In this document: piece after piece, positions 1-64,000 of the stretch
How positions within the stretch are numbered: the first letter of the stretch is position 1
How the letters are laid out: every line of letters starts with the position of its first letter
Source of the DNA: a virus
Reading direction: 5' to 3' (one strand)
IMG/VR virus record: IMGVR_UViG_3300021437_000011
Location: 1-64,000 of that record
Length of the DNA: 64,000 nt
Position numbers and translations under genes: made by a program
Notes under the pieces: generated by a model
The model's input: the letters and a program-made list of their open reading frames with translations, nothing else
The model's database searches: none
Told to the model about the DNA's origin: nothing

Positions 1-173
1 TGCGCCCATACGGGCCAGTCGAGACACATTTTAGCTGGGAAAAGCTCATTCTTGAGATGCTGGCTTATTTTTTCGAGCGTCGGGAAAAACCATAACGATT
101 GATACAGATCGATCTTCTTTTGCTCCCAAGCCCTACGCTTATGGCGCTTGCGCCTTACGTTCATGCTGGCCAT
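1..173 (-). CDS. Hypothetical protein, C-terminal part cut by window edge
   Basis: An open frame of 57 codons starts at ATG 173 and runs off the left edge. A GGAG Shine-Dalgarno lies just upstream of the start. The visible N-terminus is very basic (MASMNVRRKRHKRRAWEQKK) and then contains aromatic and amphipathic segments. It is the last visible gene of a minus-strand series with the genes ending at 262 and 721. I recognise no family and cannot judge its full length. Confidence 0.5.
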   Translation of the reverse strand, partial: MASMNVRRKRHKRRAWEQKKIDLYQSLWFFPTLEKISQHLKNELFPAKMCLDWPVWA

Positions 174-261
174 GGGGCGCTCCGTGGTCGGATAACTCCG
201 CCGCTTGGGTTTAAAGCGTGAGCAGCTCGCCAGTGGGCGACGAAGCTATCCGATTCCTGCG

Positions 262-711
262 TCATCCTGTTGTCGTGCTCCCATAAGGCCGTGGCCCAGT
301 CATCGCCTCTCCCATATAGACCGTGGGGGCGAGAGGGCCGCTGTAGTGAGGGCTGCTGTAGTCCTGGGGAGTGTAGGAAGTCGCCAAGGCGTTTGGACGT
401 CCAGCGCGCTCAATCTTTTGCAAGCCGCAGATCATTTCGTGGTAAAGGCGATCAATGCGGTCTGCTAGCGCCGCCTGGCGGATTTCCATTCGCATCAACA
501 TGCCCTGCATGTCGAAATTCTCTCCCGCGCCAAGCCGCTCCGCAATCGCGCCAAGCGCATAAACATTGGTCGGCCCGTCTTCCATGCGCAGCATTGTCGG
601 CCCGCCATAATCCGACTCGCCAGCGCGCCACCATACGCCGTTGTTCCCCCTGTACGCCGGGGCGCGAACGGTCTCTCCCTCTATAGTCCAGTCTCCAATC
701 ACCCAGTTCAT
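262..711 (-). CDS. Hypothetical 149-aa protein
   Basis: Starts at ATG 711 and ends at 262. The N-terminus is Trp/Gly-rich (MNWVIGDWTIEGETVRAP). The middle (about residues 60-95) is helical and charged, and the C-terminus is rich in Tyr, Ser, Pro and Thr. There is no signal peptide, membrane segment or known catalytic motif. It follows the 63-aa gene above by 9 bases on the same strand, which supports co-transcription. Several overlapping plus-strand frames here are shadows. Function unknown; it could be a small structural or fibre-associated protein, but that is a guess. Confidence 0.6.
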   Translation of the reverse strand: MNWVIGDWTIEGETVRAPAYRGNNGVWWRAGESDYGGPTMLRMEDGPTNVYALGAIAERLGAGENFDMQGMLMRMEIRQAALADRIDRLYHEMICGLQKIERAGRPNALATSYTPQDYSSPHYSGPLAPTVYMGEAMTGPRPYGSTTTG

Positions 712-720
712 GCATAGACC

Positions 721-912
721 TCAATGAACATGTTCCGCACTCGCAGCATCCGTACGCTGACGACAGTGCAACGTTGTGAGGGCTAGCGTAAGTGAACGGC
801 GAATGAGCGTCAACTCCCTTGATCTTTGCCTAATGCGCCATGCTTTTTTCCAGCCCTTTCTAGAGCCGTCAAGGATGGCGTCAATCAATCTAAGCCGTGT
901 CGGGCAAGCCAT
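721..912 (-). CDS. Hypothetical small basic protein, 63 aa
   Basis: Starts at ATG 912 with only a weak AAAG upstream. It is strongly basic with a Gly-Trp-Lys-Lys-Ala-Trp segment and alternating Arg/Leu, suggesting a small helical nucleic-acid- or membrane-interacting protein. It ends 9 bases before the next minus-strand start (711), which supports a real gene. The opposite-strand frame over the same bases looks like a shadow. No family recognised. Confidence 0.45.
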   Translation of the reverse strand: MACPTRLRLIDAILDGSRKGWKKAWRIRQRSRELTLIRRSLTLALTTLHCRQRTDAASAEHVH

Positions 913-1120
913 TTTATGCTTTCTGCACAGAGTAGTTTAAGCCAGCGGCCAATCTGGAAAGCGTCTCAGTCAAAATCAGAGTTTGTGGACGTCGCTGTTG
1001 GCGTATGCTTCGCTTACTCTGAAGATAAAATATTCCTTTTCTGGCAAAAGTCAAGCTTTTACTAAAATTTTCCTTTGAAAACATGCACAAAATTACCCCT
1101 CCCCGCTGCGATTTTATGTG
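913..1120. other. Divergent intergenic region, no gene
   Basis: About 200 bases lie between the minus-strand series and the first plus-strand early gene. The right half is AT-rich (around 1030-1090) and precedes the promoter at 1121. I see no convincing RNA gene here. Confidence 0.5.
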
Positions 1121-1149
1121 TTGACATAGTCGCGAATATCGTCTATGAT
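1110..1149 (+). promoter_or_regulatory. Early promoter with inverted repeat around -35
   Basis: TTGACA (1121-1126), a 17-base spacer, then TATGAT (1144-1149): a sigma70-type promoter for the gene at 1193. The -35 box lies in the loop of an imperfect inverted repeat (GCGA..TATG / CATA..TCGC). The core TATGTGTTGACATA is shared with the sites near 2830 and 3805, so the three probably form one co-regulated family. Confidence 0.7.
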
Positions 1150-1192
1150 TTTTACATAGACGAAACCTACTACAAGTAGTGAGGAAGTAGCT

Positions 1193-1390
1193 ATGACGCT
1201 AAAACAAGCTGAAGTAGGGCGGATAGGAGAAGCCGCAATGCCCAAATACGACGCACATACCGCGCTTGTTATCCTTGCCGGAGTCCATGCGATGGCGGAA
1301 AGCAGCAAGGAGTTAATCAACAGGGCGCAATTCCACTTAAATGTGGGTGTTCAGGAGTCTCAACACGTTAACAGCAGCGTAAGGCATTGA
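1193..1390 (+). CDS. Hypothetical 65-aa early protein
   Basis: ATG 1193 is preceded by GAGGAAG, a good ribosome-binding site, and lies about 45 bases downstream of the promoter at 1121-1149. The product is small and mixed in character, with a hydrophobic stretch (ALVILAGVHAM) around residues 24-34 too short for a certain membrane helix. Its 3' part contains the left arm of a 26-bp inverted repeat. Family unknown; position suggests an immediate-early phage protein. Confidence 0.6.
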   Translation: MTLKQAEVGRIGEAAMPKYDAHTALVILAGVHAMAESSKELINRAQFHLNVGVQESQHVNSSVRH

Positions 1391-1437
1391 TTTTTAACAG
1401 ATCCACACAGCCACCCACATTTAAGTGGAATTGCGCC
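1324..1437. repeat. Perfect 26-bp inverted repeat with 62-nt loop
   Basis: Bases 1324-1349 are exactly complementary to 1412-1437. The left arm lies in the end of the 65-aa gene, the right arm in the following frame. The transcript would form a stem of 26 pairs, long enough for RNase III. It could be a post-transcriptional control element, an inverted duplication, or a single-strand replication feature. Confidence 0.9.
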
Positions 1438-1614
1438 ATCAACAGCGCCAAAGCCAAATGCAGGTCTGGCGCATTTATAGAATCGCTCACAAAATCTCAC
1501 AACGCCGATCTCCATGCTGTTGACAACGCCAGCCGCATGTTTGTCGAGGCGTATTTTAGAGAAAACGCCTCATTCGCTGACGCCAACCGCGAAATATTTT
1601 GGAAAACACGCTAG
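1387..1614 (+). CDS. Possible 75-aa protein starting in the hairpin
   Basis: Frame from TTG 1387, overlapping the previous stop, with a weak AAGG nearby. The first 17 codons read through the right arm of the inverted repeat and may not be translated; an internal start such as ATG 1537 is possible. The C-terminal part (VDNASRMFVEAYFRENASFA) looks protein-like. No family recognised, and the start is unreliable. Confidence 0.3.
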   Translation: MIFNRSTQPPTFKWNCAINSAKAKCRSGAFIESLTKSHNADLHAVDNASRMFVEAYFRENASFADANREIFWKTR

Positions 1615-1633
1615 AATAAAGGAGGCATCTACA

Positions 1634-2005
1634 ATGTATAAAGCCCTGATGTCCACAAGACTTAATGTAAATACAAAGCATCTATCCTGCTACGAAGTTA
1701 GCATATTTCCCGTAGGCGAAGATGCAAAAGAAACAACTTACCAGGATGGACCTGTATACAAGAATATCCGCTATGACGTGGCTGTCCGCAAAACACTAAA
1801 TGAAGTGCTTGCTTGGGCGATGGATCAAATAGGGTTGCCGTGCAAATTCATCCTAACATTCAACACCATAGGTGAAGCAGAGCACATATACCTCAAGCCA
1901 TTTGATTGGAAACCAGAAAAAGGCAAACCAGTAACATACAAGACGCTAGCATCTCGCTTCCCGAATGGAACATCTTTTTCTAGCGATGGGGAAGAATACA
2001 TTTAA
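1634..2005 (+). CDS. Hypothetical 123-aa early protein
   Basis: ATG 1634 has a near-perfect AAAGGAGG upstream, so I prefer it to the longer frame opening at 1514. The sequence is mixed alpha/beta (YEVSIFPVG, YDVAVRKTLNEVLAWAMDQIG, FILTFNTIG), with no Cys cluster, signal peptide or membrane helix. It lies in the early operon downstream of the promoter at 1121. Codon use is more AT-rich than the late genes. Unrecognised. Confidence 0.65.
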   Translation: MYKALMSTRLNVNTKHLSCYEVSIFPVGEDAKETTYQDGPVYKNIRYDVAVRKTLNEVLAWAMDQIGLPCKFILTFNTIGEAEHIYLKPFDWKPEKGKPVTYKTLASRFPNGTSFSSDGEEYI

Positions 2006-2056
2006 TAAATACGGATATGTAACCATAAAGCAACTTTACGTAACGGAGAAATAGTT

Positions 2057-2503
2057 ATGGCCACACACGAAGATATCGCTAACGTGATGCTAACGGCTCA
2101 TGAGATAAGAGAGAAATCTTATGTTCCCTGCTCTCCGCCCGACATTGGCTACTACACCAAATCTGGAGAGCAGGCGTGCGAGGAAGCTTGCGCTGAGTTT
2201 CCAGAGATCCTGAAGGTCGTCAGCACCATGTATCATGAAGGCAAAGCCGAAGGATGGGAGTGGGCCAAGTCAATGGAAAATCGTTCCGCAAAAGTCACCA
2301 TGCGAGGACTCCAACAGCTTTGCGCCACGGCGCGCATTACGGCGTACGCCCGCCTAACCGAGGAGAACGCCAGCAAGATGGAGGTTATGATCCAGGAGAC
2401 AATGAACGCCGTGAACTGTAGGCAGATGGCGCTTAGCGAGGGCGCCGCTTTTATGCGCGTGATGATTGAAGAGATGCGGCGGGGAGGCTCCAATGGCTGT
2501 TGA
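2057..2503 (+). CDS. Hypothetical 148-aa, mostly helical protein
   Basis: ATG 2057 is preceded by CGGAG. After about residue 45 the protein is largely alpha-helical, with long amphipathic helices (EGKAEGWEWAKSMEN, ENASKMEVMIQETMNAV) and Cys residues at several positions, but no recognisable zinc-binding spacing. Its end overlaps the start of the next gene by 11 bases, indicating translational coupling. Function unknown. Confidence 0.65.
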   Translation: MATHEDIANVMLTAHEIREKSYVPCSPPDIGYYTKSGEQACEEACAEFPEILKVVSTMYHEGKAEGWEWAKSMENRSAKVTMRGLQQLCATARITAYARLTEENASKMEVMIQETMNAVNCRQMALSEGAAFMRVMIEEMRRGGSNGC

Positions 2504-2753
2504 ACCTCTTCTCAATCTTCTCAAGCGCACAGAAGCCGTGTTGCGGGCGAAGTCCACACAATGCCTTGGCTCCAATAGCCTTGATCCTCTTGTGCTCGAC
2601 GCGCTTGAAGGCGTCGCCGGTCAGTTCGAAGACCGTGCGGAGCAATGCGCCAGTTGGGCTTTCAATGTCGAACGCTGCGGAGACCGGCTTCCGAAGGACC
2701 GCGAAGACGATATGCGCGGCGCGTGCGCCGAATGGCTGCGGATGGCAAAATAA
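2493..2753 (+). CDS. Hypothetical 86-aa helical protein
   Basis: ATG 2493 has GGAGG a few bases upstream and overlaps the previous stop, so I prefer it to the frame opening at 2466. The product is helical and acidic with four scattered Cys (QCLG, QCAS, RCGD, ACAE). Coupled to the 148-aa gene, so the two products may act together. No family recognised. Confidence 0.6.
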   Translation: MAVEPLLNLLKRTEAVLRAKSTQCLGSNSLDPLVLDALEGVAGQFEDRAEQCASWAFNVERCGDRLPKDREDDMRGACAEWLRMAK

Positions 2754-2816
2754 AGTGGAGAATGCGCTAAGTAATAAAACAGGAGTGGTGGAACAATAGC
2801 AAGGGTTCCCACGAAC

Positions 2817-2862
2817 ACCACGTAACTATGTGTTGACAAATGACATAGTTACGTGGTATATT
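2817..2862 (+). promoter_or_regulatory. Early promoter with perfect 14-bp inverted repeat
   Basis: Arms 2817-2830 and 2844-2857 are perfectly complementary, with a 13-base loop. The loop carries TTGACA (2833-2838) and the right arm abuts TATATT (2857-2862), spacer 18. This serves the DUF4942 gene at 2895. The inner half of each arm (ACTATG/CATAGT) matches the other early sites; the outer half differs yet stays complementary. Confidence 0.75.
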
Positions 2863-2894
2863 TAAAGCATAGGCAACATAACGGGGAGTATAAA

Positions 2895-3779
2895 ATGATA
2901 TCTACATCACGAGAGCTCATAAAGAAAGAGTCAATAGCCGAATTGGTCGCACACAGGGACCGAGCTATTGAGCTTTACCAAGCCGCTGCTTCCCTAATGG
3001 TGGAAGCAAATAAGTCGGCGAAGCTGGCTTTCCCCTCCCAAAATTACGGAGGGATTGACCGCAACGACGCTGATTTTTTGGTCGGCGCATCCAATCCGGA
3101 TTGCATTGAAAAATTTGTCGCCATCGCCACGCGCAAGATGGATCAAAGCATCTGGCGCCACTTGGTCTTAGCCACTGGCCTTGGAACGTTGATGGACCGC
3201 AAAGCGCTTGATGAATTTCAAGAATCCATTGAGAAGAACCCAGCGCCGGCGACCATGGATAACGTGTGCTCTACGTTCTTCACAAAGAGCGCTGAGGCCC
3301 CTGAGATTTTCGAGCGCGGCTTGGTCAACGCCTTCTCTCATTTGGACCCAGGCTACAAGACCAATAAAGCGTTCAAAATTGGTCCCAAGGTGATCATGGA
3401 TCGCGCGTTTTCGTCAAGCATCTGGCATGACAAAGGTAAGAAGCACCTCAGCCTTTGGTGGAACCATTGGGCTCGCGCTGGCGATGAACTAGCGGACGTT
3501 GAACGCATTCTCCGTTTGCTCGACGGCAAGCCGCCCCTTGAAAACCGAACTTGCGGCATTGTGGGGGCTATTGATCTGGCCAACAGCGCCAAGGGGCGGA
3601 CGGCAGAGACGGAATATTTTTCCGCCAAGTGGTTTGACAAAGGCTCGTTGCATATCGTTTTTAAACGCCTGGATTTGCTGGCAAAAGCCAACAGGATCAT
3701 AGCCAAGCATCATGGCGAGACGATCGCGGATGAAGAGCGCAGGCACAAGTACTCGCGTAACAGGAAGAAAGCGGCCTAA
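2895..3779 (+). CDS. DUF4942-type protein, 294 aa
   Basis: Start at ATG 2895 behind CGGGGAG; the longer frame from 2853 would begin inside the promoter. The C-terminal half matches my memory of DUF4942, a family common in phages and plasmids: a region like GLVNAFSHLDPGYKTNKAFKI (shared pattern: Gly-Leu-x-Asn-x-Phe, then a Lys-Ile-Gly strand) followed by YFSAKWFDKGSLHIVFKRLD and the LLAKANRII helix before the C-terminus. The biochemical role of the family is not established as far as I know. It is the largest early gene and has its own promoter. The basic tail could contact nucleic acid. Confidence 0.75.
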   Translation: MISTSRELIKKESIAELVAHRDRAIELYQAAASLMVEANKSAKLAFPSQNYGGIDRNDADFLVGASNPDCIEKFVAIATRKMDQSIWRHLVLATGLGTLMDRKALDEFQESIEKNPAPATMDNVCSTFFTKSAEAPEIFERGLVNAFSHLDPGYKTNKAFKIGPKVIMDRAFSSSIWHDKGKKHLSLWWNHWARAGDELADVERILRLLDGKPPLENRTCGIVGAIDLANSAKGRTAETEYFSAKWFDKGSLHIVFKRLDLLAKANRIIAKHHGETIADEERRHKYSRNRKKAA

Positions 3780-3788
3780 TTTTTTAAT

Positions 3789-3833
3789 CATCTGGTGACT
3801 ATGTGTTGACATAGTCACCAGATGTGCTAAAAT
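3789..3833 (+). promoter_or_regulatory. Early promoter with perfect 15-bp inverted repeat
   Basis: Arms 3789-3803 and 3810-3824 are perfectly complementary around a 6-base loop, TGTTGA. The -35 TTGACA (3806-3811) begins inside the loop; -10 TAAAAT (3828-3833) follows after 16 bases. It lies between the DUF4942 stop (3779) and the gene at 3859. The hairpin may also end the upstream transcript, though no T-run follows. Confidence 0.8.
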
Positions 3834-3858
3834 CCATCAACCATATTGGAGATGCGCT

Positions 3859-4413
3859 ATGCCCAAAGAGGTAAAACTGCCAGCAACCGCCAAGCTCGTT
3901 TTTGCTTATTACGACCCCCGCATTCTACACGGTAACGGCCTCGCGCTCCATGTGCGGCGAACCAAAGCGCGCGTCTACGTGTGGCGCAACGGATTATGGG
4001 CCATCATGTCGGCCAAGGAGGCCAACGCCCTCATAGCGGAAGCCAAAGCGGCGCAGAGGCGTCACCAAGAGGAAGCGGACACGGAGCGGGAAAAGCAAGC
4101 GTTTATTGATAAGTTGCTGGCCATGCGCGCCAAACAACAGGCGTCAGAGCGGCGGGATGCGCTTTTGGCCTCGGTTGAGGAGGCCGCGCTCAGATTGACG
4201 CTCAAGGCCAGAACACTGGACGAGCGCATAAAGATTAACCATGAGAAAGAGCGGCTAGAAGAAGAGATTAGGGATGGGTTTCGTGCATCATGTGATGACG
4301 ACGAAGATGATTGCTGTGACTACAGAGAGTACTCCTTCGAATTTGAATTGCCAGAAGCATGGAATATTATATCTCCTAACCCAGATCATAACCAGCTTAA
4401 TCTTTGCATTTAG
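3859..4413 (+). CDS. Hypothetical 184-aa protein with central coiled coil
   Basis: ATG 3859 with TTGGAG upstream, 25 bases after the TAAAAT box. Residues about 1-50 form a small globular beta-rich domain (ARVYVWRNGLWAIMSAKEA). Residues about 55-145 are a long, highly charged helix (Glu/Lys/Arg/Ala rich), probably a coiled coil. The tail begins with an acidic patch and two adjacent Cys (DDDEDDCCDY). It heads the operon 3859-5309. No family recognised. Confidence 0.65.
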   Translation: MPKEVKLPATAKLVFAYYDPRILHGNGLALHVRRTKARVYVWRNGLWAIMSAKEANALIAEAKAAQRRHQEEADTEREKQAFIDKLLAMRAKQQASERRDALLASVEEAALRLTLKARTLDERIKINHEKERLEEEIRDGFRASCDDDEDDCCDYREYSFEFELPEAWNIISPNPDHNQLNLCI

Positions 4414-4423
4414 GGAGAAAAAC

Positions 4424-4648
4424 ATGCCTAGAATTTACGATAGCACTAGTGATCCGATGGATTTCTGCAAGAGATGCTTTCCCACTAAAACCATCGCCCT
4501 CACCAAATACGGGAATATTGGCGAGGGTCCGGACGACAGGGGGAACTGCTTCGCCTACAACGCGGATCACCCTCCTTACGATGAGGATGTAGATTATCCT
4601 TACCACTGCCACAACTGCGGAAACCCCCTGACAGGGAGGGACGAATGA
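4424..4648 (+). CDS. Small zinc-ribbon-like protein, 74 aa
   Basis: ATG 4424 follows GGGAGAAAAA and is preferred to the out-of-context frame from 4274. Two CxxC knuckles are visible, CKRC near the N-terminus and CHNC near the C-terminus, with Gly-Asn-Pro-Leu after the second. This spacing fits a four-Cys zinc ribbon. Its stop overlaps the next start (ATGA). Such small zinc proteins are frequent in phage early regions, but the partner is unknown. Confidence 0.65.
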   Translation: MPRIYDSTSDPMDFCKRCFPTKTIALTKYGNIGEGPDDRGNCFAYNADHPPYDEDVDYPYHCHNCGNPLTGRDE

Positions 4649-5055
4649 CTCCTAAAAACAACGTTGATGATGCTCAAATGCCAGAAGAACTAGAGATCAT
4701 CAAAGCCTCATCCCTCAATGAAATTGTCGAAGCCACGAGAAAGGCTACTGGCCTTCTCGTGCGATCGGTAAATCCGGGAGGTGACATTGGGGTTTTTGTG
4801 GGTAGGAAGCACCGATGGCTCACACCTCCTGAGACAATATCCGTGGCAAAAGCGATCAAAGAACCTCTAACAAGAGATGAGATGATCGAGCTGGACACTC
4901 TTGTCCACCAACACATCATCTATCTTTTGCGGGAAAGAGAGGAACTAAGACGCCAAAAAGACTACGATTCCACTAAGATATTCACGGAATATCTCAATAG
5001 GCATCAGATGTTACTCTGCAAGCTAAAATCAATGACAGGGATGATGACTGAATGA
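4645..5055 (+). CDS. Hypothetical 136-aa protein
   Basis: Starts in an ATGA overlap with the zinc-ribbon gene (4645-4648) and ends in another with the next gene (5052-5055), so translation is coupled along the operon. The N-terminal half is mixed alpha/beta (GLLVRSVNPGGDIGVFVGRKHRWLTPPE). The C-terminal half is helical (MIELDTLVHQHIIYLLRERE) and may dimerise. No catalytic motif seen. Confidence 0.6.
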   Translation: MTPKNNVDDAQMPEELEIIKASSLNEIVEATRKATGLLVRSVNPGGDIGVFVGRKHRWLTPPETISVAKAIKEPLTRDEMIELDTLVHQHIIYLLREREELRRQKDYDSTKIFTEYLNRHQMLLCKLKSMTGMMTE

Positions 5056-5309
5056 AGATAAGTTATATGCTGGGCCGTTGCGCTAACGGCTGCGAAAGAG
5101 ACAAGGGGAAGCTGCTGCACGCCATTAACAACCACTCATGGCGGGCGGTTTGCGGGGCGGCGCCAGGGAAGCGTTCTGCTGGGTGGAGAGAATATGCGCC
5201 CGGCGAAGATGCTCCGTCAATCTTGGCTGTGACCTGCCCCAAGTGCAGGAAAAACAAGGATTGGAAGGTTCTGGCAGCGGCGTTGCTTAGGGAGACAGAG
5301 GGGGCTTAG
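5052..5309 (+). CDS. Small Cys-containing protein, 85 aa
   Basis: Coupled to the previous gene by ATGA. Contains CANGC near the N-terminus, a central CGAAPGKRSAGW segment and CPKCRKN near residue 65, so it may bind one zinc. The stop codon lies in the strong hairpin 5296-5322 that closes the operon. No family recognised. Confidence 0.6.
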   Translation: MKISYMLGRCANGCERDKGKLLHAINNHSWRAVCGAAPGKRSAGWREYAPGEDAPSILAVTCPKCRKNKDWKVLAAALLRETEGA

Positions 5310-5322
5310 CAAGCCCCCTCTG
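5296..5322 (+). terminator. 12-bp hairpin at operon end
   Basis: CAGAGGGGGCTT (5296-5307), loop AGC, then AAGCCCCCTCTG (5311-5322): a perfect 12-pair stem that includes the last codons and stop of the preceding gene. There is no T-run after it, so it is either a weak intrinsic terminator or an mRNA-stabilising structure. Confidence 0.6.
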
Positions 5323-5447
5323 CGCCATGCAGCGCACAAACACCGGCAGGAGTTAGCGCACACAAGAAGCCCATCCCCCGCTTGGGCTCAGGGATGAGGA
5401 TGGCAGGCTTATCTATTCCATGGCAAAAGTCAAGCGGGAGGGCGATC

Positions 5448-5885
5448 GTGGCCGAGAAGTCAAAACCAAGACCAAAGCCAGAAAATCCTTTCTGGTATAC
5501 CGTTGTCAATAAAGATGGCGTTCCTGTAAGCAAAAGGAGGAGAAGAAAAAATGGCGCGTGGGCTAACGCCGCCGCTAACTTAGGGTATTCAGAACATTAT
5601 TATGACGGATATGAGGGGCAAGAGGAAGTAATCGCTATTCTAAAAAAGCAAGGATACCGCATAGAAGAAAAAGAGACGGTAAGATCCAGAGACAATAAGG
5701 GGGCAGGATGGGAAGCTAAGGAAACCTTTCTCCATATGAGGATATGCCAGTTTGAGCATGATTCTCTAGAGAGAATTAAACATCATTACAGGAGGCAGAA
5801 TAAGGAGGCGACTTTCTCTTGGATTGTAAGAGAGCTAATCGCCGAAAAAATAGCAAAAATGGATAACGACAACAAAAACACATAG
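5448..5885 (+). CDS. Basic hypothetical protein, 145 aa
   Basis: I choose GTG 5448 because GGGAGGG lies 5 bases upstream; longer in-frame starts at 5382-5391 have no such site. The protein is basic. It has an N-terminal KPRPKPENPFWYTVVNKDGV segment, a basic KRRRRKNG patch and a helical C-terminal third (DSLERIKHHYRRQNKEATFS and the helix after it) that resembles a ribbon-helix-helix or other short DNA-binding fold. That reading is an inference. It precedes the tailspike gene by about 100 bases. Confidence 0.55.
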   Translation: MAEKSKPRPKPENPFWYTVVNKDGVPVSKRRRRKNGAWANAAANLGYSEHYYDGYEGQEEVIAILKKQGYRIEEKETVRSRDNKGAGWEAKETFLHMRICQFEHDSLERIKHHYRRQNKEATFSWIVRELIAEKIAKMDNDNKNT

Positions 5886-5991
5886 AAAAGATAGGAAAAT
5901 TCCCCCTTGTGCAAATGACTCATCTTTACATCTTTGATATCCACAAGCAAAGATGTTGCATGGGGACTATGCAAACAGGGGGAAGCTTTCC

Positions 5992-8346
5992 ATGCCTACC
6001 ATTCACGCCCTCCCACCCGCCGCATCCGTCGCTTTGGCGGATGAAGTTCCGATTATGCAGGGGGGGACAACGACGAGAAGGGCCACTTTCACGCAAGTCG
6101 CCGCGGCTATTGGGGGGGGAGGCGGAGGAACGCTAGGGGACTCCATAAATGTTGGGTCCGCCGCCTCTGTCCCGACAACGACAATCCCGGTCGCAATCAA
6201 GCTGATCAGGACATCTGGTTACGCCGCCGCGGGAGATCGGGGCGAAGCGGCTTATGTTCGGGTCGCGACTCAGCCGCCCCATGCAGGGAAAGTCCAGTCC
6301 CAAGATGGGGCTTGGTGGGAAATCGTGTTTCCAGGACCTATCAACGTTCTGGCCTTTGGCGCTGATCCAACTGGCGTCGCCGCCTCTCATGTGGCCATCC
6401 AGGCCGCTATAGATTACGCCATTTACAACGGCTTGTCGGTCCCCTTGTTTGGGCGCGGACGCGTCTACATCCCATGGGGAATTTACAAAATATCCGACGC
6501 GATTCAAGTGGGTTATGGCGAGAATTACCATAGCGTTCTGATCGAAGGGGACGGGCGGAAATACCGCGGGGCCAACAATTTCTGCGGAACCGTCATCAAC
6601 GCGACGTTCAATGACCGCCCCGCCTTCGCGGTCAGCGGCGCTCGTGAAGTCGTCATCCGCCACCTGACGATCTCAGGCATGAACGCCAACTGGGTGTACA
6701 GCCATAATCTCGGGAGCACTGGCGGCGCTACCATCAATGACTTGCTACCAGCCAATTGGGTAGACAGCACATTCCCCGCGTCCGCCACGGCGCAGTATAC
6801 GCCATATTGCGCCATCGCCGTTGATCCGTATGGGGGCGTCGCGCCAACGCCGGCGTATCCAAACGTCACATTCCCGTCATGGTCGGGCATTGTGACGCAG
6901 TACGGCAAAAATTTCTCGACGCTTGTTGATATCGATAGCGTCGAAATGATCGGCTTCGTGGTCGGCGTCGCAATCCAGCCATCGAATATTGATGGAAATG
7001 GCGACTTCGTCCGCATGACCCGATGCCGTTTTGAGGCCATGCAATATGCGGTGTCTGTTGGTCAGACTCAGTCGCGCAATATCCTCCTTGATAACTGCCA
7101 GTTTCTTTGGAACTATTCCATATTTACCACAGCTCAATACGGAAGGCGCTCGGGAAATCCTCAGGTCCTGCTCAATCATTGCGATCTCAATGGCGTCATC
7201 TACGCCTTCGACATCAATTCCATGGATCTGTCGGCGATGGTCAACATCCAATCGATGTACGTCGAGGCGTCATACAGCCTCGGGCGCATCGGTGGAGGCG
7301 GATCGTCAACCACAACCAGCACATTCAACTGTTGCCATTTCAGCATGGACTGGACCGCGAGAGGCGTTCCTGCGTTCCTGCTGGATTGCTCGCTAAGTAT
7401 GACCGGCGCACGGTTCAACACGTGCACGTTCCGGGCCAATCCCGTCGCCACCATTTTTCAATTTGGCGGAGATCCCAGGAGCTTCGAGTTCAACGACTGC
7501 ACAACTTACGTAGGCATAGGCGCAACGCTTTACACCACAAAGCACGCCACCAACGCCACAGGCGGGATTACCGTTGGCATCATGGACCACAAAATATCCA
7601 GGTTCCATGTCAAAGCCCAACAGTATTTTGACTTAAATACGGGGTTAACTCTCGGAGAGCACGACATAGGCGAGATATGCTACGAATCCAATAGACAAAC
7701 ATGCATACCTATCCATACCAACCGTGTTGTATGCCAGACGATAGGTTCTGATCCTGGATATCTATTCCATCATGCATACAACACCATGAATAAAAACGCC
7801 AGCATCACCACGACAGGAAGGGTTGTAACCTTTGATATAACCGCTACTGGCTATAACACAAATCAGCTTAATCAGCGTGGGGGATGGCCAGGAGATGTAA
7901 TCATAGACTCGACGACTGGCGTAGTCTTCTTTGTTACGTCGCTTGTTGGCAACGTCATAACCATGCAGGCGCAAAACGGCTATACCGCAGCGGGGGCTTT
8001 GCTTACGCCGCTGGGGACCACGGGAATTTTCTACACTTTCAGTTCCCGTAGATACACGCCAAGCTATGTCACTTGGTGCACAATGACAGCAGCCGCCGCG
8101 AGCTTAACCGCCTGCGGGCGTGACGACGGCTATCAGGCGTATACGAATAGCACCATAGATGGGTTCCCTGTCGGTGATTTTATCTACGCCGACAACACTT
8201 TCGACAATATCATCCCAATCGCGAGTTCAAACGTCACGGTTAACGCCGGAGCTGGCACAGTAACGTTTGGAGGAAATTTCACTTACTCAAGAACGCATGA
8301 ACGTGTTGTTCTTTTCGTTAGAGTTCCCCCCGCAAACAACACCTAA
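5992..8346 (+). CDS. Beta-helix tailspike, pectate-lyase-like, 784 aa
   Basis: ATG 5992 has AGGGGG upstream. Residues about 1-45 hold a short adaptor-like segment of a kind found at the start of phage fibres (DEVPIMQGGTTTRRATFTQV). From about residue 110 the hallmark of phage pectate-lyase/tailspike folds appears: NVLAFGADPTGVAASHVAIQ and then GRVYIPWGIYKISD. A long series of short beta repeats rich in Asn, Gly, Ser and Thr follows. Members of this fold form trimers that bind or cut host surface polysaccharide. It sits some 20 kb from the other virion genes, next to early genes, so it may be separately expressed or recently acquired. Its end overlaps the convergent YkgJ-like gene by 60 bases. 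Confidence 0.85.
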   Translation: MPTIHALPPAASVALADEVPIMQGGTTTRRATFTQVAAAIGGGGGGTLGDSINVGSAASVPTTTIPVAIKLIRTSGYAAAGDRGEAAYVRVATQPPHAGKVQSQDGAWWEIVFPGPINVLAFGADPTGVAASHVAIQAAIDYAIYNGLSVPLFGRGRVYIPWGIYKISDAIQVGYGENYHSVLIEGDGRKYRGANNFCGTVINATFNDRPAFAVSGAREVVIRHLTISGMNANWVYSHNLGSTGGATINDLLPANWVDSTFPASATAQYTPYCAIAVDPYGGVAPTPAYPNVTFPSWSGIVTQYGKNFSTLVDIDSVEMIGFVVGVAIQPSNIDGNGDFVRMTRCRFEAMQYAVSVGQTQSRNILLDNCQFLWNYSIFTTAQYGRRSGNPQVLLNHCDLNGVIYAFDINSMDLSAMVNIQSMYVEASYSLGRIGGGGSSTTTSTFNCCHFSMDWTARGVPAFLLDCSLSMTGARFNTCTFRANPVATIFQFGGDPRSFEFNDCTTYVGIGATLYTTKHATNATGGITVGIMDHKISRFHVKAQQYFDLNTGLTLGEHDIGEICYESNRQTCIPIHTNRVVCQTIGSDPGYLFHHAYNTMNKNASITTTGRVVTFDITATGYNTNQLNQRGGWPGDVIIDSTTGVVFFVTSLVGNVITMQAQNGYTAAGALLTPLGTTGIFYTFSSRRYTPSYVTWCTMTAAAASLTACGRDDGYQAYTNSTIDGFPVGDFIYADNTFDNIIPIASSNVTVNAGAGTVTFGGNFTYSRTHERVVLFVRVPPANNT

Positions 8347-8874
8347 TCTGTAGTCTGTCGTCCCAAACTTGGCGAGATATTCTTCAAGTTTATGCTCCCT
8401 GCCCTCCCCTTGGGCAGGGAGCTCTACCCATCCCTTCCCAGACCATTCCGGTGGGATGAGGGCAATTCCACTCTTTGAATTATGGCGGACAACGCCAATG
8501 TATTCCTGCGCAAACATCGCCTCCAGATAATCCCGAAGCGCTCGATCTCGGTGGGCGTCGGGTCTCCTTGAATCGCACCAGATCTGAATAATCTTGATCG
8601 CCACGGTTGAATTGTCCGTCAGCGCCAAAGTCAAGAAATCCATGGTCAGATCTATGACGTAACCCGCCAAGTCAGGTCGCTTGAGCTCGGCCAGCTCGGG
8701 ATGGGCGAGCCATGCGCATTGCCATACTTGGCACCCTGGCGGGCGCCGATCATAAATAGCGCATCCCTTCCTGAACCGCTGATGGGGGCATTTCATATTA
8801 GCCTCACTTCCCAGCTCGACGATGGGCATGACACGACAGCACAATTGGCAAGGTCCGCATTTGCGCTCACTCAT
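8287..8874 (-). CDS. YkgJ-like Cys-cluster protein, 195 aa
   Basis: ATG 8874 overlaps the stop of the HTH gene (ATGA), so the pair is coupled. The N-terminus has the family signature CGPCQLCCRVMP, then CPHQRFRKGCAIYDRRPPGC and a further WQC, the conserved cysteines that chelate zinc or iron in the YkgJ/UPF0153 family. The remainder (about residues 85-195) is a variable domain. The molecular role of the family is not well established. Its coupling to an HTH repressor suggests a phage-encoded accessory or sensing function. Confidence 0.75.
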   Translation of the reverse strand: MSERKCGPCQLCCRVMPIVELGSEANMKCPHQRFRKGCAIYDRRPPGCQVWQCAWLAHPELAELKRPDLAGYVIDLTMDFLTLALTDNSTVAIKIIQIWCDSRRPDAHRDRALRDYLEAMFAQEYIGVVRHNSKSGIALIPPEWSGKGWVELPAQGEGREHKLEEYLAKFGTTDYRLGVVCGGNSNEKNNTFMRS

Positions 8875-9155
8875 TTTGGCATGGCCTTTTTCTTTCGCCA
8901 CAGTTCCCGACGACGCGCTAAGCGCTGACAGCGGCGCGCCTGTTTCAGGGTCTCCTCGAATTCCGGATAAACGATTTCCAGCAATTCTGGGATGTCATCA
9001 AGGATAGACATAATTCTATCCACAAGAGGCGGAACTGGAGCCTTTCCCAACTCCCAGTCGCCCACTGTTTGCCGCGACACTCCAGCCAAGTCGCCGAGGT
9101 CCGCCTGTTGCATTCCAAATTTTATTCTTATTTCCCGTAATTTATCGCCAGTCAT
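8871..9155 (-). CDS. HTH XRE-family repressor, 94 aa
   Basis: Residues about 4-60 form a classic Cro/CI-type helix-turn-helix (LREIRIKFGMQQADLGDLAG and VSRQTVGDWELGKAPVP), followed by a basic helical tail. ATG 9155 lies just left of the palindrome 9172-9194 and diverges from the promoter 9225-9253, so autoregulation and control of the rightward genes are likely. It is coupled to the YkgJ-like gene. Distinct from the second switch near 23.3 kb, so the genome carries at least two repressor systems. Confidence 0.85.
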   Translation of the reverse strand: MTGDKLREIRIKFGMQQADLGDLAGVSRQTVGDWELGKAPVPPLVDRIMSILDDIPELLEIVYPEFEETLKQARRCQRLARRRELWRKKKAMPK

Positions 9156-9171
9156 CGCCGCCCCTGTTTTT

Positions 9172-9194
9172 CGCGATCATATCGCATGATCGCG
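9172..9194. promoter_or_regulatory. Operator palindrome of the HTH repressor
   Basis: CGCGATCAT, spacer ATCGC, then ATGATCGCG: a perfect 9-bp inverted repeat with 5-base centre, 17 bases upstream of the repressor start and about 30 upstream of the divergent -35 box. Size and place fit a dimeric HTH operator. Confidence 0.7.
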
Positions 9195-9224
9195 TCAGGA
9201 TACAACCCACGCGCGACGTTTGTG

Positions 9225-9253
9225 TTGACGTCGGCTTTCCCGACATCTATAAT
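9225..9253 (+). promoter_or_regulatory. Strong sigma70-like promoter
   Basis: TTGACG (9225-9230), 17-base spacer, perfect TATAAT (9248-9253). The spacer contains GTCGG-CTTTC-CCGAC, a small inverted repeat that could be a further operator. It drives the leader peptide and the gene at 9364. The bases before the -35 (TGTG) match those of the early promoters near 1121, 2833 and 3806. Confidence 0.8.
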
Positions 9254-9308
9254 TACCATACCAATATGGGACTTGTATATTTTTTCTTTGGAAAAACAAG
9301 GAGTTGAT

Positions 9309-9386
9309 ATGGAAGACGAAAAAGAAAACGCCGTCACGAGACGGTCCAAGACGGGAGACCGCCATGGCCACACTCATCGTTGCTGA
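9309..9386 (+). CDS. 25-aa leader peptide overlapping next gene
   Basis: ATG 9309 has AAGGAG at the right distance, a better site than most genes here. It encodes a short polar peptide ending in HGHTHRC, stopping at 9386, 23 bases inside the next gene. Ribosomes on it would open the next start at 9364, so translational coupling or attenuation is likely. No family can be assigned. Confidence 0.5.
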   Translation: MEDEKENAVTRRSKTGDRHGHTHRC

Positions 9387-9678
9387 TCCCTGGGGAGCCA
9401 CGACAAGGCCGTTAGCGGAGCCAGGAGGCACATGGCGCACCCTCTCAGGAGAAGACACCCCCCACGCAGCACATTGGCGCATTTATCTCGGAGCGCTTCA
9501 GCTCGATTTGTTCGCTCCCCGCAACATGCCCCACGTGTGGTTCATCAGCGCGGCTCCCTTCGCCGACGCGCTAATGGTCGGCGATAGGCTTGGGGCGGAC
9601 AGGGCCAAGATCGTCGCCCAAGCGACTCTTCAGCACATCCTTCATCAGCACATGATGCTCATGGATGGTGCTTTATGA
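9364..9678 (+). CDS. Hypothetical 104-aa protein
   Basis: ATG 9364 follows GGGAG and is preferred to the TTG at 9304. It encodes a compact mixed protein: N-terminal MATLIVADPWGATTRPLAEP, a central WRIYLGALQLDLFAP, and a C-terminal helix with several His and Met (TLQHILHQHMMLMDG). No motif identifies it. It lies behind the strong promoter at 9225-9253, overlapped by the leader peptide, so expression is probably tightly controlled by the HTH repressor. Confidence 0.6.
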   Translation: MATLIVADPWGATTRPLAEPGGTWRTLSGEDTPHAAHWRIYLGALQLDLFAPRNMPHVWFISAAPFADALMVGDRLGADRAKIVAQATLQHILHQHMMLMDGAL

Positions 9679-9832
9679 AATTAATCGCGGTCGGCGCAGA
9701 GTGATGAGACCTCTGCGCCGATCTAACCATCAGCAAAGGATTGCACGGACCAATGCATCAGGATGCCTTAGCCATAACCGCGGCTTTGCGCGGTTGGCAA
9801 CAAAAAACCTTCTGCGCTTGCGGGAGGTCGAA

Positions 9833-10933
9833 ATGAAAAGTTCCGAAGCGACAACAGCTTGGCGCGAAGCGCTGACAGCCGTGACGTCCTTGGCGTTCAT
9901 GACTCCATCCATGGCCATAAACGCCCTTCATCAGCTCAACACGCCAGGCCCTTTGGTCCCGGCCTACGCCTCAGCTTCAGCTAGCGTAATGTCCGTCCTC
10001 CTTGCGGCGGGAGCTCCATTTGTCATAAAACGCAAAACCGACGCCAGCATTCGCTTGGCGGCCGTCGCCGCATTCATCGTCTGCGCTGGATACAATCTGC
10101 AAACCGCCATCGGCGCGGCCAGCCTATCCAGAAGTTCTGGCGTTGGGACGAGAGAGGCGGAAGCGGCAAGAGCAAAACTTTTGGCCGGGCAGGTGGCGCA
10201 GGCGGAAACATCTCGCGCGGCGCTGGCCAGGGCCGTGGGCGAGGACACGACCGCGATGATCGAGGCGACGCTCAAGGCGATGCGTCAAGATGCGAAATGG
10301 TCTCGTTCTAAAAACGCCTCTGGCGAAGGATGCGAGGATGCGACAAAGGAAGACACCCGCGCGTTTTGCGCCGAATACGCCAAGAAGCTGGCCACGAAAA
10401 ATGCGGCCATGAAAATCGGCGAGCTGGACGTCCAGCTCGATGATCTCAAGAGGAAGCTCATCACCGCGACCAACGCTGCGACAAGCCAAGCCGCCGACCC
10501 GCAGGCGAGCAATGTCGTTCTTGTCCTGGAAATGATAGGCGTAAGCGCCGAGGCGGCGAAAGTCGGCGTCGGCCTCAATCTGTGGTTCGCGCTGACAATC
10601 GAGGTTTTGGCGGCGCTAGGTCCGGTTGTCCTTAGCGTCCTGTTCTCGGGAAGCGTGTCCAAGCCATCCACGCCGACAGAGGGAAAAGCAGAGACTCCCG
10701 CGCCTGCCCCAGAGGGAAAAGAGGAGAAGCCGGATACAACCAAGGGTTGTAAGCCTTCTGGACTGTCCATGGTCGGGGGGACTGACGTCACCGTGACGGC
10801 AATGGTCGCCGCCTCGTCAGCGCAAGAGGCAGCCGCCCGCTTGGGCGTATCGGAACGAACGATATGGCGGAGGATCGCTGAGGAAAAATCGAAAGCTGGC
10901 GGCAAGCCAAAGTCACGAGCATCTGCATCTTGA
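9833..10933 (+). CDS. Membrane protein with C-terminal HTH, 366 aa (copy 1)
   Basis: Start at ATG 9833 behind GGGAGG; the frame open from 9665 lacks a site. Residues about 12-95 contain three hydrophobic segments. Residues about 100-225 are a polar helical region with a Cys pair (CEDATKEDTRAFC) and a likely coiled coil (KIGELDVQLDDLKRKL). Another membrane segment follows (NLWFALTIEVLAALGPVVLS), then a Pro/Glu/Lys-rich linker and a C-terminal HTH (EAAARLGVSERTIWRRIAEE). This layout would anchor a DNA-binding domain to the inner membrane. The convergent protein at 11078-12394 has the same architecture. Function unknown; DNA tethering, partition or membrane-sensing regulation are possible. Confidence 0.75.
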   Translation: MKSSEATTAWREALTAVTSLAFMTPSMAINALHQLNTPGPLVPAYASASASVMSVLLAAGAPFVIKRKTDASIRLAAVAAFIVCAGYNLQTAIGAASLSRSSGVGTREAEAARAKLLAGQVAQAETSRAALARAVGEDTTAMIEATLKAMRQDAKWSRSKNASGEGCEDATKEDTRAFCAEYAKKLATKNAAMKIGELDVQLDDLKRKLITATNAATSQAADPQASNVVLVLEMIGVSAEAAKVGVGLNLWFALTIEVLAALGPVVLSVLFSGSVSKPSTPTEGKAETPAPAPEGKEEKPDTTKGCKPSGLSMVGGTDVTVTAMVAASSAQEAAARLGVSERTIWRRIAEEKSKAGGKPKSRASAS

Positions 10934-11016
10934 CGCAACCACGAAAAACGGCCCCAGCTCCCGCCAGGGCCGTGAAACATTCGAAGCATTTGCCGTGAGC
11001 ACATTGACATGAGCCT

Positions 11017-11045
11017 CGGCCGGAGTCAATCCGGCCGCCATTTTT
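11017..11045 (+). terminator. Intrinsic terminator after membrane-HTH copy 1
   Basis: CGGCCGGA, loop GTCAA, TCCGGCCG forms an 8-pair GC stem, followed after three bases by five T. It lies 84 bases after the stop of the gene at 9833. A second, weaker stem (ACGGCCC/GGGCCGT) lies at about 10948-10975. Confidence 0.7.
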
Positions 11046-11077
11046 GCCCCTCCATCTCTCCATTCCGCCGTCGCCTC

Positions 11078-12394
11078 TCACGCCCCCTTTTTGGGGCTGT
11101 CAGCGCTTTTGGCGGAATGGAGAGATGGAGTTTTGGCGGCCTTCTCCGCCGCTAGGCGTCGGTGGATTGTTCGCTCTGACACCCCTTTCAGCTTGGCGAT
11201 CTCCGCCACTGTCATGGACCCTGTCAGGGCTGTCACTGACATGTCACCCCCCCTGACAACTGTCAGTGACACGCGCCTGTCAGGGTTGCCGCCACGCGAC
11301 AACGGCGTGTCAGTGTCATCTGTCAGTGTGGCTGTTTTAACACTGACACTGTCACTGACACGCCTGCTAACCCTTTGATTTTTAGTGTCAGTACGTGTCA
11401 GTGTGGCTTTTTTAACACTGACAGGTGTCAGTGTCTCCCTGTCAGTGACACTGACATTTTGGCAGACCTGTCTGTCAGTGGCTGTCACCCTGTCATCTGA
11501 CATGTCACCCTGACACGTGTCAGTGTCAGTGTCAGGGTGACAGCCGTGGCTGTCAGTGTCAGATGTCAGTGTCAGGGCGCTGTCAGGGTGACAGCCATGT
11601 CCGCTTTTTTGTCCGCTTCCCGCGAACGTCAGGAGCAGGGTGGCGTCACGGAAGAAGCCCAAGAGGAGGACGCCTGACACCATAAACAAATCCGACCACG
11701 CCTCGACGCCAAGGCCAACCCGGCGCGCGAACCACCGGTTTCCCGCGACCGGGTCGGAAACCGAATCCGATGTTTCACGGGAGGCGTCACGCCTCATCTC
11801 AAGCCTGGCGTCCTCAGCCCCCTTGGCCTTGGCTAGCTCCACGCCCAGCTCCACATACCTGTCGCAATGCCGAGCCCGGAACGCCCAGTGCTCTCTATCC
11901 GTGCAATCCTTCGTCCATGCTCCTAGGGTTTTAGTGGAGCCATCAATGCCCTTGGCGTTCTGGTATGTCACCAGTTTAGAAAGTTCTACTGCACGCTCAG
12001 CTTGTATTTCGTCTGAGCCCTTAATGGTCTCGTCCCACGATTTCGCCGTTAGATTCTTGAGTTCAGAGAGTTTAGCTTTGCGGCGCGCGGCGGCGAGTTC
12101 CCGGTCATCAATGCGACGCTGGACTTGACTCGCCCAGAAGCCAATTTCCAGGGGGATGAGGTACGCCTCGCCCAGAATGCAGAAAAGGCAGCACACGCCG
12201 GCCAGCCATTTGGAGCCATTATCCCAATGCCTGTGGGCGGCCACCGAACCGATAGCCGACCCCACAACCGCCAGAACCGCCAGCCCGCAGGGGATTGCCC
12301 CCTGGGCGCCAACATAGTCCCAAACGATCGCCGCAGTCAGCGAGAGAGAGAACAACCAGAACGCAACGCCAGCGGACTTGCGTATGAAACTCAT
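11078..12394 (-). CDS. Membrane protein with C-terminal HTH, 438 aa (copy 2)
   Basis: ATG 12394 overlaps the FtsK-like stop (ATGA); the longer start at 12409 is less likely. Residues about 5-90 hold three hydrophobic segments. A polar helical region follows with a Cys pair (CTDREHWAFRARHC), then another membrane segment (WSDLFMVSGVLLLGFF). A low-complexity Asp/Thr/Ser/Val-rich linker of about 130 residues is encoded by the TGTCA repeats. The C-terminal HTH is EIAKLKGVSERTIHRRLAAE. It is a paralogue in layout of the convergent gene at 9833 and is translationally coupled to the motor gene. That makes a role in membrane-associated DNA handling plausible, though unproven. Confidence 0.75.
   Translation of the reverse strand: MSFIRKSAGVAFWLFSLSLTAAIVWDYVGAQGAIPCGLAVLAVVGSAIGSVAAHRHWDNGSKWLAGVCCLFCILGEAYLIPLEIGFWASQVQRRIDDRELAAARRKAKLSELKNLTAKSWDETIKGSDEIQAERAVELSKLVTYQNAKGIDGSTKTLGAWTKDCTDREHWAFRARHCDRYVELGVELAKAKGAEDARLEMRRDASRETSDSVSDPVAGNRWFARRVGLGVEAWSDLFMVSGVLLLGFFRDATLLLTFAGSGQKSGHGCHPDSALTLTSDTDSHGCHPDTDTDTCQGDMSDDRVTATDRQVCQNVSVTDRETLTPVSVKKATLTRTDTKNQRVSRRVSDSVSVKTATLTDDTDTPLSRGGNPDRRVSLTVVRGGDMSVTALTGSMTVAEIAKLKGVSERTIHRRLAAEKAAKTPSLHSAKSADSPKKGA
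11177..11600. repeat. Dense TGTCA/TGACA pentamer array inside gene
   Basis: Counting by eye, about 26 TGTCA and about 13 TGACA occur in roughly 420 bases, often as TGTCAGTGTCAG runs or facing pairs such as TGTCAGTGACA. The array encodes the low-complexity linker of membrane-HTH copy 2. Repeats of this density may be replication slippage or a multi-site protein-binding array. Confidence 0.85.
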
Positions 12395-14451
12395 GGCGGC
12401 ATCCTCCACATAGTCGAACCTCCGAAGGCGGTCTTTCCGTCAGTTTCCGCTCCAAGGCGCTTGAGGGCGCTTGTCAGGCTGCCTTCCGACCTGTAGCCGT
12501 TGTCACATGCGACCCGGAAAAGCTCTGACCGTGTCTTAGGCCCGCTGAAGAACGCCTCGCGTATAACATCGTCCAACGGGCGCTTAACGCTTCCCCTTGT
12601 CCCCAATCCATGCTTATCTGATTCGCCCACGGCTGACCCGTCATCATCACCCACATCCCCCATATCAACGTATTCTGGAGGGGGACTCGACGCGATCAGC
12701 GCATCAACGATCTCAAGAATTCCGTCGGAATCAATGAACGCGCTATGGCAACGCTGCACCCGCCCCGCCTTCTCCAGCAGCAAGAAATCCCCAGCCCCCA
12801 GGAGCTTTTCAGCGCCCCTGTTCCCCGACCCGAGCATGACCTCGCTGTCAACCCCGGAGGCCGCCAGAAAGGCTTGACGAGTTGAGAAGTTAGCCTTGAT
12901 GGCCCCCTTGATGATTTCGCGATCCGGACGCTGCATGGACAAGACTAGGTGGACGCCAGCGGCGCGCGCGATCTGAGCCAGCTTCTGCAGAGCGTTGGAG
13001 ATGTCAGCGGCGCGTTTGGCCTCAGGAGAATTCTTTTCTCCAACGACGGTCATAAGGTCGGCGACCTCGTCAATGAACGCGACGATAAACGGAATTTTTC
13101 GTAATTGGTCATCGACCCGCGCATTGTACTCAACGAGATTGCGGACCCCGCGAATCTTCTCAAACGCCTCATATCGCCGAGAGGTCTCCGCCAGCAGCCA
13201 CCTCAGGGCGATAGCCGCCTCTTCCTGTGTCGTGATCACTGGCGTCAACAGATGAGGTATCCCCGCATAGATTGTGAATTCCGCTTTTTTGGGATCAATG
13301 AGCAGCAAGCGGCACTGCTCAGGAGTCCGCGAGCTGATCAGGGAAACGATATCCGTATTCACGCCCACCGATTTCCCTGACCCAGTCGTCCCCGCAACCA
13401 GCTTATGGATCAGCGCCGCCTGGTCTTTGATAACTGGTTCTCCCAGGGGATCTACGCCCATCGCCATGGGAAGATGCCCGGAAAAATTCATAAATTTCTC
13501 ATGTTTGAGGATGGCGCTCAGCAACACCAACTGGCGAACGGCGTTGGGAATTTCAATCGACAGGCCGGCAGACTTGGGCGTTTTGACGATACGTATGGAC
13601 TCTTCGCCCAAACGCAGCTCAATATCGTCCTCTAGCCTCAGGACGTCCCCTATGCGGACGCCTCGGTCTGGAACAAAAACATAGGTGGTGACGACTGGGC
13701 CAACACTGACTCCGGAGATGCGGCCGAGCACTCGCAAATGAGCGAACTCCTGAATGATCCTGGCGGATTTTTCCAAATCCTCAGCCATGGGATGCGCCTC
13801 GACATCGATCACTTGGGAGCCTGGCGCGAGCAAGGCGCGCGACTGCGACGCGACCGGCTTATACGGAGGCGCGCGAAAGGCGATGCGCCCCATGCATCCG
13901 GCGTGGTAATCCAGAGGGTACAGGTCGGGAGCGACAGGGATGCAGCGGTTTATGGGGAGCGCTGAGAATGAGCCCTTGCAACACCCAGCCGCAAATATTC
14001 CAGATTGCCGTTGGGCGTCGGCGGCGCTGACAGGCTCTGACAACCGCCAGACGGCTATGGCCCGTCCAGATAGGCTCCAGTAGGCGAGGTGCGGGGGCCT
14101 GGATTGATTGCCCAAAAACCCGCTCAGACCTCTGGCGTGCGCCGCAACGACGCACATGCCGGTAATGTCCTGGTCTGTTGGCTCTCGCGCGAGAGGTTCT
14201 TTCACGTCGCCAAGGCACACCCACACCTCGGCGCCGCGATGATAGGCGGCCAATATCCATCGTTCGGCGAGAGCGCGGCGGCTCTCGCCGTAAAATGTCC
14301 GCCATTCCCAAGAGGCGTGGGAGGAGCCGAAATGACAAGCCCCGAGAACCCAGTGCGGGTTCTCGGGGATCAGCCTGTCAATGAAATCGCATGACATGCG
14401 CGCTGAAGAGCTGATCTTGTCCCTGAGCTTAACTTTCGGTGAATTTTCCAT
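12391..14451 (-). CDS. FtsK/SpoIIIE-type DNA translocase, 686 aa
   Basis: Residues about 225-300 resemble the FtsK alpha domain (GPVVTTYVFVPDRGVRIGDV). The motor domain has Walker A GTTGSGKS near residue 353 and Walker B IVAFIDEVADLM near 455, plus an FtsK-like ILKHEKF..SGHLPMAMGVD segment. The last ~65 residues form a gamma-like winged helix (SELFRVACDNGYRSEGSLTS). Unlike cellular FtsK there is no N-terminal membrane domain. The first ~200 residues are soluble and include SGRAIAVWRLSEPVSAAD, reminiscent of an archaeo-eukaryotic primase-type region without its catalytic residues (inference). The start has GGAG 13 bases upstream. It is coupled to membrane-HTH copy 2, which might supply the missing membrane anchor. 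Confidence 0.85.
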   Translation of the reverse strand: MENSPKVKLRDKISSSARMSCDFIDRLIPENPHWVLGACHFGSSHASWEWRTFYGESRRALAERWILAAYHRGAEVWVCLGDVKEPLAREPTDQDITGMCVVAAHARGLSGFLGNQSRPPHLAYWSLSGRAIAVWRLSEPVSAADAQRQSGIFAAGCCKGSFSALPINRCIPVAPDLYPLDYHAGCMGRIAFRAPPYKPVASQSRALLAPGSQVIDVEAHPMAEDLEKSARIIQEFAHLRVLGRISGVSVGPVVTTYVFVPDRGVRIGDVLRLEDDIELRLGEESIRIVKTPKSAGLSIEIPNAVRQLVLLSAILKHEKFMNFSGHLPMAMGVDPLGEPVIKDQAALIHKLVAGTTGSGKSVGVNTDIVSLISSRTPEQCRLLLIDPKKAEFTIYAGIPHLLTPVITTQEEAAIALRWLLAETSRRYEAFEKIRGVRNLVEYNARVDDQLRKIPFIVAFIDEVADLMTVVGEKNSPEAKRAADISNALQKLAQIARAAGVHLVLSMQRPDREIIKGAIKANFSTRQAFLAASGVDSEVMLGSGNRGAEKLLGAGDFLLLEKAGRVQRCHSAFIDSDGILEIVDALIASSPPPEYVDMGDVGDDDGSAVGESDKHGLGTRGSVKRPLDDVIREAFFSGPKTRSELFRVACDNGYRSEGSLTSALKRLGAETDGKTAFGGSTMWRMPP

Positions 14452-14971
14452 AGATCAACTCTGCTCCATCATCGCCATCAACCATTAAGTATCCAGTTGG
14501 TTCTGAAAATTTTATCAGTCCCGACAAGAAACCCTCTGGATCTAATTTATCGTATCCACTAACTTCACAGTAGTCAGCATAGCTGTCTATTAGGTTCGCC
14601 TCCGTGATGTAATCACTTTCATTGTGAGTTATTACAATAGAGGAGCTTATCCATGCTTCAAACGCTTCTTCAGCGCTCATATCTCCCCCATTCGAAGGAT
14701 AAACTGGGGATATCGGCCTAGTCGGCGCCTGAGCCTGCTGCTTCGCCATCCGTGCGCGCTGCAATCCCACAAGATCTCTCTTTATCCCATAAGGAGACGC
14801 GGGCGCGGCTGGTTGTGGCGCGGGATTGCTTTGGGACTCTTCTTGTAACGCCGTCTGTCGTTTTTTGTCCTGCTCTGCCATAGAGCCAACACACTTAGCA
14901 ACTATAGCCCCCGTAGCTGGAGGAAGAGCTGCGGACGCAACCAGCATCCCCAATGTAGCTAATATGCTCAT
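14429..14971 (-). CDS. Hypothetical 180-aa protein with N-terminal hydrophobic segment
   Basis: I choose ATG 14971; the longer frame from 15094 overlaps the preceding gene. The N-terminus (MSILATLGMLVASAALPPATG) looks like a signal peptide or membrane anchor. A Gln/Pro/Ala-rich linker follows. The C-terminal ~75 residues are acidic and globular (EEAFEAWISSSIVITHNESD). Its stop overlaps the motor gene start by 23 bases, so it belongs to the same operon. No family recognised. Confidence 0.6.
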   Translation of the reverse strand: MSILATLGMLVASAALPPATGAIVAKCVGSMAEQDKKRQTALQEESQSNPAPQPAAPASPYGIKRDLVGLQRARMAKQQAQAPTRPISPVYPSNGGDMSAEEAFEAWISSSIVITHNESDYITEANLIDSYADYCEVSGYDKLDPEGFLSGLIKFSEPTGYLMVDGDDGAELIYGKFTES

Positions 14972-14987
14972 TACTTGATAGTCCTTG

Positions 14988-15434
14988 CTAATACTTCCAT
15001 TTGTTAACGTAAAATACGATGTTGGTGCGGACTTCGTCTTCCAGCATCCGCAGAGCGCGCATTGCTTTCTTTTCCATGGGGGTGTCTGGCTCAACAGCCA
15101 AAGTAGCCAAGTTATCGAATGCTTCTTTTATTTCGTCCTGCATTGTTTTTTTTGCATCATCCTTGAATAGAACCTTATAATTCTTCGTTTTGTCCCTGAG
15201 CTCATCAACAACAAAACCAAGATGAGTTGAGAGCCTTACTTCAAATATGGATATTTCCTCAAGAAACAACTCATCCATAACTATATTGTGCCTGCTAATT
15301 CGCTCCTGCATGTTGTTAAATGCAATTTTTATTATCTCCCCAATCCGGTTTCCCGCGCTGAGAGGCACCCTTATGCCTCCCGCTTTTCTGACCTCTGCTT
15401 CCGCCTTTCGGTTGCGTCCTCCCCAGAAACTCAT
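14988..15434 (-). CDS. Helical coiled-coil protein, 148 aa
   Basis: ATG 15434 shares its A with the stop of the SprT/vWA gene, so the two are coupled. After a basic N-terminus (MSFWGGRNRKAEAEVRKAGG), residues about 25-145 are almost entirely alpha-helical and charged, with heptad-like spacing, and resemble a coiled-coil bundle. There is no membrane segment. Its place between the vWA protein and the FtsK-type motor suggests a scaffold or bridging partner; that is inference from context. Confidence 0.6.
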   Translation of the reverse strand: MSFWGGRNRKAEAEVRKAGGIRVPLSAGNRIGEIIKIAFNNMQERISRHNIVMDELFLEEISIFEVRLSTHLGFVVDELRDKTKNYKVLFKDDAKKTMQDEIKEAFDNLATLAVEPDTPMEKKAMRALRMLEDEVRTNIVFYVNKWKY

Positions 15435-17140
15435 CAACTTTCCCTTTTTACTGGAACCAACTCCCTACGCGTCGAAGACCCCCAAACAGAGTTTCCTTGC
15501 GCTATTGGAGCCCCTGGAGACGGGAGAGCTCCAACGGACTCTTGCGATCGGTTCGGGAGGGACATTAACCCTCTCCCCGCCATCAGCGCCGTTGTGCGGG
15601 CGACGGCGGCGGGATCTAGCGAGGTTAACGTCATGCGCTTGACTCTGCGGCCGTGGAGCTCGGCGGAGCGCTGGGCGCTTTCTTCGAGCTGGCCAACAAA
15701 CCCACGGGAGCTCTGCCTTGACAGCTCCGCCCCGGCTCCCTCAATCCAGCCGTCGTTTTGCTGGCTGGTGAGCAATCTCTGCCCCCGGTCAACCTCAAGC
15801 TGAGCGGACACGACATCGAGCGCCTCATTCGCATGATGGTAAATCTGATGCGCGAAATCATTAGTCGTCCTTAGGAACTTGACCTCTTCTTGAAGCTCGC
15901 CGACTTGGTGGGCGGTGTCGGCGACCGTTGTAGCGATGTTGAGGACATGCCTCTGGTTTTTGATAACCTCTCCAGTATGAGCGAGGACTCGTTTCCGCTC
16001 ATCTTCCCAATTCCGGATAGGTCTGGGCGCAACGCTAAATGGCATTGATTCTGCTCCAATCTCGTTACGGATCGCGTTGACTAAGTCGGCTTCTCCGGAG
16101 ACGACATGCGCCTTTCCCACCCCTCTGGCGAGCTTGGCCATGAGCTCTATCGCCTTCCTGTCGCCGACAGCGCTGATAAGATAGGTTGATATCGGGCAAG
16201 TGGTTAAACCCCTTGCTCTGAATATTTCGGTTTGGCTTTCTTCTTCGGGGGAGCCATCGGAAAAAATATGGATATGCAAGTCATTCCCGCCGATATTCGC
16301 CGCCTGATTAAAGCAAGGGGAAAATTTTGTTCCAGAAACAAATCCTGGAGTGTCGTAAAAACTGCTATCCAATACTAAATCAGATGGAGTATCGAATTTT
16401 TTAATGTTTTGCGTATATCCATACAGACTATATTTATCCCTTAGATTTCTTACGAAATCATTAAGAGCCAGTTGCTGAACTTCGAACTTTATCCGTGAGT
16501 CTTCAGGCGAAATCGCATCCGCCATGCTGTTGGAGCAATCCGCGAATATGATGTGATGCCCGTCGGCGGCTCCTGGTCCAAAAATGCGCACAGAACCAGC
16601 TCCGGAGCTTTTCCTAGCCCCGGAAAACGCGCCGCGAGAGGACCACGTTCCTTGGTCAGCGGAGCCGTTCTTTTTCCCTGCCGCAGGGCTCGTCAATGGC
16701 GGCTGGACGTCGTCTCCCATAAAAATCTGAGCTAAAATCTCGTGATACGCGTCCCAAAACAATCCGCCCCGCTCTATGTTTTCGCGGGTGGAGCCAGGAG
16801 GGACGGGCAAGCCGATGGCCGCCATCTCGGCGCGCCACTCTGGCCCATGGCCATTGAAGCTCTGCGAGACCGCAAGCCCGTGCTTTACGAAGACGCGCAA
16901 ATGCGCCAGCTCATGAGCAATCGTCGCAATCGTGTCGATAAAATCACGAAAGAGAGTGTCTCCCGCCATCCGCAGTTGAGCAGATTTACGGTGAGATTTT
17001 GGGTAGTCCAAGGACCCTTGATTTTTTTCGTGATCGTCAATGAACATTTCAATTGGCGGCCATTTGACGCTCGGCCACAGCCTGCCCATCAGATAATCGC
17101 ATGCTCTGCGGAACTTAGGGGGAATCGGTTTATCAGCCAT
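15434..17140 (-). CDS. SprT-like metalloprotease fused to vWA domain, 568 aa
   Basis: Start at ATG 17140 with GGGAG 8 bases upstream. Residues about 10-130 carry HELAH (H76, E77, H80) and a third ligand in NGHGPEW (H98), the pattern of SprT/Spartan zinc proteases. SprT relatives of the Spartan type cut proteins crosslinked to DNA. Residues about 193-370 form a von Willebrand A domain with the MIDAS motif D201-x-S203-x-S205 and a later FSDGSPEE. Residues about 400-470 are probably coiled coil; the tail is low-complexity. I know no common protein with this fusion. It leads an operon with an FtsK-type motor and may be a protease regulated or recruited by its vWA domain. Confidence 0.8.
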   Translation of the reverse strand: MADKPIPPKFRRACDYLMGRLWPSVKWPPIEMFIDDHEKNQGSLDYPKSHRKSAQLRMAGDTLFRDFIDTIATIAHELAHLRVFVKHGLAVSQSFNGHGPEWRAEMAAIGLPVPPGSTRENIERGGLFWDAYHEILAQIFMGDDVQPPLTSPAAGKKNGSADQGTWSSRGAFSGARKSSGAGSVRIFGPGAADGHHIIFADCSNSMADAISPEDSRIKFEVQQLALNDFVRNLRDKYSLYGYTQNIKKFDTPSDLVLDSSFYDTPGFVSGTKFSPCFNQAANIGGNDLHIHIFSDGSPEEESQTEIFRARGLTTCPISTYLISAVGDRKAIELMAKLARGVGKAHVVSGEADLVNAIRNEIGAESMPFSVAPRPIRNWEDERKRVLAHTGEVIKNQRHVLNIATTVADTAHQVGELQEEVKFLRTTNDFAHQIYHHANEALDVVSAQLEVDRGQRLLTSQQNDGWIEGAGAELSRQSSRGFVGQLEESAQRSAELHGRRVKRMTLTSLDPAAVARTTALMAGRGLMSLPNRSQESVGALPSPGAPIAQGNSVWGSSTRRELVPVKRES

Positions 17141-17294
17141 CGGCGGTCTCCCATGAGGCAAGGAGACCCGTCGCCAGGAAAGGCGCAGCGCTTTTTACGC
17201 TGAAAACAGGCTTTCTGCTGTTGCCACCCTTGGCGAATCGAGGGTATGGCTTTGGATAGCCTCGCATACGGGTCCGTTCCGTTGTGTGGTCAGA

Positions 17295-17325
17295 CCCTAA
17301 CCGCGATCTCTAGGCGCGGTTAGGG
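17295..17325. repeat. 11-bp perfect hairpin between operons
   Basis: CCCTAACCGCG (17295-17305), loop of 9, CGCGGTTAGGG (17315-17325). It lies between the end of the replication operon (17369) and the SprT/vWA start (17140), both on the minus strand. No T-run follows on either strand. It may be a terminator, an operator or an RNA structure. The other ~200 bases of this gap show no gene. Confidence 0.6.
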
Positions 17326-17368
17326 CCGCTTGATAATCGGGAGATGCTACTTGATGTCGGGAAACCTG

Positions 17369-17695
17369 TCAAGTCAACCGCAACGTCCATGCGGCGTCTG
17401 GAACCCTCCCGCAAGCTTTCTCCAGTTCTCCACGGAGATTTTCTTCGGCTGCATGGGCGTCCTGAATCGCTTGATTCAGGACGTCAGCCGGCGCGACGAC
17501 CGATCGGATCGCCAAGAGTTCATCCCCTGGAGAACAGTCGTCATCCAGGACTTTAGCGAGCATGATTGCGGCTTCAGAGCACTTCTTCAAGTGCTTGGCG
17601 AACGCCTTGTGCTCGTAGCGCGTAGCCTTCCTCGCGATCATTTCGGCCAGATCTTGCAGCCGATATTCGAGATATTCTAAACTGTCGCCGCTCAT
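17369..17695 (-). CDS. Hypothetical helical protein, 108 aa
   Basis: ATG 17695 lies in an ATGA overlap with the zinc-ribbon gene; a longer start at 17746 is less likely. It is largely alpha-helical (SLEYLEYRLQDLAEMIARKA; KHLKKCSEAAIMLAKVLDDD) without a known motif. It is the last gene of the leftward replication operon. Function unknown. Confidence 0.6.
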   Translation of the reverse strand: MSGDSLEYLEYRLQDLAEMIARKATRYEHKAFAKHLKKCSEAAIMLAKVLDDDCSPGDELLAIRSVVAPADVLNQAIQDAHAAEENLRGELEKACGRVPDAAWTLRLT

Positions 17696-17889
17696 GCCGC
17701 GCTCCGTTTTTCGATGGCGCGCTTTTTTAACGCGCCATCGTGACAATTAAGGCAAACGAGCTCGTTCAGGCCATTGACCACAAACAAGCTAGACCGAAAC
17801 AGCTCCTTCGTACAATGCTTGCACGCTCCCAGGGGCTCAGGTCTCGTCTCGAACTGGAATCGTGACGCGATATGTTTGCGGGCAGCCAT
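17692..17889 (-). CDS. Small zinc-ribbon protein, 65 aa
   Basis: Start taken at ATG 17889, inside the end of the winged-helix gene. Two knuckles, CKHC and CLNC, spaced about 22 residues apart, are followed by His-Asp and a basic tail. This is a treble-clef or zinc-ribbon layout found in many phage early proteins. It is coupled to the following gene. The alternative start at 17901 cannot be excluded. Confidence 0.6.
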   Translation of the reverse strand: MAARKHIASRFQFETRPEPLGACKHCTKELFRSSLFVVNGLNELVCLNCHDGALKKRAIEKRSAA

Positions 17890-18088
17890 CGAACAATCCA
17901 TCAGCGTTTGGGGTTAAAAAACCTAAAGCGGTAAGGCGTTTGCAGCGCCATACGCTCATTTTCCCGGAGCCCTGAAACCCAGCGGATTCCAGGCCGGCGG
18001 CGTTAACGGTCACGACTCCGTATCTCTTGACGATGTCAAGAAACAACTCATCCTTTTCTGTTAGTTTTACCGCGTACTTTCTTGGCAT
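17837..18088 (-). CDS. Winged-helix-like protein, 83 aa
   Basis: ATG 18088 overlaps the end of the DUF1064 gene. The pattern DELFLDIVKRYGVVTVNAAG followed by MSVWRCKRLTALGFL fits a winged helix: helix 2, recognition helix with a basic face, then a beta wing (TYRVTIPV). Probably DNA-binding, possibly regulating the operon or acting with the nuclease upstream. The assignment rests on pattern only. Confidence 0.55.
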   Translation of the reverse strand: MPRKYAVKLTEKDELFLDIVKRYGVVTVNAAGLESAGFQGSGKMSVWRCKRLTALGFLTPNADGLFDGCPQTYRVTIPVRDET

Positions 18089-18575
18089 TTACCTTATCTC
18101 TCCTATTATCTCCTCTTATTTCCTCTATGGTTATTCCGAATACCTTTTCTATTATTTTCTTTTTTAGCTTGTATACTGGGGTGGATACCCCCTTTACATC
18201 CTCGATAATTCTCCTTCCCGTTTGACGATCAGAATATTCAAAATCAGCGATATACGTAAACATAAGTTCTTCGCCAATCTCGAAAGGGAACCGCGGCTGA
18301 AGCTTCAAGCCGCTTATCTCTCCGACGGCCTGAAGCAATCTGAGCTGGCCATAGCGCCGCCCCTCAGCGCTGGAGGCGAACCAGAACCCATCGATTTCGA
18401 CGGGCTTTGCCCCGTATTTGCCATAGCCTCTAGATCGTGCGACGTTTCCCTCTGAAGCCACGCATCTTTCTGCGGCTCTTACCCCAGGCAATTTTGAAAT
18501 ACTGGCTTCTGTGGTCAACGTCGCGCGATTTTGGCTATGTCTGAGAGCCCTGTACTCCGCTGCGGTTAGTCTCAC
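18048..18575 (-). CDS. DUF1064 / RecU-like nuclease, 175 aa
   Basis: GTG 18575 follows the primase-helicase stop by 8 bases. Residues about 50-160 match the DUF1064 pattern: KYGAKPVEIDGFWFASSAEG, GEISGLKLQPRFPFEI, then TYIADFEYSD and IIEDVKGVSTPVYKLKKK. The D..E-x-K core (ADF...EDVKG) is that of PD-(D/E)XK nucleases related to Holliday-junction resolvases. It probably resolves branched replication or recombination intermediates before packaging. Its place next to the primase-helicase and initiator supports this. Confidence 0.8.
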   Translation of the reverse strand: MRLTAAEYRALRHSQNRATLTTEASISKLPGVRAAERCVASEGNVARSRGYGKYGAKPVEIDGFWFASSAEGRRYGQLRLLQAVGEISGLKLQPRFPFEIGEELMFTYIADFEYSDRQTGRRIIEDVKGVSTPVYKLKKKIIEKVFGITIEEIRGDNRRDKVNAKKVRGKTNRKG

Positions 18576-18583
18576 AACGATTT

Positions 18584-19996
18584 CTACGCCGCCTGGTGAT
18601 AGGCGTAGTCCGCCTTGTTAGGATCGTATTTCATTTGGACTGCTCCTGGCTTGCCCATCGTTTCCTGGTCTTTGCATTTGGCTATGTTCACCTCAATAAT
18701 ATCAAGCGGCTGTTTCTGGTCATTGTAGAACCTATCAAGTATTATGCCATGTTCTGCCTTGTTATGCCAGTTCGCTGATCCATTTATGGTGTAAAGAGTT
18801 ACTTGTTCTCCCTTTTTAACCTTTGTGGGGTGGGCGACAAGAAACAACATCAACAGCAATCTTCTCATGTTAAACTTCAAAAGCTCAAGAGCTCTCTCTG
18901 TGTACTGAGTTTCCGTTAGTTTACCCATATCGTGCGAAATGCAATTCCATGGATCGACTACAAACCCCTGACAATTGTGATGGAATACAGCGGACTCCAT
19001 CTCTTCTACAATTCTTTCCAGAGTAGGGGATTCATCTTGGCCAAGCAAGGAAATCATGAAATGATCGTCAACCCACGCTTCAGCTTCTTCTTGAACTTCA
19101 CGAGTCGGATGAGGGTAAGCCCGCATCCGGAATCGCTTCATGTCCCGGCGAAGGCGATGAGCCGCATCCTCTGGCGTCCAAAACGCCGTGCGCAGGCCGT
19201 ATTGCTCGGCGAGGTGATAGCATAGCGACCGAGTGAACACGCCTTTGCCGTGCCCTGGAACGCCCGTCACGACAACCAGCTCAGGACGGGCCAGCAAAAG
19301 ATGCGGGTCAAGGCATTTCCAGCCGCTGGAGTACGTTTGCGTGAACGCTGGGGGGGCGATCGCCCCTGGCTTGAGCAGATGTCCGGGGCGAATCGGCTTG
19401 GCTTCCTCAAGGACCTGGCGAACTCTTTCCGGGCCATAGCGAAGCAAAACATCGTTCAGGTCCTTGCACCCTTCGGGATACGTGACAAACCAACAGCGGC
19501 CAGGACCAATCCTGATGGCCAACTCGTCTCGCATGATCTGGCCGTTGGCGTCGTCGTCCATCGCTAGAATTATTTTCGAGAATTGATCAAGTTCAGGAAT
19601 GAGCTTCAGATCTACCCCCCACAAAAACGAAAATGCTGTGTCGTCAGCGATAAGCTTCCCTGGCTCAGTCCTGGAGCTGCGTGACCCATTTGGCACAGAA
19701 ACAGCATATCCCCCCCACCCAGTAATCGCGGTAAGCGTATCAAACTCTCCTTCCGCCATCACGAGAGGAAGCACGGGGCGGCACGGCAAATCTTCGATCG
19801 TGTCCAGCAACCATAACTGTTTTGGAATCCCCGACGGCAGGACCACGAATTTCTTGTCCCACGTGCGCAGCTTGCGATACCGCAAACGGCCTTTGCTCCG
19901 GTATTCGAACACAAACCCATCCCGCCGAAGATACGCCCCGTATTTCGCAGCCAGCTCCGGACACAGCCTCCGCTTCTCGAATGGATTTATTTCCAT
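18584..19996 (-). CDS. TOPRIM primase-helicase, T7 gp4/Twinkle type, 470 aa
   Basis: ATG 19996 (MEINPFEKRR) has GGGAG five bases upstream; ATG 20029 in frame is an alternative. Residues about 30-200 contain a TOPRIM fold (VMAEGEFDTLTAITGW; IILAMDDDANGQ; CKDLNDVL). Residues about 225-460 are a DnaB-like RecA motor with Walker A TGVPGHGKG and the VDPWN segment. It lacks the zinc-binding domain that starts full-length relatives. That domain lies in the overlapping frame just upstream (19740-20252), a +1 shift away. It would synthesise primers and unwind DNA at the phage fork. Confidence 0.85.
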   Translation of the reverse strand: MEINPFEKRRLCPELAAKYGAYLRRDGFVFEYRSKGRLRYRKLRTWDKKFVVLPSGIPKQLWLLDTIEDLPCRPVLPLVMAEGEFDTLTAITGWGGYAVSVPNGSRSSRTEPGKLIADDTAFSFLWGVDLKLIPELDQFSKIILAMDDDANGQIMRDELAIRIGPGRCWFVTYPEGCKDLNDVLLRYGPERVRQVLEEAKPIRPGHLLKPGAIAPPAFTQTYSSGWKCLDPHLLLARPELVVVTGVPGHGKGVFTRSLCYHLAEQYGLRTAFWTPEDAAHRLRRDMKRFRMRAYPHPTREVQEEAEAWVDDHFMISLLGQDESPTLERIVEEMESAVFHHNCQGFVVDPWNCISHDMGKLTETQYTERALELLKFNMRRLLLMLFLVAHPTKVKKGEQVTLYTINGSANWHNKAEHGIILDRFYNDQKQPLDIIEVNIAKCKDQETMGKPGAVQMKYDPNKADYAYHQAA

Positions 19997-20252
19997 AGTT
20001 CTCCCGATGGCTGTTATATTTCCGTGCATATTTCTTTACCCCATCGTAAAAAGCATAGCCGTGATCTGGACAATGACAGCATGACCACTTTATTCCCAGG
20101 CTGTCAATAGTAACTCTGAGGACTTTTTTCTTTCTGTTTACAGGTTTTCTATTGCGTGAACACTTAGGACATTTGGTGTACCGCACTCCAATGCTGTAAT
20201 TACGAAGGTATATTTTGTTTTCCTTGCACAAATCTTCCGCTGACTTCTTCAT
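19740..20252 (-). CDS. Primase zinc-binding domain, separate overlapping frame
   Basis: ATG 20252 overlaps the initiator stop. Residues about 26-66 carry CPKCSR and CCHCPDHGYAFY, the four-Cys zinc domain with which T7-type primases recognise template. After about residue 80 the frame reads in an alternative phase over the primase-helicase gene, so the last ~90 residues are unlikely to be conserved. Either this is a natural split with overlapping genes, a programmed +1 shift near 20000-20040, or a mutation or assembly error. Confidence 0.65.
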   Translation of the reverse strand: MKKSAEDLCKENKIYLRNYSIGVRYTKCPKCSRNRKPVNRKKKVLRVTIDSLGIKWSCCHCPDHGYAFYDGVKKYARKYNSHRENYGNKSIREAEAVSGAGCEIRGVSSAGWVCVRIPEQRPFAVSQAAHVGQEIRGPAVGDSKTVMVAGHDRRFAVPPRASSRDGGRRV

Positions 20253-21598
20253 GGGCGATACCTGTACATGCCGGGGGCGACCTCTGTAAGGCCATCCGCC
20301 AAGGGTTTTCTGAGGGCGTCAACCCTCGCGGAGCGCTCGGCTTTCGCCTTGGCGTCGCTCTGCAGATACACGAACTGCCGTCGGACCACCTGCATGACCT
20401 CGATGGCCGTCATGTACGACCTGACGTTGACCGCTGAGGCCAGTAAGCCGCCAAGGACGTCCACTAGGGGGAATGTGGTCTCAAGCTCGCTCCTGAAGCC
20501 TCCTGCGGCCTCCAGGCGGCCATCTGGCGTGATCCAGACCTCTCGCTGCGCCTTGGCTTCCGCCTGCTTCAGGAACGCGTCCTGACGCGCCTTGGGCGTG
20601 GACCAGCACTCCGGGATCTCTGGGGCGGCCTGGATAATGGCTGGAGGCTCGGCGGGAGCCGCTGCGGCGGGGACCGCTCCGGCCAGACTGGCCAAAACCG
20701 CAGATGCAACTTTTTCTACGTAGCCAGGAAATTTTTCAACCTTGGGGGGCAGAGCCGGTTCTGGGGTTCGCGCGTGGAGGATGTCCTCTGACTCTCCCCC
20801 TGTTTTTTTATACAGATTCTCTTTACAGATTAAGCGGACATTTTTGTCCGGTCTTAATGGACAAAAATGTCCGGTCTTAATGCCAAAATCAGGCTCGGAA
20901 GACGGGCCAGAAACCCCTTGAGCGGACATTTCTGTCCGGTCTTGACCTGTATTATATCCGGGTAAATCCTCTTGAACGGACATTTCTGTCCGGTCTTGAT
21001 GTTTTCCATAACTGCCTTGAGCGGACATTTCTGTCCGGTCTTGACCTGTATTATATCCGGGTAAATCCTCTTGAACGGACATCTCCGTCCGATATTGAGC
21101 GGTGGGAATCGCTGTTTCAGCCACTAAGCGAGGAGGTAAATTTGCCATAATCTCGGCTCCAATCTGGGCCAGAACCGGACCAGGAATGGTCATGGTTTTC
21201 TCCGCGCCGCCCCGCCGCCGCCTCTTCACGGACATCCAGCCCGCGGCTTCGAGCTCCTTGTTTGATCTCCTGACGGTTTTCTCGTTGCACCGAGTCAGGG
21301 CGGCGATTGTGTCGTTGCCTACATTCGTCCGGAGGTGCGTCCCGTTTGTGTACGAAAGGTGGAAACACAGAACTCTGAAAGCGTTGTCGCTGATGTCAGA
21401 AACCAGCGCGGCGTTTATGAGCCGGGTGCGAGCGCACACATTATGGCTTGTGGCGTGAGATTTCAGCCAGTTGAGGCGTAGGGAGTCAGCCGTCTGATTA
21501 ACAGCGTCTTCGACCTCGGAGACAGTAATGTCTGGAAAGGATGGTCGCTGTTCAATGGCGGGAAACTCGATTACGCTCGTCTCAAACGTTGGGTACAT
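20249..21598 (-). CDS. Replication initiator, lambda O-like, 449 aa
   Basis: Starts at ATG 21598. Residues about 50-160 form a winged-helix domain (DNAFRVLCFHLSYTNGTHLR; NDTIAALTRCNEKTVRRSNK; ELEAAGWMSVKRRRR). Residues about 165-260 are repeats such as RTEMSVQEDLPGYNTGQD, encoded by the iterons. The C-terminal ~170 residues are Ala/Pro-rich then helical and may contact the helicase. The plan (DNA-binding head, origin within the gene, helicase-loading tail) is that of phage lambda O, though I infer homology of plan rather than sequence. It overlaps the primase zinc-domain gene by 4 bases. Confidence 0.75.
   Translation of the reverse strand: MYPTFETSVIEFPAIEQRPSFPDITVSEVEDAVNQTADSLRLNWLKSHATSHNVCARTRLINAALVSDISDNAFRVLCFHLSYTNGTHLRTNVGNDTIAALTRCNEKTVRRSNKELEAAGWMSVKRRRRGGAEKTMTIPGPVLAQIGAEIMANLPPRLVAETAIPTAQYRTEMSVQEDLPGYNTGQDRTEMSAQGSYGKHQDRTEMSVQEDLPGYNTGQDRTEMSAQGVSGPSSEPDFGIKTGHFCPLRPDKNVRLICKENLYKKTGGESEDILHARTPEPALPPKVEKFPGYVEKVASAVLASLAGAVPAAAAPAEPPAIIQAAPEIPECWSTPKARQDAFLKQAEAKAQREVWITPDGRLEAAGGFRSELETTFPLVDVLGGLLASAVNVRSYMTAIEVMQVVRRQFVYLQSDAKAKAERSARVDALRKPLADGLTEVAPGMYRYRP
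20805..21091. other. Probable replication origin with six iterons
   Basis: CGGACA-N4-TGTCCG palindromes (first half TGGACA in the second copy, second half CGTCCG in the last) lie at 20835, 20858, 20923, 20977, 21022 and 21076. Each is followed by a GTCTTRA-like tail, diverged in the last. Spacings of 54 and 99 bases keep the coding frame, and about 68 bases are repeated exactly at 20916 and 21015. An AT-rich stretch at 20805-20835 borders the array, as expected for an unwinding element. Confidence 0.8.
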
Positions 21599-21854
21599 GA
21601 CAACCCCCGCTAACGTTGAGCAGCGACAGAATAACGTGAGCTGCCTGTTCTATGTTTCTATTGAATTCTCGCGCGTCGGATACGATCCGCGCAAGGGCGA
21701 TTCTGAATGGATAGTGGGAAATTCGGAGAGGAAGGAGTTTCACTGAGGGGGCTGCGGCGGCATGATGCGCCGTCTGATAAAAAACGTGTTTAGACACGCC
21801 CCAGAGGCTATCCCCCTCTTGCATTTCGGGGGACATGAGGGTATATTCGTACAT
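21582..21854 (-). CDS. Hypothetical 90-aa protein
   Basis: ATG 21854 follows AGAAGG at good distance and is preferred to the start at 21893. It is mixed in character with two His in tandem and an Ala run (TAHHAAAAPSVKLLPLRISH) and a helical C-terminus. The end overlaps the initiator start by 17 bases, so it is probably coupled to replication initiation. No family recognised. Confidence 0.55.
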   Translation of the reverse strand: MYEYTLMSPEMQEGDSLWGVSKHVFYQTAHHAAAAPSVKLLPLRISHYPFRIALARIVSDAREFNRNIEQAAHVILSLLNVSGGCHVPNV

Positions 21855-21984
21855 GTAACGACCTTCTAGACGCAAAGAAGGGGCGCTCCTCAAACGGACC
21901 GCTTGAGGCTCTTCTAGGCAATCTGGTTATAGATCAATGGTATAGGTTTGGTTGTCCCAACCATTTGATCGATTTGGTTTCATT

Positions 21985-22019
21985 AGGCCCGGTGCGCCAG
22001 CGCCGGGCCTAGTTTTCTT
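21985..22019 (+). terminator. Terminator-like hairpin
   Basis: AGGCCCGGTG (21985-21994) pairs with CGCCGGGCCT (22001-22010), a ten-pair GC stem with one G-U, followed by AGTTTTCTTTT on the plus strand. Flanking genes are on the minus strand, so it would stop rightward antisense transcription or structure the leftward mRNA. The rest of 21894-22019 shows no gene. Confidence 0.5.
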
Positions 22020-22448
22020 TTAGAAGCCCGCCCAGTCGCTAGAGATTGGGTGGGCGCCTTCCCCTGATCCTACCAAAATTTTATGCTCTTCGCTAGGGGC
22101 AACGTGCGAGGCGTGCTGAAACTCGCTCAACCCCGCCAGCGCGGCGCCTTTTCCGACGTTATGAGGCTGGCCGTCTTCCCCATGCTTCTGGGCCACAGGG
22201 ACCGCATTCAGGCGCAGAATCGCTTCGGCGGAGGTTGCGGATTCAGGCATGGCGAGCACGAACGATCCGCCAGCCGAGCTGGAGAGAAGTTGGCGGACAA
22301 GATGATAGCACTGCTTCCAAAAGTCGAACGCCGGCTCACTCAATCCTTCATCTAGATCGTGATCCGCAGTCCTATCCATGAAGGAAGTCCCCCACGTATC
22401 AAGCTTGACGGTTATCTTCGTTGAAACCGACATTTCATGCGTTTTCAT
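22020..22448 (-). CDS. Hypothetical 142-aa protein
   Basis: ATG 22448 overlaps the GcrA-like stop (ATGA). The N-terminal part is beta-like (MSVSTKITVKLDTWG), the middle is helical (FDFWKQCYHLVRQLLSSS), and the C-terminal 60 residues are polar and low in structure. No motif identifies it. It lies between the regulator genes and the replication genes of the leftward operon. Confidence 0.6.
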   Translation of the reverse strand: MKTHEMSVSTKITVKLDTWGTSFMDRTADHDLDEGLSEPAFDFWKQCYHLVRQLLSSSAGGSFVLAMPESATSAEAILRLNAVPVAQKHGEDGQPHNVGKGAALAGLSEFQHASHVAPSEEHKILVGSGEGAHPISSDWAGF

Positions 22449-23008
22449 ATTGTAACTTTCTGTTGCTCAAAGCAGTTTTCAGGTTTTTTGGGCCTTTTCT
22501 TGAACTGGCGCATAGTCTTATAGAGCTTTTTTCTATGACTATCGCAATACATCTCCCCTGATTCGCACTTGTTACCGCAAAATATATGGGAATGCTTATC
22601 GACATAGTGTGGAGATATCGCGCATCTGCATTGATTTCTCCCAAGTTGAAGAATCATGAGCCCTTGATCGTCTGCTCCTCTTTCGATCGACACGGAAACA
22701 TCATCGCGCGAATATTTTTTTATCCCGACGGTGACAGGGCTTGCGGTTTTTGGCGGCGGCGGAGCTGGAACAGGCTTTGCCGCCTTTTTCACCTTGATAG
22801 GCTTCGGATGCGGCGGAGGTTTGGGGGCCTTGACCTGGCGCATAGCGGGCGGCGCTCCAACTCCGATCATTTGTTTGCGATTCAGCAGGCCAACCACCAT
22901 GTTTCTGGTCACGCCCAGAAGAGCCGCAATCTGGCCCGTGGTCTTCCCCTCCTTACGGAGGGTAATGGCGGCCTCTTTATCCCAGGGCTTCCTTTCGCCG
23001 TTTGCCAT
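22445..23008 (-). CDS. GcrA-like cell-cycle regulator, 187 aa
   Basis: The N-terminal ~45 residues follow the GcrA DNA-binding pattern (PWDKEAAITLRKEGKTTGQI, AALLGVTRNMVVGLLNRKQM). A Pro/Lys-rich linker follows. The C-terminal ~60 residues have the Cys/His arrangement of the GcrA sigma70-interacting domain (CRCAISP...FCGNKCESGEMYCDSH). GcrA is an alphaproteobacterial regulator that acts with sigma70 at promoters carrying methylated GANTC. The phage copy lies directly behind the Cro-like gene and overlaps it, so it is expressed early in lytic growth and may redirect host cell-cycle transcription. Confidence 0.8.
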   Translation of the reverse strand: MANGERKPWDKEAAITLRKEGKTTGQIAALLGVTRNMVVGLLNRKQMIGVGAPPAMRQVKAPKPPPHPKPIKVKKAAKPVPAPPPPKTASPVTVGIKKYSRDDVSVSIERGADDQGLMILQLGRNQCRCAISPHYVDKHSHIFCGNKCESGEMYCDSHRKKLYKTMRQFKKRPKKPENCFEQQKVTI

Positions 23009-23300
23009 TACATTTTCCCTGATTTTCGAAGAAGTTGTCGTCGACGCCGATGATCTGCTCAGCCGTTATATTGATCCCGCGCATTCGAGCGTTGAAATAT
23101 ATAACGCGTTGATTCTTTGAAGGAATAAGGCCACCTGTGCCATTTCTGTCCACAGGACGGAACCACGCCCACACCGTCGTGCGATTGACGCCAGCGAGCT
23201 CCGCCAGCACTCTCGGTCCGGACTTTCCCTGGCGGGCGCACATTCTCGCAACCCCCCATGCGGGGTTCATCCTGTAATTTGTGTTGCAATCTTTTCGCAT
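22977..23300 (-). CDS. Cro-like HTH regulator, 107 aa
   Basis: Start taken at ATG 23300. Residues about 10-45 form an HTH (VARMCARQGKSGPRVLAELA, GVNRTTVWAWFRP). The remainder (NQRVIYFNARMRGINITAEQ) fits the C-terminal part of short Cro or YdaS-type proteins. It is divergent from the CI-like repressor at 23366 and heads the leftward operon, the classic Cro position. The likely -10 ends only about 8 bases before the start, so the message may be leaderless. Confidence 0.7.
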   Translation of the reverse strand: MRKDCNTNYRMNPAWGVARMCARQGKSGPRVLAELAGVNRTTVWAWFRPVDRNGTGGLIPSKNQRVIYFNARMRGINITAEQIIGVDDNFFENQGKCNGKRRKEALG

Positions 23301-23307
23301 GGTCATG

Positions 23308-23336
23308 ATAGTGTGATTTCCACACACACTTGTCAA
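23308..23336 (-). promoter_or_regulatory. Cro promoter and central operator
   Basis: On the minus strand TTGACA (23336-23331) is followed after 17 bases by CACTAT (23313-23308), or after 20 by TATCAT. The palindrome GTGTG-ATTTC-CACAC (23311-23325) lies between the boxes, where either regulator could block polymerase. Confidence 0.6.
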
Positions 23337-23365
23337 TGGGGCGTGCGAGTTTGAGTCTATGCACG

Positions 23366-24082
23366 ATGGGGAATATGCACAGTAGCACAAAGAAATTGGA
23401 TGAGTCAGATTTTATAGGAGAATTCGCCTCCTGGGTCCGTGATCAGCTCAAGGGGCGCGATATAACCGTTAGTCGGCTCGCTGACGACATTGGCGAATCG
23501 CGATCCGAAACCAGTCGCGCGATCAACGGGAAGAGAAAATTCAGCTATCGCGAGGTGGTCAAAATATCACAGAGGTTTGGGATTCAGCCACCTCCCTGGA
23601 ATAACATTGGAAATCCGTCGCCGGAGAGTAGATTTTTGCCACTTTGCGGCAACATCGCCGCGAATGTTTGGCGCGTAAAGGGCGAAGGAATGCCATACCA
23701 ATCACCGATCAGACCCATCGACATTGGGGAGGGGGACACAAGGGAGCAGCATTGCTACTTTGTTAGCGAGGGGCCTTTCCAAGGGGAATATGTTGTATGC
23801 ATAAAGCCCGATGATGCATACGAACTTGAAAATGACGATATCGTCGTTGTTTCCGAAACGCAGCTAATCTTGTCCCTCAACATAAATGTCACGGAGCTTA
23901 CGCTGAGGATTGTCCGGAAGGTTGATGGAGAAACAAGGATTTGTCTGATTGAGGAAGGCGATGACGACAAAAGAGACGCCCTATCGCCAGAAGCCAAAGT
24001 TGTTGGGCTGGCCATCGGCTTTTTCCGGTCGACAAAAAAATTTAACGGGAAACCCGCACAGGATGTTGACAGAAGTGTGTAA
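23366..24082 (+). CDS. CI-like phage repressor, 239 aa
   Basis: Residues about 18-75 are an HTH of the XRE type (ITVSRLADDIGESRSETSRA, INGKRKFSYREVVKISQRFG). The rest resembles the beta-rich C-terminal domain of LexA/S24 repressors: CGNIAANVWRVKGEGMPYQS and later a GEYVVCIKPDDAYELENDDI-like strand pattern. The usual Asp-Ser-Met around the catalytic serine is not seen, so self-cleavage may be absent. Start is uncertain (23366, or 23375). It is divergent from the Cro-like gene and probably maintains lysogeny. Confidence 0.75.
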   Translation: MGNMHSSTKKLDESDFIGEFASWVRDQLKGRDITVSRLADDIGESRSETSRAINGKRKFSYREVVKISQRFGIQPPPWNNIGNPSPESRFLPLCGNIAANVWRVKGEGMPYQSPIRPIDIGEGDTREQHCYFVSEGPFQGEYVVCIKPDDAYELENDDIVVVSETQLILSLNINVTELTLRIVRKVDGETRICLIEEGDDDKRDALSPEAKVVGLAIGFFRSTKKFNGKPAQDVDRSV

Positions 24083-24091
24083 AAATCACAC
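24075..24091. promoter_or_regulatory. Possible second repressor operator
   Basis: GTGTG-N7-CACAC at the end of the repressor gene resembles the GTGTG-N5-CACAC site at 23311-23325 but has a longer centre. TTGACA (24065-24070) lies just before it. It may control rightward genes from 24211. Confidence 0.35.
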
Positions 24092-24210
24092 AGTCTCGTG
24101 ACGGCTTGCGCAATGGGACGGCCCCCTCACAGTCCGTCTATCCGCAGGTTTTCTCCCTAAACTCGGCGTCTACCCCTTATGGCGCCGATTTTTCCGCTTT
24201 TGGAGCCGTT

Positions 24211-24399
24211 ATGGTGTGGCTGGTTAAGATCTATTTGTTGTTCTGGTTGCTGTGCGCGTGGGGTTGCGTTGAGTTCATGGCTCGCGCTCAGGACCTGCCC
24301 GATGTGGATGTGCAAAACAAACCTGATCTGCCGAAACGGAAAGCTGGACTTGTCCCCCGCCTCGGAGGCTCCTGGGATTCCCATGAGCCTCCGGTTTGA
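24211..24399 (+). CDS. Small single-pass membrane protein, 62 aa
   Basis: ATG 24211 follows GGAG; the frame opening at 24106 is longer without a site. Residues 2-20 are a hydrophobic membrane segment (VWLVKIYLLFWLLCAWGCVE) and the rest is a polar, basic C-terminal tail. The next gene overlaps its end by 17 bases. Function unknown; superinfection exclusion or membrane association are open possibilities. Confidence 0.55.
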   Translation: MVWLVKIYLLFWLLCAWGCVEFMARAQDLPDVDVQNKPDLPKRKAGLVPRLGGSWDSHEPPV

Positions 24400-24586
24400 C
24401 GTCTTGTCAAAGGGTAACGGCGAGTATTATTTTGAGGGAGTAGAGATGACAGATGAGTTCGATGTCGAAAGAATAGAACTCTTCGGGGAGGCGAAAGAAA
24501 AAGCTATTGAAATTCTGCTGGAAAGAGTCGATTTGTGGGAGGAGTTTTGTGTAAGAGCTGATTATGAACGAATTGGAGCTGTTTAA
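24383..24586 (+). CDS. Small acidic protein, 67 aa
   Basis: ATG 24383 lies inside the previous gene, with GGAGG (24365-24369) rather far upstream. The protein is very acidic and helical in its second half (ERIELFGEAKEKAIEILLER, VDLWEEFCVRADYERIG). Such small acidic phage proteins sometimes mimic DNA or inhibit host proteins, but nothing here shows that. No family recognised. Confidence 0.5.
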   Translation: MSLRFDVLSKGNGEYYFEGVEMTDEFDVERIELFGEAKEKAIEILLERVDLWEEFCVRADYERIGAV

Positions 24587-24688
24587 ATCTGCCGTCACTT
24601 GAAAAATGCATGTTCGGTTAGCCCCATAAACCAGAAAATGCATCGCCCCCAGGGGGCGGCAGATTTAAGCAGCTCGCAGTGGGGAAAA

Positions 24689-24997
24689 ATGTCCTTCATT
24701 CATGTTGGAAGCACGGCTGCTTCGATAACTGCGGAAGCTGCTGGAAATAACATTCTGATATTTCCGCATGGCGCAAAGTCTTCTCATGAAGAAAAGATCG
24801 CGCGTGGAGCCACTCTTCTGCGAAGAGCGATGGCAGATCTCGTAGACGCCTGCGGGGTGACTGGGGCGACGCGCATATCCATTTTGATGCTTGAGGAGAT
24901 CGCCGCCGCCAACAGGAAGCATATCTCGGCGAGCAAGAATCTGAGCACAAAAATCACGAAACTTTCTCAGTTCTTTGCTGACGAGGCGAGGACATAA
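24689..24997 (+). CDS. Hypothetical helical protein, 102 aa
   Basis: ATG 24689 has GGGGAAAA directly upstream; the in-frame start at 24599 is unlikely. The N-terminus is beta-like (MSFIHVGSTAASITAEAAGN), followed by long helices (KIARGATLLRRAMADLVDAC; SILMLEEIAAANRKHISASK). No motif is recognised. It is followed by about 350 non-coding bases holding the tRNA-like RNA. Confidence 0.55.
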   Translation: MSFIHVGSTAASITAEAAGNNILIFPHGAKSSHEEKIARGATLLRRAMADLVDACGVTGATRISILMLEEIAAANRKHISASKNLSTKITKLSQFFADEART

Positions 24998-25099
24998 TCT
25001 GGAATAGCTCTGATCTGTCACCTCCCTGATCCAGAGCTTAGCGGGAAGCCCGCCAGCCTTTACCTCGGCGGGGAAGATGGTGGGCTTCTCACACCCCTT

Positions 25100-25324
25100 G
25101 GTGGCGTCCGCCTATCGGTACAGGCGACGGTAAACGGAACCGTACAGGGTAACACCAAGACGCAAGGCAAGTTGAGGCGGCGGAATTTGCGGATGCACCG
25201 AACACGCTGGAGAAGGTCTAGTAGGGAAGCGCGTTTATACTCCGTCTTGAGCAGTGGAATTGTCAATATCTGGCTTGGCTGCTGTTTGCGTCCCGTAGGG
25301 GTTCGACTCCCCTCGCCACCGCCA
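25100..25324 (+). ncRNA. tRNA-like RNA with giant variable region (225 nt)
   Basis: The ends form a perfect 7-bp acceptor stem, GGTGGCG (25100-25106) with CGCCACC (25314-25320), then G and an encoded CCA. A perfect T arm precedes it (AGGGG, loop TTCGACT, CCCCT; 25297-25313). A D-arm-like hairpin (CGCC, loop TATCGGTACA, GGCG; 25109-25126) and a 5-bp stem with 7-nt loop (ACGGT-AAACGGA-ACCGT; 25127-25143) sit where a tRNA has them, but loop position 33 is A, not U. Between this arm and the T arm lie about 150 nt closed by GACGCAA/TTGCGTC (25159-25165 with 25286-25292). It could be a tRNA with an extreme variable arm, an intron-bearing relic or a tmRNA-like molecule. Confidence 0.6.
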
Positions 25325-25346
25325 TATTTAACCTGGTCTGGCCTTG

Positions 25347-26468
25347 ATGAGCATTTTTTCCGATGATCCTGAAATGGACATTGCTTACCTGAAGATGGGG
25401 CTGTACGGCGAGGCCGGGACAGGGAAGACGTACACAGCCGGAGAAGTAGCCCGCGGGCTGGCGCTCCATATCGAGAAAACCGGCCTTCCGCGTCCGCGCA
25501 TCCTTTTCATCGACAGTGAGAAGGGATCGAGCTGGATCAAGCCCAAAGTCTTGGCCGATGGGACCAAGTTCCTTGCCTCGAAAACGCGGAGCTTCGCTGA
25601 TCTCATGGCTGGCGTTCGCGAGGCCGAGCAGAACAAAGATATCCTCATTGTTGACTCTATTACTCACTTTTGGCAAGAGGTGCAGGCGTCGTATCTAAAA
25701 GCAAAAAGCGAGAGAATGAAGCGAAAGCAACATCGCTTGCAGTTCGAGGATTATACAGTTTTGAAGCCCATGTGGGGAGAGTTTACAACACTGTACCTGA
25801 ACAGTCAGGCGCATGTTATTCTTTGTGGAAGAAGCGCCAGCATTTATGAATACCAGGATAATGACGAGACGCACAAAAAAGAATTAATCACGGTCGGCAC
25901 CAAGATGGGAGCCGAGAAAAACATGGCCTATGAACCAAGCCTCAATGTGGAGATGTTCGCGGAACGCGTCGCCGCCGCCCAGAAGGGGAAAAGCAACATC
26001 TTGATCAAGTGCTTGGTCGTCAAGGATAGGTCCGATCTGCTCAATGGCAAAATTTTTTCCAAACCGACGTTCCAGACGTTTTTCCCGCATATTCAACTGC
26101 TCAACATTGGCGGCGTCGATAAGCCGATTGATGTCAGCCGCACAAGCGCCGCGCTGTTTCCCGCAGGAGACGACGGCGAGCGCGCCTTTCAGCGCAAGGT
26201 TGCGCTTGATGAGATCCAGGCGCTTCTTACCAGCCATTTTCCGAGCCGCAAAGCGGATGACGTCAAAGCCAAGGTAGACCTCGTCAAAAAGCATTTCGGC
26301 GAGTCTTGGACCAAAATCCAGGGCCGCATGCCGCTCGAAGAGCTGCGCGCTTGCTATGACGCCTTGCACCGGGAGCTGGAAGGCCGGCCGTCGCCATACG
26401 CTATCGAAGGAATAGAAGATGAGCTGCCAGACGAAGGCGGGGGAGAAGCGGCGAGCGCCGTGATATGA
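25347..26468 (+). CDS. Sak4-type RecA-like ATPase (AAA_24), 373 aa
   Basis: ATG 25347, with TTG directly before it. Walker A is GLYGEAGTGKT near residue 20; the Walker B region is DILIVDSITHFW near residue 95; RILFIDSEKGS precedes it. This is the pattern of phage nucleotide-binding proteins of the AAA_24 or Sak4 type, which promote single-strand annealing in phage recombination. The C-terminal 120 residues are helical with an acidic tail that could bind SSB. It overlaps the next gene by 4 bases. With the DUF1064 nuclease it makes up the recombination set of this phage. Confidence 0.8.
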   Translation: MSIFSDDPEMDIAYLKMGLYGEAGTGKTYTAGEVARGLALHIEKTGLPRPRILFIDSEKGSSWIKPKVLADGTKFLASKTRSFADLMAGVREAEQNKDILIVDSITHFWQEVQASYLKAKSERMKRKQHRLQFEDYTVLKPMWGEFTTLYLNSQAHVILCGRSASIYEYQDNDETHKKELITVGTKMGAEKNMAYEPSLNVEMFAERVAAAQKGKSNILIKCLVVKDRSDLLNGKIFSKPTFQTFFPHIQLLNIGGVDKPIDVSRTSAALFPAGDDGERAFQRKVALDEIQALLTSHFPSRKADDVKAKVDLVKKHFGESWTKIQGRMPLEELRACYDALHRELEGRPSPYAIEGIEDELPDEGGGEAASAVI

Positions 26469-26806
26469 CCATGGACGAAATTCCAAAAAAACAGCGGCTG
26501 CTTAGCTCTGTATTCCATGAGATCGGCAAGGAATGGGTCGATCTCGACGCCGCAGCGCGCTCTCTTGAGGAATGCAAGACGGCGGTGCTTTCCCAGCGGA
26601 AAAAGAAACTTGGAAACATTCCAGATAGCAGGGCCGAGACCGAGGTGAAGGCGTCCGAAGCCTGGATGGAGTATCTCGTCCAACTGGTTGATTCCAGGAC
26701 GAAAGCGAATTACGCGAAGATTAAGTTGGAAACTATTAGAATGCGCCACGCTGAGCAGCAAAGCAGAGAAGCGACAGCTAGGCATGAGGCGCGACTAGAC
26801 AGGTAG
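26465..26806 (+). CDS. Helical protein coupled to Sak4-like ATPase, 113 aa
   Basis: Starts in an ATGA overlap with the ATPase gene (26465; ATG 26471 is an alternative). It is almost wholly alpha-helical, with a likely coiled coil in the middle (SLEECKTAVLSQRKKKLGNI) and a basic, Gln/Arg-rich C-terminus (MRHAEQQSREATARHEARLD). Tight coupling suggests a partner of the recombination ATPase. Family not recognised. Confidence 0.6.
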   Translation: MTMDEIPKKQRLLSSVFHEIGKEWVDLDAAARSLEECKTAVLSQRKKKLGNIPDSRAETEVKASEAWMEYLVQLVDSRTKANYAKIKLETIRMRHAEQQSREATARHEARLDR

Positions 26807-26816
26807 AGTTATCGCC

Positions 26817-26984
26817 ATGCCAGAAAAAACTATTATCTGCATCAATGGAATTTCATACGAAGTTCCTGAAGAGGTCGCCAATGAGCTTGACAGGCTTTCA
26901 GCTATTGAGATGGCGGCCAGACAGGCCCAGCTCATCATGAGCCATGTCTCTGTGCTCATCAGGGCCGTAACGCGCTTGGGGTAA
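26817..26984 (+). CDS. Small hypothetical protein, 55 aa
   Basis: ATG 26817 through TAA 26984, sitting exactly between the helical protein and the HNH gene. It has an N-terminal beta hairpin-like part (MPEKTIICINGISYEVPEEV) and a long C-terminal helix. The upstream site is GTAGAG, weak. The GTG of the HNH gene follows its stop without a gap, which supports both starts. No family recognised. Confidence 0.6.
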   Translation: MPEKTIICINGISYEVPEEVANELDRLSAIEMAARQAQLIMSHVSVLIRAVTRLG

Positions 26985-27377
26985 GTGCGCTCTCCGCGCG
27001 TCGAGTTTAGCCCAGCAGTTAAAGCCGAGATCGTTGCGCGGGCGACTGCGGACGGCGTCCGCTATTGCGAAGCGTGTCCGGCCGCAATCCCCACTGGCGA
27101 GGGCGAGATCGATCATAAGATCGCGGAGTGGACGCGCAGCGCGACGGCGAAAGGCGACCGGCGCAAGCTTACGGCGGCGGATGGCTGGCTATTATGCCGG
27201 ACCTGTCATCTCGCCAAGTCAAGACGCGAAGCGTTTGAGCGCAAGCGGACCGATGGGGCCGCCCGTTATCATGCGGGGAAGAAGCGGAAAGGCGTCGGGT
27301 TCAAGGGCTGGAGGAACTTCAAGGGCGAGATCGTTTGGCGCCCCATCTGGGACTCGAACCCAAAATCTCCAAGTTGA
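26985..27377 (+). CDS. HNH endonuclease, 130 aa
   Basis: GTG 26985 directly follows the preceding stop. The HNH core is clear: CEACPAAIPTGEGEIDHKIA, then ADGWLLCRTCHLAKS, giving a CxxC/CxxC zinc site and the catalytic His in Asp-His-Lys. The C-terminus is basic. Small HNH enzymes in phages act in packaging, recombination or as homing enzymes. This one lies near recombination genes and far from the terminase. Its last 14 codons read antisense through the tRNA-Glu gene, so the tail is probably accidental. Confidence 0.8.
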   Translation: MRSPRVEFSPAVKAEIVARATADGVRYCEACPAAIPTGEGEIDHKIAEWTRSATAKGDRRKLTAADGWLLCRTCHLAKSRREAFERKRTDGAARYHAGKKRKGVGFKGWRNFKGEIVWRPIWDSNPKSPS

Positions 27378-27413
27378 AAGCCTGGCGTCCTAAACCTTAT
27401 AGACGAATGGGGC
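27336..27413 (-). tRNA. tRNA-Glu (TTC), CCA encoded
   Basis: Acceptor GCCCCAT/ATGGGGC with discriminator G and CCA; TTCGTCTA at the D arm; anticodon arm CCAGG-CTTTCAA-CTTGG with TTC and U33; T loop TTCGAGT. A well-formed cloverleaf typical of tRNA-Glu. Confidence 0.9.
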
Positions 27414-27416
27414 GAG

Positions 27417-27501
27417 AACTGTCGCCTGGACTTGAACCAGGATGGGGCTTGCCCCTCGGGCGCGTTGGCCTCCCGTGCGTCTACCATTCCGCCACGACAG
27501 T
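27417..27501 (-). tRNA. tRNA-Leu-like gene with abnormal anticodon arm
   Basis: Acceptor ACTGTCG/CGACAGT, leucine-type D region (TGGCGGAATGGTAGACGC), long variable arm GGGGC-AA-GCCCC and T arm CCTGG-TTCAAGT-CCAGG. The anticodon arm is odd: CGGG/CCCG closes an 11-base loop, or an A-G mismatch plus one pair leaves loop GCCAACG. CAA (Leu) is central, but there is no U33 and CCA is not encoded. Confidence 0.75.
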
Positions 27502-27502
27502 A

Positions 27503-27578
<76 letters not shown>

Positions 27579-27583
27579 AAAGG

Positions 27584-27700
27584 TTATTTGAGCGAAAAGT
27601 ATTTATCAAAAACGCCAAAAATAAGGAAGATTGCCGTAAAAGCCAACGCCAGACGAAATCCCCATAATCCCCACCACATGATGTCATCGAGAAGACACAT
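27584..27700 (-). CDS. Tiny membrane protein, 38 aa, possible lysis protein
   Basis: ATG 27700 follows AAGGAC and the stop of the 96-aa gene by five bases. It is one hydrophobic segment (MWWGLWGFRLALAFTAIFLI) with a short polar end. Position after the endolysin suggests a holin, antiholin or spanin component. The same frame is open further upstream (ATG 28024), so a longer protein overlapping the 96-aa gene is possible. Confidence 0.5.
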   Translation of the reverse strand: MCLLDDIMWWGLWGFRLALAFTAIFLIFGVFDKYFSLK

Positions 27701-27705
27701 TGTCC

Positions 27706-27996
27706 TTACGGCGCGAAGTGAATGTGGGTGACTAGGTATATAATCGCCGCTGCGATGACCATTTCTATACCCTTGCGCAGCGGCCCGCCAATCGTAGCGG
27801 CGATTGCCTCCAGGGACTCCACGACCCATAGTGTTTTGCTTACTCTCTCCATGAAAGACGCCGTCGAGGTCTTCATCTCGTCGACCTCTCGCTTTAACGA
27901 TAGCTGTTTTTCTTCCAACACCGCTATCCGCCCCATCAAACCCGTTAGCGAGGCGTCCTTTTTCCGCGATGGTCCGATCGGTGGCTCTGAAGTCAT
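27706..27996 (-). CDS. Membrane-anchored coiled-coil protein, 96 aa (lysis cluster)
   Basis: ATG 27996. Residues about 18-50 are a coiled coil (MGRIAVLEEKQLSLKREVDE), and residues about 72-92 a single membrane helix near the C-terminus (GIEMVIAAAIIYLVTHIHF). This is like small phage haemolysin-XhlA or holin-class proteins, where a soluble coiled coil precedes a C-terminal anchor. It is transcribed after the endolysin-holin gene. The role in lysis is inferred from context. Confidence 0.65.
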   Translation of the reverse strand: MTSEPPIGPSRKKDASLTGLMGRIAVLEEKQLSLKREVDEMKTSTASFMERVSKTLWVVESLEAIAATIGGPLRKGIEMVIAAAIIYLVTHIHFAP

Positions 27997-28041
27997 CAGA
28001 AGGCTGTTCGTCGAGATCTGACATTGACGTGGCGGTCTGCG

Positions 28042-29226
28042 TTAGTGTTTCACGAGCTGCGCCGTTACGGCGTTCGATCCGGCGATTGATCTGTGCAGCA
28101 GCCAGCCCATGCCGGCTGTCATCGCGCCAGAAAGCGCCGTCCAAATAACAGGGACGACATTCGCGGCGACGCCGTTGGCGGTGTCCACGGTCATGCCCAT
28201 GCGCACCATGATCGCCATGGCGATCATCCCCAACACGTATTTGCCAATGGCGGCGGCGTTGTCGACGAAAATGTTGGCGCTCGCTGGGTCTCCCGCCATG
28301 ACGCCTCCGGCTGGAACGGGCGAAGCTTGAGTGGCTGGGGCTTGATCCGGCGTCGGCGCGGAGGGAACCATGGCGGAAACCGCTTTGAGGTGAGCCTTCA
28401 GCTCGACTTCAGCGGTCTGCAGGGCGACGGCGAGCTTGCCTGGGTCCGTTGAGGCGATCGAAGAGGCGGTCTCCGGAAGCGCTTGCGATGACGTTTGAAG
28501 TGCGGTGGCCAGCGCGCCGACGGCGATTCCGAAGAGCGGGTTGCTCGATTCAAGGGCGGGGACAAGGAGCGGCGCAACAACTCTGGCGAGCCCAAGAAGC
28601 GGAGACAGGTCGGACATGGATTTCCCTTTTTCGATATGAGCAAGCGCTGGAGTAAGGGGGTGCGGGGGAACGACAACGCCGCAAAGCGCATGAGATTGAG
28701 CGCGAACGCCGTCTAAACGCTTTTGCCAGCCATGGCCGAACGTCGGCCATAGAGCCTCCCCCGTCTTGGAGTTCCTGGCGACATGCAGGAAGGCCAAGCG
28801 AAAATTCAACATCTCATCGATCAGGGGGGATGGAGACGCCCCTTTGGCGGCGGCTATGGTTTTTGGACCGCACGCCCCATCGACAGAGATAGCCTCATTC
28901 CCGCTTAATTGGTTGATCGCCTCTTGCAGCCAGCGGACCCCGCGGCGATCTCCAGAGTTAACATCTCCGTCAAATAAGCAATTGGCGACGCCTTGATCCA
29001 GATCTCCGCATCTTGTGGCGTCCCAATACTCTATCTTGTATATTTCCGTGGCCTCATCGTGTGAAATATTACGCACGGATTGGCGTGGGAGCCCTTTTCT
29101 GTCGCGGAATCGGTCGTATTCATCTTGAATCACGCCGAGGTTTGTTGCGCCTCCCGCGTCATGAGGATTATCCCCAAAGCCTCCTTCCCACTCCAGAAGA
29201 TGCTGTAAACTTATTTCAAAGCTCAT
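28042..29226 (-). CDS. GH108 endolysin fused to holin-like membrane domain, 394 aa
   Basis: Residues about 5-180 match glycoside hydrolase family 108 N-acetylmuramidases: LLEWEGGFGDNPHDAGGATN with catalytic Glu14, and a peptidoglycan-binding-like second half (AISVDGACGPKTIAAAKG). After a short linker, residues about 204-394 form another unit: an N-terminal hydrophobic stretch (LLGLARVVAPLLVPALE), a Pro/Ala linker and two membrane helices (VLGMIAMAIMVRMGMTVD; VVPVIWTALSGAMTAGMGWL). In-frame ATG 28617 with AAAGGGAAA upstream could start this unit separately (191 aa). So one gene may yield both a lysin-holin fusion and a free holin-like protein. Confidence 0.8.
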   Translation of the reverse strand: MSFEISLQHLLEWEGGFGDNPHDAGGATNLGVIQDEYDRFRDRKGLPRQSVRNISHDEATEIYKIEYWDATRCGDLDQGVANCLFDGDVNSGDRRGVRWLQEAINQLSGNEAISVDGACGPKTIAAAKGASPSPLIDEMLNFRLAFLHVARNSKTGEALWPTFGHGWQKRLDGVRAQSHALCGVVVPPHPLTPALAHIEKGKSMSDLSPLLGLARVVAPLLVPALESSNPLFGIAVGALATALQTSSQALPETASSIASTDPGKLAVALQTAEVELKAHLKAVSAMVPSAPTPDQAPATQASPVPAGGVMAGDPASANIFVDNAAAIGKYVLGMIAMAIMVRMGMTVDTANGVAANVVPVIWTALSGAMTAGMGWLLHRSIAGSNAVTAQLVKH

Positions 29227-29391
29227 TTCTTTCCCAAACGAACAGTTTTCCGAACTTTATCTTTATAATAAAGGTCGGTAAAGGTCAAAATGCTTGAGTT
29301 TATAATTTGTCAATGATAATTTTCAAAAAAACCGCATACGTCTTGTAATGTTTCCTAAGCGGATTCTGTTCATGCAATGGAGAGCGAGCGT
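29227..29391. other. Divergent intergenic region before the late operon
   Basis: AT-rich region between the leftward lysis genes and the rightward late operon. It must hold promoters for both, but I see no well-spaced sigma70 pair; TTGACA occurs on the minus strand near 29310 without a matching -10. A phage-encoded activator may be needed. Confidence 0.4.
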
Positions 29392-29850
29392 ATGGCAAGA
29401 AACCCAGTCTGTTTAGCGGATCGTGTTGAAATGTACGTTCAACACCAGGATTCTTCAGCGAATATCCTCTCCGCAACGGCTACGGCTGCGACGTCACTTA
29501 CAAGCTCAGATCAGACGAACACCGTCCAGAAGGGCGCTGTTTTCTATGTAACCGTGACTTCCCTGACAGTTAACAGCGCCACACTCGGGATTAACGTGAA
29601 CGGCAAGGATGCGGTGTCGGGCGCGTATTTCCCCGTGGGGCGCGTCTCCATCGATGGCGTCGTCGCCTCTGGGCTGTACACCGGCATCATCTATCCAGGG
29701 ATTGGAACGGCCGGCCTCCCAGCTAACGCCAACGCCGCGAATGGCGTCCTCCCCGCTACTTTTCAAGTCCAGGCGAGTCTCACAATCACGACCACCGCCA
29801 GCATGAGCGGAACGCTGGGCGTAAGGATGGGCATGTCTAAGATTTTGTAG
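29392..29850 (+). CDS. Hypothetical virion-like protein, 152 aa
   Basis: ATG 29392 has GGAG about 10 bases upstream. It is beta-rich with Thr, Ser, Ala and Gly repeats (ATATAATSLTSSDQTNTV; FYVTVTSLTVNSATLGINVN), typical of phage decoration or fibre-associated proteins. It is the first gene of the late operon, before TerL. No specific family recognised; an accessory head protein is the likeliest guess. Confidence 0.6.
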   Translation: MARNPVCLADRVEMYVQHQDSSANILSATATAATSLTSSDQTNTVQKGAVFYVTVTSLTVNSATLGINVNGKDAVSGAYFPVGRVSIDGVVASGLYTGIIYPGIGTAGLPANANAANGVLPATFQVQASLTITTTASMSGTLGVRMGMSKIL

Positions 29851-29858
29851 GGAACACA

Positions 29859-30026
29859 ATGACTAAGCAGACAAAAAAGGCCGCGAAGGTCGCAAAGGTC
29901 ATGCACGAATACAAGCATGGCGGGCTCCATAGCGGGTCAAAGCAGGGGCCAAAGGTCACGAGCAGGGAACAGGCGATCGCAATCGCGCTCAGCGAGGGGC
30001 GCAAAGCTGCGAAAGGCAAGAAATGA
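29859..30026 (+). CDS. DUF6496-type small basic protein, 55 aa
   Basis: ATG 29859 through TGA 30026, with GGGAACAC before it. The pattern is HEYKHGGLHSGSKQGPKVTS followed by REQAIAIALSEGRKA, which I recall as DUF6496, a small protein frequent near phage terminase genes. Very basic; may bind DNA. ATGA overlap with the next gene. Confidence 0.65.
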   Translation: MTKQTKKAAKVAKVMHEYKHGGLHSGSKQGPKVTSREQAIAIALSEGRKAAKGKK

Positions 30027-30202
30027 AAAGCCATGACAAGACGCACGCCTATCCAGGCGGCTACTCGCCCATTGCGGGTGAAGAGAATGTCCACGGGAAA
30101 CCAGGCATGAAGCAAGGGACAACGAAAGCCGTAAAGGCCAACAAGGCCGCCGAGAAGAAGGCCAGCGCGACGACGCCGAAACGCAAGGGCAGGGGGCGGT
30201 GA
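30023..30202 (+). CDS. Small basic protein, 59 aa
   Basis: ATG 30023 overlaps the previous stop and the stop at 30202 shares its A with the next start. Polar N-terminus with His and Tyr (MKSHDKTHAYPGGYSPIAGE), then a Lys/Ala-rich tail (TTKAVKANKAAEKKASATTP). Possibly disordered and DNA-associated. No family recognised. Confidence 0.55.
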   Translation: MKSHDKTHAYPGGYSPIAGEENVHGKPGMKQGTTKAVKANKAAEKKASATTPKRKGRGR

Positions 30203-30321
30203 TGGCGAAAAAAGACCCAGAGTTCAAGGCTGTTCAGAAAAAGGGCTCTACCGACAAGGGCGTCAAGATCGCGCCAAAGGCCCCGAAGTCTCCGCCGAAG
30301 ACGCCGAAAGGCAAGTGCTGA
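30202..30321 (+). CDS. Tiny Lys-rich protein, 39 aa
   Basis: ATG 30202 overlaps the previous stop (TGATG); ends in GKC just before TerL at 30325. Low-complexity Lys/Pro-rich (VKIAPKAPKSPPKTPKGKC). The chain of three tiny basic genes before the terminase is consistent and probably translated. Function unknown. Confidence 0.5.
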   Translation: MAKKDPEFKAVQKKGSTDKGVKIAPKAPKSPPKTPKGKC

Positions 30322-30324
30322 CGC

Positions 30325-32976
30325 ATGACTTCGGTCAAAACCAAAACTGTATGGTCTCCCCAGCCTGGGCCTCAGACGACGCTTCTGAGATGCCCAGTAT
30401 TTGAAGTTTTGTATGGTGGCGCTCGTGGTGGGGGCAAAGCCGTTCTATATAAAGAACGGATTTTAACGCCATTTGGATGGAAGGACTTCCATGGTCTGGA
30501 AGTGGGGTCAAGCATATGTTCGACAGAAGGAACAGTCCAAAAGGTAATTGGGGTTTATCCACAAGGGAAACGCCCTGTATACAAACTAGTATGGAGCGAT
30601 GGTTCGGAGACAATCTGCGATGAGAACCATATCTGGCTCGCTTGGCTGAGCAATCAGTCCAGAAAAGCTGTGGGGTCTCGCTTGAGCGGAGAAGAGTCCG
30701 CCAAAAAATGGACAACAAAGCAGATCGCTGCCCATTACGAGAAGACGCAGAAGACTAGGCGGCGGATTGGCATTCCCATTATCAAGAAGCCAGTTGTCTT
30801 TACAGTTCAAGGTGAAGCTCAAGGCCCAGGGAAACACATATCGAGAGTCATACCTCCGTATGCGCTTGGCGTCCTTCTTGGCGACGGTTGTATAACAGGA
30901 AAGAGCGTTTCGTTCTGCAAACCTGACAGGGAAATCGCCGAAAAAGTACAAGATCAGATCTTCAAAGCATTTGGCGAGTCGGCTGTGTTGAGGGAGAGTA
31001 GGGACCTGACCCATACTCCAGTGTGGTTCATCCCCTCAAAAATAATGATTCCTCACCTTGAGGACCTGGGCCTCATGGGGCTCTACTCCTATGAAAAGTT
31101 CATTCCCCGTATTTACCTGTTCGCTCCGGAAGAAGACCGTTGGGAGCTTCTTCGCGGCCTCATGGACACTGATGGATGGGTCGAGGATGACGGAGATTGC
31201 TACTATTGCTCGACATCTGAGCAGCTCATAGAGGATGCGCGCCATCTCGCCAGATCAATGGGCGCTATTGTCACCCTCAGGGGAAAGACACCCCACTACA
31301 CCTATAAGGGCGGGCGTCGCGAAGGGCGTCCGGCGCAAACGATCCGCATCAAGATGCGCGATCCTGAGCGCATGTTTAGCCTCCCTCGTAAGGCCGATCG
31401 CTGCTGCGGAAAAATCCCGCAAAGCATGGCGATCTGGCTCGAAAGCATTGAACCAGCCGGTGAAGAGGAGACGGTTTGCATTGCTGTTTCTCACCCTAAC
31501 TCTTTGTATATCATAGATAATTTCATCGTCACTCACAACACCGACGCAATGCTCGGGGACTTTGTGAAGCACGCCGGGCAATACGGAGAAGATGCGATAG
31601 GGCTGTGTGTTAGACGCGAACGCACCCAGTTAAAGGAGATGATAGAGAGGTCGCGACAAATATATGGACCAATAGGAGCAAAATATTCAAGCCAAGATAA
31701 ACAGTGGAGATTTCCAGATGGCGCACGTTTAACTTTCGCTTATCTTGAAAACGACGCAGATGCTGAAGCATACCAAGGGTGGAATACAACTCGTGTCTAC
31801 GTAGAGGAAATGGGAAACTTTCCTCGTCCTGAGCCTATATTCAAACTCATGGCCACGCTTCGTTCTGGGAATCCCGACGTCAGAGTCGGTTTCCGCGCAA
31901 CCGCGAATCCAGGCGGGCCAGGTCATCTGTGGATTCGCGCGCGCTATATTGATCCAGCGCCCCGCGGTCTCAAAATCCTGACCGACAAGTTTATCAACCC
32001 CTTCACCAAGGAAGAGAAGGGTATCGAGAGAGTTTATATCCCTTCTAAAGTAACGGATAATCGTTTCTGCAACAATACCGATTACATTGCGCGCCTCCAG
32101 CTTGCCGCTGGGACGAAGCTCTTGCAGGCGTGGCTGCATGGCGACTGGGACTTGATTGAGGGGGCCTTCTTCTCCGAGTGGGACGATTCCAAGCACATCA
32201 TCAAGCCATTCGCGATCCCCACCAACTGGACGCGTTTCGTCTCGGCGGACTGGGGCTCGGCCGCGCCATTCTCAATCGGCTGGTGGGCGGTTGTTTCGGA
32301 CGACTACGAGGACATCTTCGGCCCCAGGGCTCATGATGACGGCCAAGCCGCATATGCAGGAGGGCTTCCGCGCGGCGCGATCGTCCGTTATCGGGAGTGG
32401 TATGGCTCGCCAAATCACAACAATGTTGGCCTGAAGCTTTACGCCGAACAGGTTGCGGCCGGAATTGTCGAGCGCGAGCGCGATGAGCCGCGCAATCACG
32501 GCGGCGCAGCACGAATCGCCTACCGCGTCATAGACCCCGACGCCTGCCGCGAAAAAGGGGGGCCTTCCATTGCTGAACGCATGAGCTGGGCGCCGCATCG
32601 TATTTTCTGGCGTCCGGCCGACAACGCCCGCGTCGGCCGACGCGGAGCAATGGGGGGATGGGACGCTGTTCGAGCTAGGCTCAAGGGCGAGGATGGCGTC
32701 CCCATGCTCTACATCTTCGACAATTGCATTGACCTCATCCGGTGTCTGCCGGTGGCGCAGCATGATCCAGACAATATGGAAGATATTGACGATTGCGAAG
32801 ATCACGCGATTGACGACCTGCGCTATGCGTGCATGAGCAGGCCATATGTCGCGACTGCTGATAAAGAGAAAAAAGACAAATACTTTACAATTGGTCCGGA
32901 AAGCAAAGTAACTCTTAATGATATACTTGAACAGTATGACCACAGGACGCCAAAATCATATGAAAGAATACGCTGA
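30325..32976 (+). CDS. terL: Large terminase subunit, interrupted by an intein, 883 aa
   Basis: Removing residues 39-405 leaves a 516-aa terminase: Walker A GGARGGGK joined to T, the FAYLENDADAEAYQGWNTTR segment, Walker B RVYVEEMG, the coupling TANPGGPGH motif, and a C-terminal nuclease starting VSADWGSA with later acidic residues (ERMSW..., DDCEDHAIDDLRY). It packages DNA into the prohead and cuts it. Extein size is normal for the family. The intein must be spliced out for ATPase activity, because it splits the P-loop. A stop/start overlap (TGATG) links it to the portal gene. No small terminase was recognised. Confidence 0.95.
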   Translation: MTSVKTKTVWSPQPGPQTTLLRCPVFEVLYGGARGGGKAVLYKERILTPFGWKDFHGLEVGSSICSTEGTVQKVIGVYPQGKRPVYKLVWSDGSETICDENHIWLAWLSNQSRKAVGSRLSGEESAKKWTTKQIAAHYEKTQKTRRRIGIPIIKKPVVFTVQGEAQGPGKHISRVIPPYALGVLLGDGCITGKSVSFCKPDREIAEKVQDQIFKAFGESAVLRESRDLTHTPVWFIPSKIMIPHLEDLGLMGLYSYEKFIPRIYLFAPEEDRWELLRGLMDTDGWVEDDGDCYYCSTSEQLIEDARHLARSMGAIVTLRGKTPHYTYKGGRREGRPAQTIRIKMRDPERMFSLPRKADRCCGKIPQSMAIWLESIEPAGEEETVCIAVSHPNSLYIIDNFIVTHNTDAMLGDFVKHAGQYGEDAIGLCVRRERTQLKEMIERSRQIYGPIGAKYSSQDKQWRFPDGARLTFAYLENDADAEAYQGWNTTRVYVEEMGNFPRPEPIFKLMATLRSGNPDVRVGFRATANPGGPGHLWIRARYIDPAPRGLKILTDKFINPFTKEEKGIERVYIPSKVTDNRFCNNTDYIARLQLAAGTKLLQAWLHGDWDLIEGAFFSEWDDSKHIIKPFAIPTNWTRFVSADWGSAAPFSIGWWAVVSDDYEDIFGPRAHDDGQAAYAGGLPRGAIVRYREWYGSPNHNNVGLKLYAEQVAAGIVERERDEPRNHGGAARIAYRVIDPDACREKGGPSIAERMSWAPHRIFWRPADNARVGRRGAMGGWDAVRARLKGEDGVPMLYIFDNCIDLIRCLPVAQHDPDNMEDIDDCEDHAIDDLRYACMSRPYVATADKEKKDKYFTIGPESKVTLNDILEQYDHRTPKSYERIR
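30439..31539 (+). other. Intein with LAGLIDADG endonuclease in TerL, 367 aa
   Basis: The intein lies between the Lys of GGARGGGK and the Thr that completes Walker A. It starts with Ala, has a block-B-like segment with His and Trp (ICDENHIWLAW), a Cys in block F (ETVCIAV), and ends VTHN before Thr+1. Ala1 with W, C and T at these places fits a class 3 intein. Two LAGLIDADG motifs, YALGVLLGDGCI and LLRGLMDTDGWV, show an intact homing endonuclease. Confidence 0.9.
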
Positions 32977-35696
32977 TGGTCATGACCTGTGAAGAGATAC
33001 TTGATGATTTTGATGTTTCGCGCAGGCTCGCGGCCTACTGGAAGTCTCAGATCCAGTCTGTCGACGAAGCCAATTCGCGCTGGCACAAGCGCGGCGACAA
33101 GATCATCAAGCGCTATAAAGACGAACGCGACCAAGCCGCAGAGGAAGGCAATCGCCGCCTCAACATGCTGTGGTCCAATGTGCAGATACTCCAGCCAGCC
33201 ATCTATGGACGTCGGCCACAGCCCATCGCCGAACGCCGGTTTCTGGACCCGGACCCGGTTGGCCGCCTGAGCGCCCAGATGATGGAGCGAGCCCTCAGAA
33301 ATGAGATAGAAGAGAACGGCTACCACGCAGCGATGAAACGCTCCGTTCAGGATTACCTGCTCCCAGGGCGGGGCCAATGCTGGATTCGCTATGAGCCTGA
33401 GATCGGCCCTGGCTTGTCTCTGACGCCGTCCTCTCCTCTCGACATGCGCGACGCTCAAGGAGTGATCGCCGAGGACGAAGGCGAAGGCGAGGAAGATGAA
33501 AAAACCGAAAAGCTCGAAGAGACCGGAGAGCAGATCTTATCGGAAAGTTGCCCTGTAGATTATGTCCAGTGGAAAGACTTCTACATGTTTCCTGCCCGAG
33601 CCAGGACATGGTCTGAAGTAACAGCTATCGCAAAGAAGGTATATCTATCAAAGACAGAGTGTATTGAAAGATTTGGAGAAAGTGTAGGCAAAGATATTAA
33701 GCCTGATGCTTCAATTTCTGTTGCTGAACGCCAAGAAAACCTTTCAATTACTACATTGCATGACCAGAATGAGCGCAAGAGGATCGTTCATGAGATTTGG
33801 AACAAGGCTGATCGGCGTGTTTACTGGGTTTCTACTGGTTATGATTACCTATGTGATCTTGTTGACGATCCTCTTGAATTAAGGGCGTTCTTTCCATGTC
33901 CTGAGCCATTAAGCGCAACTCTGACGAATGACAGTCTTATCCCTGTCCCTGACTACATCGAGTATCAGGATCAAGCGCTCCAAATTGATGAGCTTACACA
34001 ACGCATCGCCTTGTTAACGAAGGCGTGCAAGGTCGCAGGCGTTTATGACGCCGCGAATCGGCCCTTGAAGCGACTGCTCGATGAGAGCGTAGAGAATGAG
34101 CTGATCCCCGTTGATGACTGGGTGCGCTATGGGGATAAAGGCGGCGTCGCCGGCGCAATTTCCTTTTTGCCCTTAAAGGAGGTCATGGAGACGATCGATG
34201 TCCTGATGAGCGTAAAGGAGAAGATGCTCCAGGATCTTGACCGGGTGACGGGCATTTCTGACGTGCTACGCGGGACCACCGACGGCCGCGAGACTATGGG
34301 CGGAACGCGCCTTAAAACAAACAACGCAGGCACGCGCATTGATGAGCGGCGCAATGAAGTCGCCAGGTTCGCCCGCGACATCGTCCGGCTGATCGCCGAG
34401 GTCATCGGAAAACACTTTTCGGCGAAGAGCATTATTGAGATCTCCGGGGTTCTCTATGAAGAAGAGTTCTCTCCAATCCAGAAAATACAAGAGCTTATAT
34501 CCGAAATGGCGTCACAGGGCGGCCCTGGAGACGGGATGGTGGGGGGGCAGCCCCCCCAGTCGGCATTGCCGCCTCCAGGGGGCGCTCCCATCGCGCCCCC
34601 TGCGCCGGGCGCCGCTCCGCCATCAAGCCTAATGATGGCCGGAGCGCTCACGGGGCCAGGGGCTCCGGCCGCTCCGCCCCAAGCGCCCCAGCAACCCGCT
34701 CCGCCGTCTCCGCTCGCCGCGATCATGGAGCTGCAGCACCCCATTGAGGCGTTGCTATCCAGGTTGGGAAAGGCTCTTTCCCTGCTCCGGAGAGACATTC
34801 CGCGCGGCTACCGCATCGACATCGAAATCGACTCCACGATCTCTGGAGACGCGCAGGAGGAGCGCGCCGACTCCGTGGAGTTCCTTGGTTCCGTCACCAA
34901 ATTTATCGAGACCGCCGGCATGATCGGCGCGCAACAGCCGGCCATGATCCCGCTTCTTGGGAAAATGCTCCAGTTCGGGGTTCGCAAGTTCCGCACGGGG
35001 CGCGACCTGGAGAGCGCCATCGATGATTTCTGCGATCAGGCTGAGAAAAAAGCTAAGGCGTTGGCCGCCAACCCACAGGCAAAAGGCCCTAGCCCTGAAG
35101 AGCTGAAAATGCAGGCCGACGTGGCAAGGCATCAGGCTGAAATCGCCAAGAGTCAGTTGGAGGCCCAAGCCGCCGCCGCGAACGACCAGCGCGATCGCGA
35201 GAGGATGGCGATGGAGCATCAGGCGCGACTCCAACAGATGAAGATGGAAATGGAGCAAAAGCGCGAGGAGCATCAGATGCGCCTTCAGGAGATTCAGGCC
35301 GCAAAGATCGCCAAGGAAATTGCTCATCATCAAGACATTCAGCGCGCGGCCGATCCCACATCGCAAAACATTGAGGTGATCAAAGCGCATTCGACGGCGG
35401 CCAAGGCGCAGGCAGAAATTGCCAAGGCGCAGCTCGAAGCGCAGACGGCTGAGAAAACACATCATCTTGACCGCGAACGCGCTCAAGCCGAGCACGAGAA
35501 CCGTCTCCAGGAAATGCAGATGGCGCGTGAGCTCAAGCTGGCGGAGCACCAGGCCAAGCTCACTCATTTGCACCATGAGAGGTTGAGCGCGCATGAAGAT
35601 CACATGTTCAAGATCGATCACCTTGACCACCAGCGCGCGGTGTTGCGCGAGAAAGCCGCCGCCGACCGCCGAGCGGCTAAACAAACGGTGGCGTGA
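32976..35696 (+). CDS. Portal protein with long coiled-coil tail, 906 aa
   Basis: ATG 32976 overlaps the TerL stop. Residues about 1-620 fit a podovirus-type portal: helical N-terminus, NMLWSNVQILQPAIYGRRPQ, RSVQDYLLPGRGQCWIRYEP, DWVRYGDKGG, the ISDVLRGTTDGRETMGGTRL segment and helices after it. A Pro/Gly/Ala-rich insert lies at about 510-575. From about residue 700 to the end there is a very long Gln/Glu/Lys/Ala-rich helix (KSQLEAQAAAANDQRDRERM and so on), far beyond an average portal, perhaps a barrel inside the capsid. The portal is the dodecameric DNA channel. Confidence 0.85.
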   Translation: MVMTCEEILDDFDVSRRLAAYWKSQIQSVDEANSRWHKRGDKIIKRYKDERDQAAEEGNRRLNMLWSNVQILQPAIYGRRPQPIAERRFLDPDPVGRLSAQMMERALRNEIEENGYHAAMKRSVQDYLLPGRGQCWIRYEPEIGPGLSLTPSSPLDMRDAQGVIAEDEGEGEEDEKTEKLEETGEQILSESCPVDYVQWKDFYMFPARARTWSEVTAIAKKVYLSKTECIERFGESVGKDIKPDASISVAERQENLSITTLHDQNERKRIVHEIWNKADRRVYWVSTGYDYLCDLVDDPLELRAFFPCPEPLSATLTNDSLIPVPDYIEYQDQALQIDELTQRIALLTKACKVAGVYDAANRPLKRLLDESVENELIPVDDWVRYGDKGGVAGAISFLPLKEVMETIDVLMSVKEKMLQDLDRVTGISDVLRGTTDGRETMGGTRLKTNNAGTRIDERRNEVARFARDIVRLIAEVIGKHFSAKSIIEISGVLYEEEFSPIQKIQELISEMASQGGPGDGMVGGQPPQSALPPPGGAPIAPPAPGAAPPSSLMMAGALTGPGAPAAPPQAPQQPAPPSPLAAIMELQHPIEALLSRLGKALSLLRRDIPRGYRIDIEIDSTISGDAQEERADSVEFLGSVTKFIETAGMIGAQQPAMIPLLGKMLQFGVRKFRTGRDLESAIDDFCDQAEKKAKALAANPQAKGPSPEELKMQADVARHQAEIAKSQLEAQAAAANDQRDRERMAMEHQARLQQMKMEMEQKREEHQMRLQEIQAAKIAKEIAHHQDIQRAADPTSQNIEVIKAHSTAAKAQAEIAKAQLEAQTAEKTHHLDRERAQAEHENRLQEMQMARELKLAEHQAKLTHLHHERLSAHEDHMFKIDHLDHQRAVLREKAAADRRAAKQTVA

Positions 35697-36484
35697 TGCG
35701 GGTTGCTCTTTGGGCCGTCAACCTCGCGCCGGCCGTCCCAAGCTTGGCGGCGTGGCTCGAAATAGTCAGATCTCGCGTTGACGAAGCTGTACGGGTCGGC
35801 GCGGAAATTCTGATCATGCCCGAATATGCGTGCATGGCTTGGCTCGACCACAAACCGCGCGACTGCGACGCGTCGCATGAAATCGCATGGATGGGCGAGC
35901 AGGCTCCCAAGGTCATGGGAGAAATCAAGGACATGGCGGCGGCTCGGCGCATCGCAGTTTTGCCTGGGACGTGGCCTGCTCCTGGCCGCCATGAGGGGTG
36001 GGTCAACCGGGCCTGTCTGATGCTTCCCGATGGCCGGAGCCTGATTCAGGACAAGCTCCATCCCATTCCGACGGAGCGTGATCACGATGGCTGGATGATT
36101 GAGCCTGGAGAGGACTTCAACGTTATCACTTGGCGAGGAGTTCGCATCGCAATCATGATTTGCCATGACGTGCAATCAGTTGAGCTCGCGAAGCGCGCGG
36201 CGTTTATCGGAATAGACCTCGTGCTTGTCCCCACTATGACGGAGCACGAGAAGGGACTAATGGGCCACAAGGCGATATTCGCGGCGGCAAAAACTCATGC
36301 TGAAAAATATAAAAGATCGGTATGCGCCGTTGGGGCTATTGGGACTCAGGTATTGCTTGATCGCCATGAACCCAATATTGGCGGAGCTGCTGTATACAAA
36401 TGGAAAAGCGTTATCGCTAATATTGGCCCTTCATCAAATAGCGCTAACACATTCGGGCCTATGATTATAGGGAATATTTCATGA
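35696..36484 (+). CDS. Nitrilase-family C-N hydrolase, 263 aa
   Basis: ATG 35696 overlaps the portal stop. The nitrilase triad is visible: E43 (ILIMPEYAC), K120 (LIQDKLHPIPTE, with E127) and C156 (IMICHDVQ). The N-terminus RVALWAVNLAP and the GTW and RAAFIGIDLVLVPTMT segments fit the alpha-beta-beta-alpha fold. Such enzymes cleave amides or nitriles, including formyl or amidated compounds. A metabolic hydrolase inside a capsid gene cluster is unusual; it might act on a cell-wall or sugar-amide substrate, or on a deformylation step. The substrate cannot be read from sequence. Confidence 0.85.
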   Translation: MRVALWAVNLAPAVPSLAAWLEIVRSRVDEAVRVGAEILIMPEYACMAWLDHKPRDCDASHEIAWMGEQAPKVMGEIKDMAAARRIAVLPGTWPAPGRHEGWVNRACLMLPDGRSLIQDKLHPIPTERDHDGWMIEPGEDFNVITWRGVRIAIMICHDVQSVELAKRAAFIGIDLVLVPTMTEHEKGLMGHKAIFAAAKTHAEKYKRSVCAVGAIGTQVLLDRHEPNIGGAAVYKWKSVIANIGPSSNSANTFGPMIIGNIS

Positions 36485-36514
36485 TAAATGCTTCGAAGCT
36501 GATTGGGGACCGAC

Positions 36515-37117
36515 GTGGTTAATTATTTACTGAGCCCTGACTATTTCATTATGACCGAACTCGGTCATAGACTTACTGACGGCGCGGGAAGCGCAATCCT
36601 TATCTATGACATTCCCGCGGCTCTTTTGGATGATGATGACGCAAACATAGTCCGGAAGCCCTCACGCCCCAAGATTAGGCCGGACTATTCCATTTACAAC
36701 AATCCAGGACCACGGAAACAACCCGAAGCGCTTGCTGATGGAGAGATCGGAGAGGGGTGGCCTGAGATTGAGTCTCTCAGCGGCCCCGAACTCGCTGAGG
36801 CCCCAGAACCGCCTCCAAGCGAAACGCTCCACTCACAGCCGGTCAATGTGGCGGCGCTTTTGCCAGCAGAGCATCTTAATCTTCTCGCAAAATCGTGGGC
36901 GCACGCCGTTTATCAGCCAAAAGTAGAGCCAATTTTCCAGTTGCCGCCCCAGCGGGTGAACCAGCACGCCGACAGCGCATTTTCCTCAATTGTTCACATG
37001 GCGCTGAATGCTCCGAAACGGGAAACTTTTCAACCGTGGACGTTGAGAGGCGCTCTCTGGGCGCATGAATGGGGAAAAATCGTGGGACATGTGAAAAAGT
37101 CAGGGAGGCGGAAATAG
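36515..37117 (+). CDS. Hypothetical late protein, 200 aa
   Basis: I take GTG 36515 (GGGGA upstream) rather than TTG 36503. N-terminal ~55 residues form a globular start (NYLLSPDYFIMTELGHRLTD). A long Pro/Glu-rich linker follows (LAEAPEPPPSETLHSQPVNV). The C-terminal ~80 residues hold Trp-rich segments (LNLLAKSWAHAVYQPKVEPI; WTLRGALWAHEWGKIVGHVK). No family recognised; position between portal and scaffold suggests a head-assembly factor. Confidence 0.6.
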   Translation: MVNYLLSPDYFIMTELGHRLTDGAGSAILIYDIPAALLDDDDANIVRKPSRPKIRPDYSIYNNPGPRKQPEALADGEIGEGWPEIESLSGPELAEAPEPPPSETLHSQPVNVAALLPAEHLNLLAKSWAHAVYQPKVEPIFQLPPQRVNQHADSAFSSIVHMALNAPKRETFQPWTLRGALWAHEWGKIVGHVKKSGRRK

Positions 37118-37119
37118 CA

Positions 37120-37440
37120 ATGACGACATGGGTTTATCGCCCTGATCATCCACAGGCGAGCGAGCGGGGCATGGTTCGCAAAGACATTTTAGAAGGATAT
37201 GCTCCATACGGAGAGTCTGCCTACGTAATATCCGATATTATGGATTTAACACGGCACATGGCCACGGGTAAATACCATACAAGCAAGTCAGAATTCAGGA
37301 AAGATACTCGGAACAGCGGCTGCATTGAGGTCGGAAACGATACTGGATGCATGCTCAAGCCGAGAGCGCCCCTTACGCCAAGTAGAGAAGAACGAAGACA
37401 TCACATACAACAAGCAATAAATTACTTGCGTTCAAAATAG
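37120..37440 (+). CDS. Hypothetical late protein, 106 aa
   Basis: ATG 37120 with GGGAGG upstream. Contains MTTWVYRPDHPQASERGMVR, then a segment with Tyr/Ser/Asp (GYAPYGESAYVISDIMDLTR), GKYHTSKSEFRKDTR and a helical basic tail. The arrangement (hydrated, Asp/His/Arg-rich) might be a small nuclease-like or regulatory fold, but I find no secure motif. It precedes the scaffold gene. Confidence 0.6.
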   Translation: MTTWVYRPDHPQASERGMVRKDILEGYAPYGESAYVISDIMDLTRHMATGKYHTSKSEFRKDTRNSGCIEVGNDTGCMLKPRAPLTPSREERRHHIQQAINYLRSK

Positions 37441-37460
37441 AATAAGCATATTTTCCAAGA

Positions 37461-38756
37461 ATGACTGACGAAAAACAGCAAATTGACGCTATCGTTCCGG
37501 CAGAAGAGAAGGCTCCCCCACAGGGCTCCTCTCAAAAAGCCGACATTTCTCAGGGCAAACCCCAAAGTTTGCGCGAGACTTTGCGCGAGACGATCCTTGC
37601 GGCCAAGAAGGAAGCCGAGAGCAAATCGGAGCAGCAAGCCGAGAAAGCCAAGGAACCCGAAAAATCGGAGAAGTCTGAGGCTGATCCGCCCGAGAAAGAA
37701 GTCAAAAAAGCTGAAACGCCAGCTCCAGCCGATGAGGCCGACAAGCCAAAGGGCGATGAGCTCAAGTCAAAAGTTTCAGACGAAAAGGAAGAAGGGGCTA
37801 AGGGACAGGAGAAATCCACTCTTAAACCTCCAGCGTCCTGGTCGAAAAGTAGTCGCGCCGAATGGGACACTCTCCCAGAATCAATACAAAAAACGATTCT
37901 GAAGCGGGAGGAAGACACCGCACGAGGCGTTGAGGAATTAAGGAAGAAACAGCAAGACGAGATCAGTTCCTGGAAAACCAGACATTCCGATGTTGAGGAA
38001 GCTATACGCCCGTACGAAGACGCCATCCAACAATCAGGACGGACAAAAGGCCAAGTTGTCAAGGACCTGCTTGATTGGAATATGGCTCTTGTTGGGCCGC
38101 ATAAGCTTCAGGCGTTCCAGGCGCTAGCGAGATCGTTTGGCGTTGATATGTCTCAACTCTCCGGTGTAGCTGCTGCGCATAGCGCCTTAGATGCATCGCA
38201 AACCGACTCGCCTCCCCCCGTTCAGGCTCCAGTTGTTGACCGTTCCTGGGAGCCTGCTATCCGAAGCGTAGCGCAACGTCTTGAACAGTTCGAACAGGCC
38301 ACTGCCGCACAACGGCAGGCAGCCGCCGAACAGGTCGTTCATAACTGGGCGAAGGACAAGACGCACTTCGAACGAGTACGTGTACTGATGGCTCAACTGG
38401 TGGACAACGACGCTAAGATGGGCGGCGTCCGATTCCTAAGGAACGGACAAATCGACATGGATGCGGCGTATGAAGCAGCAGTATGGGCCGACCCTGAAGT
38501 GCGCGCCGATCTTCTGAAAGAGCAGCGGGAGGAGCATGAGGCCGCGGTGAAAACCGCCGCAGAAAAAGCGAAAGCCGACGCCGACGCCAGATTGCTGGCG
38601 GAAAAAGCGAAAGCCGACGCTGAAAAGGCAAGGAGGGCGGCTGTAAGTCTGCGCCCGAGCGCCCCAATTTCGGGGGTTAACGGTGCGGCGCCCGGAACTA
38701 TCGCCACGCGAGAAACGGTTCGCGACAGCATCAAGAGGGCTTTGAGCGGCATGTAA
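37461..38756 (+). CDS. Probable head scaffolding protein, 431 aa
   Basis: ATG 37461, directly before the major capsid gene. Residues about 15-140 are highly charged, Glu/Lys/Pro/Ala-rich and probably disordered. Residues about 145-330 are helical (WSKSSRAEWDTLPESIQKTI; VAQRLEQFEQATAAQRQAAA). Residues about 350-405 form a Lys/Ala/Glu coiled coil. Composition, size and position fit a scaffolding protein, which shapes the prohead and leaves on packaging. Sequence homology was not established. Confidence 0.7.
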   Translation: MTDEKQQIDAIVPAEEKAPPQGSSQKADISQGKPQSLRETLRETILAAKKEAESKSEQQAEKAKEPEKSEKSEADPPEKEVKKAETPAPADEADKPKGDELKSKVSDEKEEGAKGQEKSTLKPPASWSKSSRAEWDTLPESIQKTILKREEDTARGVEELRKKQQDEISSWKTRHSDVEEAIRPYEDAIQQSGRTKGQVVKDLLDWNMALVGPHKLQAFQALARSFGVDMSQLSGVAAAHSALDASQTDSPPPVQAPVVDRSWEPAIRSVAQRLEQFEQATAAQRQAAAEQVVHNWAKDKTHFERVRVLMAQLVDNDAKMGGVRFLRNGQIDMDAAYEAAVWADPEVRADLLKEQREEHEAAVKTAAEKAKADADARLLAEKAKADAEKARRAAVSLRPSAPISGVNGAAPGTIATRETVRDSIKRALSGM

Positions 38757-38783
38757 CCCGGCGTATCGGAACGGGAAAAGAAC

Positions 38784-39815
38784 ATGGCCGTACCTGGCCT
38801 TTCAGAAATCGTGACAACCACGCTGCGAAACCGCACCGGGGTGTTGCAGGACAACGTCAGTAGGAATAATGCGTTACTGGCTCGTCTCAACAAAAAAGGT
38901 CGAGTGAAGACGTTTTCAGGCGGTAGAACTATTGTTCAAGAGCTTGATTACGCCAACAATCAGACCTTCGTCTGGTATAGTGGGTATCAGACGCTAAACA
39001 TTAACCCAAGCCAAGTATTCACGGCTGCTGAATTCCCGATTCGTCAAGCTGCTCTTGCTATCTCCATCTCTGGCCTTGAGGAGATACAGAACAGCGGCGA
39101 AGAGGCTATTATTGATCTGCTTGAATCCCGTATCGAGAACGGCGAACGCACGTTCCTGAACGGGCTGAGCATGGGCATTTACGGAGACGGCTCGACCGCC
39201 AACTCAATTGGCGGGCTGCAGCTTCTTGTCGCAGCCTCTCCAGCGACGGGGACCGTCGGCGGCATTGACCGCTCCCAATGGCCATTTTTCCGTAATATCT
39301 CGTTCTCGGCGCTGACGAATGGCGGCGCGGCGGCGAGCGCGGCGAATATCCTCTCGTACATGGATAGCTTGTGGGTGCAGTTGATTCGTGGTCGCGACGC
39401 CCCGGATCTGATCGTCGCCGACAACAATATGTACAAATACTACCTCCAGGCGCTTCAGTCTATTCAGCGCATCACAACTGAGGGCTCTGCTCCCGAGCTG
39501 GCCGAGGCTGGCTTCCAGACTCTAAAGTACATGTCTGCTGACGTGGTGTTGGATGGTGGATATCAGGGCCAAGCTACTGATCCACTCCCATATAAAATGT
39601 CCACAGACACCAGTGCAGTTGGCGGTTCTCCGGCTAACACCATGTACTTCCTTAATACAAACTACCTGCACTATAGACCTTCTGCTCAGAGAAACATGGT
39701 TCCACTTGATCCAGATAGGTTTTCTGTGAACCAGGATGCTATGGTAAAGCTTATCGGCTGGGCAGGTAACATGACGCTAAGTAACGCGTTCCTGCAAGGT
39801 CTCATAACTACATAA
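38784..39815 (+). CDS. Major capsid protein, 343 aa
   Basis: ATG 38784. N-terminus MAVPGLSEIVTTTLRNRTGV, then GRTIVQELDYANNQTFVWYS, SRIENGERTFLNGLSMGIYG (long spine-like helix) and a C-terminal strand-rich part ending WAGNMTLSNAFLQGLIT. Size, position after the scaffold gene and the balance of a long helix with beta regions fit HK97-fold capsid proteins of podovirus type. A 10-bp hairpin lies just after the stop. Confidence 0.8.
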   Translation: MAVPGLSEIVTTTLRNRTGVLQDNVSRNNALLARLNKKGRVKTFSGGRTIVQELDYANNQTFVWYSGYQTLNINPSQVFTAAEFPIRQAALAISISGLEEIQNSGEEAIIDLLESRIENGERTFLNGLSMGIYGDGSTANSIGGLQLLVAASPATGTVGGIDRSQWPFFRNISFSALTNGGAAASAANILSYMDSLWVQLIRGRDAPDLIVADNNMYKYYLQALQSIQRITTEGSAPELAEAGFQTLKYMSADVVLDGGYQGQATDPLPYKMSTDTSAVGGSPANTMYFLNTNYLHYRPSAQRNMVPLDPDRFSVNQDAMVKLIGWAGNMTLSNAFLQGLITT

Positions 39816-39838
39816 TACTACTCGGTGTGTATTATGTA
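39809..39838 (+). terminator. Hairpin after the capsid gene
   Basis: TACATAATAC (39809-39818) and GTATTATGTA (39829-39838) form a perfect 10-bp AT-rich stem with a 10-base loop that includes the capsid stop codon. Not a normal GC-rich terminator, but it could protect the capsid mRNA or limit readthrough. Confidence 0.55.
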
Positions 39839-39865
39839 CAATACTTTGGTGCAAAGGAAAATACT

Positions 39866-40417
39866 ATGTCCGTCCGTACGAGATGGTACACCGAGGACAA
39901 CAAACTCGGTGTAGACCTTAACAATACAGAGGCGGCGATCGCGGTTACAACGTATCCCGAGTTCCCCGCCAACAGGATCGCCCTGGGCGAGCAGGTTCAG
40001 GGCGTTGGCGGATCGCGGTGGATGTATGTCGTCGCGTCGGCCACCGTGAGCGCGAACAACCTTATTGCGATCAGTCCGGCTGGCGCGACGGAGTTTCATG
40101 CGGAGAGCCTTACATCCGCGCATGTCGCCTCCGGAATCTACTCGTTCGGGATTTCCCAGATGTCAGTCGCGGCGGCGGCTACGGGGGAGGCGTTCTGGGC
40201 GCTTCTGGAGGCCCGCTCGGGGGCTGCGATCAACTGCGTGTCCTCGTGCGTCGCTGGCGCTCAGCTCTATCTGTATCCGGGGCAAGCCGGGAAGATCACC
40301 ACAACGGCTACCGGGTATTTCATTCTGGGACTTTATGCAGTCAGCCCGATGACGGTGACAACTGCTACGGTTGACGTTGTCGTCTTGAGAGAAATCTACG
40401 TTACGGCATCAGCATAA
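39866..40417 (+). CDS. Probable head decoration protein, 183 aa
   Basis: ATG 39866 has AAAGGAAA upstream; preferred to the start at 39827, which lies in the hairpin. The N-terminus is MSVRTRWYTEDNKLGVDLNN. The rest is beta-rich with Ala, Gly, Thr and Val (FGISQMSVAAAATGEAFWAL; LYLYPGQAGKITTTATGYFI), a pattern common in capsid decoration or cement proteins. It directly follows the capsid gene. Assignment by position and composition only. Confidence 0.6.
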   Translation: MSVRTRWYTEDNKLGVDLNNTEAAIAVTTYPEFPANRIALGEQVQGVGGSRWMYVVASATVSANNLIAISPAGATEFHAESLTSAHVASGIYSFGISQMSVAAAATGEAFWALLEARSGAAINCVSSCVAGAQLYLYPGQAGKITTTATGYFILGLYAVSPMTVTTATVDVVVLREIYVTASA

Positions 40418-40426
40418 GGCGTTATC

Positions 40427-41305
40427 GTGAGCGAAGCAAAAGAATTGCCGTTCGTTCTACTGGCTGGAGTCAACACTGTTGCGGCGACTCCAGCCGATAT
40501 TTCGAAGCAAAATATTCCGGTCAACATAGCGAGAGGCCATACGCGTCTTCATATGTTGCCGGAGTTTCAAAAAGTAAAAGGTGAAAATGTACCGATCGCC
40601 CTTGTTGGCGGCGGTCCATCCATTAAGGACACTATTGACGAAGTAAGGAGTTTCAGGCACGTCATAGCGTGCGGATCTTCACATGATTATCTGGTGGAAA
40701 GTGGGATTGTTCCGGAGTATTGCGCTATATGTGATCCAGATCCGATCATGGCTAACTATTTGAGAAAACCACAGACAGAGACAAAATATCTTGTGGCTAG
40801 CAGTTCAGACGCATCCGTGTTCGACGCGTTGGCTGGAATGCAGATAGTTTTGTGGCATTGCGCCCCAGTGGACAAAGAGTTTATGGATGAAGTTGATCCT
40901 GGTTGGCACATGGTTGGCGGAGGATGCACGGTGGGTTTGAGGGCAATCTCAATTTCTATCGTGCTTGGTTATACAAATATTCACTTTTTTGGATTTGATA
41001 GCTGTCTTGGCGAAGATGGAAGCCATCACGCGTATAGCTTTACTGATGAAAGTGAATCTCTGGGGGATATATTCTGCGTTAAGATTGGATCTTCCATGAG
41101 TGGTCCAGATGAAGACTCTAACATGTTCAGATGCGCTGGATATCAGCTTGCGCAAGCTGATCACTTCAAAAAATTTGTGGAGATGTACGGCAAGATATTC
41201 ACGCCGACATTCCACGGAACAGGGCTGCTCCCCGCATTGTGGAGCGACATAAAGGCCAAAGCCGAGGCAATGACGGCAACTGAAGTTCATGAGGAATTAC
41301 AATGA
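40427..41305 (+). CDS. DUF115/Maf-like putative glycosyltransferase, 292 aa (copy 1)
   Basis: GTG 40427. Residues about 58-110 carry the DUF115 core: VPIALVGGGPSIKDTIDEVR, a CGSSHDYLVESGIVPEYC-type strand, ICDPDP, and later GGGCTVGLRAI with HFFGFDSC. This family includes Maf enzymes that attach pseudaminic or legionaminic acid to flagellin, and MptE-like enzymes. A paralogue lies at 42069. With the sugar genes at 60.4-64 kb, modification of a virion protein or host surface by a nonulosonic acid is plausible. Substrate and acceptor cannot be deduced. Confidence 0.7.
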   Translation: MSEAKELPFVLLAGVNTVAATPADISKQNIPVNIARGHTRLHMLPEFQKVKGENVPIALVGGGPSIKDTIDEVRSFRHVIACGSSHDYLVESGIVPEYCAICDPDPIMANYLRKPQTETKYLVASSSDASVFDALAGMQIVLWHCAPVDKEFMDEVDPGWHMVGGGCTVGLRAISISIVLGYTNIHFFGFDSCLGEDGSHHAYSFTDESESLGDIFCVKIGSSMSGPDEDSNMFRCAGYQLAQADHFKKFVEMYGKIFTPTFHGTGLLPALWSDIKAKAEAMTATEVHEELQ

Positions 41306-42072
41306 GTTATGGAGAGGCTCTTCCCACCCATACTGCGATCGATTGGAAAGGCCACGTCGGCTTGGCCCAATATGGGGACGACTCGCGCACGATTGCGCTG
41401 TTTTACAATCGATCCGTACACAACCCGATCAAATCGGAGCATGCGGGGACGCCGATCCATGACGACGTGGATTATGTGCGCATTCACCAGCCTGGCGAGC
41501 GCCTCAATATCATTGACCGGCCAGTGACAGCGGCTGACCGCGCCCGCTTTCCCCGTCAGTGGTCTGATTATATTGGGAATAGAGAGCAAATCCCCGATGG
41601 AACCCCGATTGATTTGCTGTTCCCTGCGCATCCCAACGTGGGGGCCAATCTTCGCGGCGTCGGCGTCCATACGATTGAGCAGTGCGCCAAGCTCAGCGGA
41701 CACGCCATGGATGTTATTGGGATGGGCGCTCAGGAATATGTCAATCGGGCCACTGAGTATTTGGAGAACGCGGAGAAGGGCGTGGGGCTGCACAAGCTGC
41801 ATCGGGAGCTGGAGGAGCGCGACTCTCAGATCAGAATCCTCCATTCGCAAGTGGGCTCGCTCAAGGGACAGCTCGACCAATTGTTGAGCTCGATCCAAAG
41901 CGCCAGCGTCAATCCTGTGGCGCTCAGGATGATTCCTGCAGAGATCGCTGGGGCCGTCGCCGCTCCACCTGGCACGGCTCAGCACGATTTCATGACGCCC
42001 CCCGGCTTCGGCAAGCGAAAGGGGCGAGGAAAAACGTCAACAGGGCCTTCCGAGAGCGAGGCGGCGCAGTGA
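41302..42072 (+). CDS. Late virion-associated protein, 256 aa
   Basis: ATG 41302 overlaps the DUF115 stop, and its own stop overlaps the next DUF115 gene. The N-terminal part is globular (THTAIDWKGHVGLAQYGDDS; DYVRIHQPGERLNIIDRPVT; RARFPRQWSDYIG). Residues about 165-200 are a coiled coil (LHRELEERDSQIRILHSQVG). The tail is basic and disordered. Likely a structural or accessory protein acting with the two glycosyltransferase-like neighbours, perhaps as their acceptor; that is inference. Confidence 0.6.
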   Translation: MSYGEALPTHTAIDWKGHVGLAQYGDDSRTIALFYNRSVHNPIKSEHAGTPIHDDVDYVRIHQPGERLNIIDRPVTAADRARFPRQWSDYIGNREQIPDGTPIDLLFPAHPNVGANLRGVGVHTIEQCAKLSGHAMDVIGMGAQEYVNRATEYLENAEKGVGLHKLHRELEERDSQIRILHSQVGSLKGQLDQLLSSIQSASVNPVALRMIPAEIAGAVAAPPGTAQHDFMTPPGFGKRKGRGKTSTGPSESEAAQ

Positions 42073-42869
42073 AGCGGCTTGACGGCGTGAACGTTGTCGC
42101 CGCCGCCTCTCCCGAGGTTTTCTCGGCGAATATCGCGGCGAATTGCCGCCGCGAATTGCCCGATATTCATGAGCTTCCAGAGTGGCGGGAGCGCATGCCC
42201 ATCGCGCTGGTCGGCGGCGGTCCGTCGCTTGCAGGACATCTGGATGAGCTGAAGCGCTACAACCTGATCATGGCGTGCGGTTCGGCGCATGACTACGTCG
42301 CCAGCCAAGGCGTTGAGCCCCGATGGGCGGTCTGTTGTGATCCGGACCCGGCTGCGGCGGCGTATTACAGGAAACCAGTAAAATCATGCACCTATCTCAT
42401 AGCGTCGGCGTGTTCCGGGGCAGTGTTCGACGCCCTGAAGGGGCATCATGTGGTGCGGTGGCATTCGGGCGGGTCCAACTTGTCGTCAGAGGTCTGGGGA
42501 GACGGCCGGAAAATCATCGTCGGCGGCGGCTGCACCGTTGGGACGCGCGCCTTCATGCTCGCGATCTGCTTCGGCTTTTCGACCATCCACTTTTTCGGCT
42601 TTGACGGCTGCGTGAGCGATGAACGTCACCACGCCTACGATTTCGCCGCAGATGATCCATTTGATGTGGGCGAGATGGTTGACGTGCGGCTCGGCGCTCC
42701 TGATGGCCCAGCCTATCGAATGGCTGGCTACATGCTTGGGCAACTCTTTGATTTTGACAGGCTCATCGGAAAATTTGGGGGCCGAATGGATCTGACCGTA
42801 CACGGCGGCGGACCGTTGTTCGATCTCGTAAAATACGCAAAGGAAAAGAAAAATGCCGAAGAAGAGTGA
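42069..42869 (+). CDS. DUF115/Maf-like putative glycosyltransferase, 266 aa (copy 2)
   Basis: GTG 42069. It is clearly homologous to the gene at 40427: MPIALVGGGPSLAGHLDELK, ACGSAHDYVASQGVEPRWAV, CCDPDPAAAAYYRKP, IIVGGGCTVGTRAFM, HFFGFDGC. The two copies differ in length and N-terminus but keep all core motifs, so both are probably active. Tandem copies may recognise different acceptors or add sugars in sequence. As with copy 1, the function is inferred from the Maf/DUF115 family. Confidence 0.7.
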   Translation: MKRLDGVNVVAAASPEVFSANIAANCRRELPDIHELPEWRERMPIALVGGGPSLAGHLDELKRYNLIMACGSAHDYVASQGVEPRWAVCCDPDPAAAAYYRKPVKSCTYLIASACSGAVFDALKGHHVVRWHSGGSNLSSEVWGDGRKIIVGGGCTVGTRAFMLAICFGFSTIHFFGFDGCVSDERHHAYDFAADDPFDVGEMVDVRLGAPDGPAYRMAGYMLGQLFDFDRLIGKFGGRMDLTVHGGGPLFDLVKYAKEKKNAEEE

Positions 42870-43248
42870 CTTGATGGGCCTCGGTATGCCCGTGTTCCTG
42901 GCTCAGAGGATGGCGACGGAGCCCAGCTTAGTTACGGCCGCAGGCGTCACCCGCGCCAGCGCTACGCCGATCAATGGGGATCAGTATCTTGTTGTGATGA
43001 TTGGCTCGAATGCTGGCGGCGGGTTTCAGTTGCCCTCGATTGGCGGCCAGAACGGGTGTTTGCTGGGCGACGATTTCACTATCAACGCGCTGTACGCAAC
43101 GGCAAGCCTTTACCCAGGCCCTGGCTGCACGATTTCCATCGGCGCGGGAAGTTATTCCACAGGAACCGCTGTTCCCATTGAGCTGCATACCGCCTCCTCG
43201 TTTTATCCCGTCACCGCGACCCAGTGGATCGGGGTGAAGGGAGGATAA
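42853..43248 (+). CDS. Hypothetical structural protein, 131 aa
   Basis: ATG 42853, overlapping the preceding gene by 17 bases. Beta-rich and Gly/Ala/Thr/Ser-rich (TPINGDQYLVVMIGSNAGGG; CTISIGAGSYSTGTAVPIEL). The pattern recalls small phage head or tail decoration proteins. It precedes the adaptor gene. No family recognised. Confidence 0.6.
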   Translation: MPKKSDLMGLGMPVFLAQRMATEPSLVTAAGVTRASATPINGDQYLVVMIGSNAGGGFQLPSIGGQNGCLLGDDFTINALYATASLYPGPGCTISIGAGSYSTGTAVPIELHTASSFYPVTATQWIGVKGG

Positions 43249-43251
43249 TCA

Positions 43252-44214
43252 ATGGCTGCGCCCAAGACTCTGCTGCAAATTGTAAACACAGCTCAGCAAG
43301 AGCTTGGGCTGCCTCAGTCCTCTGCCGTTATAGGCAATACGGATTTTACGACTATTCAAATGCTTGCCTTGCTCAATGCGGCGGGAGAGGAGTTGCGCGA
43401 TCACCCTGAGGGCGGTTGGACGCAGATGCGCACCGAGTTCAATCTGGTTGTCACCGTCCCGATAACAACGACTGGGGACACAACGGTGAACTCGGCCGTC
43501 ATTGTGAATATTCCGAGCACCACGGGATTGGCCGCTGGCTCCTGGATGTGCTCGGGGCCGAATATTCCAACAGCCGCGCGCATCAAGAGCGTGGACAGCG
43601 CCACGCAGGTGACGCTGACGATGAATGTAACTGGGACTGCGCCAGGGGTCTCGCTTGTCTTCTCCAACGACACATATTCGCTGCCAGCCGATTTTAAGTC
43701 CTACATCAACCGAACATGGTGGGACAGGACGAATCGTTGGGAGTTGCTCGGCCCTGACAGCCCGCAAATGGATCAGTGGCACCGATCTGGAATTGTCGTG
43801 ACTGGCCCCAGACGGCATTGGCGGCAACTGGGAAAAGTCGGGGCGCAATATCGGATCTGGCCTCAGCCGTCGGAGATCTCCACCCCTCTCCAGCTCGTTT
43901 ATGAATATCTTAGCGACTCGTGGGTCAATGTTGGCGGCCTCGGGCAGCAATTCTCAGCCGCATTTACATCAGATACGGACACGCCGGTCCTTGATGACCG
44001 AGCTCTTATCTTATCGCTCAAATACAGGTTTTGGGGGCAGAAAGGCTTCAATTATCTCCCTATGCAACAAGAGTATGTTGACTGGGTTGATAGACTTGTG
44101 GGCCGTGATGGAGGTTCTGGAAGCATAAGTTTGGTAAAACGCCAGCATCCTTTGTTTATATCTCCTTCTGCTGTGCAGGATGGGTTCTTCCCAGGCCCGG
44201 TTTCACCTCCATAA
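43252..44214 (+). CDS. Head-tail adaptor, tail-tubular-A-like, 320 aa
   Basis: ATG 43252 directly follows the previous stop. The N-terminus (KTLLQIVNTAQQELGLPQSS, then a helix LLNAAGEELRDH) is like that of podovirus adaptor or tail-tubular-A proteins. A beta-rich insertion follows (residues ~75-145). The RQLGKVGAQYRIWPQPSE segment and C-terminal helices (QQEYVDWVDRLVGRDGGSGS) are also typical. It would sit below the portal ring. Confidence 0.7.
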   Translation: MAAPKTLLQIVNTAQQELGLPQSSAVIGNTDFTTIQMLALLNAAGEELRDHPEGGWTQMRTEFNLVVTVPITTTGDTTVNSAVIVNIPSTTGLAAGSWMCSGPNIPTAARIKSVDSATQVTLTMNVTGTAPGVSLVFSNDTYSLPADFKSYINRTWWDRTNRWELLGPDSPQMDQWHRSGIVVTGPRRHWRQLGKVGAQYRIWPQPSEISTPLQLVYEYLSDSWVNVGGLGQQFSAAFTSDTDTPVLDDRALILSLKYRFWGQKGFNYLPMQQEYVDWVDRLVGRDGGSGSISLVKRQHPLFISPSAVQDGFFPGPVSPP

Positions 44215-44220
44215 TGCGTC

Positions 44221-45855
44221 ATGAGAGTCCCAAAAACACTGGCAAAATTTGCGCATTTGGCTCCTGAAGTGCAGGCAGTTTCGGTGGATGCGCCCGTGGG
44301 CGGCTGGGATGCGATCAGCCCGCTGGCGAAGATGGACCCGCGGTATGCGGTTACTCTCGACAACTGGGTGCCAAGGACCGCCTATATAGAGTTGCGCAAG
44401 GGATACCAGACGTGGTGTCAGGGTTTGGCCACAACGCCTGTGGAAACCCTCATGACCTATCGGCCAGAAGGCGCTCCAGAGGCCATGTTCGCGGCGTGCA
44501 ATGGCGCAATCTGGAATGTTTCTGGGCAAGGGAGCCCCGTGCGCGTCGTGACGGGACTGAGCTCCAACAGATGGCAATATATCAATTTCACGCCTGCTGG
44601 CGGCGCAAATTACCTCTATGCCGTCAATGGCATAGATACCCCTCTCTTGTGGAATGGCGCAATCTGGACCAACCCGGTTATCACCGGGGTGACGGCGGCG
44701 ACGCTGCGGGGCATTTATGTGCACAAGCGCCGGATCTGGTTTGTTCAAAACCAAGCCACGAGCGTTTGGTATTTGGGGACCGACGCGATCCAGGGAGCGG
44801 CGACGCAGCTCGACCTTGGCGCGCTGATGAGCAAGGGCGGCTATCTTGTCGGCGTTGGCACGTGGACGATTGACGGCGGCCTGGGGCCTGACGATTACGC
44901 CGTCTTCGCCTCAAGCCGCGGCGAGCTCATCATTTATAAGGGAACCGATCCGTCCAGCGCCACCGCCTGGTCTCTTGTGGGCGTTTTCGATTTTCCTCCG
45001 GCGTTGGGTTATAGGTGTTTTTATCGGATGGGGTCAGATCTGTGGATGATCACAACTCAGGGCGTCATCCCCGTGTCGCAAGGTCTCCCCTTCGACCCGG
45101 CCGGCTCGCGCTCGGCCGCGATCACGAGTCGTATCCAAAACGCAATGCTCCAATCTGGCGCGGCTGGGCAATATCTCTTTGGCTGGCAACTCATCAGCTA
45201 TCCAAACGAAGCTTTGGCCCTGTTGAATGTGCCTATTCTGGAGAATGTCAGCCAGCAACAGTATGTAACAAATCTTCTTACTGGGGCATGGTGTCGGTTT
45301 ACCGGGTGGAATGCGAATACGTTTGAAATATTCAATGATAAACTGTACTTTGGAGACAATACCGGTAATGTAAATCTTGCCTATAGCGGATCTACAGACC
45401 TCATAACACCCATCAATGCGGACCTGAAGTGCGCGTTTAACTATTTTGGAGACCCAAGCCGACTCAAGCGCATGAGCATGGCGGAGCCGCTCATGGTGAC
45501 GAGCGGAGCAATTACGCCTACCCTGGCTGTTGATGTGGATTTTTCGGACACAAGCCCCAGCGCTCCGATCAATAACATTGTTCCTCAAGGGTCTGCTTAC
45601 GACGCATCTGTTTATGACACCGGGATTTACGCTGCTGGAAACGTTTCTCTTGTGAGCTGGCTCTCGACTGAAGCACAGGGACGCGCTCTTGCGCTTCGAA
45701 TGAAAGTAAATCTTCTTCCTCTCATAGTTTCAAACCAGTCTATATTTGATACTGGCGTGTTCGATGCTTTAATCTTCGATGGGCTTAGTTCATCTGACGT
45801 GACTCTTCAGCTTAACGCCTTCAACGCTTTAGTGGAGTTTGGAGCCAATGTATAA
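44221..45855 (+). CDS. Tail protein, packaged-DNA-stabilisation type, 544 aa
   Basis: ATG 44221. Throughout, short beta segments with Trp/Tyr/Gly motifs suggest a propeller (FAACNGAIWNVSGQGSPVRV; YLYAVNGIDTPLLWNGAIWT; YVHKRRIWFVQNQATSVWYL; TDPSSATAWSLVGVFDFPPA). The C-terminal part is beta-rich (YDASVYDTGIYAAGNVSLVS). Position and pattern fit podovirus tail hub proteins such as P22 gp10 or T7 gp12-like, which close the channel after packaging. Family exactness uncertain. Confidence 0.65.
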   Translation: MRVPKTLAKFAHLAPEVQAVSVDAPVGGWDAISPLAKMDPRYAVTLDNWVPRTAYIELRKGYQTWCQGLATTPVETLMTYRPEGAPEAMFAACNGAIWNVSGQGSPVRVVTGLSSNRWQYINFTPAGGANYLYAVNGIDTPLLWNGAIWTNPVITGVTAATLRGIYVHKRRIWFVQNQATSVWYLGTDAIQGAATQLDLGALMSKGGYLVGVGTWTIDGGLGPDDYAVFASSRGELIIYKGTDPSSATAWSLVGVFDFPPALGYRCFYRMGSDLWMITTQGVIPVSQGLPFDPAGSRSAAITSRIQNAMLQSGAAGQYLFGWQLISYPNEALALLNVPILENVSQQQYVTNLLTGAWCRFTGWNANTFEIFNDKLYFGDNTGNVNLAYSGSTDLITPINADLKCAFNYFGDPSRLKRMSMAEPLMVTSGAITPTLAVDVDFSDTSPSAPINNIVPQGSAYDASVYDTGIYAAGNVSLVSWLSTEAQGRALALRMKVNLLPLIVSNQSIFDTGVFDALIFDGLSSSDVTLQLNAFNALVEFGANV

Positions 45856-48800
45856 TGGCGCCCCGCTCTCATCTCAATTTGGCGAATTCGACCCAAATAA
45901 CGCGGACATTGTCAACGCGTTGAACGGGTCTCAGCCGATGTTCAGTGGCCAAAATCCTCAGACGCAAGCGCTGATGAGCGCGATCTCCGGGCAGCTCCCG
46001 CAACCAGGGCGAGACACGGGCGGATGGTCGACTCTTGACGCGATGTCGGGATATGGGGATACGGAGCCGACGCAAGCGCCGCTGGCGCGTCGGCCGTGGG
46101 GCATGCTCACGCCAGAGCAGGGGCGCGTTGAAGTCGCTGGGGCGTTGCCCGGATACGCCAGAACCGCAGTCGCCCGCGAAGTGGAGGCGAAAGAGGCTCG
46201 GGCTCGGCCCGCCGAGGCTCCCGCGCTCTCGTATATGGGCATGCCCCTGATCAGCGCCCAGGAAGCCAAGGACGCCGCAGAACGGGAGCTTGCGGCGGCG
46301 CAGGCGAAGAAGGCCCACGCTGAGGCGCAGCTCGCTGGAGAAGCCGCCTTGCCGACGACGACGCCGCTCCGGAATGCGGCGGAGAATGCTTTCCAGGCTG
46401 CTGGGGCAAGCTACGCCGCTGTTCCAAAATTCGCCGGATACATTGGGGGATGGCTCGCCAACGAAGCTGGCTCCGAGGTCCCCCCTACGGACAACGCTGT
46501 CTTCCACTTGGGCGACGCGGCCGACAAATGGTCCAAGGCGGCTTTTCCTGGAGACCCGGAAAGAGCTGACGAATTCGGGACCAAGGCCGCACACCTGACC
46601 GGATTCCTCGCGACTCTCTACGGAGCTGGGGGCGTGAAGGCGATGACCGAGGGCGGCCCCGAGCTGGCGGCCAAGATCGGGACCGCAGTCACAAAGGGGT
46701 CTCAGGCGGCGCTTGCCGTGGGGACTGGCGGCATGGGCCAGTTTGAGGCGGCCACGGCGGCGATGGAGGCTGGCGAGGGGCGGCATCCGATGCCTGGGGT
46801 CACGATCACGCCGCAGGGCCTGCCGGTAAGCGAGCGGGACCGGGCGTTGGCGACGCTGCTCGGCGCGGGTGTCGGGCTCACTAGCCTCATTCCCATGGCG
46901 TCGGCGACAGCCACCGCTGGCGAGCGCGAGATCGGCGCGGTCATGGCGAAGGCGCTGGAAGGATCTGGCGTCAATGCAGGCCAGATGGCGGCGTTCAATG
47001 TGTTGAACAACGCGATAGCGCGAGAGATTTATGACCCAGAACGGTCTCTCGCACAGGGGATGAATGAAGACGTTGCGCTTGGGGCGCTTGCTGGCGGAGT
47101 TGCTCATGGGCTAGCCGCCGCTACTGGACCAAAACGGCTGTCGACGCCAGAGGAAATCCAGGCGTTTATTGATGCGGCTCGGCGGCATGACACAGACCCA
47201 GCGAAGGCCGCCTACTGGCAGAATATGCGCCGATGGGCTGACGACACGCTTCTTCTTCCCGCGCCAAACGCGGGAGCTCCAGGAGCCGCTCCGCCTACGC
47301 CGATCCCCGCGCCAGTTGCGCCAAACGCGCCTAATGTGGCTCCGGCCGAAGAAGCTCCACGGGAGGTCGAAACTTCGGCTGCGCCAGAACCTGTAAAACT
47401 TGGCGAGGCAGGGCCATATGCGCTTCGCGATGCAACGAATTGGAGGGAGGAAGCCCATGGGGACAGACCACCAGCAGGTCGCGGAGAGAGCGCTCAAAAT
47501 ATCGGAGCAAGCGAGGAAGTTGGGCCACCACGAGACAGAGCAGTACTACCGAGCGAAGGCGGAAAGGCACTTGGCCCGCGCCCAGTGGTTGGAACGGAGA
47601 CGTTTGGCTACCGCGACAAAGACGGCTCCCCAGTCGTAGGCGCGATCAATAATGAAAAACCAGCAACGGACTATAGGGGCCGACTGGTTTTTCGTGCTTA
47701 CCCAGAAGGGACGACCATACAGCGCAACGAAAGTCCGGCGCGCAAGCTTGGCGAGCCCCTTGCCAAAGTCACCTTGAACCAACACCCCGACGGTTCGTGG
47801 GAAGTCGGGATGATGGAGACACATCCCGACCAAGGAGGCCGCCACCTCACCGGCAACATGCTCAACGCCATTGAAGATCGCCTTGGGCAGAAGCTCAAAG
47901 CCCCTGGCACGTTCTGGCCTGATGGATACCGCCTCTGGAGCAAGCGCGATCCTGAAGCCGTGCAACACCATCAGGAAGTAGATGGAGAGCATCTTAGCCC
48001 TGCGACGATCAAACGCCGCATCGACAAAAATCAGGAGGATATGACCGCCGCCGATCCCATCAGGGATTGGGAATACATCTCCGACCTGCAGAAAGAAAAC
48101 AAACGCCTGACAGCGGCGTTTGAGCGCGTTCCAGAGCATGCGCGGACGCCAGAGGCGCTAGCGGGGCAATTTGCCCTGCGCGGCGTCCATGCGACAGAAG
48201 CTGATTTCGATCGCTTCGATCCAGAGAAGTCGGGCTCGCGCTTCAATCTCAACTTTTGGGGGAATGGCGTCTACATGACGCCGCTGGAGCATGCGCAAGA
48301 GTTGGGAAAGGCTGGAGAGGCGGGAACTTACTATGGAGAAGCCGCGCCTGGGCCTGGCGCTAAGCATTATCTGCTGTCACTCGACGCCAAGAAGCCGTTT
48401 GTCATTGATCACGCCTTAGATGAATTGGGCGATGTCCATTCGGCGAAGGCTGACTGGGGGTCGCTCAAGCCGCACGGATGGGAGCACGAGATGCCCCCCG
48501 TGATGGCCTGGCGAGACCCAAAGGCCCTGGAGAGCGCCCGCGCCGCCATTCCCGATGCGGCCCGTAGGGACGCGCGGGAGGCAGAGCAAGCCCGCGACGC
48601 AGCCATAGACCAGATGTGGGCGCTAGATCCGAGACATGGGACGCCCCCGGAAGATATCGCGGAGGCTAAGCAAAAGGTCGACGACCTTAGCCAAAAGGCG
48701 TTTGAGGCGCGGAGGAAAGCGCATCCGCCCGCAGTTCTTGCCGAGAAATTCACTCAAGCGTTGAAGTCCGCTGGCTATGACTCGGTTATCGTTAAGCAAA

Positions 48801-51445
48801 ATGGCAAACCCTATGAGATGCTTGCCGTTGAGCCTGGAACTGTCACGGCGGCTCATGGCGGCGAAGAGATGTACGCCCTGCGCGGCTTCTATCGGCCTGA
48901 TCTTGCTGCGGCGAGGAATTTCCCACAGGACAGAGCGACGGCGGGTCAGTGGGTGGCGGGCCTGACGAAGACGCCAGGGGCTAAGCGCTGGCTTGACCTG
49001 ATCGGATTTAATGACTGGGCGAACCAGCAAAAGGGCTCAATCTCTCGCGACGATGTTTTGACTTTCATGCGTATGAATGATGTTCACGTCACTGAACGGC
49101 AACTCGGCGAAGGCGGAGAGGAGTACAAGGATATAGTTGAGAAGTTGAACAGAATAAAAATGGAGAAAGCTCAGTCTCCAACTTCTCAAAGGCGGAATGA
49201 ACTTGTTTCACAGGAGCAAGACCTCAGGGAAAAGCTCCAGGAAGTTAGTGATGCGTTCCGTAATGCCTCCATCCCTGGGGGAGTTAACTATAGAGAGATG
49301 CTTATCGAAGTCCCTGAACTTAAGCGTCAGGGGTGGACGTCTCCCCATTTCGAAGGGCAGGACGTCATCCATCTGCGAGCCGATGACCGCACCATGCCAA
49401 ATGGAGACTTGGTCCTTTTCCTGCATGAGCTGCAAAGCGACCTTCATCAAGCAGGGCGAAAGCACGGTTATAGACAAGACATTGATAAGATCATGTCCGA
49501 TAAAACCGATGAGTACGAGAAGGCTATGGCGGAATGGGAGGCGCGTCAATCAGAGTGGAAGCCGCTGGAGCGCAAACTAACCAAGGCTATTGATTTGGTT
49601 TCTGGCAAGCTGTACTACGATGGAAGATGGATTGATCTGTCAAATCAAAGCAGAGAAATAACTAGCACAATAGGTCAACTTGATCCATCTTCAACTGAAG
49701 ATGTGAAGTGGGTTTTACAACGAGGTGATACTCTTCCAGGCGCATTTTTGCCATATTATGATGTGGTAAAATCTCTTTTAACTCCAGAAGAGATTTATTC
49801 TTATCAGGATTTGGTCAATAAAGAGATACGCCATGAGTCTGACGCCGAACCGCGCCGACCTGACCGAGACACGGTTCTGGAGGAGGTGGAGCATATGCCT
49901 CCGGAGGCTCCTTTTAAGGGAAACTGGTGGTCAGAGCTTGGGATAAAATATCTCATCCAAAGGGCTGTCGCTGATGGATATGACGCTTTCGCGCTGCCAA
50001 GAGCGGACCAGATTGAGCCTCGTGTCCTTGCGGAGCCGGGGTCTTTGAAGAAATTCTATGACGAAAATCTCCCAAGATTCGTTGAAAAATACGTAAAAAA
50101 TCTTGGCGGAAAAGTAGAAGACGTACCGTCAAAATATTTGAGTAACTTAACAGAATACAAGACAGATAAGGAGTTGGTGGGAGACGTTCTCGATGACCTC
50201 AGGCGTAACCCTCGTGACCTGTCTCTATCTGAGGTAAGAGAAATCGTCTCCGCCATAAGATACTTCAGCGGAAATACTCTTGAAGACACTCTTGGCAGTC
50301 TCTCTGAACGGGTAAGGGATCGCATCTTGAAAGATGCTGAAGAGAGGGGCAAACCAAAAACGAATAAGATCGTTCGCATTACCCAGGAGATGTTTGAAAA
50401 GATCCTTGGCAAAGGCCAAGCCATGGCGCTGACCCCAGAGCGCGTGGCGAAGATGATGGAGACGTCTCTTAACGCTGGGAAGCCAGTTAATGTCTCCACG
50501 TCGGCGATAAATCAAGTCCACGAGGCGATTGCGCCAATGCGCCATGTGGTTCCGGATGACACTGGCGTCCATGTGCTGTCGCGGATTGAGCCGCAAAAAG
50601 ATGGGACACTTCTCGCGACATTCACAGATCGGGATGGTAAGCCTTTTCAATTAGTCGCCGACGCCTTCTCGGACCTTTCGAATCTGCGCGGCCTTAGCGC
50701 CGAGGACGGAGCCAAGATCGTCATCGCGAACTTCGGGTCCGGCCAGCGAGCGCATGAGGCTTTCCCAGCCGGCGCCCGTGAGATTGGGGCTGATGACCCC
50801 CATATGGGAGTCTTTTTTCACGAGGGGGTTCACTCCCTCTATCGGCGCGGGCTTATCCCGGCTGACGACTGGTCCAGGCTTGCGCAGCATGCCGCTTCCC
50901 TTAATTTGATGGATATGCCTATAGGCCAATATCTTACCAGCATTGGAGAAAAAATCAATGCTGGCGCTGACGTTCCGCTGAGAGTCATCTATGAGAACGC
51001 CTACAGGGATCTGTCAGCCAACGAGGCGTGCGGACTCATTGAGGAAGAAGAGCCAGTCGCCCATATGATGGAGCTTTTCCATCATGGCCATTTCGCGGGC
51101 AGTGAGATGCGGCCGATCGCTGACCTTCTTCACAAATTCATGAGCGGAGGGTACGCCAAGCCGTCAGTCAAGGCGGAGTCGGGGCAATCCCTTGAGGACA
51201 TCCAAGGCGAGCTGGAGAAGGGGATAAAGGGCCTTTACGCCAGCGAATTTCCAAAGAAAGACGTCGAGGATTGGGGAACCCATGGCTGGTGGGCGCTCGG
51301 CGAGGGGAAGAATACGTATGGCGATCAAGATGTATTAAACCGGGTTAAGGAGAGATTCCCCGACCTTGTTGATAAGTATGGAAAGGCTTATAAATCCAGA
51401 CGAGAAGCTCGCATAAAGGGAATTCTCGGAGAAGTTGCTGAATGA
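45848..51445 (+). CDS. Polyvalent protein with ART-like and zincin domains, 1865 aa
   Basis: ATG 45848 (GGAG upstream). Residues about 1-480 are Ala/Gly-rich and partly membrane-like, as in ejected virion proteins; 480-640 is a Pro-rich linker. At about 775-1010 lies an ADP-ribosyltransferase-like fold (LRGVHATEADFDRFDPEKSG; FWGNGVYMTPLEHAQELGKA). At about 1045-1390 lie polyvalent-protein-associated segments (VAGLTKTPGAKRWLDLIGFN; LFLHELQSDLHQAGRKHGY; WWSELGIKYLIQRAVADGYD). At about 1655 the FFHEGVHSLYRR motif (H1658, E1659, H1662) suggests a zinc metallopeptidase. Such giant proteins are thought to enter the host with DNA and modify targets. It overlaps the next gene by 4 bases. Confidence 0.8.
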   Translation: MYNGAPLSSQFGEFDPNNADIVNALNGSQPMFSGQNPQTQALMSAISGQLPQPGRDTGGWSTLDAMSGYGDTEPTQAPLARRPWGMLTPEQGRVEVAGALPGYARTAVAREVEAKEARARPAEAPALSYMGMPLISAQEAKDAAERELAAAQAKKAHAEAQLAGEAALPTTTPLRNAAENAFQAAGASYAAVPKFAGYIGGWLANEAGSEVPPTDNAVFHLGDAADKWSKAAFPGDPERADEFGTKAAHLTGFLATLYGAGGVKAMTEGGPELAAKIGTAVTKGSQAALAVGTGGMGQFEAATAAMEAGEGRHPMPGVTITPQGLPVSERDRALATLLGAGVGLTSLIPMASATATAGEREIGAVMAKALEGSGVNAGQMAAFNVLNNAIAREIYDPERSLAQGMNEDVALGALAGGVAHGLAAATGPKRLSTPEEIQAFIDAARRHDTDPAKAAYWQNMRRWADDTLLLPAPNAGAPGAAPPTPIPAPVAPNAPNVAPAEEAPREVETSAAPEPVKLGEAGPYALRDATNWREEAHGDRPPAGRGESAQNIGASEEVGPPRDRAVLPSEGGKALGPRPVVGTETFGYRDKDGSPVVGAINNEKPATDYRGRLVFRAYPEGTTIQRNESPARKLGEPLAKVTLNQHPDGSWEVGMMETHPDQGGRHLTGNMLNAIEDRLGQKLKAPGTFWPDGYRLWSKRDPEAVQHHQEVDGEHLSPATIKRRIDKNQEDMTAADPIRDWEYISDLQKENKRLTAAFERVPEHARTPEALAGQFALRGVHATEADFDRFDPEKSGSRFNLNFWGNGVYMTPLEHAQELGKAGEAGTYYGEAAPGPGAKHYLLSLDAKKPFVIDHALDELGDVHSAKADWGSLKPHGWEHEMPPVMAWRDPKALESARAAIPDAARRDAREAEQARDAAIDQMWALDPRHGTPPEDIAEAKQKVDDLSQKAFEARRKAHPPAVLAEKFTQALKSAGYDSVIVKQNGKPYEMLAVEPGTVTAAHGGEEMYALRGFYRPDLAAARNFPQDRATAGQWVAGLTKTPGAKRWLDLIGFNDWANQQKGSISRDDVLTFMRMNDVHVTERQLGEGGEEYKDIVEKLNRIKMEKAQSPTSQRRNELVSQEQDLREKLQEVSDAFRNASIPGGVNYREMLIEVPELKRQGWTSPHFEGQDVIHLRADDRTMPNGDLVLFLHELQSDLHQAGRKHGYRQDIDKIMSDKTDEYEKAMAEWEARQSEWKPLERKLTKAIDLVSGKLYYDGRWIDLSNQSREITSTIGQLDPSSTEDVKWVLQRGDTLPGAFLPYYDVVKSLLTPEEIYSYQDLVNKEIRHESDAEPRRPDRDTVLEEVEHMPPEAPFKGNWWSELGIKYLIQRAVADGYDAFALPRADQIEPRVLAEPGSLKKFYDENLPRFVEKYVKNLGGKVEDVPSKYLSNLTEYKTDKELVGDVLDDLRRNPRDLSLSEVREIVSAIRYFSGNTLEDTLGSLSERVRDRILKDAEERGKPKTNKIVRITQEMFEKILGKGQAMALTPERVAKMMETSLNAGKPVNVSTSAINQVHEAIAPMRHVVPDDTGVHVLSRIEPQKDGTLLATFTDRDGKPFQLVADAFSDLSNLRGLSAEDGAKIVIANFGSGQRAHEAFPAGAREIGADDPHMGVFFHEGVHSLYRRGLIPADDWSRLAQHAASLNLMDMPIGQYLTSIGEKINAGADVPLRVIYENAYRDLSANEACGLIEEEEPVAHMMELFHHGHFAGSEMRPIADLLHKFMSGGYAKPSVKAESGQSLEDIQGELEKGIKGLYASEFPKKDVEDWGTHGWWALGEGKNTYGDQDVLNRVKERFPDLVDKYGKAYKSRREARIKGILGEVAE

Positions 51446-51870
51446 CAAAGATTATTGTTGGTAATGATTTGGTTGTTGCTAATTGGGCTTTTGAGATAAC
51501 AAACTCAAAACCAATGTTGTATAACATGGCTGTCGGAATTGCTGATGATGATGATAATATCTGCGGAGCTTTCATGTTCACGGGGTACAATGGATCGGAT
51601 ATGGAAGTGCATTACTATGGGCCAGGGACGCTAAAAAGAAGGATATTGAAAGAAATCTTTATTTTTGCATTGAAAGTGTTTAATGTTAACCGACTAACAG
51701 TCAGGACCCGAAAAGAATCCATGTCTCGCGGCGTCAAAAAGCTGGGAGCCGTTTATGAGGGAACTATGCGGAGGGTCTACGGGCCGACCGATGGCGACAG
51801 CGACAAAGCTGAACAATGGGCGTTTTTTCGAGAGCGCATGGCGCAGATCGCCGGTTTAGAGAGGATGTGA
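51442..51870 (+). CDS. GNAT-like protein of the tail cluster, 142 aa
   Basis: ATG 51442 overlaps the polyvalent gene. The segments MEVHYYGPGTLKRRILKEIF and VNRLTVRTRKESMSRGVKKL then YEGTMRRVYGP have the strand-helix-strand order of the C-terminal half of GNAT acetyltransferases. Similar short GNAT-like genes occur beside tail genes of podoviruses. The acetyl-CoA loop is not obvious, so activity is uncertain. Confidence 0.6.
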   Translation: MTKIIVGNDLVVANWAFEITNSKPMLYNMAVGIADDDDNICGAFMFTGYNGSDMEVHYYGPGTLKRRILKEIFIFALKVFNVNRLTVRTRKESMSRGVKKLGAVYEGTMRRVYGPTDGDSDKAEQWAFFRERMAQIAGLERM

Positions 51871-51874
51871 GCAC

Positions 51875-52555
51875 ATGTGCGGCTCGTCGCCAAACACAGC
51901 AGGATCAGACTTGCGCTGGTCGCCAGCCGGGCAGCCCCAGGGCGTCGGGTTTAGCGCTCGCCAGCCCGTGACGAACATGCCCACGGTTTCTCTTCCTGGA
52001 GGGACTCCGCCTCCCGTTCCTCCAGGGTCGCTTCCTTCGGCTCCCCCTGGCGCATTTCCGGGCGCGCCATCTGGCGCTCCGCCTTCCGGAACCCCTCCGT
52101 CGCCAACGCCAATGCCAGGAGGAGGCACATTTCCAGCTCAAGGCGCGCCGACGCCCACAGACATAGCTGCTGGCGGCTATCAGGGCGGGGGCCTGTCGCA
52201 ATGGCGCAGAATGGATGTTCCGGCAGGCGCTACCTTTAGGACAAGCCCGCCGCCAAGCGGAGCGGCCGGAGTGATGCCGTATTCGGCTTCCCCGATGGGC
52301 GCTCCCGCTCCCGCGCCTGCTCCTGCTCCAGCGCCAACAGGAGGCAGCGCGCCGACTCCAGCGCCGACGTCTTCATGGATGACTCCCGATATGGCCGCGA
52401 GATTTCGCGCCTGGAACCAGGAAGCGCCTCCAGCTACGTGGTCGCCGCCAAATCCCAGCTTTGGCCAATCGCCTTACGGCCAAGCTCCTGGCGGCCAAGC
52501 TCCTGGCGGCGGATATTCTCCCTATATCCAAGCTATAAGAGGCGGGGGGTACTAA
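51875..52555 (+). CDS. Pro/Gly-rich low-complexity protein, 226 aa
   Basis: ATG 51875 (MCGSSPNT). Nearly the whole protein is Pro, Gly, Ala, Ser and Thr (for example GGTPPPVPPGSLPSAPPGAF, PAPAPAPAPAPTGG), a disordered or collagen-like chain, with a short helical patch near residue 165. It begins MCGS like the next protein. Disordered virion proteins of this kind may pass through the tail channel. No catalytic feature. Confidence 0.6.
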   Translation: MCGSSPNTAGSDLRWSPAGQPQGVGFSARQPVTNMPTVSLPGGTPPPVPPGSLPSAPPGAFPGAPSGAPPSGTPPSPTPMPGGGTFPAQGAPTPTDIAAGGYQGGGLSQWRRMDVPAGATFRTSPPPSGAAGVMPYSASPMGAPAPAPAPAPAPTGGSAPTPAPTSSWMTPDMAARFRAWNQEAPPATWSPPNPSFGQSPYGQAPGGQAPGGGYSPYIQAIRGGGY

Positions 52556-52558
52556 CCC

Positions 52559-53551
52559 ATGTGTGGCTCGACCAGCGCTCCAACACCCACTGATCCCAAG
52601 CAGACGGCGCAGATTCAGCAGGGATACAATATCGCGACTGGCAACGCGACGCAGGCGGCCAACGCGATCAATCAGTCAACTCCGTTTGGCTCCCTGCAAT
52701 ATACGCCGGTCACGGGAGCCGACGGGATAACCCGTTACACCGCGACACAGACGCTTGACCCGAAGAATCAAGCGCTTTTGGACAGCCTCTACGGGACAAA
52801 AAATGTCGCTGGCCAAGGGGCGACGAATGTCCTCCAGGGAGCCTACACGGGCGCGCCGAATATCCTTGGAACGGCCAACAGCGCGACGAATCAGATGATG
52901 GCGGGGGAGATGGGCTATTTGCAGCCTTTCTTCAGCCAGCAGACAAACGCGCTTGACAACCAGCTCCGCAACCAGGGGCTTATGCCGGGGACGCCGGCCT
53001 ACGACAATGCGATGAACTCAATGCGGCAGAGCCAGGGGCAGACGGTTTCTGGAGCGATTGCGCAATTCCAACCGCAGGCGTTCCAGGAGGCGATAGCGGC
53101 GTACAACCTGCCAGCCGACACCGCCGCCAAGCTCGCGGGGCTCGGCGCGCCCATGGGGCTGAGTTTGACGAATACGCCAACGACGAACTACCAGCCGGCC
53201 AATTACACGGGCGCCGTAGCATCTGCGGATCAAATGGCGCAGCAAACCTATCAGGCGCAGATGGCGCAGCAGTCGGCCATGATTCAGGGCTTGGCGGGGA
53301 TGGCAGGCAGCATTGGCGGCGCAATGCTGATGTCCGACAGGCGCGCCAAGACCGATATTGAGCCCGTTGGCGAACTGTTCGACGGAACGCCCATCTATCG
53401 CTTCCGCTATAAAACTGGCGGCCCAGTCCAAATCGGCGTCATGGCGCAGGATATCGAGAAAACCAATCCAGGAGCGGTCTTCGAGGTCAGTGGCGTCAAA
53501 TTCGTTGACTATAGCAAGGCGACCGAGGCCGCCGCGCGGATCGCGGCGTAG
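52559..53551 (+). CDS. Virion protein with S74 chaperone domain, 330 aa
   Basis: ATG 52559 (MCGSTSAPTP). Residues about 15-230 are Gln/Ala/Asn-rich and helical. The C-terminal ~70 residues have the S74 intramolecular-chaperone signature: SDRRAKTDIEPVGELFDGTP, RFRYKTGGPVQIGVMAQDIE, then VDYSKATEAA. These domains trimerise the protein and then cut themselves off at the Ser before Asp-Arg. Here the domain follows a helical rather than a fibre part, as in podovirus ejection or tail proteins. Confidence 0.8.
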   Translation: MCGSTSAPTPTDPKQTAQIQQGYNIATGNATQAANAINQSTPFGSLQYTPVTGADGITRYTATQTLDPKNQALLDSLYGTKNVAGQGATNVLQGAYTGAPNILGTANSATNQMMAGEMGYLQPFFSQQTNALDNQLRNQGLMPGTPAYDNAMNSMRQSQGQTVSGAIAQFQPQAFQEAIAAYNLPADTAAKLAGLGAPMGLSLTNTPTTNYQPANYTGAVASADQMAQQTYQAQMAQQSAMIQGLAGMAGSIGGAMLMSDRRAKTDIEPVGELFDGTPIYRFRYKTGGPVQIGVMAQDIEKTNPGAVFEVSGVKFVDYSKATEAAARIAA

Positions 53552-53559
53552 GGGGAGCC

Positions 53560-56088
53560 ATGGCTGACTTTGATCTGAGCAATCTCTTGCCGACTCCCAT
53601 AACGTCGGCCACGCCAGAGCAGATCCAGAGCATGCGCGAGTACGCCACGGCCATGATGAAGGGGCAGCCCCATCAGGGTCCGTACACCTGGGCGAATGCG
53701 CTTGACACGATATCGAGCAAACTGCTCGGCGCGGCAATGTGGCGCCGAGCTGGAGAGTTACAAAAGGGCGGCCTGGAAGAGGGCGCGAAGTCAATCCCGA
53801 CGTTTGACGCCAGCTCGTCGGCAGGCGCGGGAACAGCCCCCACGCCAACAGCCCCTGCGGCCTCTGCCCCTCCCGCTACGGCTCCAAGCGCCGACCAAAC
53901 GGCGGCAACGCCAGAAGGAGGAGTAGCGTCTTCAGCGCGCGCGCCTACGCCTATGGAGGCGAATGACACCCTTGGTTTTATCAAGAAGTGGGAGGGGTTT
54001 GACTCTACCGCCAAGTGGGATTATAAGCAATACAGCGGCGGATATGGAAGCCGCGCAGAGAAAGGCCAAACATTTACGCCGGAAACCGCTCACGCCGCGC
54101 TTGTCGATTCTGTCCAGCCGATCTCAAAATTTATTGGCGAGAATGTCAAAGTTCCTCTCTCTCCAGGTCAGCGGACGGCGCTTACCAGCTTTGCATACAA
54201 TGTTGGGACTGGGGATGGCGGCCTAAGCGATTTGATCCCCGATATCAATAAGGGAGATTGGCCTTCCGTCGCAGCAAAAATGCAGCATTACAATCATGCT
54301 GGCGGAAAAGTTAAGGTAGATCTCACGCGTCGGCGCGCTGATGAAGCGCGAATGATTGCGTTTGGAGCTCCTCCCGCCGCGCCATCCCCCCAAGCGATCG
54401 GCCCCATTGTCAACGCCCTTGCCGGGCCTTCTGGCGCCACCACTACCTTTCCCATGGCCCCAGGAGCCCCAGGGGCTCCTGGGGGGCTGACCGGGCCAAC
54501 TGGCGCATCAATAACTCTCCCGGCGAATTCTTTGGCTCAGGGAGCGGCTCCTGGAGGCAATGCCCCGCAATCAATTGGCGGAATGATAAAATATATGGGC
54601 GGCGTCCCAAGCCCCGCCCTCTCGCCGACAGGGGCTCTGGCGCCGCAGCAGGCGGCTGTCAATGCAATCGCAGGGGGCGGGGGGCCTGCTCTAGCCGGAG
54701 GACCGGGGCAGACGGCGATGACGAGCGCGATTGCGGGGGGCTCCCCCCGCGCTGCGACGCCGCAAGCCACTCCAGATTTCATGCCTCCGACGCCCGGACT
54801 CCCCCCGCTCCCAACGCCAGCGGAAATCCAGGCCGGGCTCCGCAGTAATATTCCGCAATACGTAGAGATAGCGAAGGCTAACCAGGAATATCGACTAAAG
54901 GCGTTGGCTCCAACGCAATACGTCGATCCACGGGATGGAACAGTATGGTTTGGGAACCAATACACTGGATTCCATAGGTCTCCCATGAGAGGTCTCCCGC
55001 AAACCCAAATGCTCCCAATAGAAGCTGGAGGAGTGAAAATCCAACAGCCTTATACTTGGGGAACAGGGGCTCAAGGGCAACCTGTTCTGAACCCCGTCCA
55101 GACAATGACGCATCCTGCTATGCCCGGAGCTGCGCCAAGCGCGCCCGGAGCCACTGATGAGTTCCCCACGGGCGGAAGCGTCGGGGAAATGGTGGAATGG
55201 GCTAACCGCCAAAAGACCCGACTTGCCGAGCAGGAAGGCTACGCTAGGAAGACTGGAGAGACCTACGCCACAAAGCAAGGGATTATCGAGAAGCGGGCGG
55301 CTGACGCCCAGGACGAGCTTCCCCAGCTCCAGACGCTACAGAAAGTGATTCATGATCCTGCCTTCTATTCTGGATGGAAGGCGGGAAACGTGGAGGCGAT
55401 GAGCTCTGCCCTCCGGATGGTTGGTTACTCAGGAGACACCGCCAGCCTCATGCAGTATGCGAAGAAACTTGGGTCGGCCGCCAGCTTGGAAAACATTCGA
55501 GAAATGGGCGAGTCCGGGGCGGTCCGTATCCCAGAAATGCATATGATCGAAAAATCAAATTTCGATATCGAAAACACTCCTGCGGCTAACGCCGCCATTG
55601 TTGATATCCGGATGAGGATTGCCCAGCGGCAGCTCGAAACAGCGAATCTCGCCAATCAATACGCCAATAAACATGGCGGCGTTCTTGATCGTGGCTTCGA
55701 TCAGATCAAGCGTGATTACTACGAAGCTAACCCACTGTTTTCGAAAGCTGAAATTGATAGATACGACCACATCCTAACGAATAGAAAGCCCCCAGAGGGC
55801 GGCCAAGCGGCTGTGGCGAACGCCAACGCCGCGAACGTTCCTCCCGCTGCCATAGCCCAGCTTGGGGCCAATCCCACTCCTGAGCGCATGTCAGAATTTG
55901 AAAGACATTTCGGTCTTCATCCTGGGACGGCAATGGAGATGTTGAAGCGTCTTCCTGCCCGCCCGGCGCCGCCGCAGGCTCCCCTCCCAGGACCTGCGGG
56001 TCCTGTTCAGGTCATTCCCAAACCCGCAGGCCCTGCCGCTCCTCAGGCCCCAGCTTCTCCGCCCCTTGACCTGATGGGAAGCCCCTAA
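53560..56088 (+). CDS. Virion protein with lysozyme (GH24-like) domain, 842 aa
   Basis: ATG 53560. After a Pro/Ala/Thr-rich linker (~80-130), residues about 135-270 show a T4-type lysozyme: IKKWEGFDSTAKWDYKQYSG with catalytic Glu, GGYGSRAEKGQTFT, LSPGQRTALTSFAYNVGTGD and DLTRRRADEARMI. Long disordered Pro/Gly/Ala stretches (~275-445) follow, then a helical C-terminal half (MVEWANRQKTRLAEQEGYAR, ANLANQYANKHGGVLDRG). It probably cuts the cell wall during DNA entry. The stop overlaps the next start (TAATG). Confidence 0.8.
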   Translation: MADFDLSNLLPTPITSATPEQIQSMREYATAMMKGQPHQGPYTWANALDTISSKLLGAAMWRRAGELQKGGLEEGAKSIPTFDASSSAGAGTAPTPTAPAASAPPATAPSADQTAATPEGGVASSARAPTPMEANDTLGFIKKWEGFDSTAKWDYKQYSGGYGSRAEKGQTFTPETAHAALVDSVQPISKFIGENVKVPLSPGQRTALTSFAYNVGTGDGGLSDLIPDINKGDWPSVAAKMQHYNHAGGKVKVDLTRRRADEARMIAFGAPPAAPSPQAIGPIVNALAGPSGATTTFPMAPGAPGAPGGLTGPTGASITLPANSLAQGAAPGGNAPQSIGGMIKYMGGVPSPALSPTGALAPQQAAVNAIAGGGGPALAGGPGQTAMTSAIAGGSPRAATPQATPDFMPPTPGLPPLPTPAEIQAGLRSNIPQYVEIAKANQEYRLKALAPTQYVDPRDGTVWFGNQYTGFHRSPMRGLPQTQMLPIEAGGVKIQQPYTWGTGAQGQPVLNPVQTMTHPAMPGAAPSAPGATDEFPTGGSVGEMVEWANRQKTRLAEQEGYARKTGETYATKQGIIEKRAADAQDELPQLQTLQKVIHDPAFYSGWKAGNVEAMSSALRMVGYSGDTASLMQYAKKLGSAASLENIREMGESGAVRIPEMHMIEKSNFDIENTPAANAAIVDIRMRIAQRQLETANLANQYANKHGGVLDRGFDQIKRDYYEANPLFSKAEIDRYDHILTNRKPPEGGQAAVANANAANVPPAAIAQLGANPTPERMSEFERHFGLHPGTAMEMLKRLPARPAPPQAPLPGPAGPVQVIPKPAGPAAPQAPASPPLDLMGSP

Positions 56089-58184
56089 TGGCGGGAGAGC
56101 AAGCACAATTCGGCGCTCCCGCTGCTCCGGGAGCCACTGCTTTCTCTGAATGGGCGAAGGCTGGCGGGAAAGCTCCCGCCAGCGAATGGGACAAGTTTGG
56201 CCCCGCCGTCGCTCAGGCGCCCGCCAGCGAATGGGACCAATTTGGCCCCGCCGTCTCCCCAGAGACGGGAAAACCAAAAACATGGGGCGAATACGCCAAG
56301 GGCGTTGGCAGGTCGGCGGAGCAAGGGCTAACCTTTGGCTTCGGCGATGAGATTAACGCCAATGCCCGCCACTACATCACCGGCGAGGACTACGACCAGG
56401 CGCTGGCTGATGAGCGGAGCAAACTCGCTCAGTTCAGAATATCGAACCCTTATTCAGCATACGGGGCCGAGATCGGCGCGGGCATGGTCCTCCCCATGGG
56501 GGCGGCCGGAGGCGCAATGCGCGCCGGCGCAACTCTTGGGACTGCGGCCAAGGCTGGCGCCCTCACCGGAATGGGCCAAGGCGCTGCGTATGGCTTTGGC
56601 GCTGCTGAGGGGGGCGTTTTGCCCCGCGTCGCCGGTGCGGTTGAGGGCGGCGCGATTGGAGGCGCGGTAGGCGCGGCGGCTCCTGTCGTCGGCGCGGCTA
56701 TTGGCGCTGGGGCGGGGGCTCTCGGCCGCGCTGCTGGGACGATTCTTAGCCCGACCGCCACCGCGGAGCGCTCTGCGGCCGAAGATATAGCCCATATGAT
56801 CCAGCAAAGCGGCCTCGACCCGGCTGAGATAGCTGCGAATATGCGTCAGGGGCGTACTGGCTCGGCTGTTCCATTCAATGTGATTGACGCAGCGACCCAA
56901 ACCGCTCGTGAAGCTGGTCGGCCTGGCGCTGACGTCGGACTTATCAATGCGGCGCGAAACGCCGCAGGGACTGGCGGCCCTGCAGAGGCGATGGCCAGAG
57001 AGGCCCTCGAAACGCGCTTAGTAGACCAGCCCGCGCGTCTGCAGGATCTTTTCTCTCGCGTAACAGGAGGACGCGATCTCGAAAGCGAGATGACGCGGCT
57101 TGATGCGGAAATCAATCAGAATGCTGGGACACGGTATCAGCAAGCATACGCGAACGCGCGCGATTTCGACATTACGGCGGAAATGGGGCAATTTCTCGCG
57201 GGCAATGGCGAGATTCTCAAGACAAACTCCGGTCTTGGCGCTTCCGCACGCCAAGCCATCAGAATGTTTCTGGAGCGGCCAGACGCCATGGGCCGGGTTC
57301 GGCCCATCAGGACCGTCCCTGAATACATGGCCGTAAGGCGGTCTCTAGACGACATGATAGCCAAATCCATGGGCGCCAACGGCAGAGCCACTCCAGAGAC
57401 ACGGCTGCTGATGGACCTGCGTTCATCGATGAACGCGCCGAATGGCCCCGTAATGTCGGCTAATCCGCAGCTTGCGGCGGCGGACGCCATCTTTTCTGGC
57501 GCCAGGAGCGCTCAGGATGTGATGGCCCTTGGCGCTGGCGCGGTGATGAAGGCTGGAGAGGAGCAACGCAGAGCTCTGACCCAGTTCGGCAGAATGACGC
57601 CTCCGCAGCAAGAGGCGTATCGCATTGGCGTCATGCAGAAGTTTGACGACATGGTCACCTCGCAACGGTATCAGTCAACCATGCCAGCGAAGCAGTTTAA
57701 CACCGAAGCGACTGAGAATTTTATTCGACGCGTATTCCCCCAAAACCAAGCAGATAGGCTTTGGGGGGAAATCCAGCGCGAAAATATTGGAACGCGGACA
57801 TTTGAAGGCGTTTTTAGCGGATCGCGTACAGCTCCAATGTTGTACCAGACCGAATACCGGGAATTGGCCCCAAGGATCGCTGGCAAGCTCGCATCCCTTG
57901 ATATCCCCGGAACGATAAAAGCTATTGGAGACCTCGCCACCAAAAATTACGGCGCGCAGAGGTCGCAAGAGCTGGTGCGCCAGCTTACCAGCATTGATCC
58001 CGCCGTCGCTCGCAATGCAGCCCGGACCATCGCGCAGATACCAGCCCGGACAGCAGCGGAAGAGGCAACTCGCCGTCGCGTTCGCTCCGCCCTGATCGGC
58101 GCCGCCCCAAAGATCGCAACGGAACAGCCTGCGTCCAGCAATGATCGCCAATACCAGATTAACGCCTTGAGGGGGCTAAGGTAA
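56088..58184 (+). CDS. Ejection-type virion protein, 698 aa
   Basis: ATG 56088. N-terminal repeat APASEWDKFGPAV / APASEWDQFGPAV (residues ~24-55), then Gly/Ala-rich amphipathic membrane-like stretches at about 125-225 (IGAGMVLPMGAAGGAMRAGA; AVGAAAPVVGAAIGAGAGAL). Long helices follow to the end. Proteins of this kind in podoviruses form a channel through the cell envelope for DNA. It follows the lysozyme-bearing protein and precedes the tail fibres. Role by analogy. Confidence 0.7.
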   Translation: MAGEQAQFGAPAAPGATAFSEWAKAGGKAPASEWDKFGPAVAQAPASEWDQFGPAVSPETGKPKTWGEYAKGVGRSAEQGLTFGFGDEINANARHYITGEDYDQALADERSKLAQFRISNPYSAYGAEIGAGMVLPMGAAGGAMRAGATLGTAAKAGALTGMGQGAAYGFGAAEGGVLPRVAGAVEGGAIGGAVGAAAPVVGAAIGAGAGALGRAAGTILSPTATAERSAAEDIAHMIQQSGLDPAEIAANMRQGRTGSAVPFNVIDAATQTAREAGRPGADVGLINAARNAAGTGGPAEAMAREALETRLVDQPARLQDLFSRVTGGRDLESEMTRLDAEINQNAGTRYQQAYANARDFDITAEMGQFLAGNGEILKTNSGLGASARQAIRMFLERPDAMGRVRPIRTVPEYMAVRRSLDDMIAKSMGANGRATPETRLLMDLRSSMNAPNGPVMSANPQLAAADAIFSGARSAQDVMALGAGAVMKAGEEQRRALTQFGRMTPPQQEAYRIGVMQKFDDMVTSQRYQSTMPAKQFNTEATENFIRRVFPQNQADRLWGEIQRENIGTRTFEGVFSGSRTAPMLYQTEYRELAPRIAGKLASLDIPGTIKAIGDLATKNYGAQRSQELVRQLTSIDPAVARNAARTIAQIPARTAAEEATRRRVRSALIGAAPKIATEQPASSNDRQYQINALRGLR

Positions 58185-58960
58185 TGCCACGCAATTCCAC
58201 AGGGGCTTACAGTCTGCCGATTGGGGCGTTTTCGCCTGGGGGCCTGATCAAGGCGACGGATCATAATAGCAATTACAGCGACATCGCCACGGCGCTCACT
58301 CAATCCCTGGCGACGACTGGCGTTTCTCTAATGACTGGGCCATTCAAGGCCGCATCGGGCGTCGTTACCGCGCCATCGATCACATTCAGCTCGTCTCCAA
58401 CCACAGGATTTTACCTCGCGGGGGCCAATCAGATCGGCTGGGCGGCCTCGGGGGTGCAGGCTGGCTGGTTCAATTCGGATGGGACCGTTGGTTTCGCTGG
58501 GAACGTCACTTTTAGCTCAAACGTCATCGTCACTGGAAGCATAACGACCGGAGGCGCGACCGTGACGGCGTTTGCGTCTGGAACGAGGACCTTCTTCGCC
58601 CAAGCGGCGGCTCCGGCTACGTGGACGCAAATTGTCGCCTACAACGATTACGCCCTGCGGCTCATATCCGGAGCAGGAGGGGGGACGCACGGCACGAAAG
58701 GGTTCTCATCGATTTTCAACGTATCGATCACAAACCTAGCGTCTCACAATCACACCCTTACCGATCCCGGTCATACCCACACTTACGACCATGGCAATAT
58801 CGGGACAAGCGGCGGTTCGGGCGGCACTGATTGGTATAGCGTCTATACGGCGTCCACAGGGGCGACGGCGACGGGAATATCTCTCGCGGCCGCTGGCGGT
58901 GGAGCGTGGATATCATTCGACGTGCTTTATCTGGATATCATCCTTTGCCAGAAGAATTGA
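58184..58960 (+). CDS. Tail fibre with His-rich tip, 258 aa
   Basis: ATG 58184 overlaps the previous stop. N-terminus MPRNSTGAYSLPIGAFSPGG is a common phage-fibre attachment start. The middle is beta-rich (FNSDGTVGFAGNVTFSSNVI). The C-terminal region holds LASHNHTLTDPGHTHTYDHG, a His-x-His pattern like iron-binding tips of T4 gp37-type fibres. Likely a trimeric receptor-binding protein. Confidence 0.75.
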   Translation: MPRNSTGAYSLPIGAFSPGGLIKATDHNSNYSDIATALTQSLATTGVSLMTGPFKAASGVVTAPSITFSSSPTTGFYLAGANQIGWAASGVQAGWFNSDGTVGFAGNVTFSSNVIVTGSITTGGATVTAFASGTRTFFAQAAAPATWTQIVAYNDYALRLISGAGGGTHGTKGFSSIFNVSITNLASHNHTLTDPGHTHTYDHGNIGTSGGSGGTDWYSVYTASTGATATGISLAAAGGGAWISFDVLYLDIILCQKN

Positions 58961-58963
58961 TCA

Positions 58964-59320
58964 ATGACAAGAAAAATACCGCGCGGCGACGAAAACCTTA
59001 TCTGCCGCTATCATAAGCTTCCGATGTCGGAAGTATGCCATACATGCGATTCCTGGACGCATCTGCAAGGCCGCAACCCCAATACTGGGGAAATCATTGA
59101 TGACTGGAAATGCGCGGACTCGTGGATTCCTGTCCTACTCCTTGAGATCGCGCAGAAGGCGCACGGGGTGAGCGCCGAGATTGGAAGCCTCCGCGGCGAG
59201 ATGGGCAAAGCCCACGAGGAGGCTATGAGCGCGGCGCGTGGCGTGGCGGTGATGACCGCGCTCCCCATGAGGGGCGCTCCGCGACTGCTTGAAACGAAAA
59301 ACAGCTCCGAGGGCGACTGA
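58964..59320 (+). CDS. Small Cys-rich protein of the fibre cluster, 118 aa
   Basis: ATG 58964. N-terminal Cys/His set (CRYHKLPMSEVCHTCDSW; later KCADSW) could bind a metal or cluster. The second half is helical (LLEIAQKAHGVSAEIGSLRG). It lies between two fibre genes with no gap at 59320 and may be a fibre-assembly factor, but no family is recognised. Confidence 0.6.
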   Translation: MTRKIPRGDENLICRYHKLPMSEVCHTCDSWTHLQGRNPNTGEIIDDWKCADSWIPVLLLEIAQKAHGVSAEIGSLRGEMGKAHEEAMSAARGVAVMTALPMRGAPRLLETKNSSEGD

Positions 59321-60456
59321 TGCCGTTTACTGGCAATACGTATACAGGCCCAGCCGGGTCAACCAACGCCACAGCCGGACAGGTTGTCCAGAGCGCGATT
59401 TGGAACGCCATCCATGGCGATCTGGCTACCGCCCTTACCACTTTGATGACGCAGGCGAATACAAATGCGCCAGGATTCCAAAACGTCATGGCTCCGAATG
59501 GCAGCTTCCTGATCTGGCAGCGAGGGCTATCGATCGCCGTCCCAGCGTCAACGATAGCCTATACGGCCGATCGATGGTATCTGGCGACGGGGGCCACCGA
59601 GGCCAGCATTGTCGCCGCTGTTGCAGATCTTTCCGCAGGAGCGACGCCAAACTGCGCCGCCAAGGTTACGCGCAACTCCGGGCAGACCGGAACGGCGGTG
59701 GTGTCGTTTGGCTATCCATTTGACACTGATGAGATTTATAGGATGAGAGGGAGCCTGCTGTCGTTTAGCTGCGCGGTAAAATCTGGCGCCAACTGGTCTC
59801 CAGCCTCCGGGACGCTAACCGTCACGGTAGCATTCGGAACCGGGAGCGTGGGAAAGCGGGTGAACGGCTTTACTGCTGAAACCGTTGTCCTCACGATACC
59901 GACCAACCTCGCGGTAAGCAGCCCTAGAACAGTCATATCAGGAACAAGCACTGTAATAGTTCCTGTAAATTCTGGTCAGGGAGAAGTTCAGTTTACGTGG
60001 ACTCCATCAGGCACCGCTGGCGCTGACGACAGCATCTCAATAGATGAGTGTTGCTTGGTTACTGGATCTCTTATCCAAAGCTTCACTGATATACCATTCC
60101 AGACCAGTCTTGATATGTGCAAAAGGCACTATCAGAAAACGTTCCCCTACGCCACTGCTCCGGCGCAAAACGCGGGAACCCAGGGCGCGTTGAGTCTGAT
60201 CTCCGCGACATCAAAAGTCGGCCTGTTCTGGAAATTTGCGGACGAGATGCGCGCTGCGCCGTGGGCTATCACCACCTATTCGCCAGGCGGGGCCACGGCG
60301 AACTGGTATGACCTCACGGGAGGCGTCAGTCTCGTCACTGTTGTCGATGTGACCAACAGCGGCAGCACTATGGGGATTATGCTCTACAGCGCGGCGACTG
60401 CAGCCGCGGCTGACCACCTCATTTATCTTCACGCCGACGCCAACGCCTCAATTTGA
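59320..60456 (+). CDS. Second tail fibre/receptor-binding protein, 378 aa
   Basis: ATG 59320 overlaps the previous stop. N-terminus MPFTGNTYTGPAGSTNATAG resembles a fibre anchor. From about residue 60 a jelly-roll-like domain appears (MAPNGSFLIWQRGLSIAVPA; IAYTADRWYLATGATEASIV; FTWTPSGTAGADDSISIDEC), the pattern of carbohydrate-binding tail proteins. The C-terminus is beta-rich. It ends the late operon and overlaps the convergent GNAT gene by 9 bases. Confidence 0.7.
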   Translation: MPFTGNTYTGPAGSTNATAGQVVQSAIWNAIHGDLATALTTLMTQANTNAPGFQNVMAPNGSFLIWQRGLSIAVPASTIAYTADRWYLATGATEASIVAAVADLSAGATPNCAAKVTRNSGQTGTAVVSFGYPFDTDEIYRMRGSLLSFSCAVKSGANWSPASGTLTVTVAFGTGSVGKRVNGFTAETVVLTIPTNLAVSSPRTVISGTSTVIVPVNSGQGEVQFTWTPSGTAGADDSISIDECCLVTGSLIQSFTDIPFQTSLDMCKRHYQKTFPYATAPAQNAGTQGALSLISATSKVGLFWKFADEMRAAPWAITTYSPGGATANWYDLTGGVSLVTVVDVTNSGSTMGIMLYSAATAAAADHLIYLHADANASI

Positions 60457-60876
60457 TGGAGGCGTCCACTTGTATGTGTTCTGAATGTGCGTGAAATTAA
60501 GCATCTCGAACATGCCAATCGATGGGTAGTTTCGCGGGTTGATGTTGGCGAAGAGAGGCGCGTTCGACCTCTGCTGGAGCCTGACGACGGCTCGTGGCCC
60601 GCGCCCCTTTCCACGATATCGCCGAAGCAGGAAGAGCCCAACTTCATTCGCCTTGGAAAGGTACATGGCTCCGACGCGCACGCCGTCGTCAACGAGCAAC
60701 CACCAGTCCTTGTATGGGCGTCCCAAAACAAAATCAACGTGTGTGGGACGGCCTGGCATTGAAATGTGGCTGATATTGGTGGTCTCGTCTCTCTCAGCGA
60801 GCAGATCGTAGAGAAAATCAAGCGTCTCTGAGGGGGGCTCCCCCTCTTGCGGGTAGATGCTCACCAATTCGATCAC
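60448..60876 (-). CDS. GNAT-type acetyltransferase of the sugar cassette, 142 aa
   Basis: GTG 60876 (GGAG upstream) overlaps the methylase stop. Segments VDFVLGRPYKDWWLLVDDGV, RVGAMYLSKANEVGLFLLRR and YRGKGRGPRAVVRLQQRSNA give the GNAT acetyl-CoA loop (R/Q-x-x-G-x-G/A region). ANINPRNYPSIGMFEMLNFT follows. It is placed like the N-acetyltransferase of pseudaminic or related sugar pathways. Substrate is inferred from neighbours only. Confidence 0.7.
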   Translation of the reverse strand: MIELVSIYPQEGEPPSETLDFLYDLLAERDETTNISHISMPGRPTHVDFVLGRPYKDWWLLVDDGVRVGAMYLSKANEVGLFLLRRYRGKGRGPRAVVRLQQRSNAPLFANINPRNYPSIGMFEMLNFTHIQNTYKWTPPSN

Positions 60877-61490
60877 GGCTGCTTCTCCAGAAGATGCCAA
60901 GTCACGTTATCGAGCCCAGTGGCGGGCTTCCACTCAAAGCCATAGGCGATGCATCTGAGGTCCGGGAATCGCTCCAGATAGAGCGAGCCGTAGTCGGCCT
61001 TCCATAGCGCGCCAGCGCGCCCTCGATATTCGACCGCCGTCACCTCCGGGCTGAAATATTCGATGGCGGCGATCCAGTGACTGGAAACCCGGTGAATCTC
61101 GTCCATGGCCGCCCCAAGCTTCGCAGGGGGGATATGAATCAGGACTCCTGAAGTGAAGACAAAATCATTCGAGGCGTCCTGAAGCGGAATTTGGCCAGCG
61201 CAGCCGCTCAGGACCTCCGCCCCGATATTGGTTTTCATGTACTCCCTAGCGCGCTGGTTGGGCTCGATGGCGGTCAACGCCACGGTGGGGCCAACCATAT
61301 ATCTGAGCGCTTTCAGGTTGGCTCCACATCCCGCGCCAATCTCAACCGCCGATCTGATCTTTTCTTTCATCGCTCCAACGATTTTGAGAAGGAGTCGGCG
61401 GCGAGCCTCAATATTTTCGAACGAAGAGCAGTTCCTCTCGGTATAGTCATCGCCAAACTGACCTTCCCACAGCTTAAGATTATCATCCAT
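60873..61490 (-). CDS. Pseudaminic-acid-associated methylase, 205 aa
   Basis: ATG 61490. The start LWEGQFGDDYTERN and the SAM-binding AVEIGAGCGANLKALRYMVG, then FVFTSGVLIHIPPAKLGAAM and IEYFSPEVTAVEYRGRAGAL, closely follow the pseudaminic-acid-biosynthesis-associated methylase pattern as I remember it. It would methylate a nonulosonic acid or a precursor. Overlaps of 4-8 bases with both neighbours show a tight operon. Confidence 0.8.
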   Translation of the reverse strand: MDDNLKLWEGQFGDDYTERNCSSFENIEARRRLLLKIVGAMKEKIRSAVEIGAGCGANLKALRYMVGPTVALTAIEPNQRAREYMKTNIGAEVLSGCAGQIPLQDASNDFVFTSGVLIHIPPAKLGAAMDEIHRVSSHWIAAIEYFSPEVTAVEYRGRAGALWKADYGSLYLERFPDLRCIAYGFEWKPATGLDNVTWHLLEKQP

Positions 61491-62121
61491 TCGACGACCT
61501 CAATATATCTTCAAGTCTCTTTATGTCTTCGGGGAAGTCTACACAGTAGTTAATGTCGGAAACATTGACCTTAGCCGCCAGTGTCCCTATGTCAAGGCGT
61601 TTATTATTTTGCATCCAGGGAGTTACGTGCTCCCTATCGTACGGATCAGATGCCTCTCCGCTTGCCGCCTCCAGGCAACCCATGGTAAAGCATTCGCAAT
61701 CGAACCCTTTTGGAAATGTCCTGGTGGGATGCACGTTCGATGCGTAGTCAAGATCCTCTTTTTTAAGCATCTCAAGCACGAGTTCGCATAACGCAGGATC
61801 AATGAACGGACAGTCCGCTGTCAAGCGCATGATGATATCGGCTTTGACATCCTTGGCCGCCTCTTGATAGCGGCCGAGGACGTCATCCTCATCTCCAGCG
61901 AAAGCAAGAACGCGCATCTCTCGGCATAGGTTCAGGATGGGCAAGGACGCCTCATCCTCTGGGAACGCGCACACCACTTTATCAATCCCAGAAATAAGTT
62001 TGGCCCTCGTTAGGACATGCTCCAGAACAGGCTTCCCGTCGAGAAGCGCCATGGTTTTTCCTGGAAATCTTCTTGAAGTCATCCTCGCTTGTATAATGCA
62101 CGCGCTTACAATTCCGGTCAT
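61483..62121 (-). CDS. SpsF/NeuA-type cytidylyltransferase, 212 aa
   Basis: ATG 62121. The nucleotide-binding start is IIQARMTSRRFPGKTMALLD, with GKPVLEHVLTRAK; later LTADCPFIDP and HVTPWMQNN. This is the SpsF family of sugar cytidylyltransferases, relatives of NeuA, which activate acidic sugars as CMP derivatives. In this cassette it probably makes a CMP-nonulosonic acid, perhaps the donor for the DUF115-like enzymes. Confidence 0.8.
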   Translation of the reverse strand: MTGIVSACIIQARMTSRRFPGKTMALLDGKPVLEHVLTRAKLISGIDKVVCAFPEDEASLPILNLCREMRVLAFAGDEDDVLGRYQEAAKDVKADIIMRLTADCPFIDPALCELVLEMLKKEDLDYASNVHPTRTFPKGFDCECFTMGCLEAASGEASDPYDREHVTPWMQNNKRLDIGTLAAKVNVSDINYCVDFPEDIKRLEDILRSSNG

Positions 62122-62864
62122 CCTGCCAGCCTTGTGTTAATCCCATGGTCATGGAGATAGCGCCGCGCCCCCTGCGGCGTCATCTCGGCAAAAAGAAACC
62201 CCGCGCCAACGGCCACCGCGTCGGCGCCAACTTCGAACGCCTCAAGGAGATGAGCGTAATTCCCAGCGCCGCCAGCCGCGATAACGGGAACGCTGACGGC
62301 GGTCGAAACCTTTTGGATCAAATCACGATCAAATCCCGCCTCGCCGCCATCATGGGGAATGCTGGTTAAAATGATCTCTCCAACGCCATCTTCAACAGCG
62401 GCGCGCGCCATACATTCTGGACGTATATTATTGATTTTATTGCCACATTCCGTAATAACGCGATCATGGGCGACATCGATCGCGGCGACTATGGCCTGGG
62501 CGCCAAAGCGCTCAGACGCCGCGCGGATCAAAACACGATCAAATAATGCGGAACCGAGCACAACCTTATCCGCGCCGGCGCGAAGGAGCTCGCGGATATG
62601 CTCCAACGTCGAAACCCCGCCTCCGATCGCTACGGGCATGAAGCATTCAGCAGTGAACTCCCTCAGCTCGGCGAAGCGCGGCTCGCGGGCCTCTGGCGTC
62701 GCCGCGACATCGAGAATGACCAGCTCATCGATCTGACGCCGGTCACACACCCGGATAGCCTGCATAAGGGAGCCAACATGGCGCCGGTTGTGGAACTGCT
62801 TTCCCTTCACCAAGGATTTGCCATCCCACAAAAGCGTGGTGATAACCCGCCTCTTGATCATCAC
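62118..62864 (-). CDS. HisF-like cyclase subunit of sugar cassette, 248 aa
   Basis: ATG 62864. A (beta/alpha)8 barrel of HisF type: LVKGKQFHNRRHVGSLMQAI, ELVILDVAATPEARE, VAIGGGVSTLEHIRELLRAG, ADKVVLGSALF, TSIPHDGGEAGFD, VPVIAAGGAGN. Such HisF copies in polysaccharide clusters act with a HisH-like glutaminase and the amidotransferase to make an acetamidino group. No HisH is visible; it may lie beyond the window. Confidence 0.85.
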   Translation of the reverse strand: MMIKRRVITTLLWDGKSLVKGKQFHNRRHVGSLMQAIRVCDRRQIDELVILDVAATPEAREPRFAELREFTAECFMPVAIGGGVSTLEHIRELLRAGADKVVLGSALFDRVLIRAASERFGAQAIVAAIDVAHDRVITECGNKINNIRPECMARAAVEDGVGEIILTSIPHDGGEAGFDRDLIQKVSTAVSVPVIAAGGAGNYAHLLEAFEVGADAVAVGAGFLFAEMTPQGARRYLHDHGINTRLAG

Positions 62865-63982
62865 GCGACCTCAAAAAGCGGCGTAGGACGCGGCGCGCTC
62901 AGGGACAAACTGAAGATCTGCTTGTTCGTGAATCGATCGGCCACATTCACAAAATCATTGAGATTCAGGCCGAGGGGGCCGACGATTTCATGGAGCGGCT
63001 TTCCCAAGTAGGTCCAAGGGAACGCCCCGTCACGCTCCCTGACCAAGGCGACGGCTTCACTGCGTGCGAGTCTCCCGCGGCGGATATGGTTGCAGGCTAT
63101 GTCGGTGGCGCGGCCGTAACCGTATTTCACCCACCGTAGATAATCACGGCCGCCAGTGCAATAATTATCAAGATTCTCATAACCATAAAGGCTGCCTTCG
63201 ATGTGACCGTCAATGTATTCAAATCCGCTTTGCTCTGCTATAACAAAGTTCTCATACCCATCCCATGGGAAATATCTCCCAAGCCATACGGATTGTATGC
63301 CTTTTTCCGAAAGAATGTCGCTAGACGGGAACCTATACATAGCCATGTCATCGCATGACAGCCCTAAAATTTCCTGAACATCATCAACGCGCAGACCCAA
63401 AAGCCCAGCAAATTCCTCAATATAGCGACGCGTCATGCGTGGCGTATCTTCGGAGCCAGCGGGGCCTGCTCCGTATTCGTCCTGAGATAGCTCGCCAAAG
63501 ACGATTGTTGGGATATTCCACTTCACGGCTGCCTGGAAGGGAATGGTGTGGATTAGCACATGCTCCGGCCACGACCAGTCGCCCACCTCAGTCAGAGCCA
63601 AGCGCATGATCCGATGGCGGACCTCATCATTGGGGTGAAATTCGACGAGATCGCACATCCGGCCGATATTGTCCAGATTGCGTCGCCCGATTGGCGTCAA
63701 CATGTCAGTCCGCGCGTTGACGGCGAGGACCCGGAAACCAAGATCCTTGCATTTCACAACCTGCGCCGTGCTATCCTTTCCGCCGCTGACGGGGACAATC
63801 ACGAGGGGCTCCCCCTTATGCCGCCAGCTCAGCTCCACCGTCTTCGCGAATTCCACGGCCCTGGCGGCCCAGTCGACGGCTTGGCGGCGGTCATAATTCT
63901 GGCAGGCGGAACACAGGCCATCTTCATCAAAGCGAAGGTCTGGTTTCAGTTCGGGGTAAACGCAGCGTATGCAGTATCTCAT
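62861..63982 (-). CDS. N-acetyl sugar amidotransferase (WbuX/PseA type), 373 aa
   Basis: ATG 63982, AAGGGG upstream. Zinc knuckles CIRCVYPE and CSACQNY (C4, C7, C24, C27) precede the PP-loop VPVSGGKDST (residues ~64-73). The FGELSQDEYGAGPAGSED and RYFPWDGYEN segments follow, typical of WbuX/PseA enzymes. It would use ammonia from a HisH/HisF pair to convert an N-acetyl group on a nonulosonic acid into an acetamidino group. The gene is complete and the next upstream gene lies outside the window. Confidence 0.85.
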   Translation of the reverse strand: MRYCIRCVYPELKPDLRFDEDGLCSACQNYDRRQAVDWAARAVEFAKTVELSWRHKGEPLVIVPVSGGKDSTAQVVKCKDLGFRVLAVNARTDMLTPIGRRNLDNIGRMCDLVEFHPNDEVRHRIMRLALTEVGDWSWPEHVLIHTIPFQAAVKWNIPTIVFGELSQDEYGAGPAGSEDTPRMTRRYIEEFAGLLGLRVDDVQEILGLSCDDMAMYRFPSSDILSEKGIQSVWLGRYFPWDGYENFVIAEQSGFEYIDGHIEGSLYGYENLDNYCTGGRDYLRWVKYGYGRATDIACNHIRRGRLARSEAVALVRERDGAFPWTYLGKPLHEIVGPLGLNLNDFVNVADRFTNKQIFSLSLSAPRPTPLFEVA

Positions 63983-64000
63983 AAAATTTACCCCTTATTC

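What the first reader, a model, noticed from the sequence alone, without database searches (positions are those of the whole stretch)
9833..12394. Two convergent membrane proteins with C-terminal helix-turn-helix domains
Both proteins have several N-terminal membrane segments, a polar helical part with a Cys pair about 12-14 residues apart, one more membrane segment, a low-complexity linker and an HTH ending in GVSERTIxRRxAxEK. They are tail to tail, and one is coupled to an FtsK-type motor. Membrane-anchored DNA-binding pairs of this design in a phage are, to my knowledge, undescribed. They could tether phage DNA to the membrane, serve partition, or sense envelope state.
Basis: partly seen in the sequence, partly recalled or inferred. 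Interest (0 to 1): 0.75.

Follow-up and report, generated by a model that had tools for sequence, protein, structure and literature searches.

The report
Membrane DNA tethers beside phage FtsK
A phage of proteobacteria carries two membrane proteins with DNA-binding tails, a DNA-pumping motor and a cluster of 38 copies of a five-letter DNA word inside one of the genes; together they look like a machine that holds or moves the phage genome at the cell membrane, not previously described for such phages as far as I could find.

Summary
A (9833-10933 +) and B (11078-12394 -) each have three N-terminal membrane helices, a helical stalk with a Cys pair, a fourth membrane helix, a disordered linker and a three-helix HTH. 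B overlaps an FtsK-type motor gene by 4 nt. The pair is not isolated: a profile built without A and B finds both (E 3e-38 and 5e-8). The family is spread through Rhizobiales, where members usually end in a winged helix and some sit beside a conjugative coupling protein (9 of 70 loci, 7 of them with a relaxase) or a ParA ATPase (8 within 2 kb). Three other phage contigs carry FtsK with one to three such proteins; one has relatives of both A and B. The linker codons of B hold 38 TGTCA/TGACA words in 384 bp, in all codon phases and both orientations; recoding gives 4.1. This is a DNA signal. Weaker repeat clusters lie 3' of FtsK in the other three. Best reading: a membrane-tethered DNA-handling module that works like the Streptomyces TraB-clt-SpdB2 machinery but is not a member of it. 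DNA binding, partner contact and purpose (segregation, transfer or membrane replication) are inferred. An envelope-sensing regulator remains a serious rival.

The parts
9833..10933 (+). Protein A: 3 TM, stalk with C167/C179, DPQ motif, TM4, linker, C-terminal HTH
   Evidence: ORF; family match E down to 1e-20; independent profile E 2.7e-38; model
10793..10897 (+). HTH of A (residues 321-355)
   Evidence: model; weak HTH Pfam hits; 50% identical to HTH of B
11078..12394 (-). Protein B: same design, long linker; start overlaps FtsK stop
   Evidence: ORF; independent profile E 5e-8; model
11132..11236 (-). HTH of B (residues 387-421)
   Evidence: model, pLDDT 92-94
11210..11593 (.). Array of 38 TGTCA/TGACA words, nearly all inside the linker codons of B; candidate clt- or centromere-like site
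   Evidence: next densest 300 bp of the 92-kb record holds 3; synonymous recoding mean 4.1, max 11 of 1000; three codon phases, both orientations
12391..14451 (-). FtsK/SpoIIIE-type motor, soluble (no N-terminal TM), own N-terminal domain of about 220 aa
   Evidence: PF01580 6e-44, PF17854 3e-14; PDB 2iut/2iuu; hydropathy max 1.17; N-terminal domain shared with L285 and L290, weakly with L298
9225..9253 (+). Promoter-like site upstream of A, opposite the repressor-like gene
   Evidence: TTGACG-17-TATAAT, 11 of 12; consensus match only
10948..10973 (-). Terminator-like hairpin, end of the FtsK-B operon
11017..11037 (+). Terminator-like hairpin, end of the A operon
8871..9155 (-). HTH_3 (Cro/CI type) regulator, divergent from the A operon (context)
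   Evidence: PF01381 8e-10

Best explanation
A, B, the FtsK-type motor and the TGTCA array form one DNA-handling module. A and B sit in the inner membrane (N-in, three TM helices, a periplasmic stalk probably closed by a disulfide, a fourth TM helix) and hold a cytoplasmic HTH on a flexible leash. Because their HTHs are near-copies while the rest has diverged, they most likely recognise the same DNA, and the 38-copy TGTCA array inside gene B is the best candidate. Bound to it, they bring the phage genome to the membrane and serve as platform for the soluble FtsK motor, which translocates the double-stranded genome. The purpose is most likely keeping or moving the phage genome as an extrachromosomal replicon (segregation at division, or cell-to-cell spread as with Streptomyces TraB). 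Shown: architecture (by prediction), family membership, gene coupling, array and its DNA-level nature, motor homology, recurrence of FtsK with such proteins. Inferred: topology, disulfide, which protein binds the array, contact with FtsK, and the purpose.
For: Translational overlap of B with FtsK. Three other phage contigs (L285, L290, L298) encode FtsK with these membrane proteins; in G1076 both A (phmmer 1.2e-11) and B (1.2e-4) have relatives. Relatives in Rhizobiales lie beside a coupling protein (9 of 70), of these 7 with relaxase plus NikA-like, or a ParA (6 within 220 bp, 2 at 1.8 kb): all DNA-movement machines. The phage FtsKs lack a membrane anchor while several actinobacterial ones have one. 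The array is DNA-level. Repeat clusters also lie in the 1.5 kb 3' of FtsK in L285, L290, L298, each in about the 2-3% tail of 1952 control windows; the L285 cluster also exceeds synonymous recoding. The clt of Streptomyces plasmid pWTY27 begins in traA and holds four 7-bp repeats (PMC3583192); SpdB2 is a membrane protein that binds dsDNA and contacts TraB, and SpdA2 binds a site inside its own gene and affects plasmid stability (PMC4170104). No tyrosine integrase was found in G000, G1076 or G1077.
Against: No binding data. No ParA in this record, and no conjugation pore was sought systematically. Most family members in the Rhizobiales sample do not lie next to a motor gene. The 3' region was picked after seeing the data, so overstates the other arrays, and each is weak alone. 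The array might serve another protein, such as the FtsK C-terminal domain. Nearest MCP relatives (80-85%) showed no such module (partly incomplete records), so it is accessory.
Confidence: 0.45

Rival explanations
1. Membrane-bound one-component regulators: the periplasmic disulfide stalk senses envelope state (redox, wall stress, superinfection) and the cytoplasmic HTH switches phage genes, as ToxR/CadC-type regulators do.
For: Predicted periplasmic stalk with a Cys pair found in 67 of 69 relatives; HTH; A lies behind a promoter-like site opposite a CI-type regulator.
Against: The array lies at the 3' end of a gene between convergent operons, not at a promoter; no TGTCA word at 9156-9310; FtsK/coupling-protein/ParA neighbours are unexplained.
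Confidence: 0.2
2. Membrane attachment of replicating phage DNA: A and B tether the genome for replication or packaging and FtsK untangles concatemers; no transfer or segregation.
For: Replication genes follow on the same strand (primase/helicase 18584-20029, initiator-like 20249-21598); FtsK in a rhizobial podovirus was suggested to act on concatemers (PMC13299392).
Against: The array is 9 kb from the iteron-like repeats; relatives in bacterial genomes sit with conjugation or partition genes.
Confidence: 0.22
3. The array is a by-product of expansion of a Thr/Ser/Asp-rich disordered linker, and A/B and FtsK are neighbours by chance.
For: Linker is low-complexity; linkers evolve fast.
Against: 38 copies against 4.1 on recoding, all phases, both orientations, irregular spacing 5-30; FtsK plus such proteins recurs in three other phages.
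Confidence: 0.08

Closest known systems
Streptomyces TraB / clt (TRS repeats) / SpdB2
   Same: FtsK-type dsDNA motor, short-repeat cis locus (in pWTY27 overlapping and adjoining the tra gene), integral membrane protein that binds DNA and contacts the motor (PMC4170104, PMC3583192)
   Different: Membrane proteins unrelated in sequence (no DUF2637 hit), motor without membrane anchor and below the TraB model cut-off, proteobacterial phage group, phage genome
DUF2637 proteins beside FtsK in actinobacterial-type viral contigs (L287, L308)
   Same: N-terminal TM helices, linker, C-terminal HTH; near FtsK; in L308 a repeat cluster sits in the linker codons (15 vs 1.8 on recoding)
   Different: Different membrane domain, no Cys-pair stalk seen
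Rhizobiales loci with T4CP + relaxase + this membrane family
   Same: Same membrane/stalk domain (E to 1e-20), next to a HerA/FtsK-superfamily coupling protein
   Different: C-terminal winged helix (Pox_D5-like in relatives) instead of the short HTH; conjugation genes of the relaxase type
TcpA/TcpK of C. perfringens pCW3
   Same: FtsK-like coupling protein (PDB 6o1w matches the phage motor, 2.6e-17) with a separate wHTH protein that binds oriT (PMC6137059)
   Different: TcpK family differs; full conjugation apparatus present
ToxR/CadC membrane regulators (own knowledge)
   Same: Cytoplasmic HTH plus periplasmic domain with disulfide
   Different: Single TM, N-terminal HTH, no motor neighbour

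Membership tests
FtsK/SpoIIIE motor (12391-14451) | FtsK_SpoIIIE ATPase and alpha domains | tested here: met
   PF01580 5.9e-44, PF17854 2.8e-14
FtsK/SpoIIIE motor (12391-14451) | C-terminal gamma domain | tested here: not met
   no FtsK_gamma hit at E<=1
FtsK/SpoIIIE motor (12391-14451) | N-terminal membrane anchor | tested here: not met
   max hydropathy 1.17 in first 200 aa
Plasmid TraB (NF041214) | score above curated cut-off | tested here: not met
   45 bits, cut-off 800
SpdB2/DUF2637 | PF10935 domain in A or B | tested here: not met
   no hit at E<=1; L287 neighbour of FtsK does hit, 1e-17
SpdB2/DUF2637 | dsDNA binding and contact with the motor | not testable with these tools
   needs biochemistry
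Unnamed Rhizobiales membrane/stalk family (profile A3) | match to a profile built without A and B | tested here: met
   A 2.7e-38, B 5e-8; next ORF of the record 0.27
Unnamed Rhizobiales membrane/stalk family (profile A3) | Cys pair, DP(Q), TM order | tested here: met
   pair in 67 of 69 relatives; B has DP without Q
Unnamed Rhizobiales membrane/stalk family (profile A3) | C-terminal Pox_D5-like winged helix (common, not universal) | tested here: not met
   A and B carry a short HTH instead
clt/centromere-like site | cluster of short repeats near the motor gene, cis-required for transfer or stability | tested here: inconclusive
   cluster shown; cis-requirement not testable
Phage-plasmid | no integrase, plasmid-type maintenance genes | tested here: inconclusive
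   no PF00589 match in G000, no ParA; record may be incomplete, serine recombinase not tested

The most novel reading that the evidence does not exclude
A Gram-negative phage encodes a TraB-like machine that moves its double-stranded genome across or along the membrane independently of virions (cell-to-cell spread or septal segregation), using paired membrane proteins whose own gene carries the docking array; the site-inside-the-tether-gene design evolved more than once.
Probability: 0.15. Interest if true: 0.9.

Novelty: new variant of a known kind. Interest (0 to 1): 0.64.

Why it matters
Phage FtsK-type motors are common but have no settled function. Here one comes with likely membrane anchors and a strong candidate DNA address, so its role becomes testable with a few knock-outs and binding assays. 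The same membrane family next to coupling proteins, ParA and FtsK suggests a general tether used by mobile elements that no family database searched here names.

Tried and rejected
B against phages and plasmids, and A against phages and plasmids, by tblastn: no hits. Pattern scans of IMG/VR with A, B or FtsK alone: nothing useful. Nearest MCP relatives showed no such module, nor did 32 genomes holding such prophages show A. Profile A3 in class-wide samples: 0 of 385 and 0 of 229; the same profile rings on known genomes, but only a few candidates per genome were scored in the samples, so I draw no distribution claim. PADLOC hits of FtsK are to the FtsK-like part of SspH, not a defence system. 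PDB fold search of A: no significant match; five unannotated phage models match. Protein-level origin of the array was tested and rejected. Operator role at the A promoter considered unlikely: no TGTCA word there. L298's 394-aa and L285's 341-aa proteins fit by architecture only; the profile gives 0.34 for the first and does not list the second.

Full report
What is there. The window is the first 64 kb of a 92,246-base virus record. It is a tailed phage: terminase, portal, major head protein, amidase and endolysin lie at 30-56 kb, and this structural part is shared with other phage contigs, while 1-29 kb and 67-92 kb are not shared with the nearest ones. In the accessory left part, A (9833-10933 +) and B (11078-12394 -) face each other, with terminator-like hairpins between them. 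B follows the FtsK-type gene 12391-14451 with an ATGA overlap.

Architecture. AlphaFold2 models made with relatives as alignment show in both proteins three N-terminal membrane helices, the third running on into a long stalk helix, a return helix, a fourth membrane helix, a disordered linker and a three-helix HTH. The short loop between TM2 and TM3 is positive and the TM1-TM2 loop is uncharged in both. By the positive-inside rule this puts the N-terminus and the HTH in the cytoplasm and the stalk with its Cys pair in the periplasm, where a disulfide would be expected (inference). The fold of A resembles no solved structure but five unannotated phage models.

Family. A has relatives in 46 of 398 genomes of one order-level sample drawn around a Xanthobacteraceae genome, i.e. 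Rhizobiales. They share the TM order, Cys pair and a DPQ motif; the pair is present in 67 of 69 relatives. A profile built without A and B scores A at 2.7e-38 and B at 5e-8, with the next ORF of the record at 0.27. Relatives mostly end in what looks like a winged helix; two were matched to Pox_D5/RFX models. In A and B that end is replaced by a short HTH, and these two HTHs are 50% identical over 42 residues although the stalks have diverged. The simplest reading is that both read the same DNA sequence.

Neighbours of relatives. Of 70 loci examined, 9 have a type IV coupling protein, 7 of these also a relaxase and a NikA-like protein; 6 have a ParA-type ATPase within 220 bp and 2 more at 1.8 kb. 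About a third are a chromosomal type beside other conserved genes, of unknown meaning; the rest are unassigned.

Same module in other phages. Using the FtsK motor as bait in IMG/VR gave three contigs with FtsK and such membrane proteins. L285/G1076: FtsK, an A relative just downstream (phmmer 1.2e-11), a B relative 8 kb further (1.2e-4), and a third protein of the same design ending 4 bp before the motor start. L290/G1077: FtsK, convergent A relative, ParA and a small protein that looks ribbon-helix-helix; this contig also has a homologue of the window phage's head protein (1.6e-63). L298/G1078: FtsK preceded by a protein of the same design (architecture only) plus a clear member elsewhere (3e-24). 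The motors share an N-terminal domain without a Pfam name, clear in L285 and L290 and weak in L298, and lack a membrane anchor, unlike several actinobacterial ones.

The array. TGTCA/TGACA occurs 38 times in 11210-11593; the next densest 300 bp of the record holds 3. Recoding the linker with the phage's codon usage gives 4.1 (max 11 in 1000). The words fall in all codon phases and both orientations with spacing 5-30. So the DNA is selected, not the peptide. In L285, L290 and L298 the 1.5 kb 3' of FtsK also hold repeat clusters (GACACC/GAGACA, GCGGGGT, TGAGACA), each in the 2-3% tail of 1952 control windows. That region was chosen after looking, so this is supporting only. In L285 the cluster is again in the linker codons of the A relative and exceeds recoding (10 vs 2.1; motif chosen after looking). 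Independently, an actinobacterial DUF2637-type membrane-HTH gene near FtsK (L308) holds a 15-copy cluster (1.8 on recoding); L311 and L288 look similar but stay nearly in one codon phase, so a protein cause is not excluded there.

Mechanism and comparison. Streptomyces TraB is an FtsK-type motor that assembles on repeats at clt; SpdB2 is a membrane protein that binds DNA and contacts TraB; SpdA2 binds a site inside its own gene and affects stability (PMC4170104); the clt of pWTY27 covers 16 bp of traA and its adjoining 159 bp (PMC3583192). The phage module has the same kinds of parts but fails the sequence tests for TraB (45 of 800 bits) and DUF2637. I therefore say it works like that system and is not a member. 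No tyrosine integrase was found in this record, which fits an extrachromosomal phage but does not prove it. Envelope-sensing regulation and replication tethering are the main rivals.

Noticed in passing
20916-21098: 54/99-bp iteron-like tandem repeats inside the replication-initiator-like gene 20249-21598, possibly the phage origin, as in lambda O.
   Followed up: no
12391-14451, first about 220 aa of the product: FtsK N-terminal domain (IAVWRL...P motif) shared with L285 and L290 and weakly with L298, no Pfam name.
   Followed up: partly
L308:9420-9591, L311:3194-3302, L288:4151-4917: Repeat clusters inside or beside membrane-HTH genes next to actinobacterial-type FtsK genes.
   Followed up: partly
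L218:6723-6892 and L263 near 5489: Six AAGTCTG repeats, several 22 bp apart, beside a family member and a ParA gene.
   Followed up: no
L003:4656-6077 (record 68656-70077, - strand): TnpB-type RNA-guided nuclease in the phage.
   Followed up: no
L003:12382-13503 (- strand): Protein with YadA-like membrane anchor in a phage.
   Followed up: no
15434-17161 (- strand): SprT-like metalloprotease domain with a long C-terminal extension, upstream on the FtsK strand.
   Followed up: no
45839-51445: 1868-aa protein without any PHROG match; a 1733-aa relative in G1077.
   Followed up: no
L211:8642-9706 and relatives: Divergent gene beside many chromosomal family members, with weak endolysin PHROG hits, hinting at a cell-wall link.
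   Followed up: no
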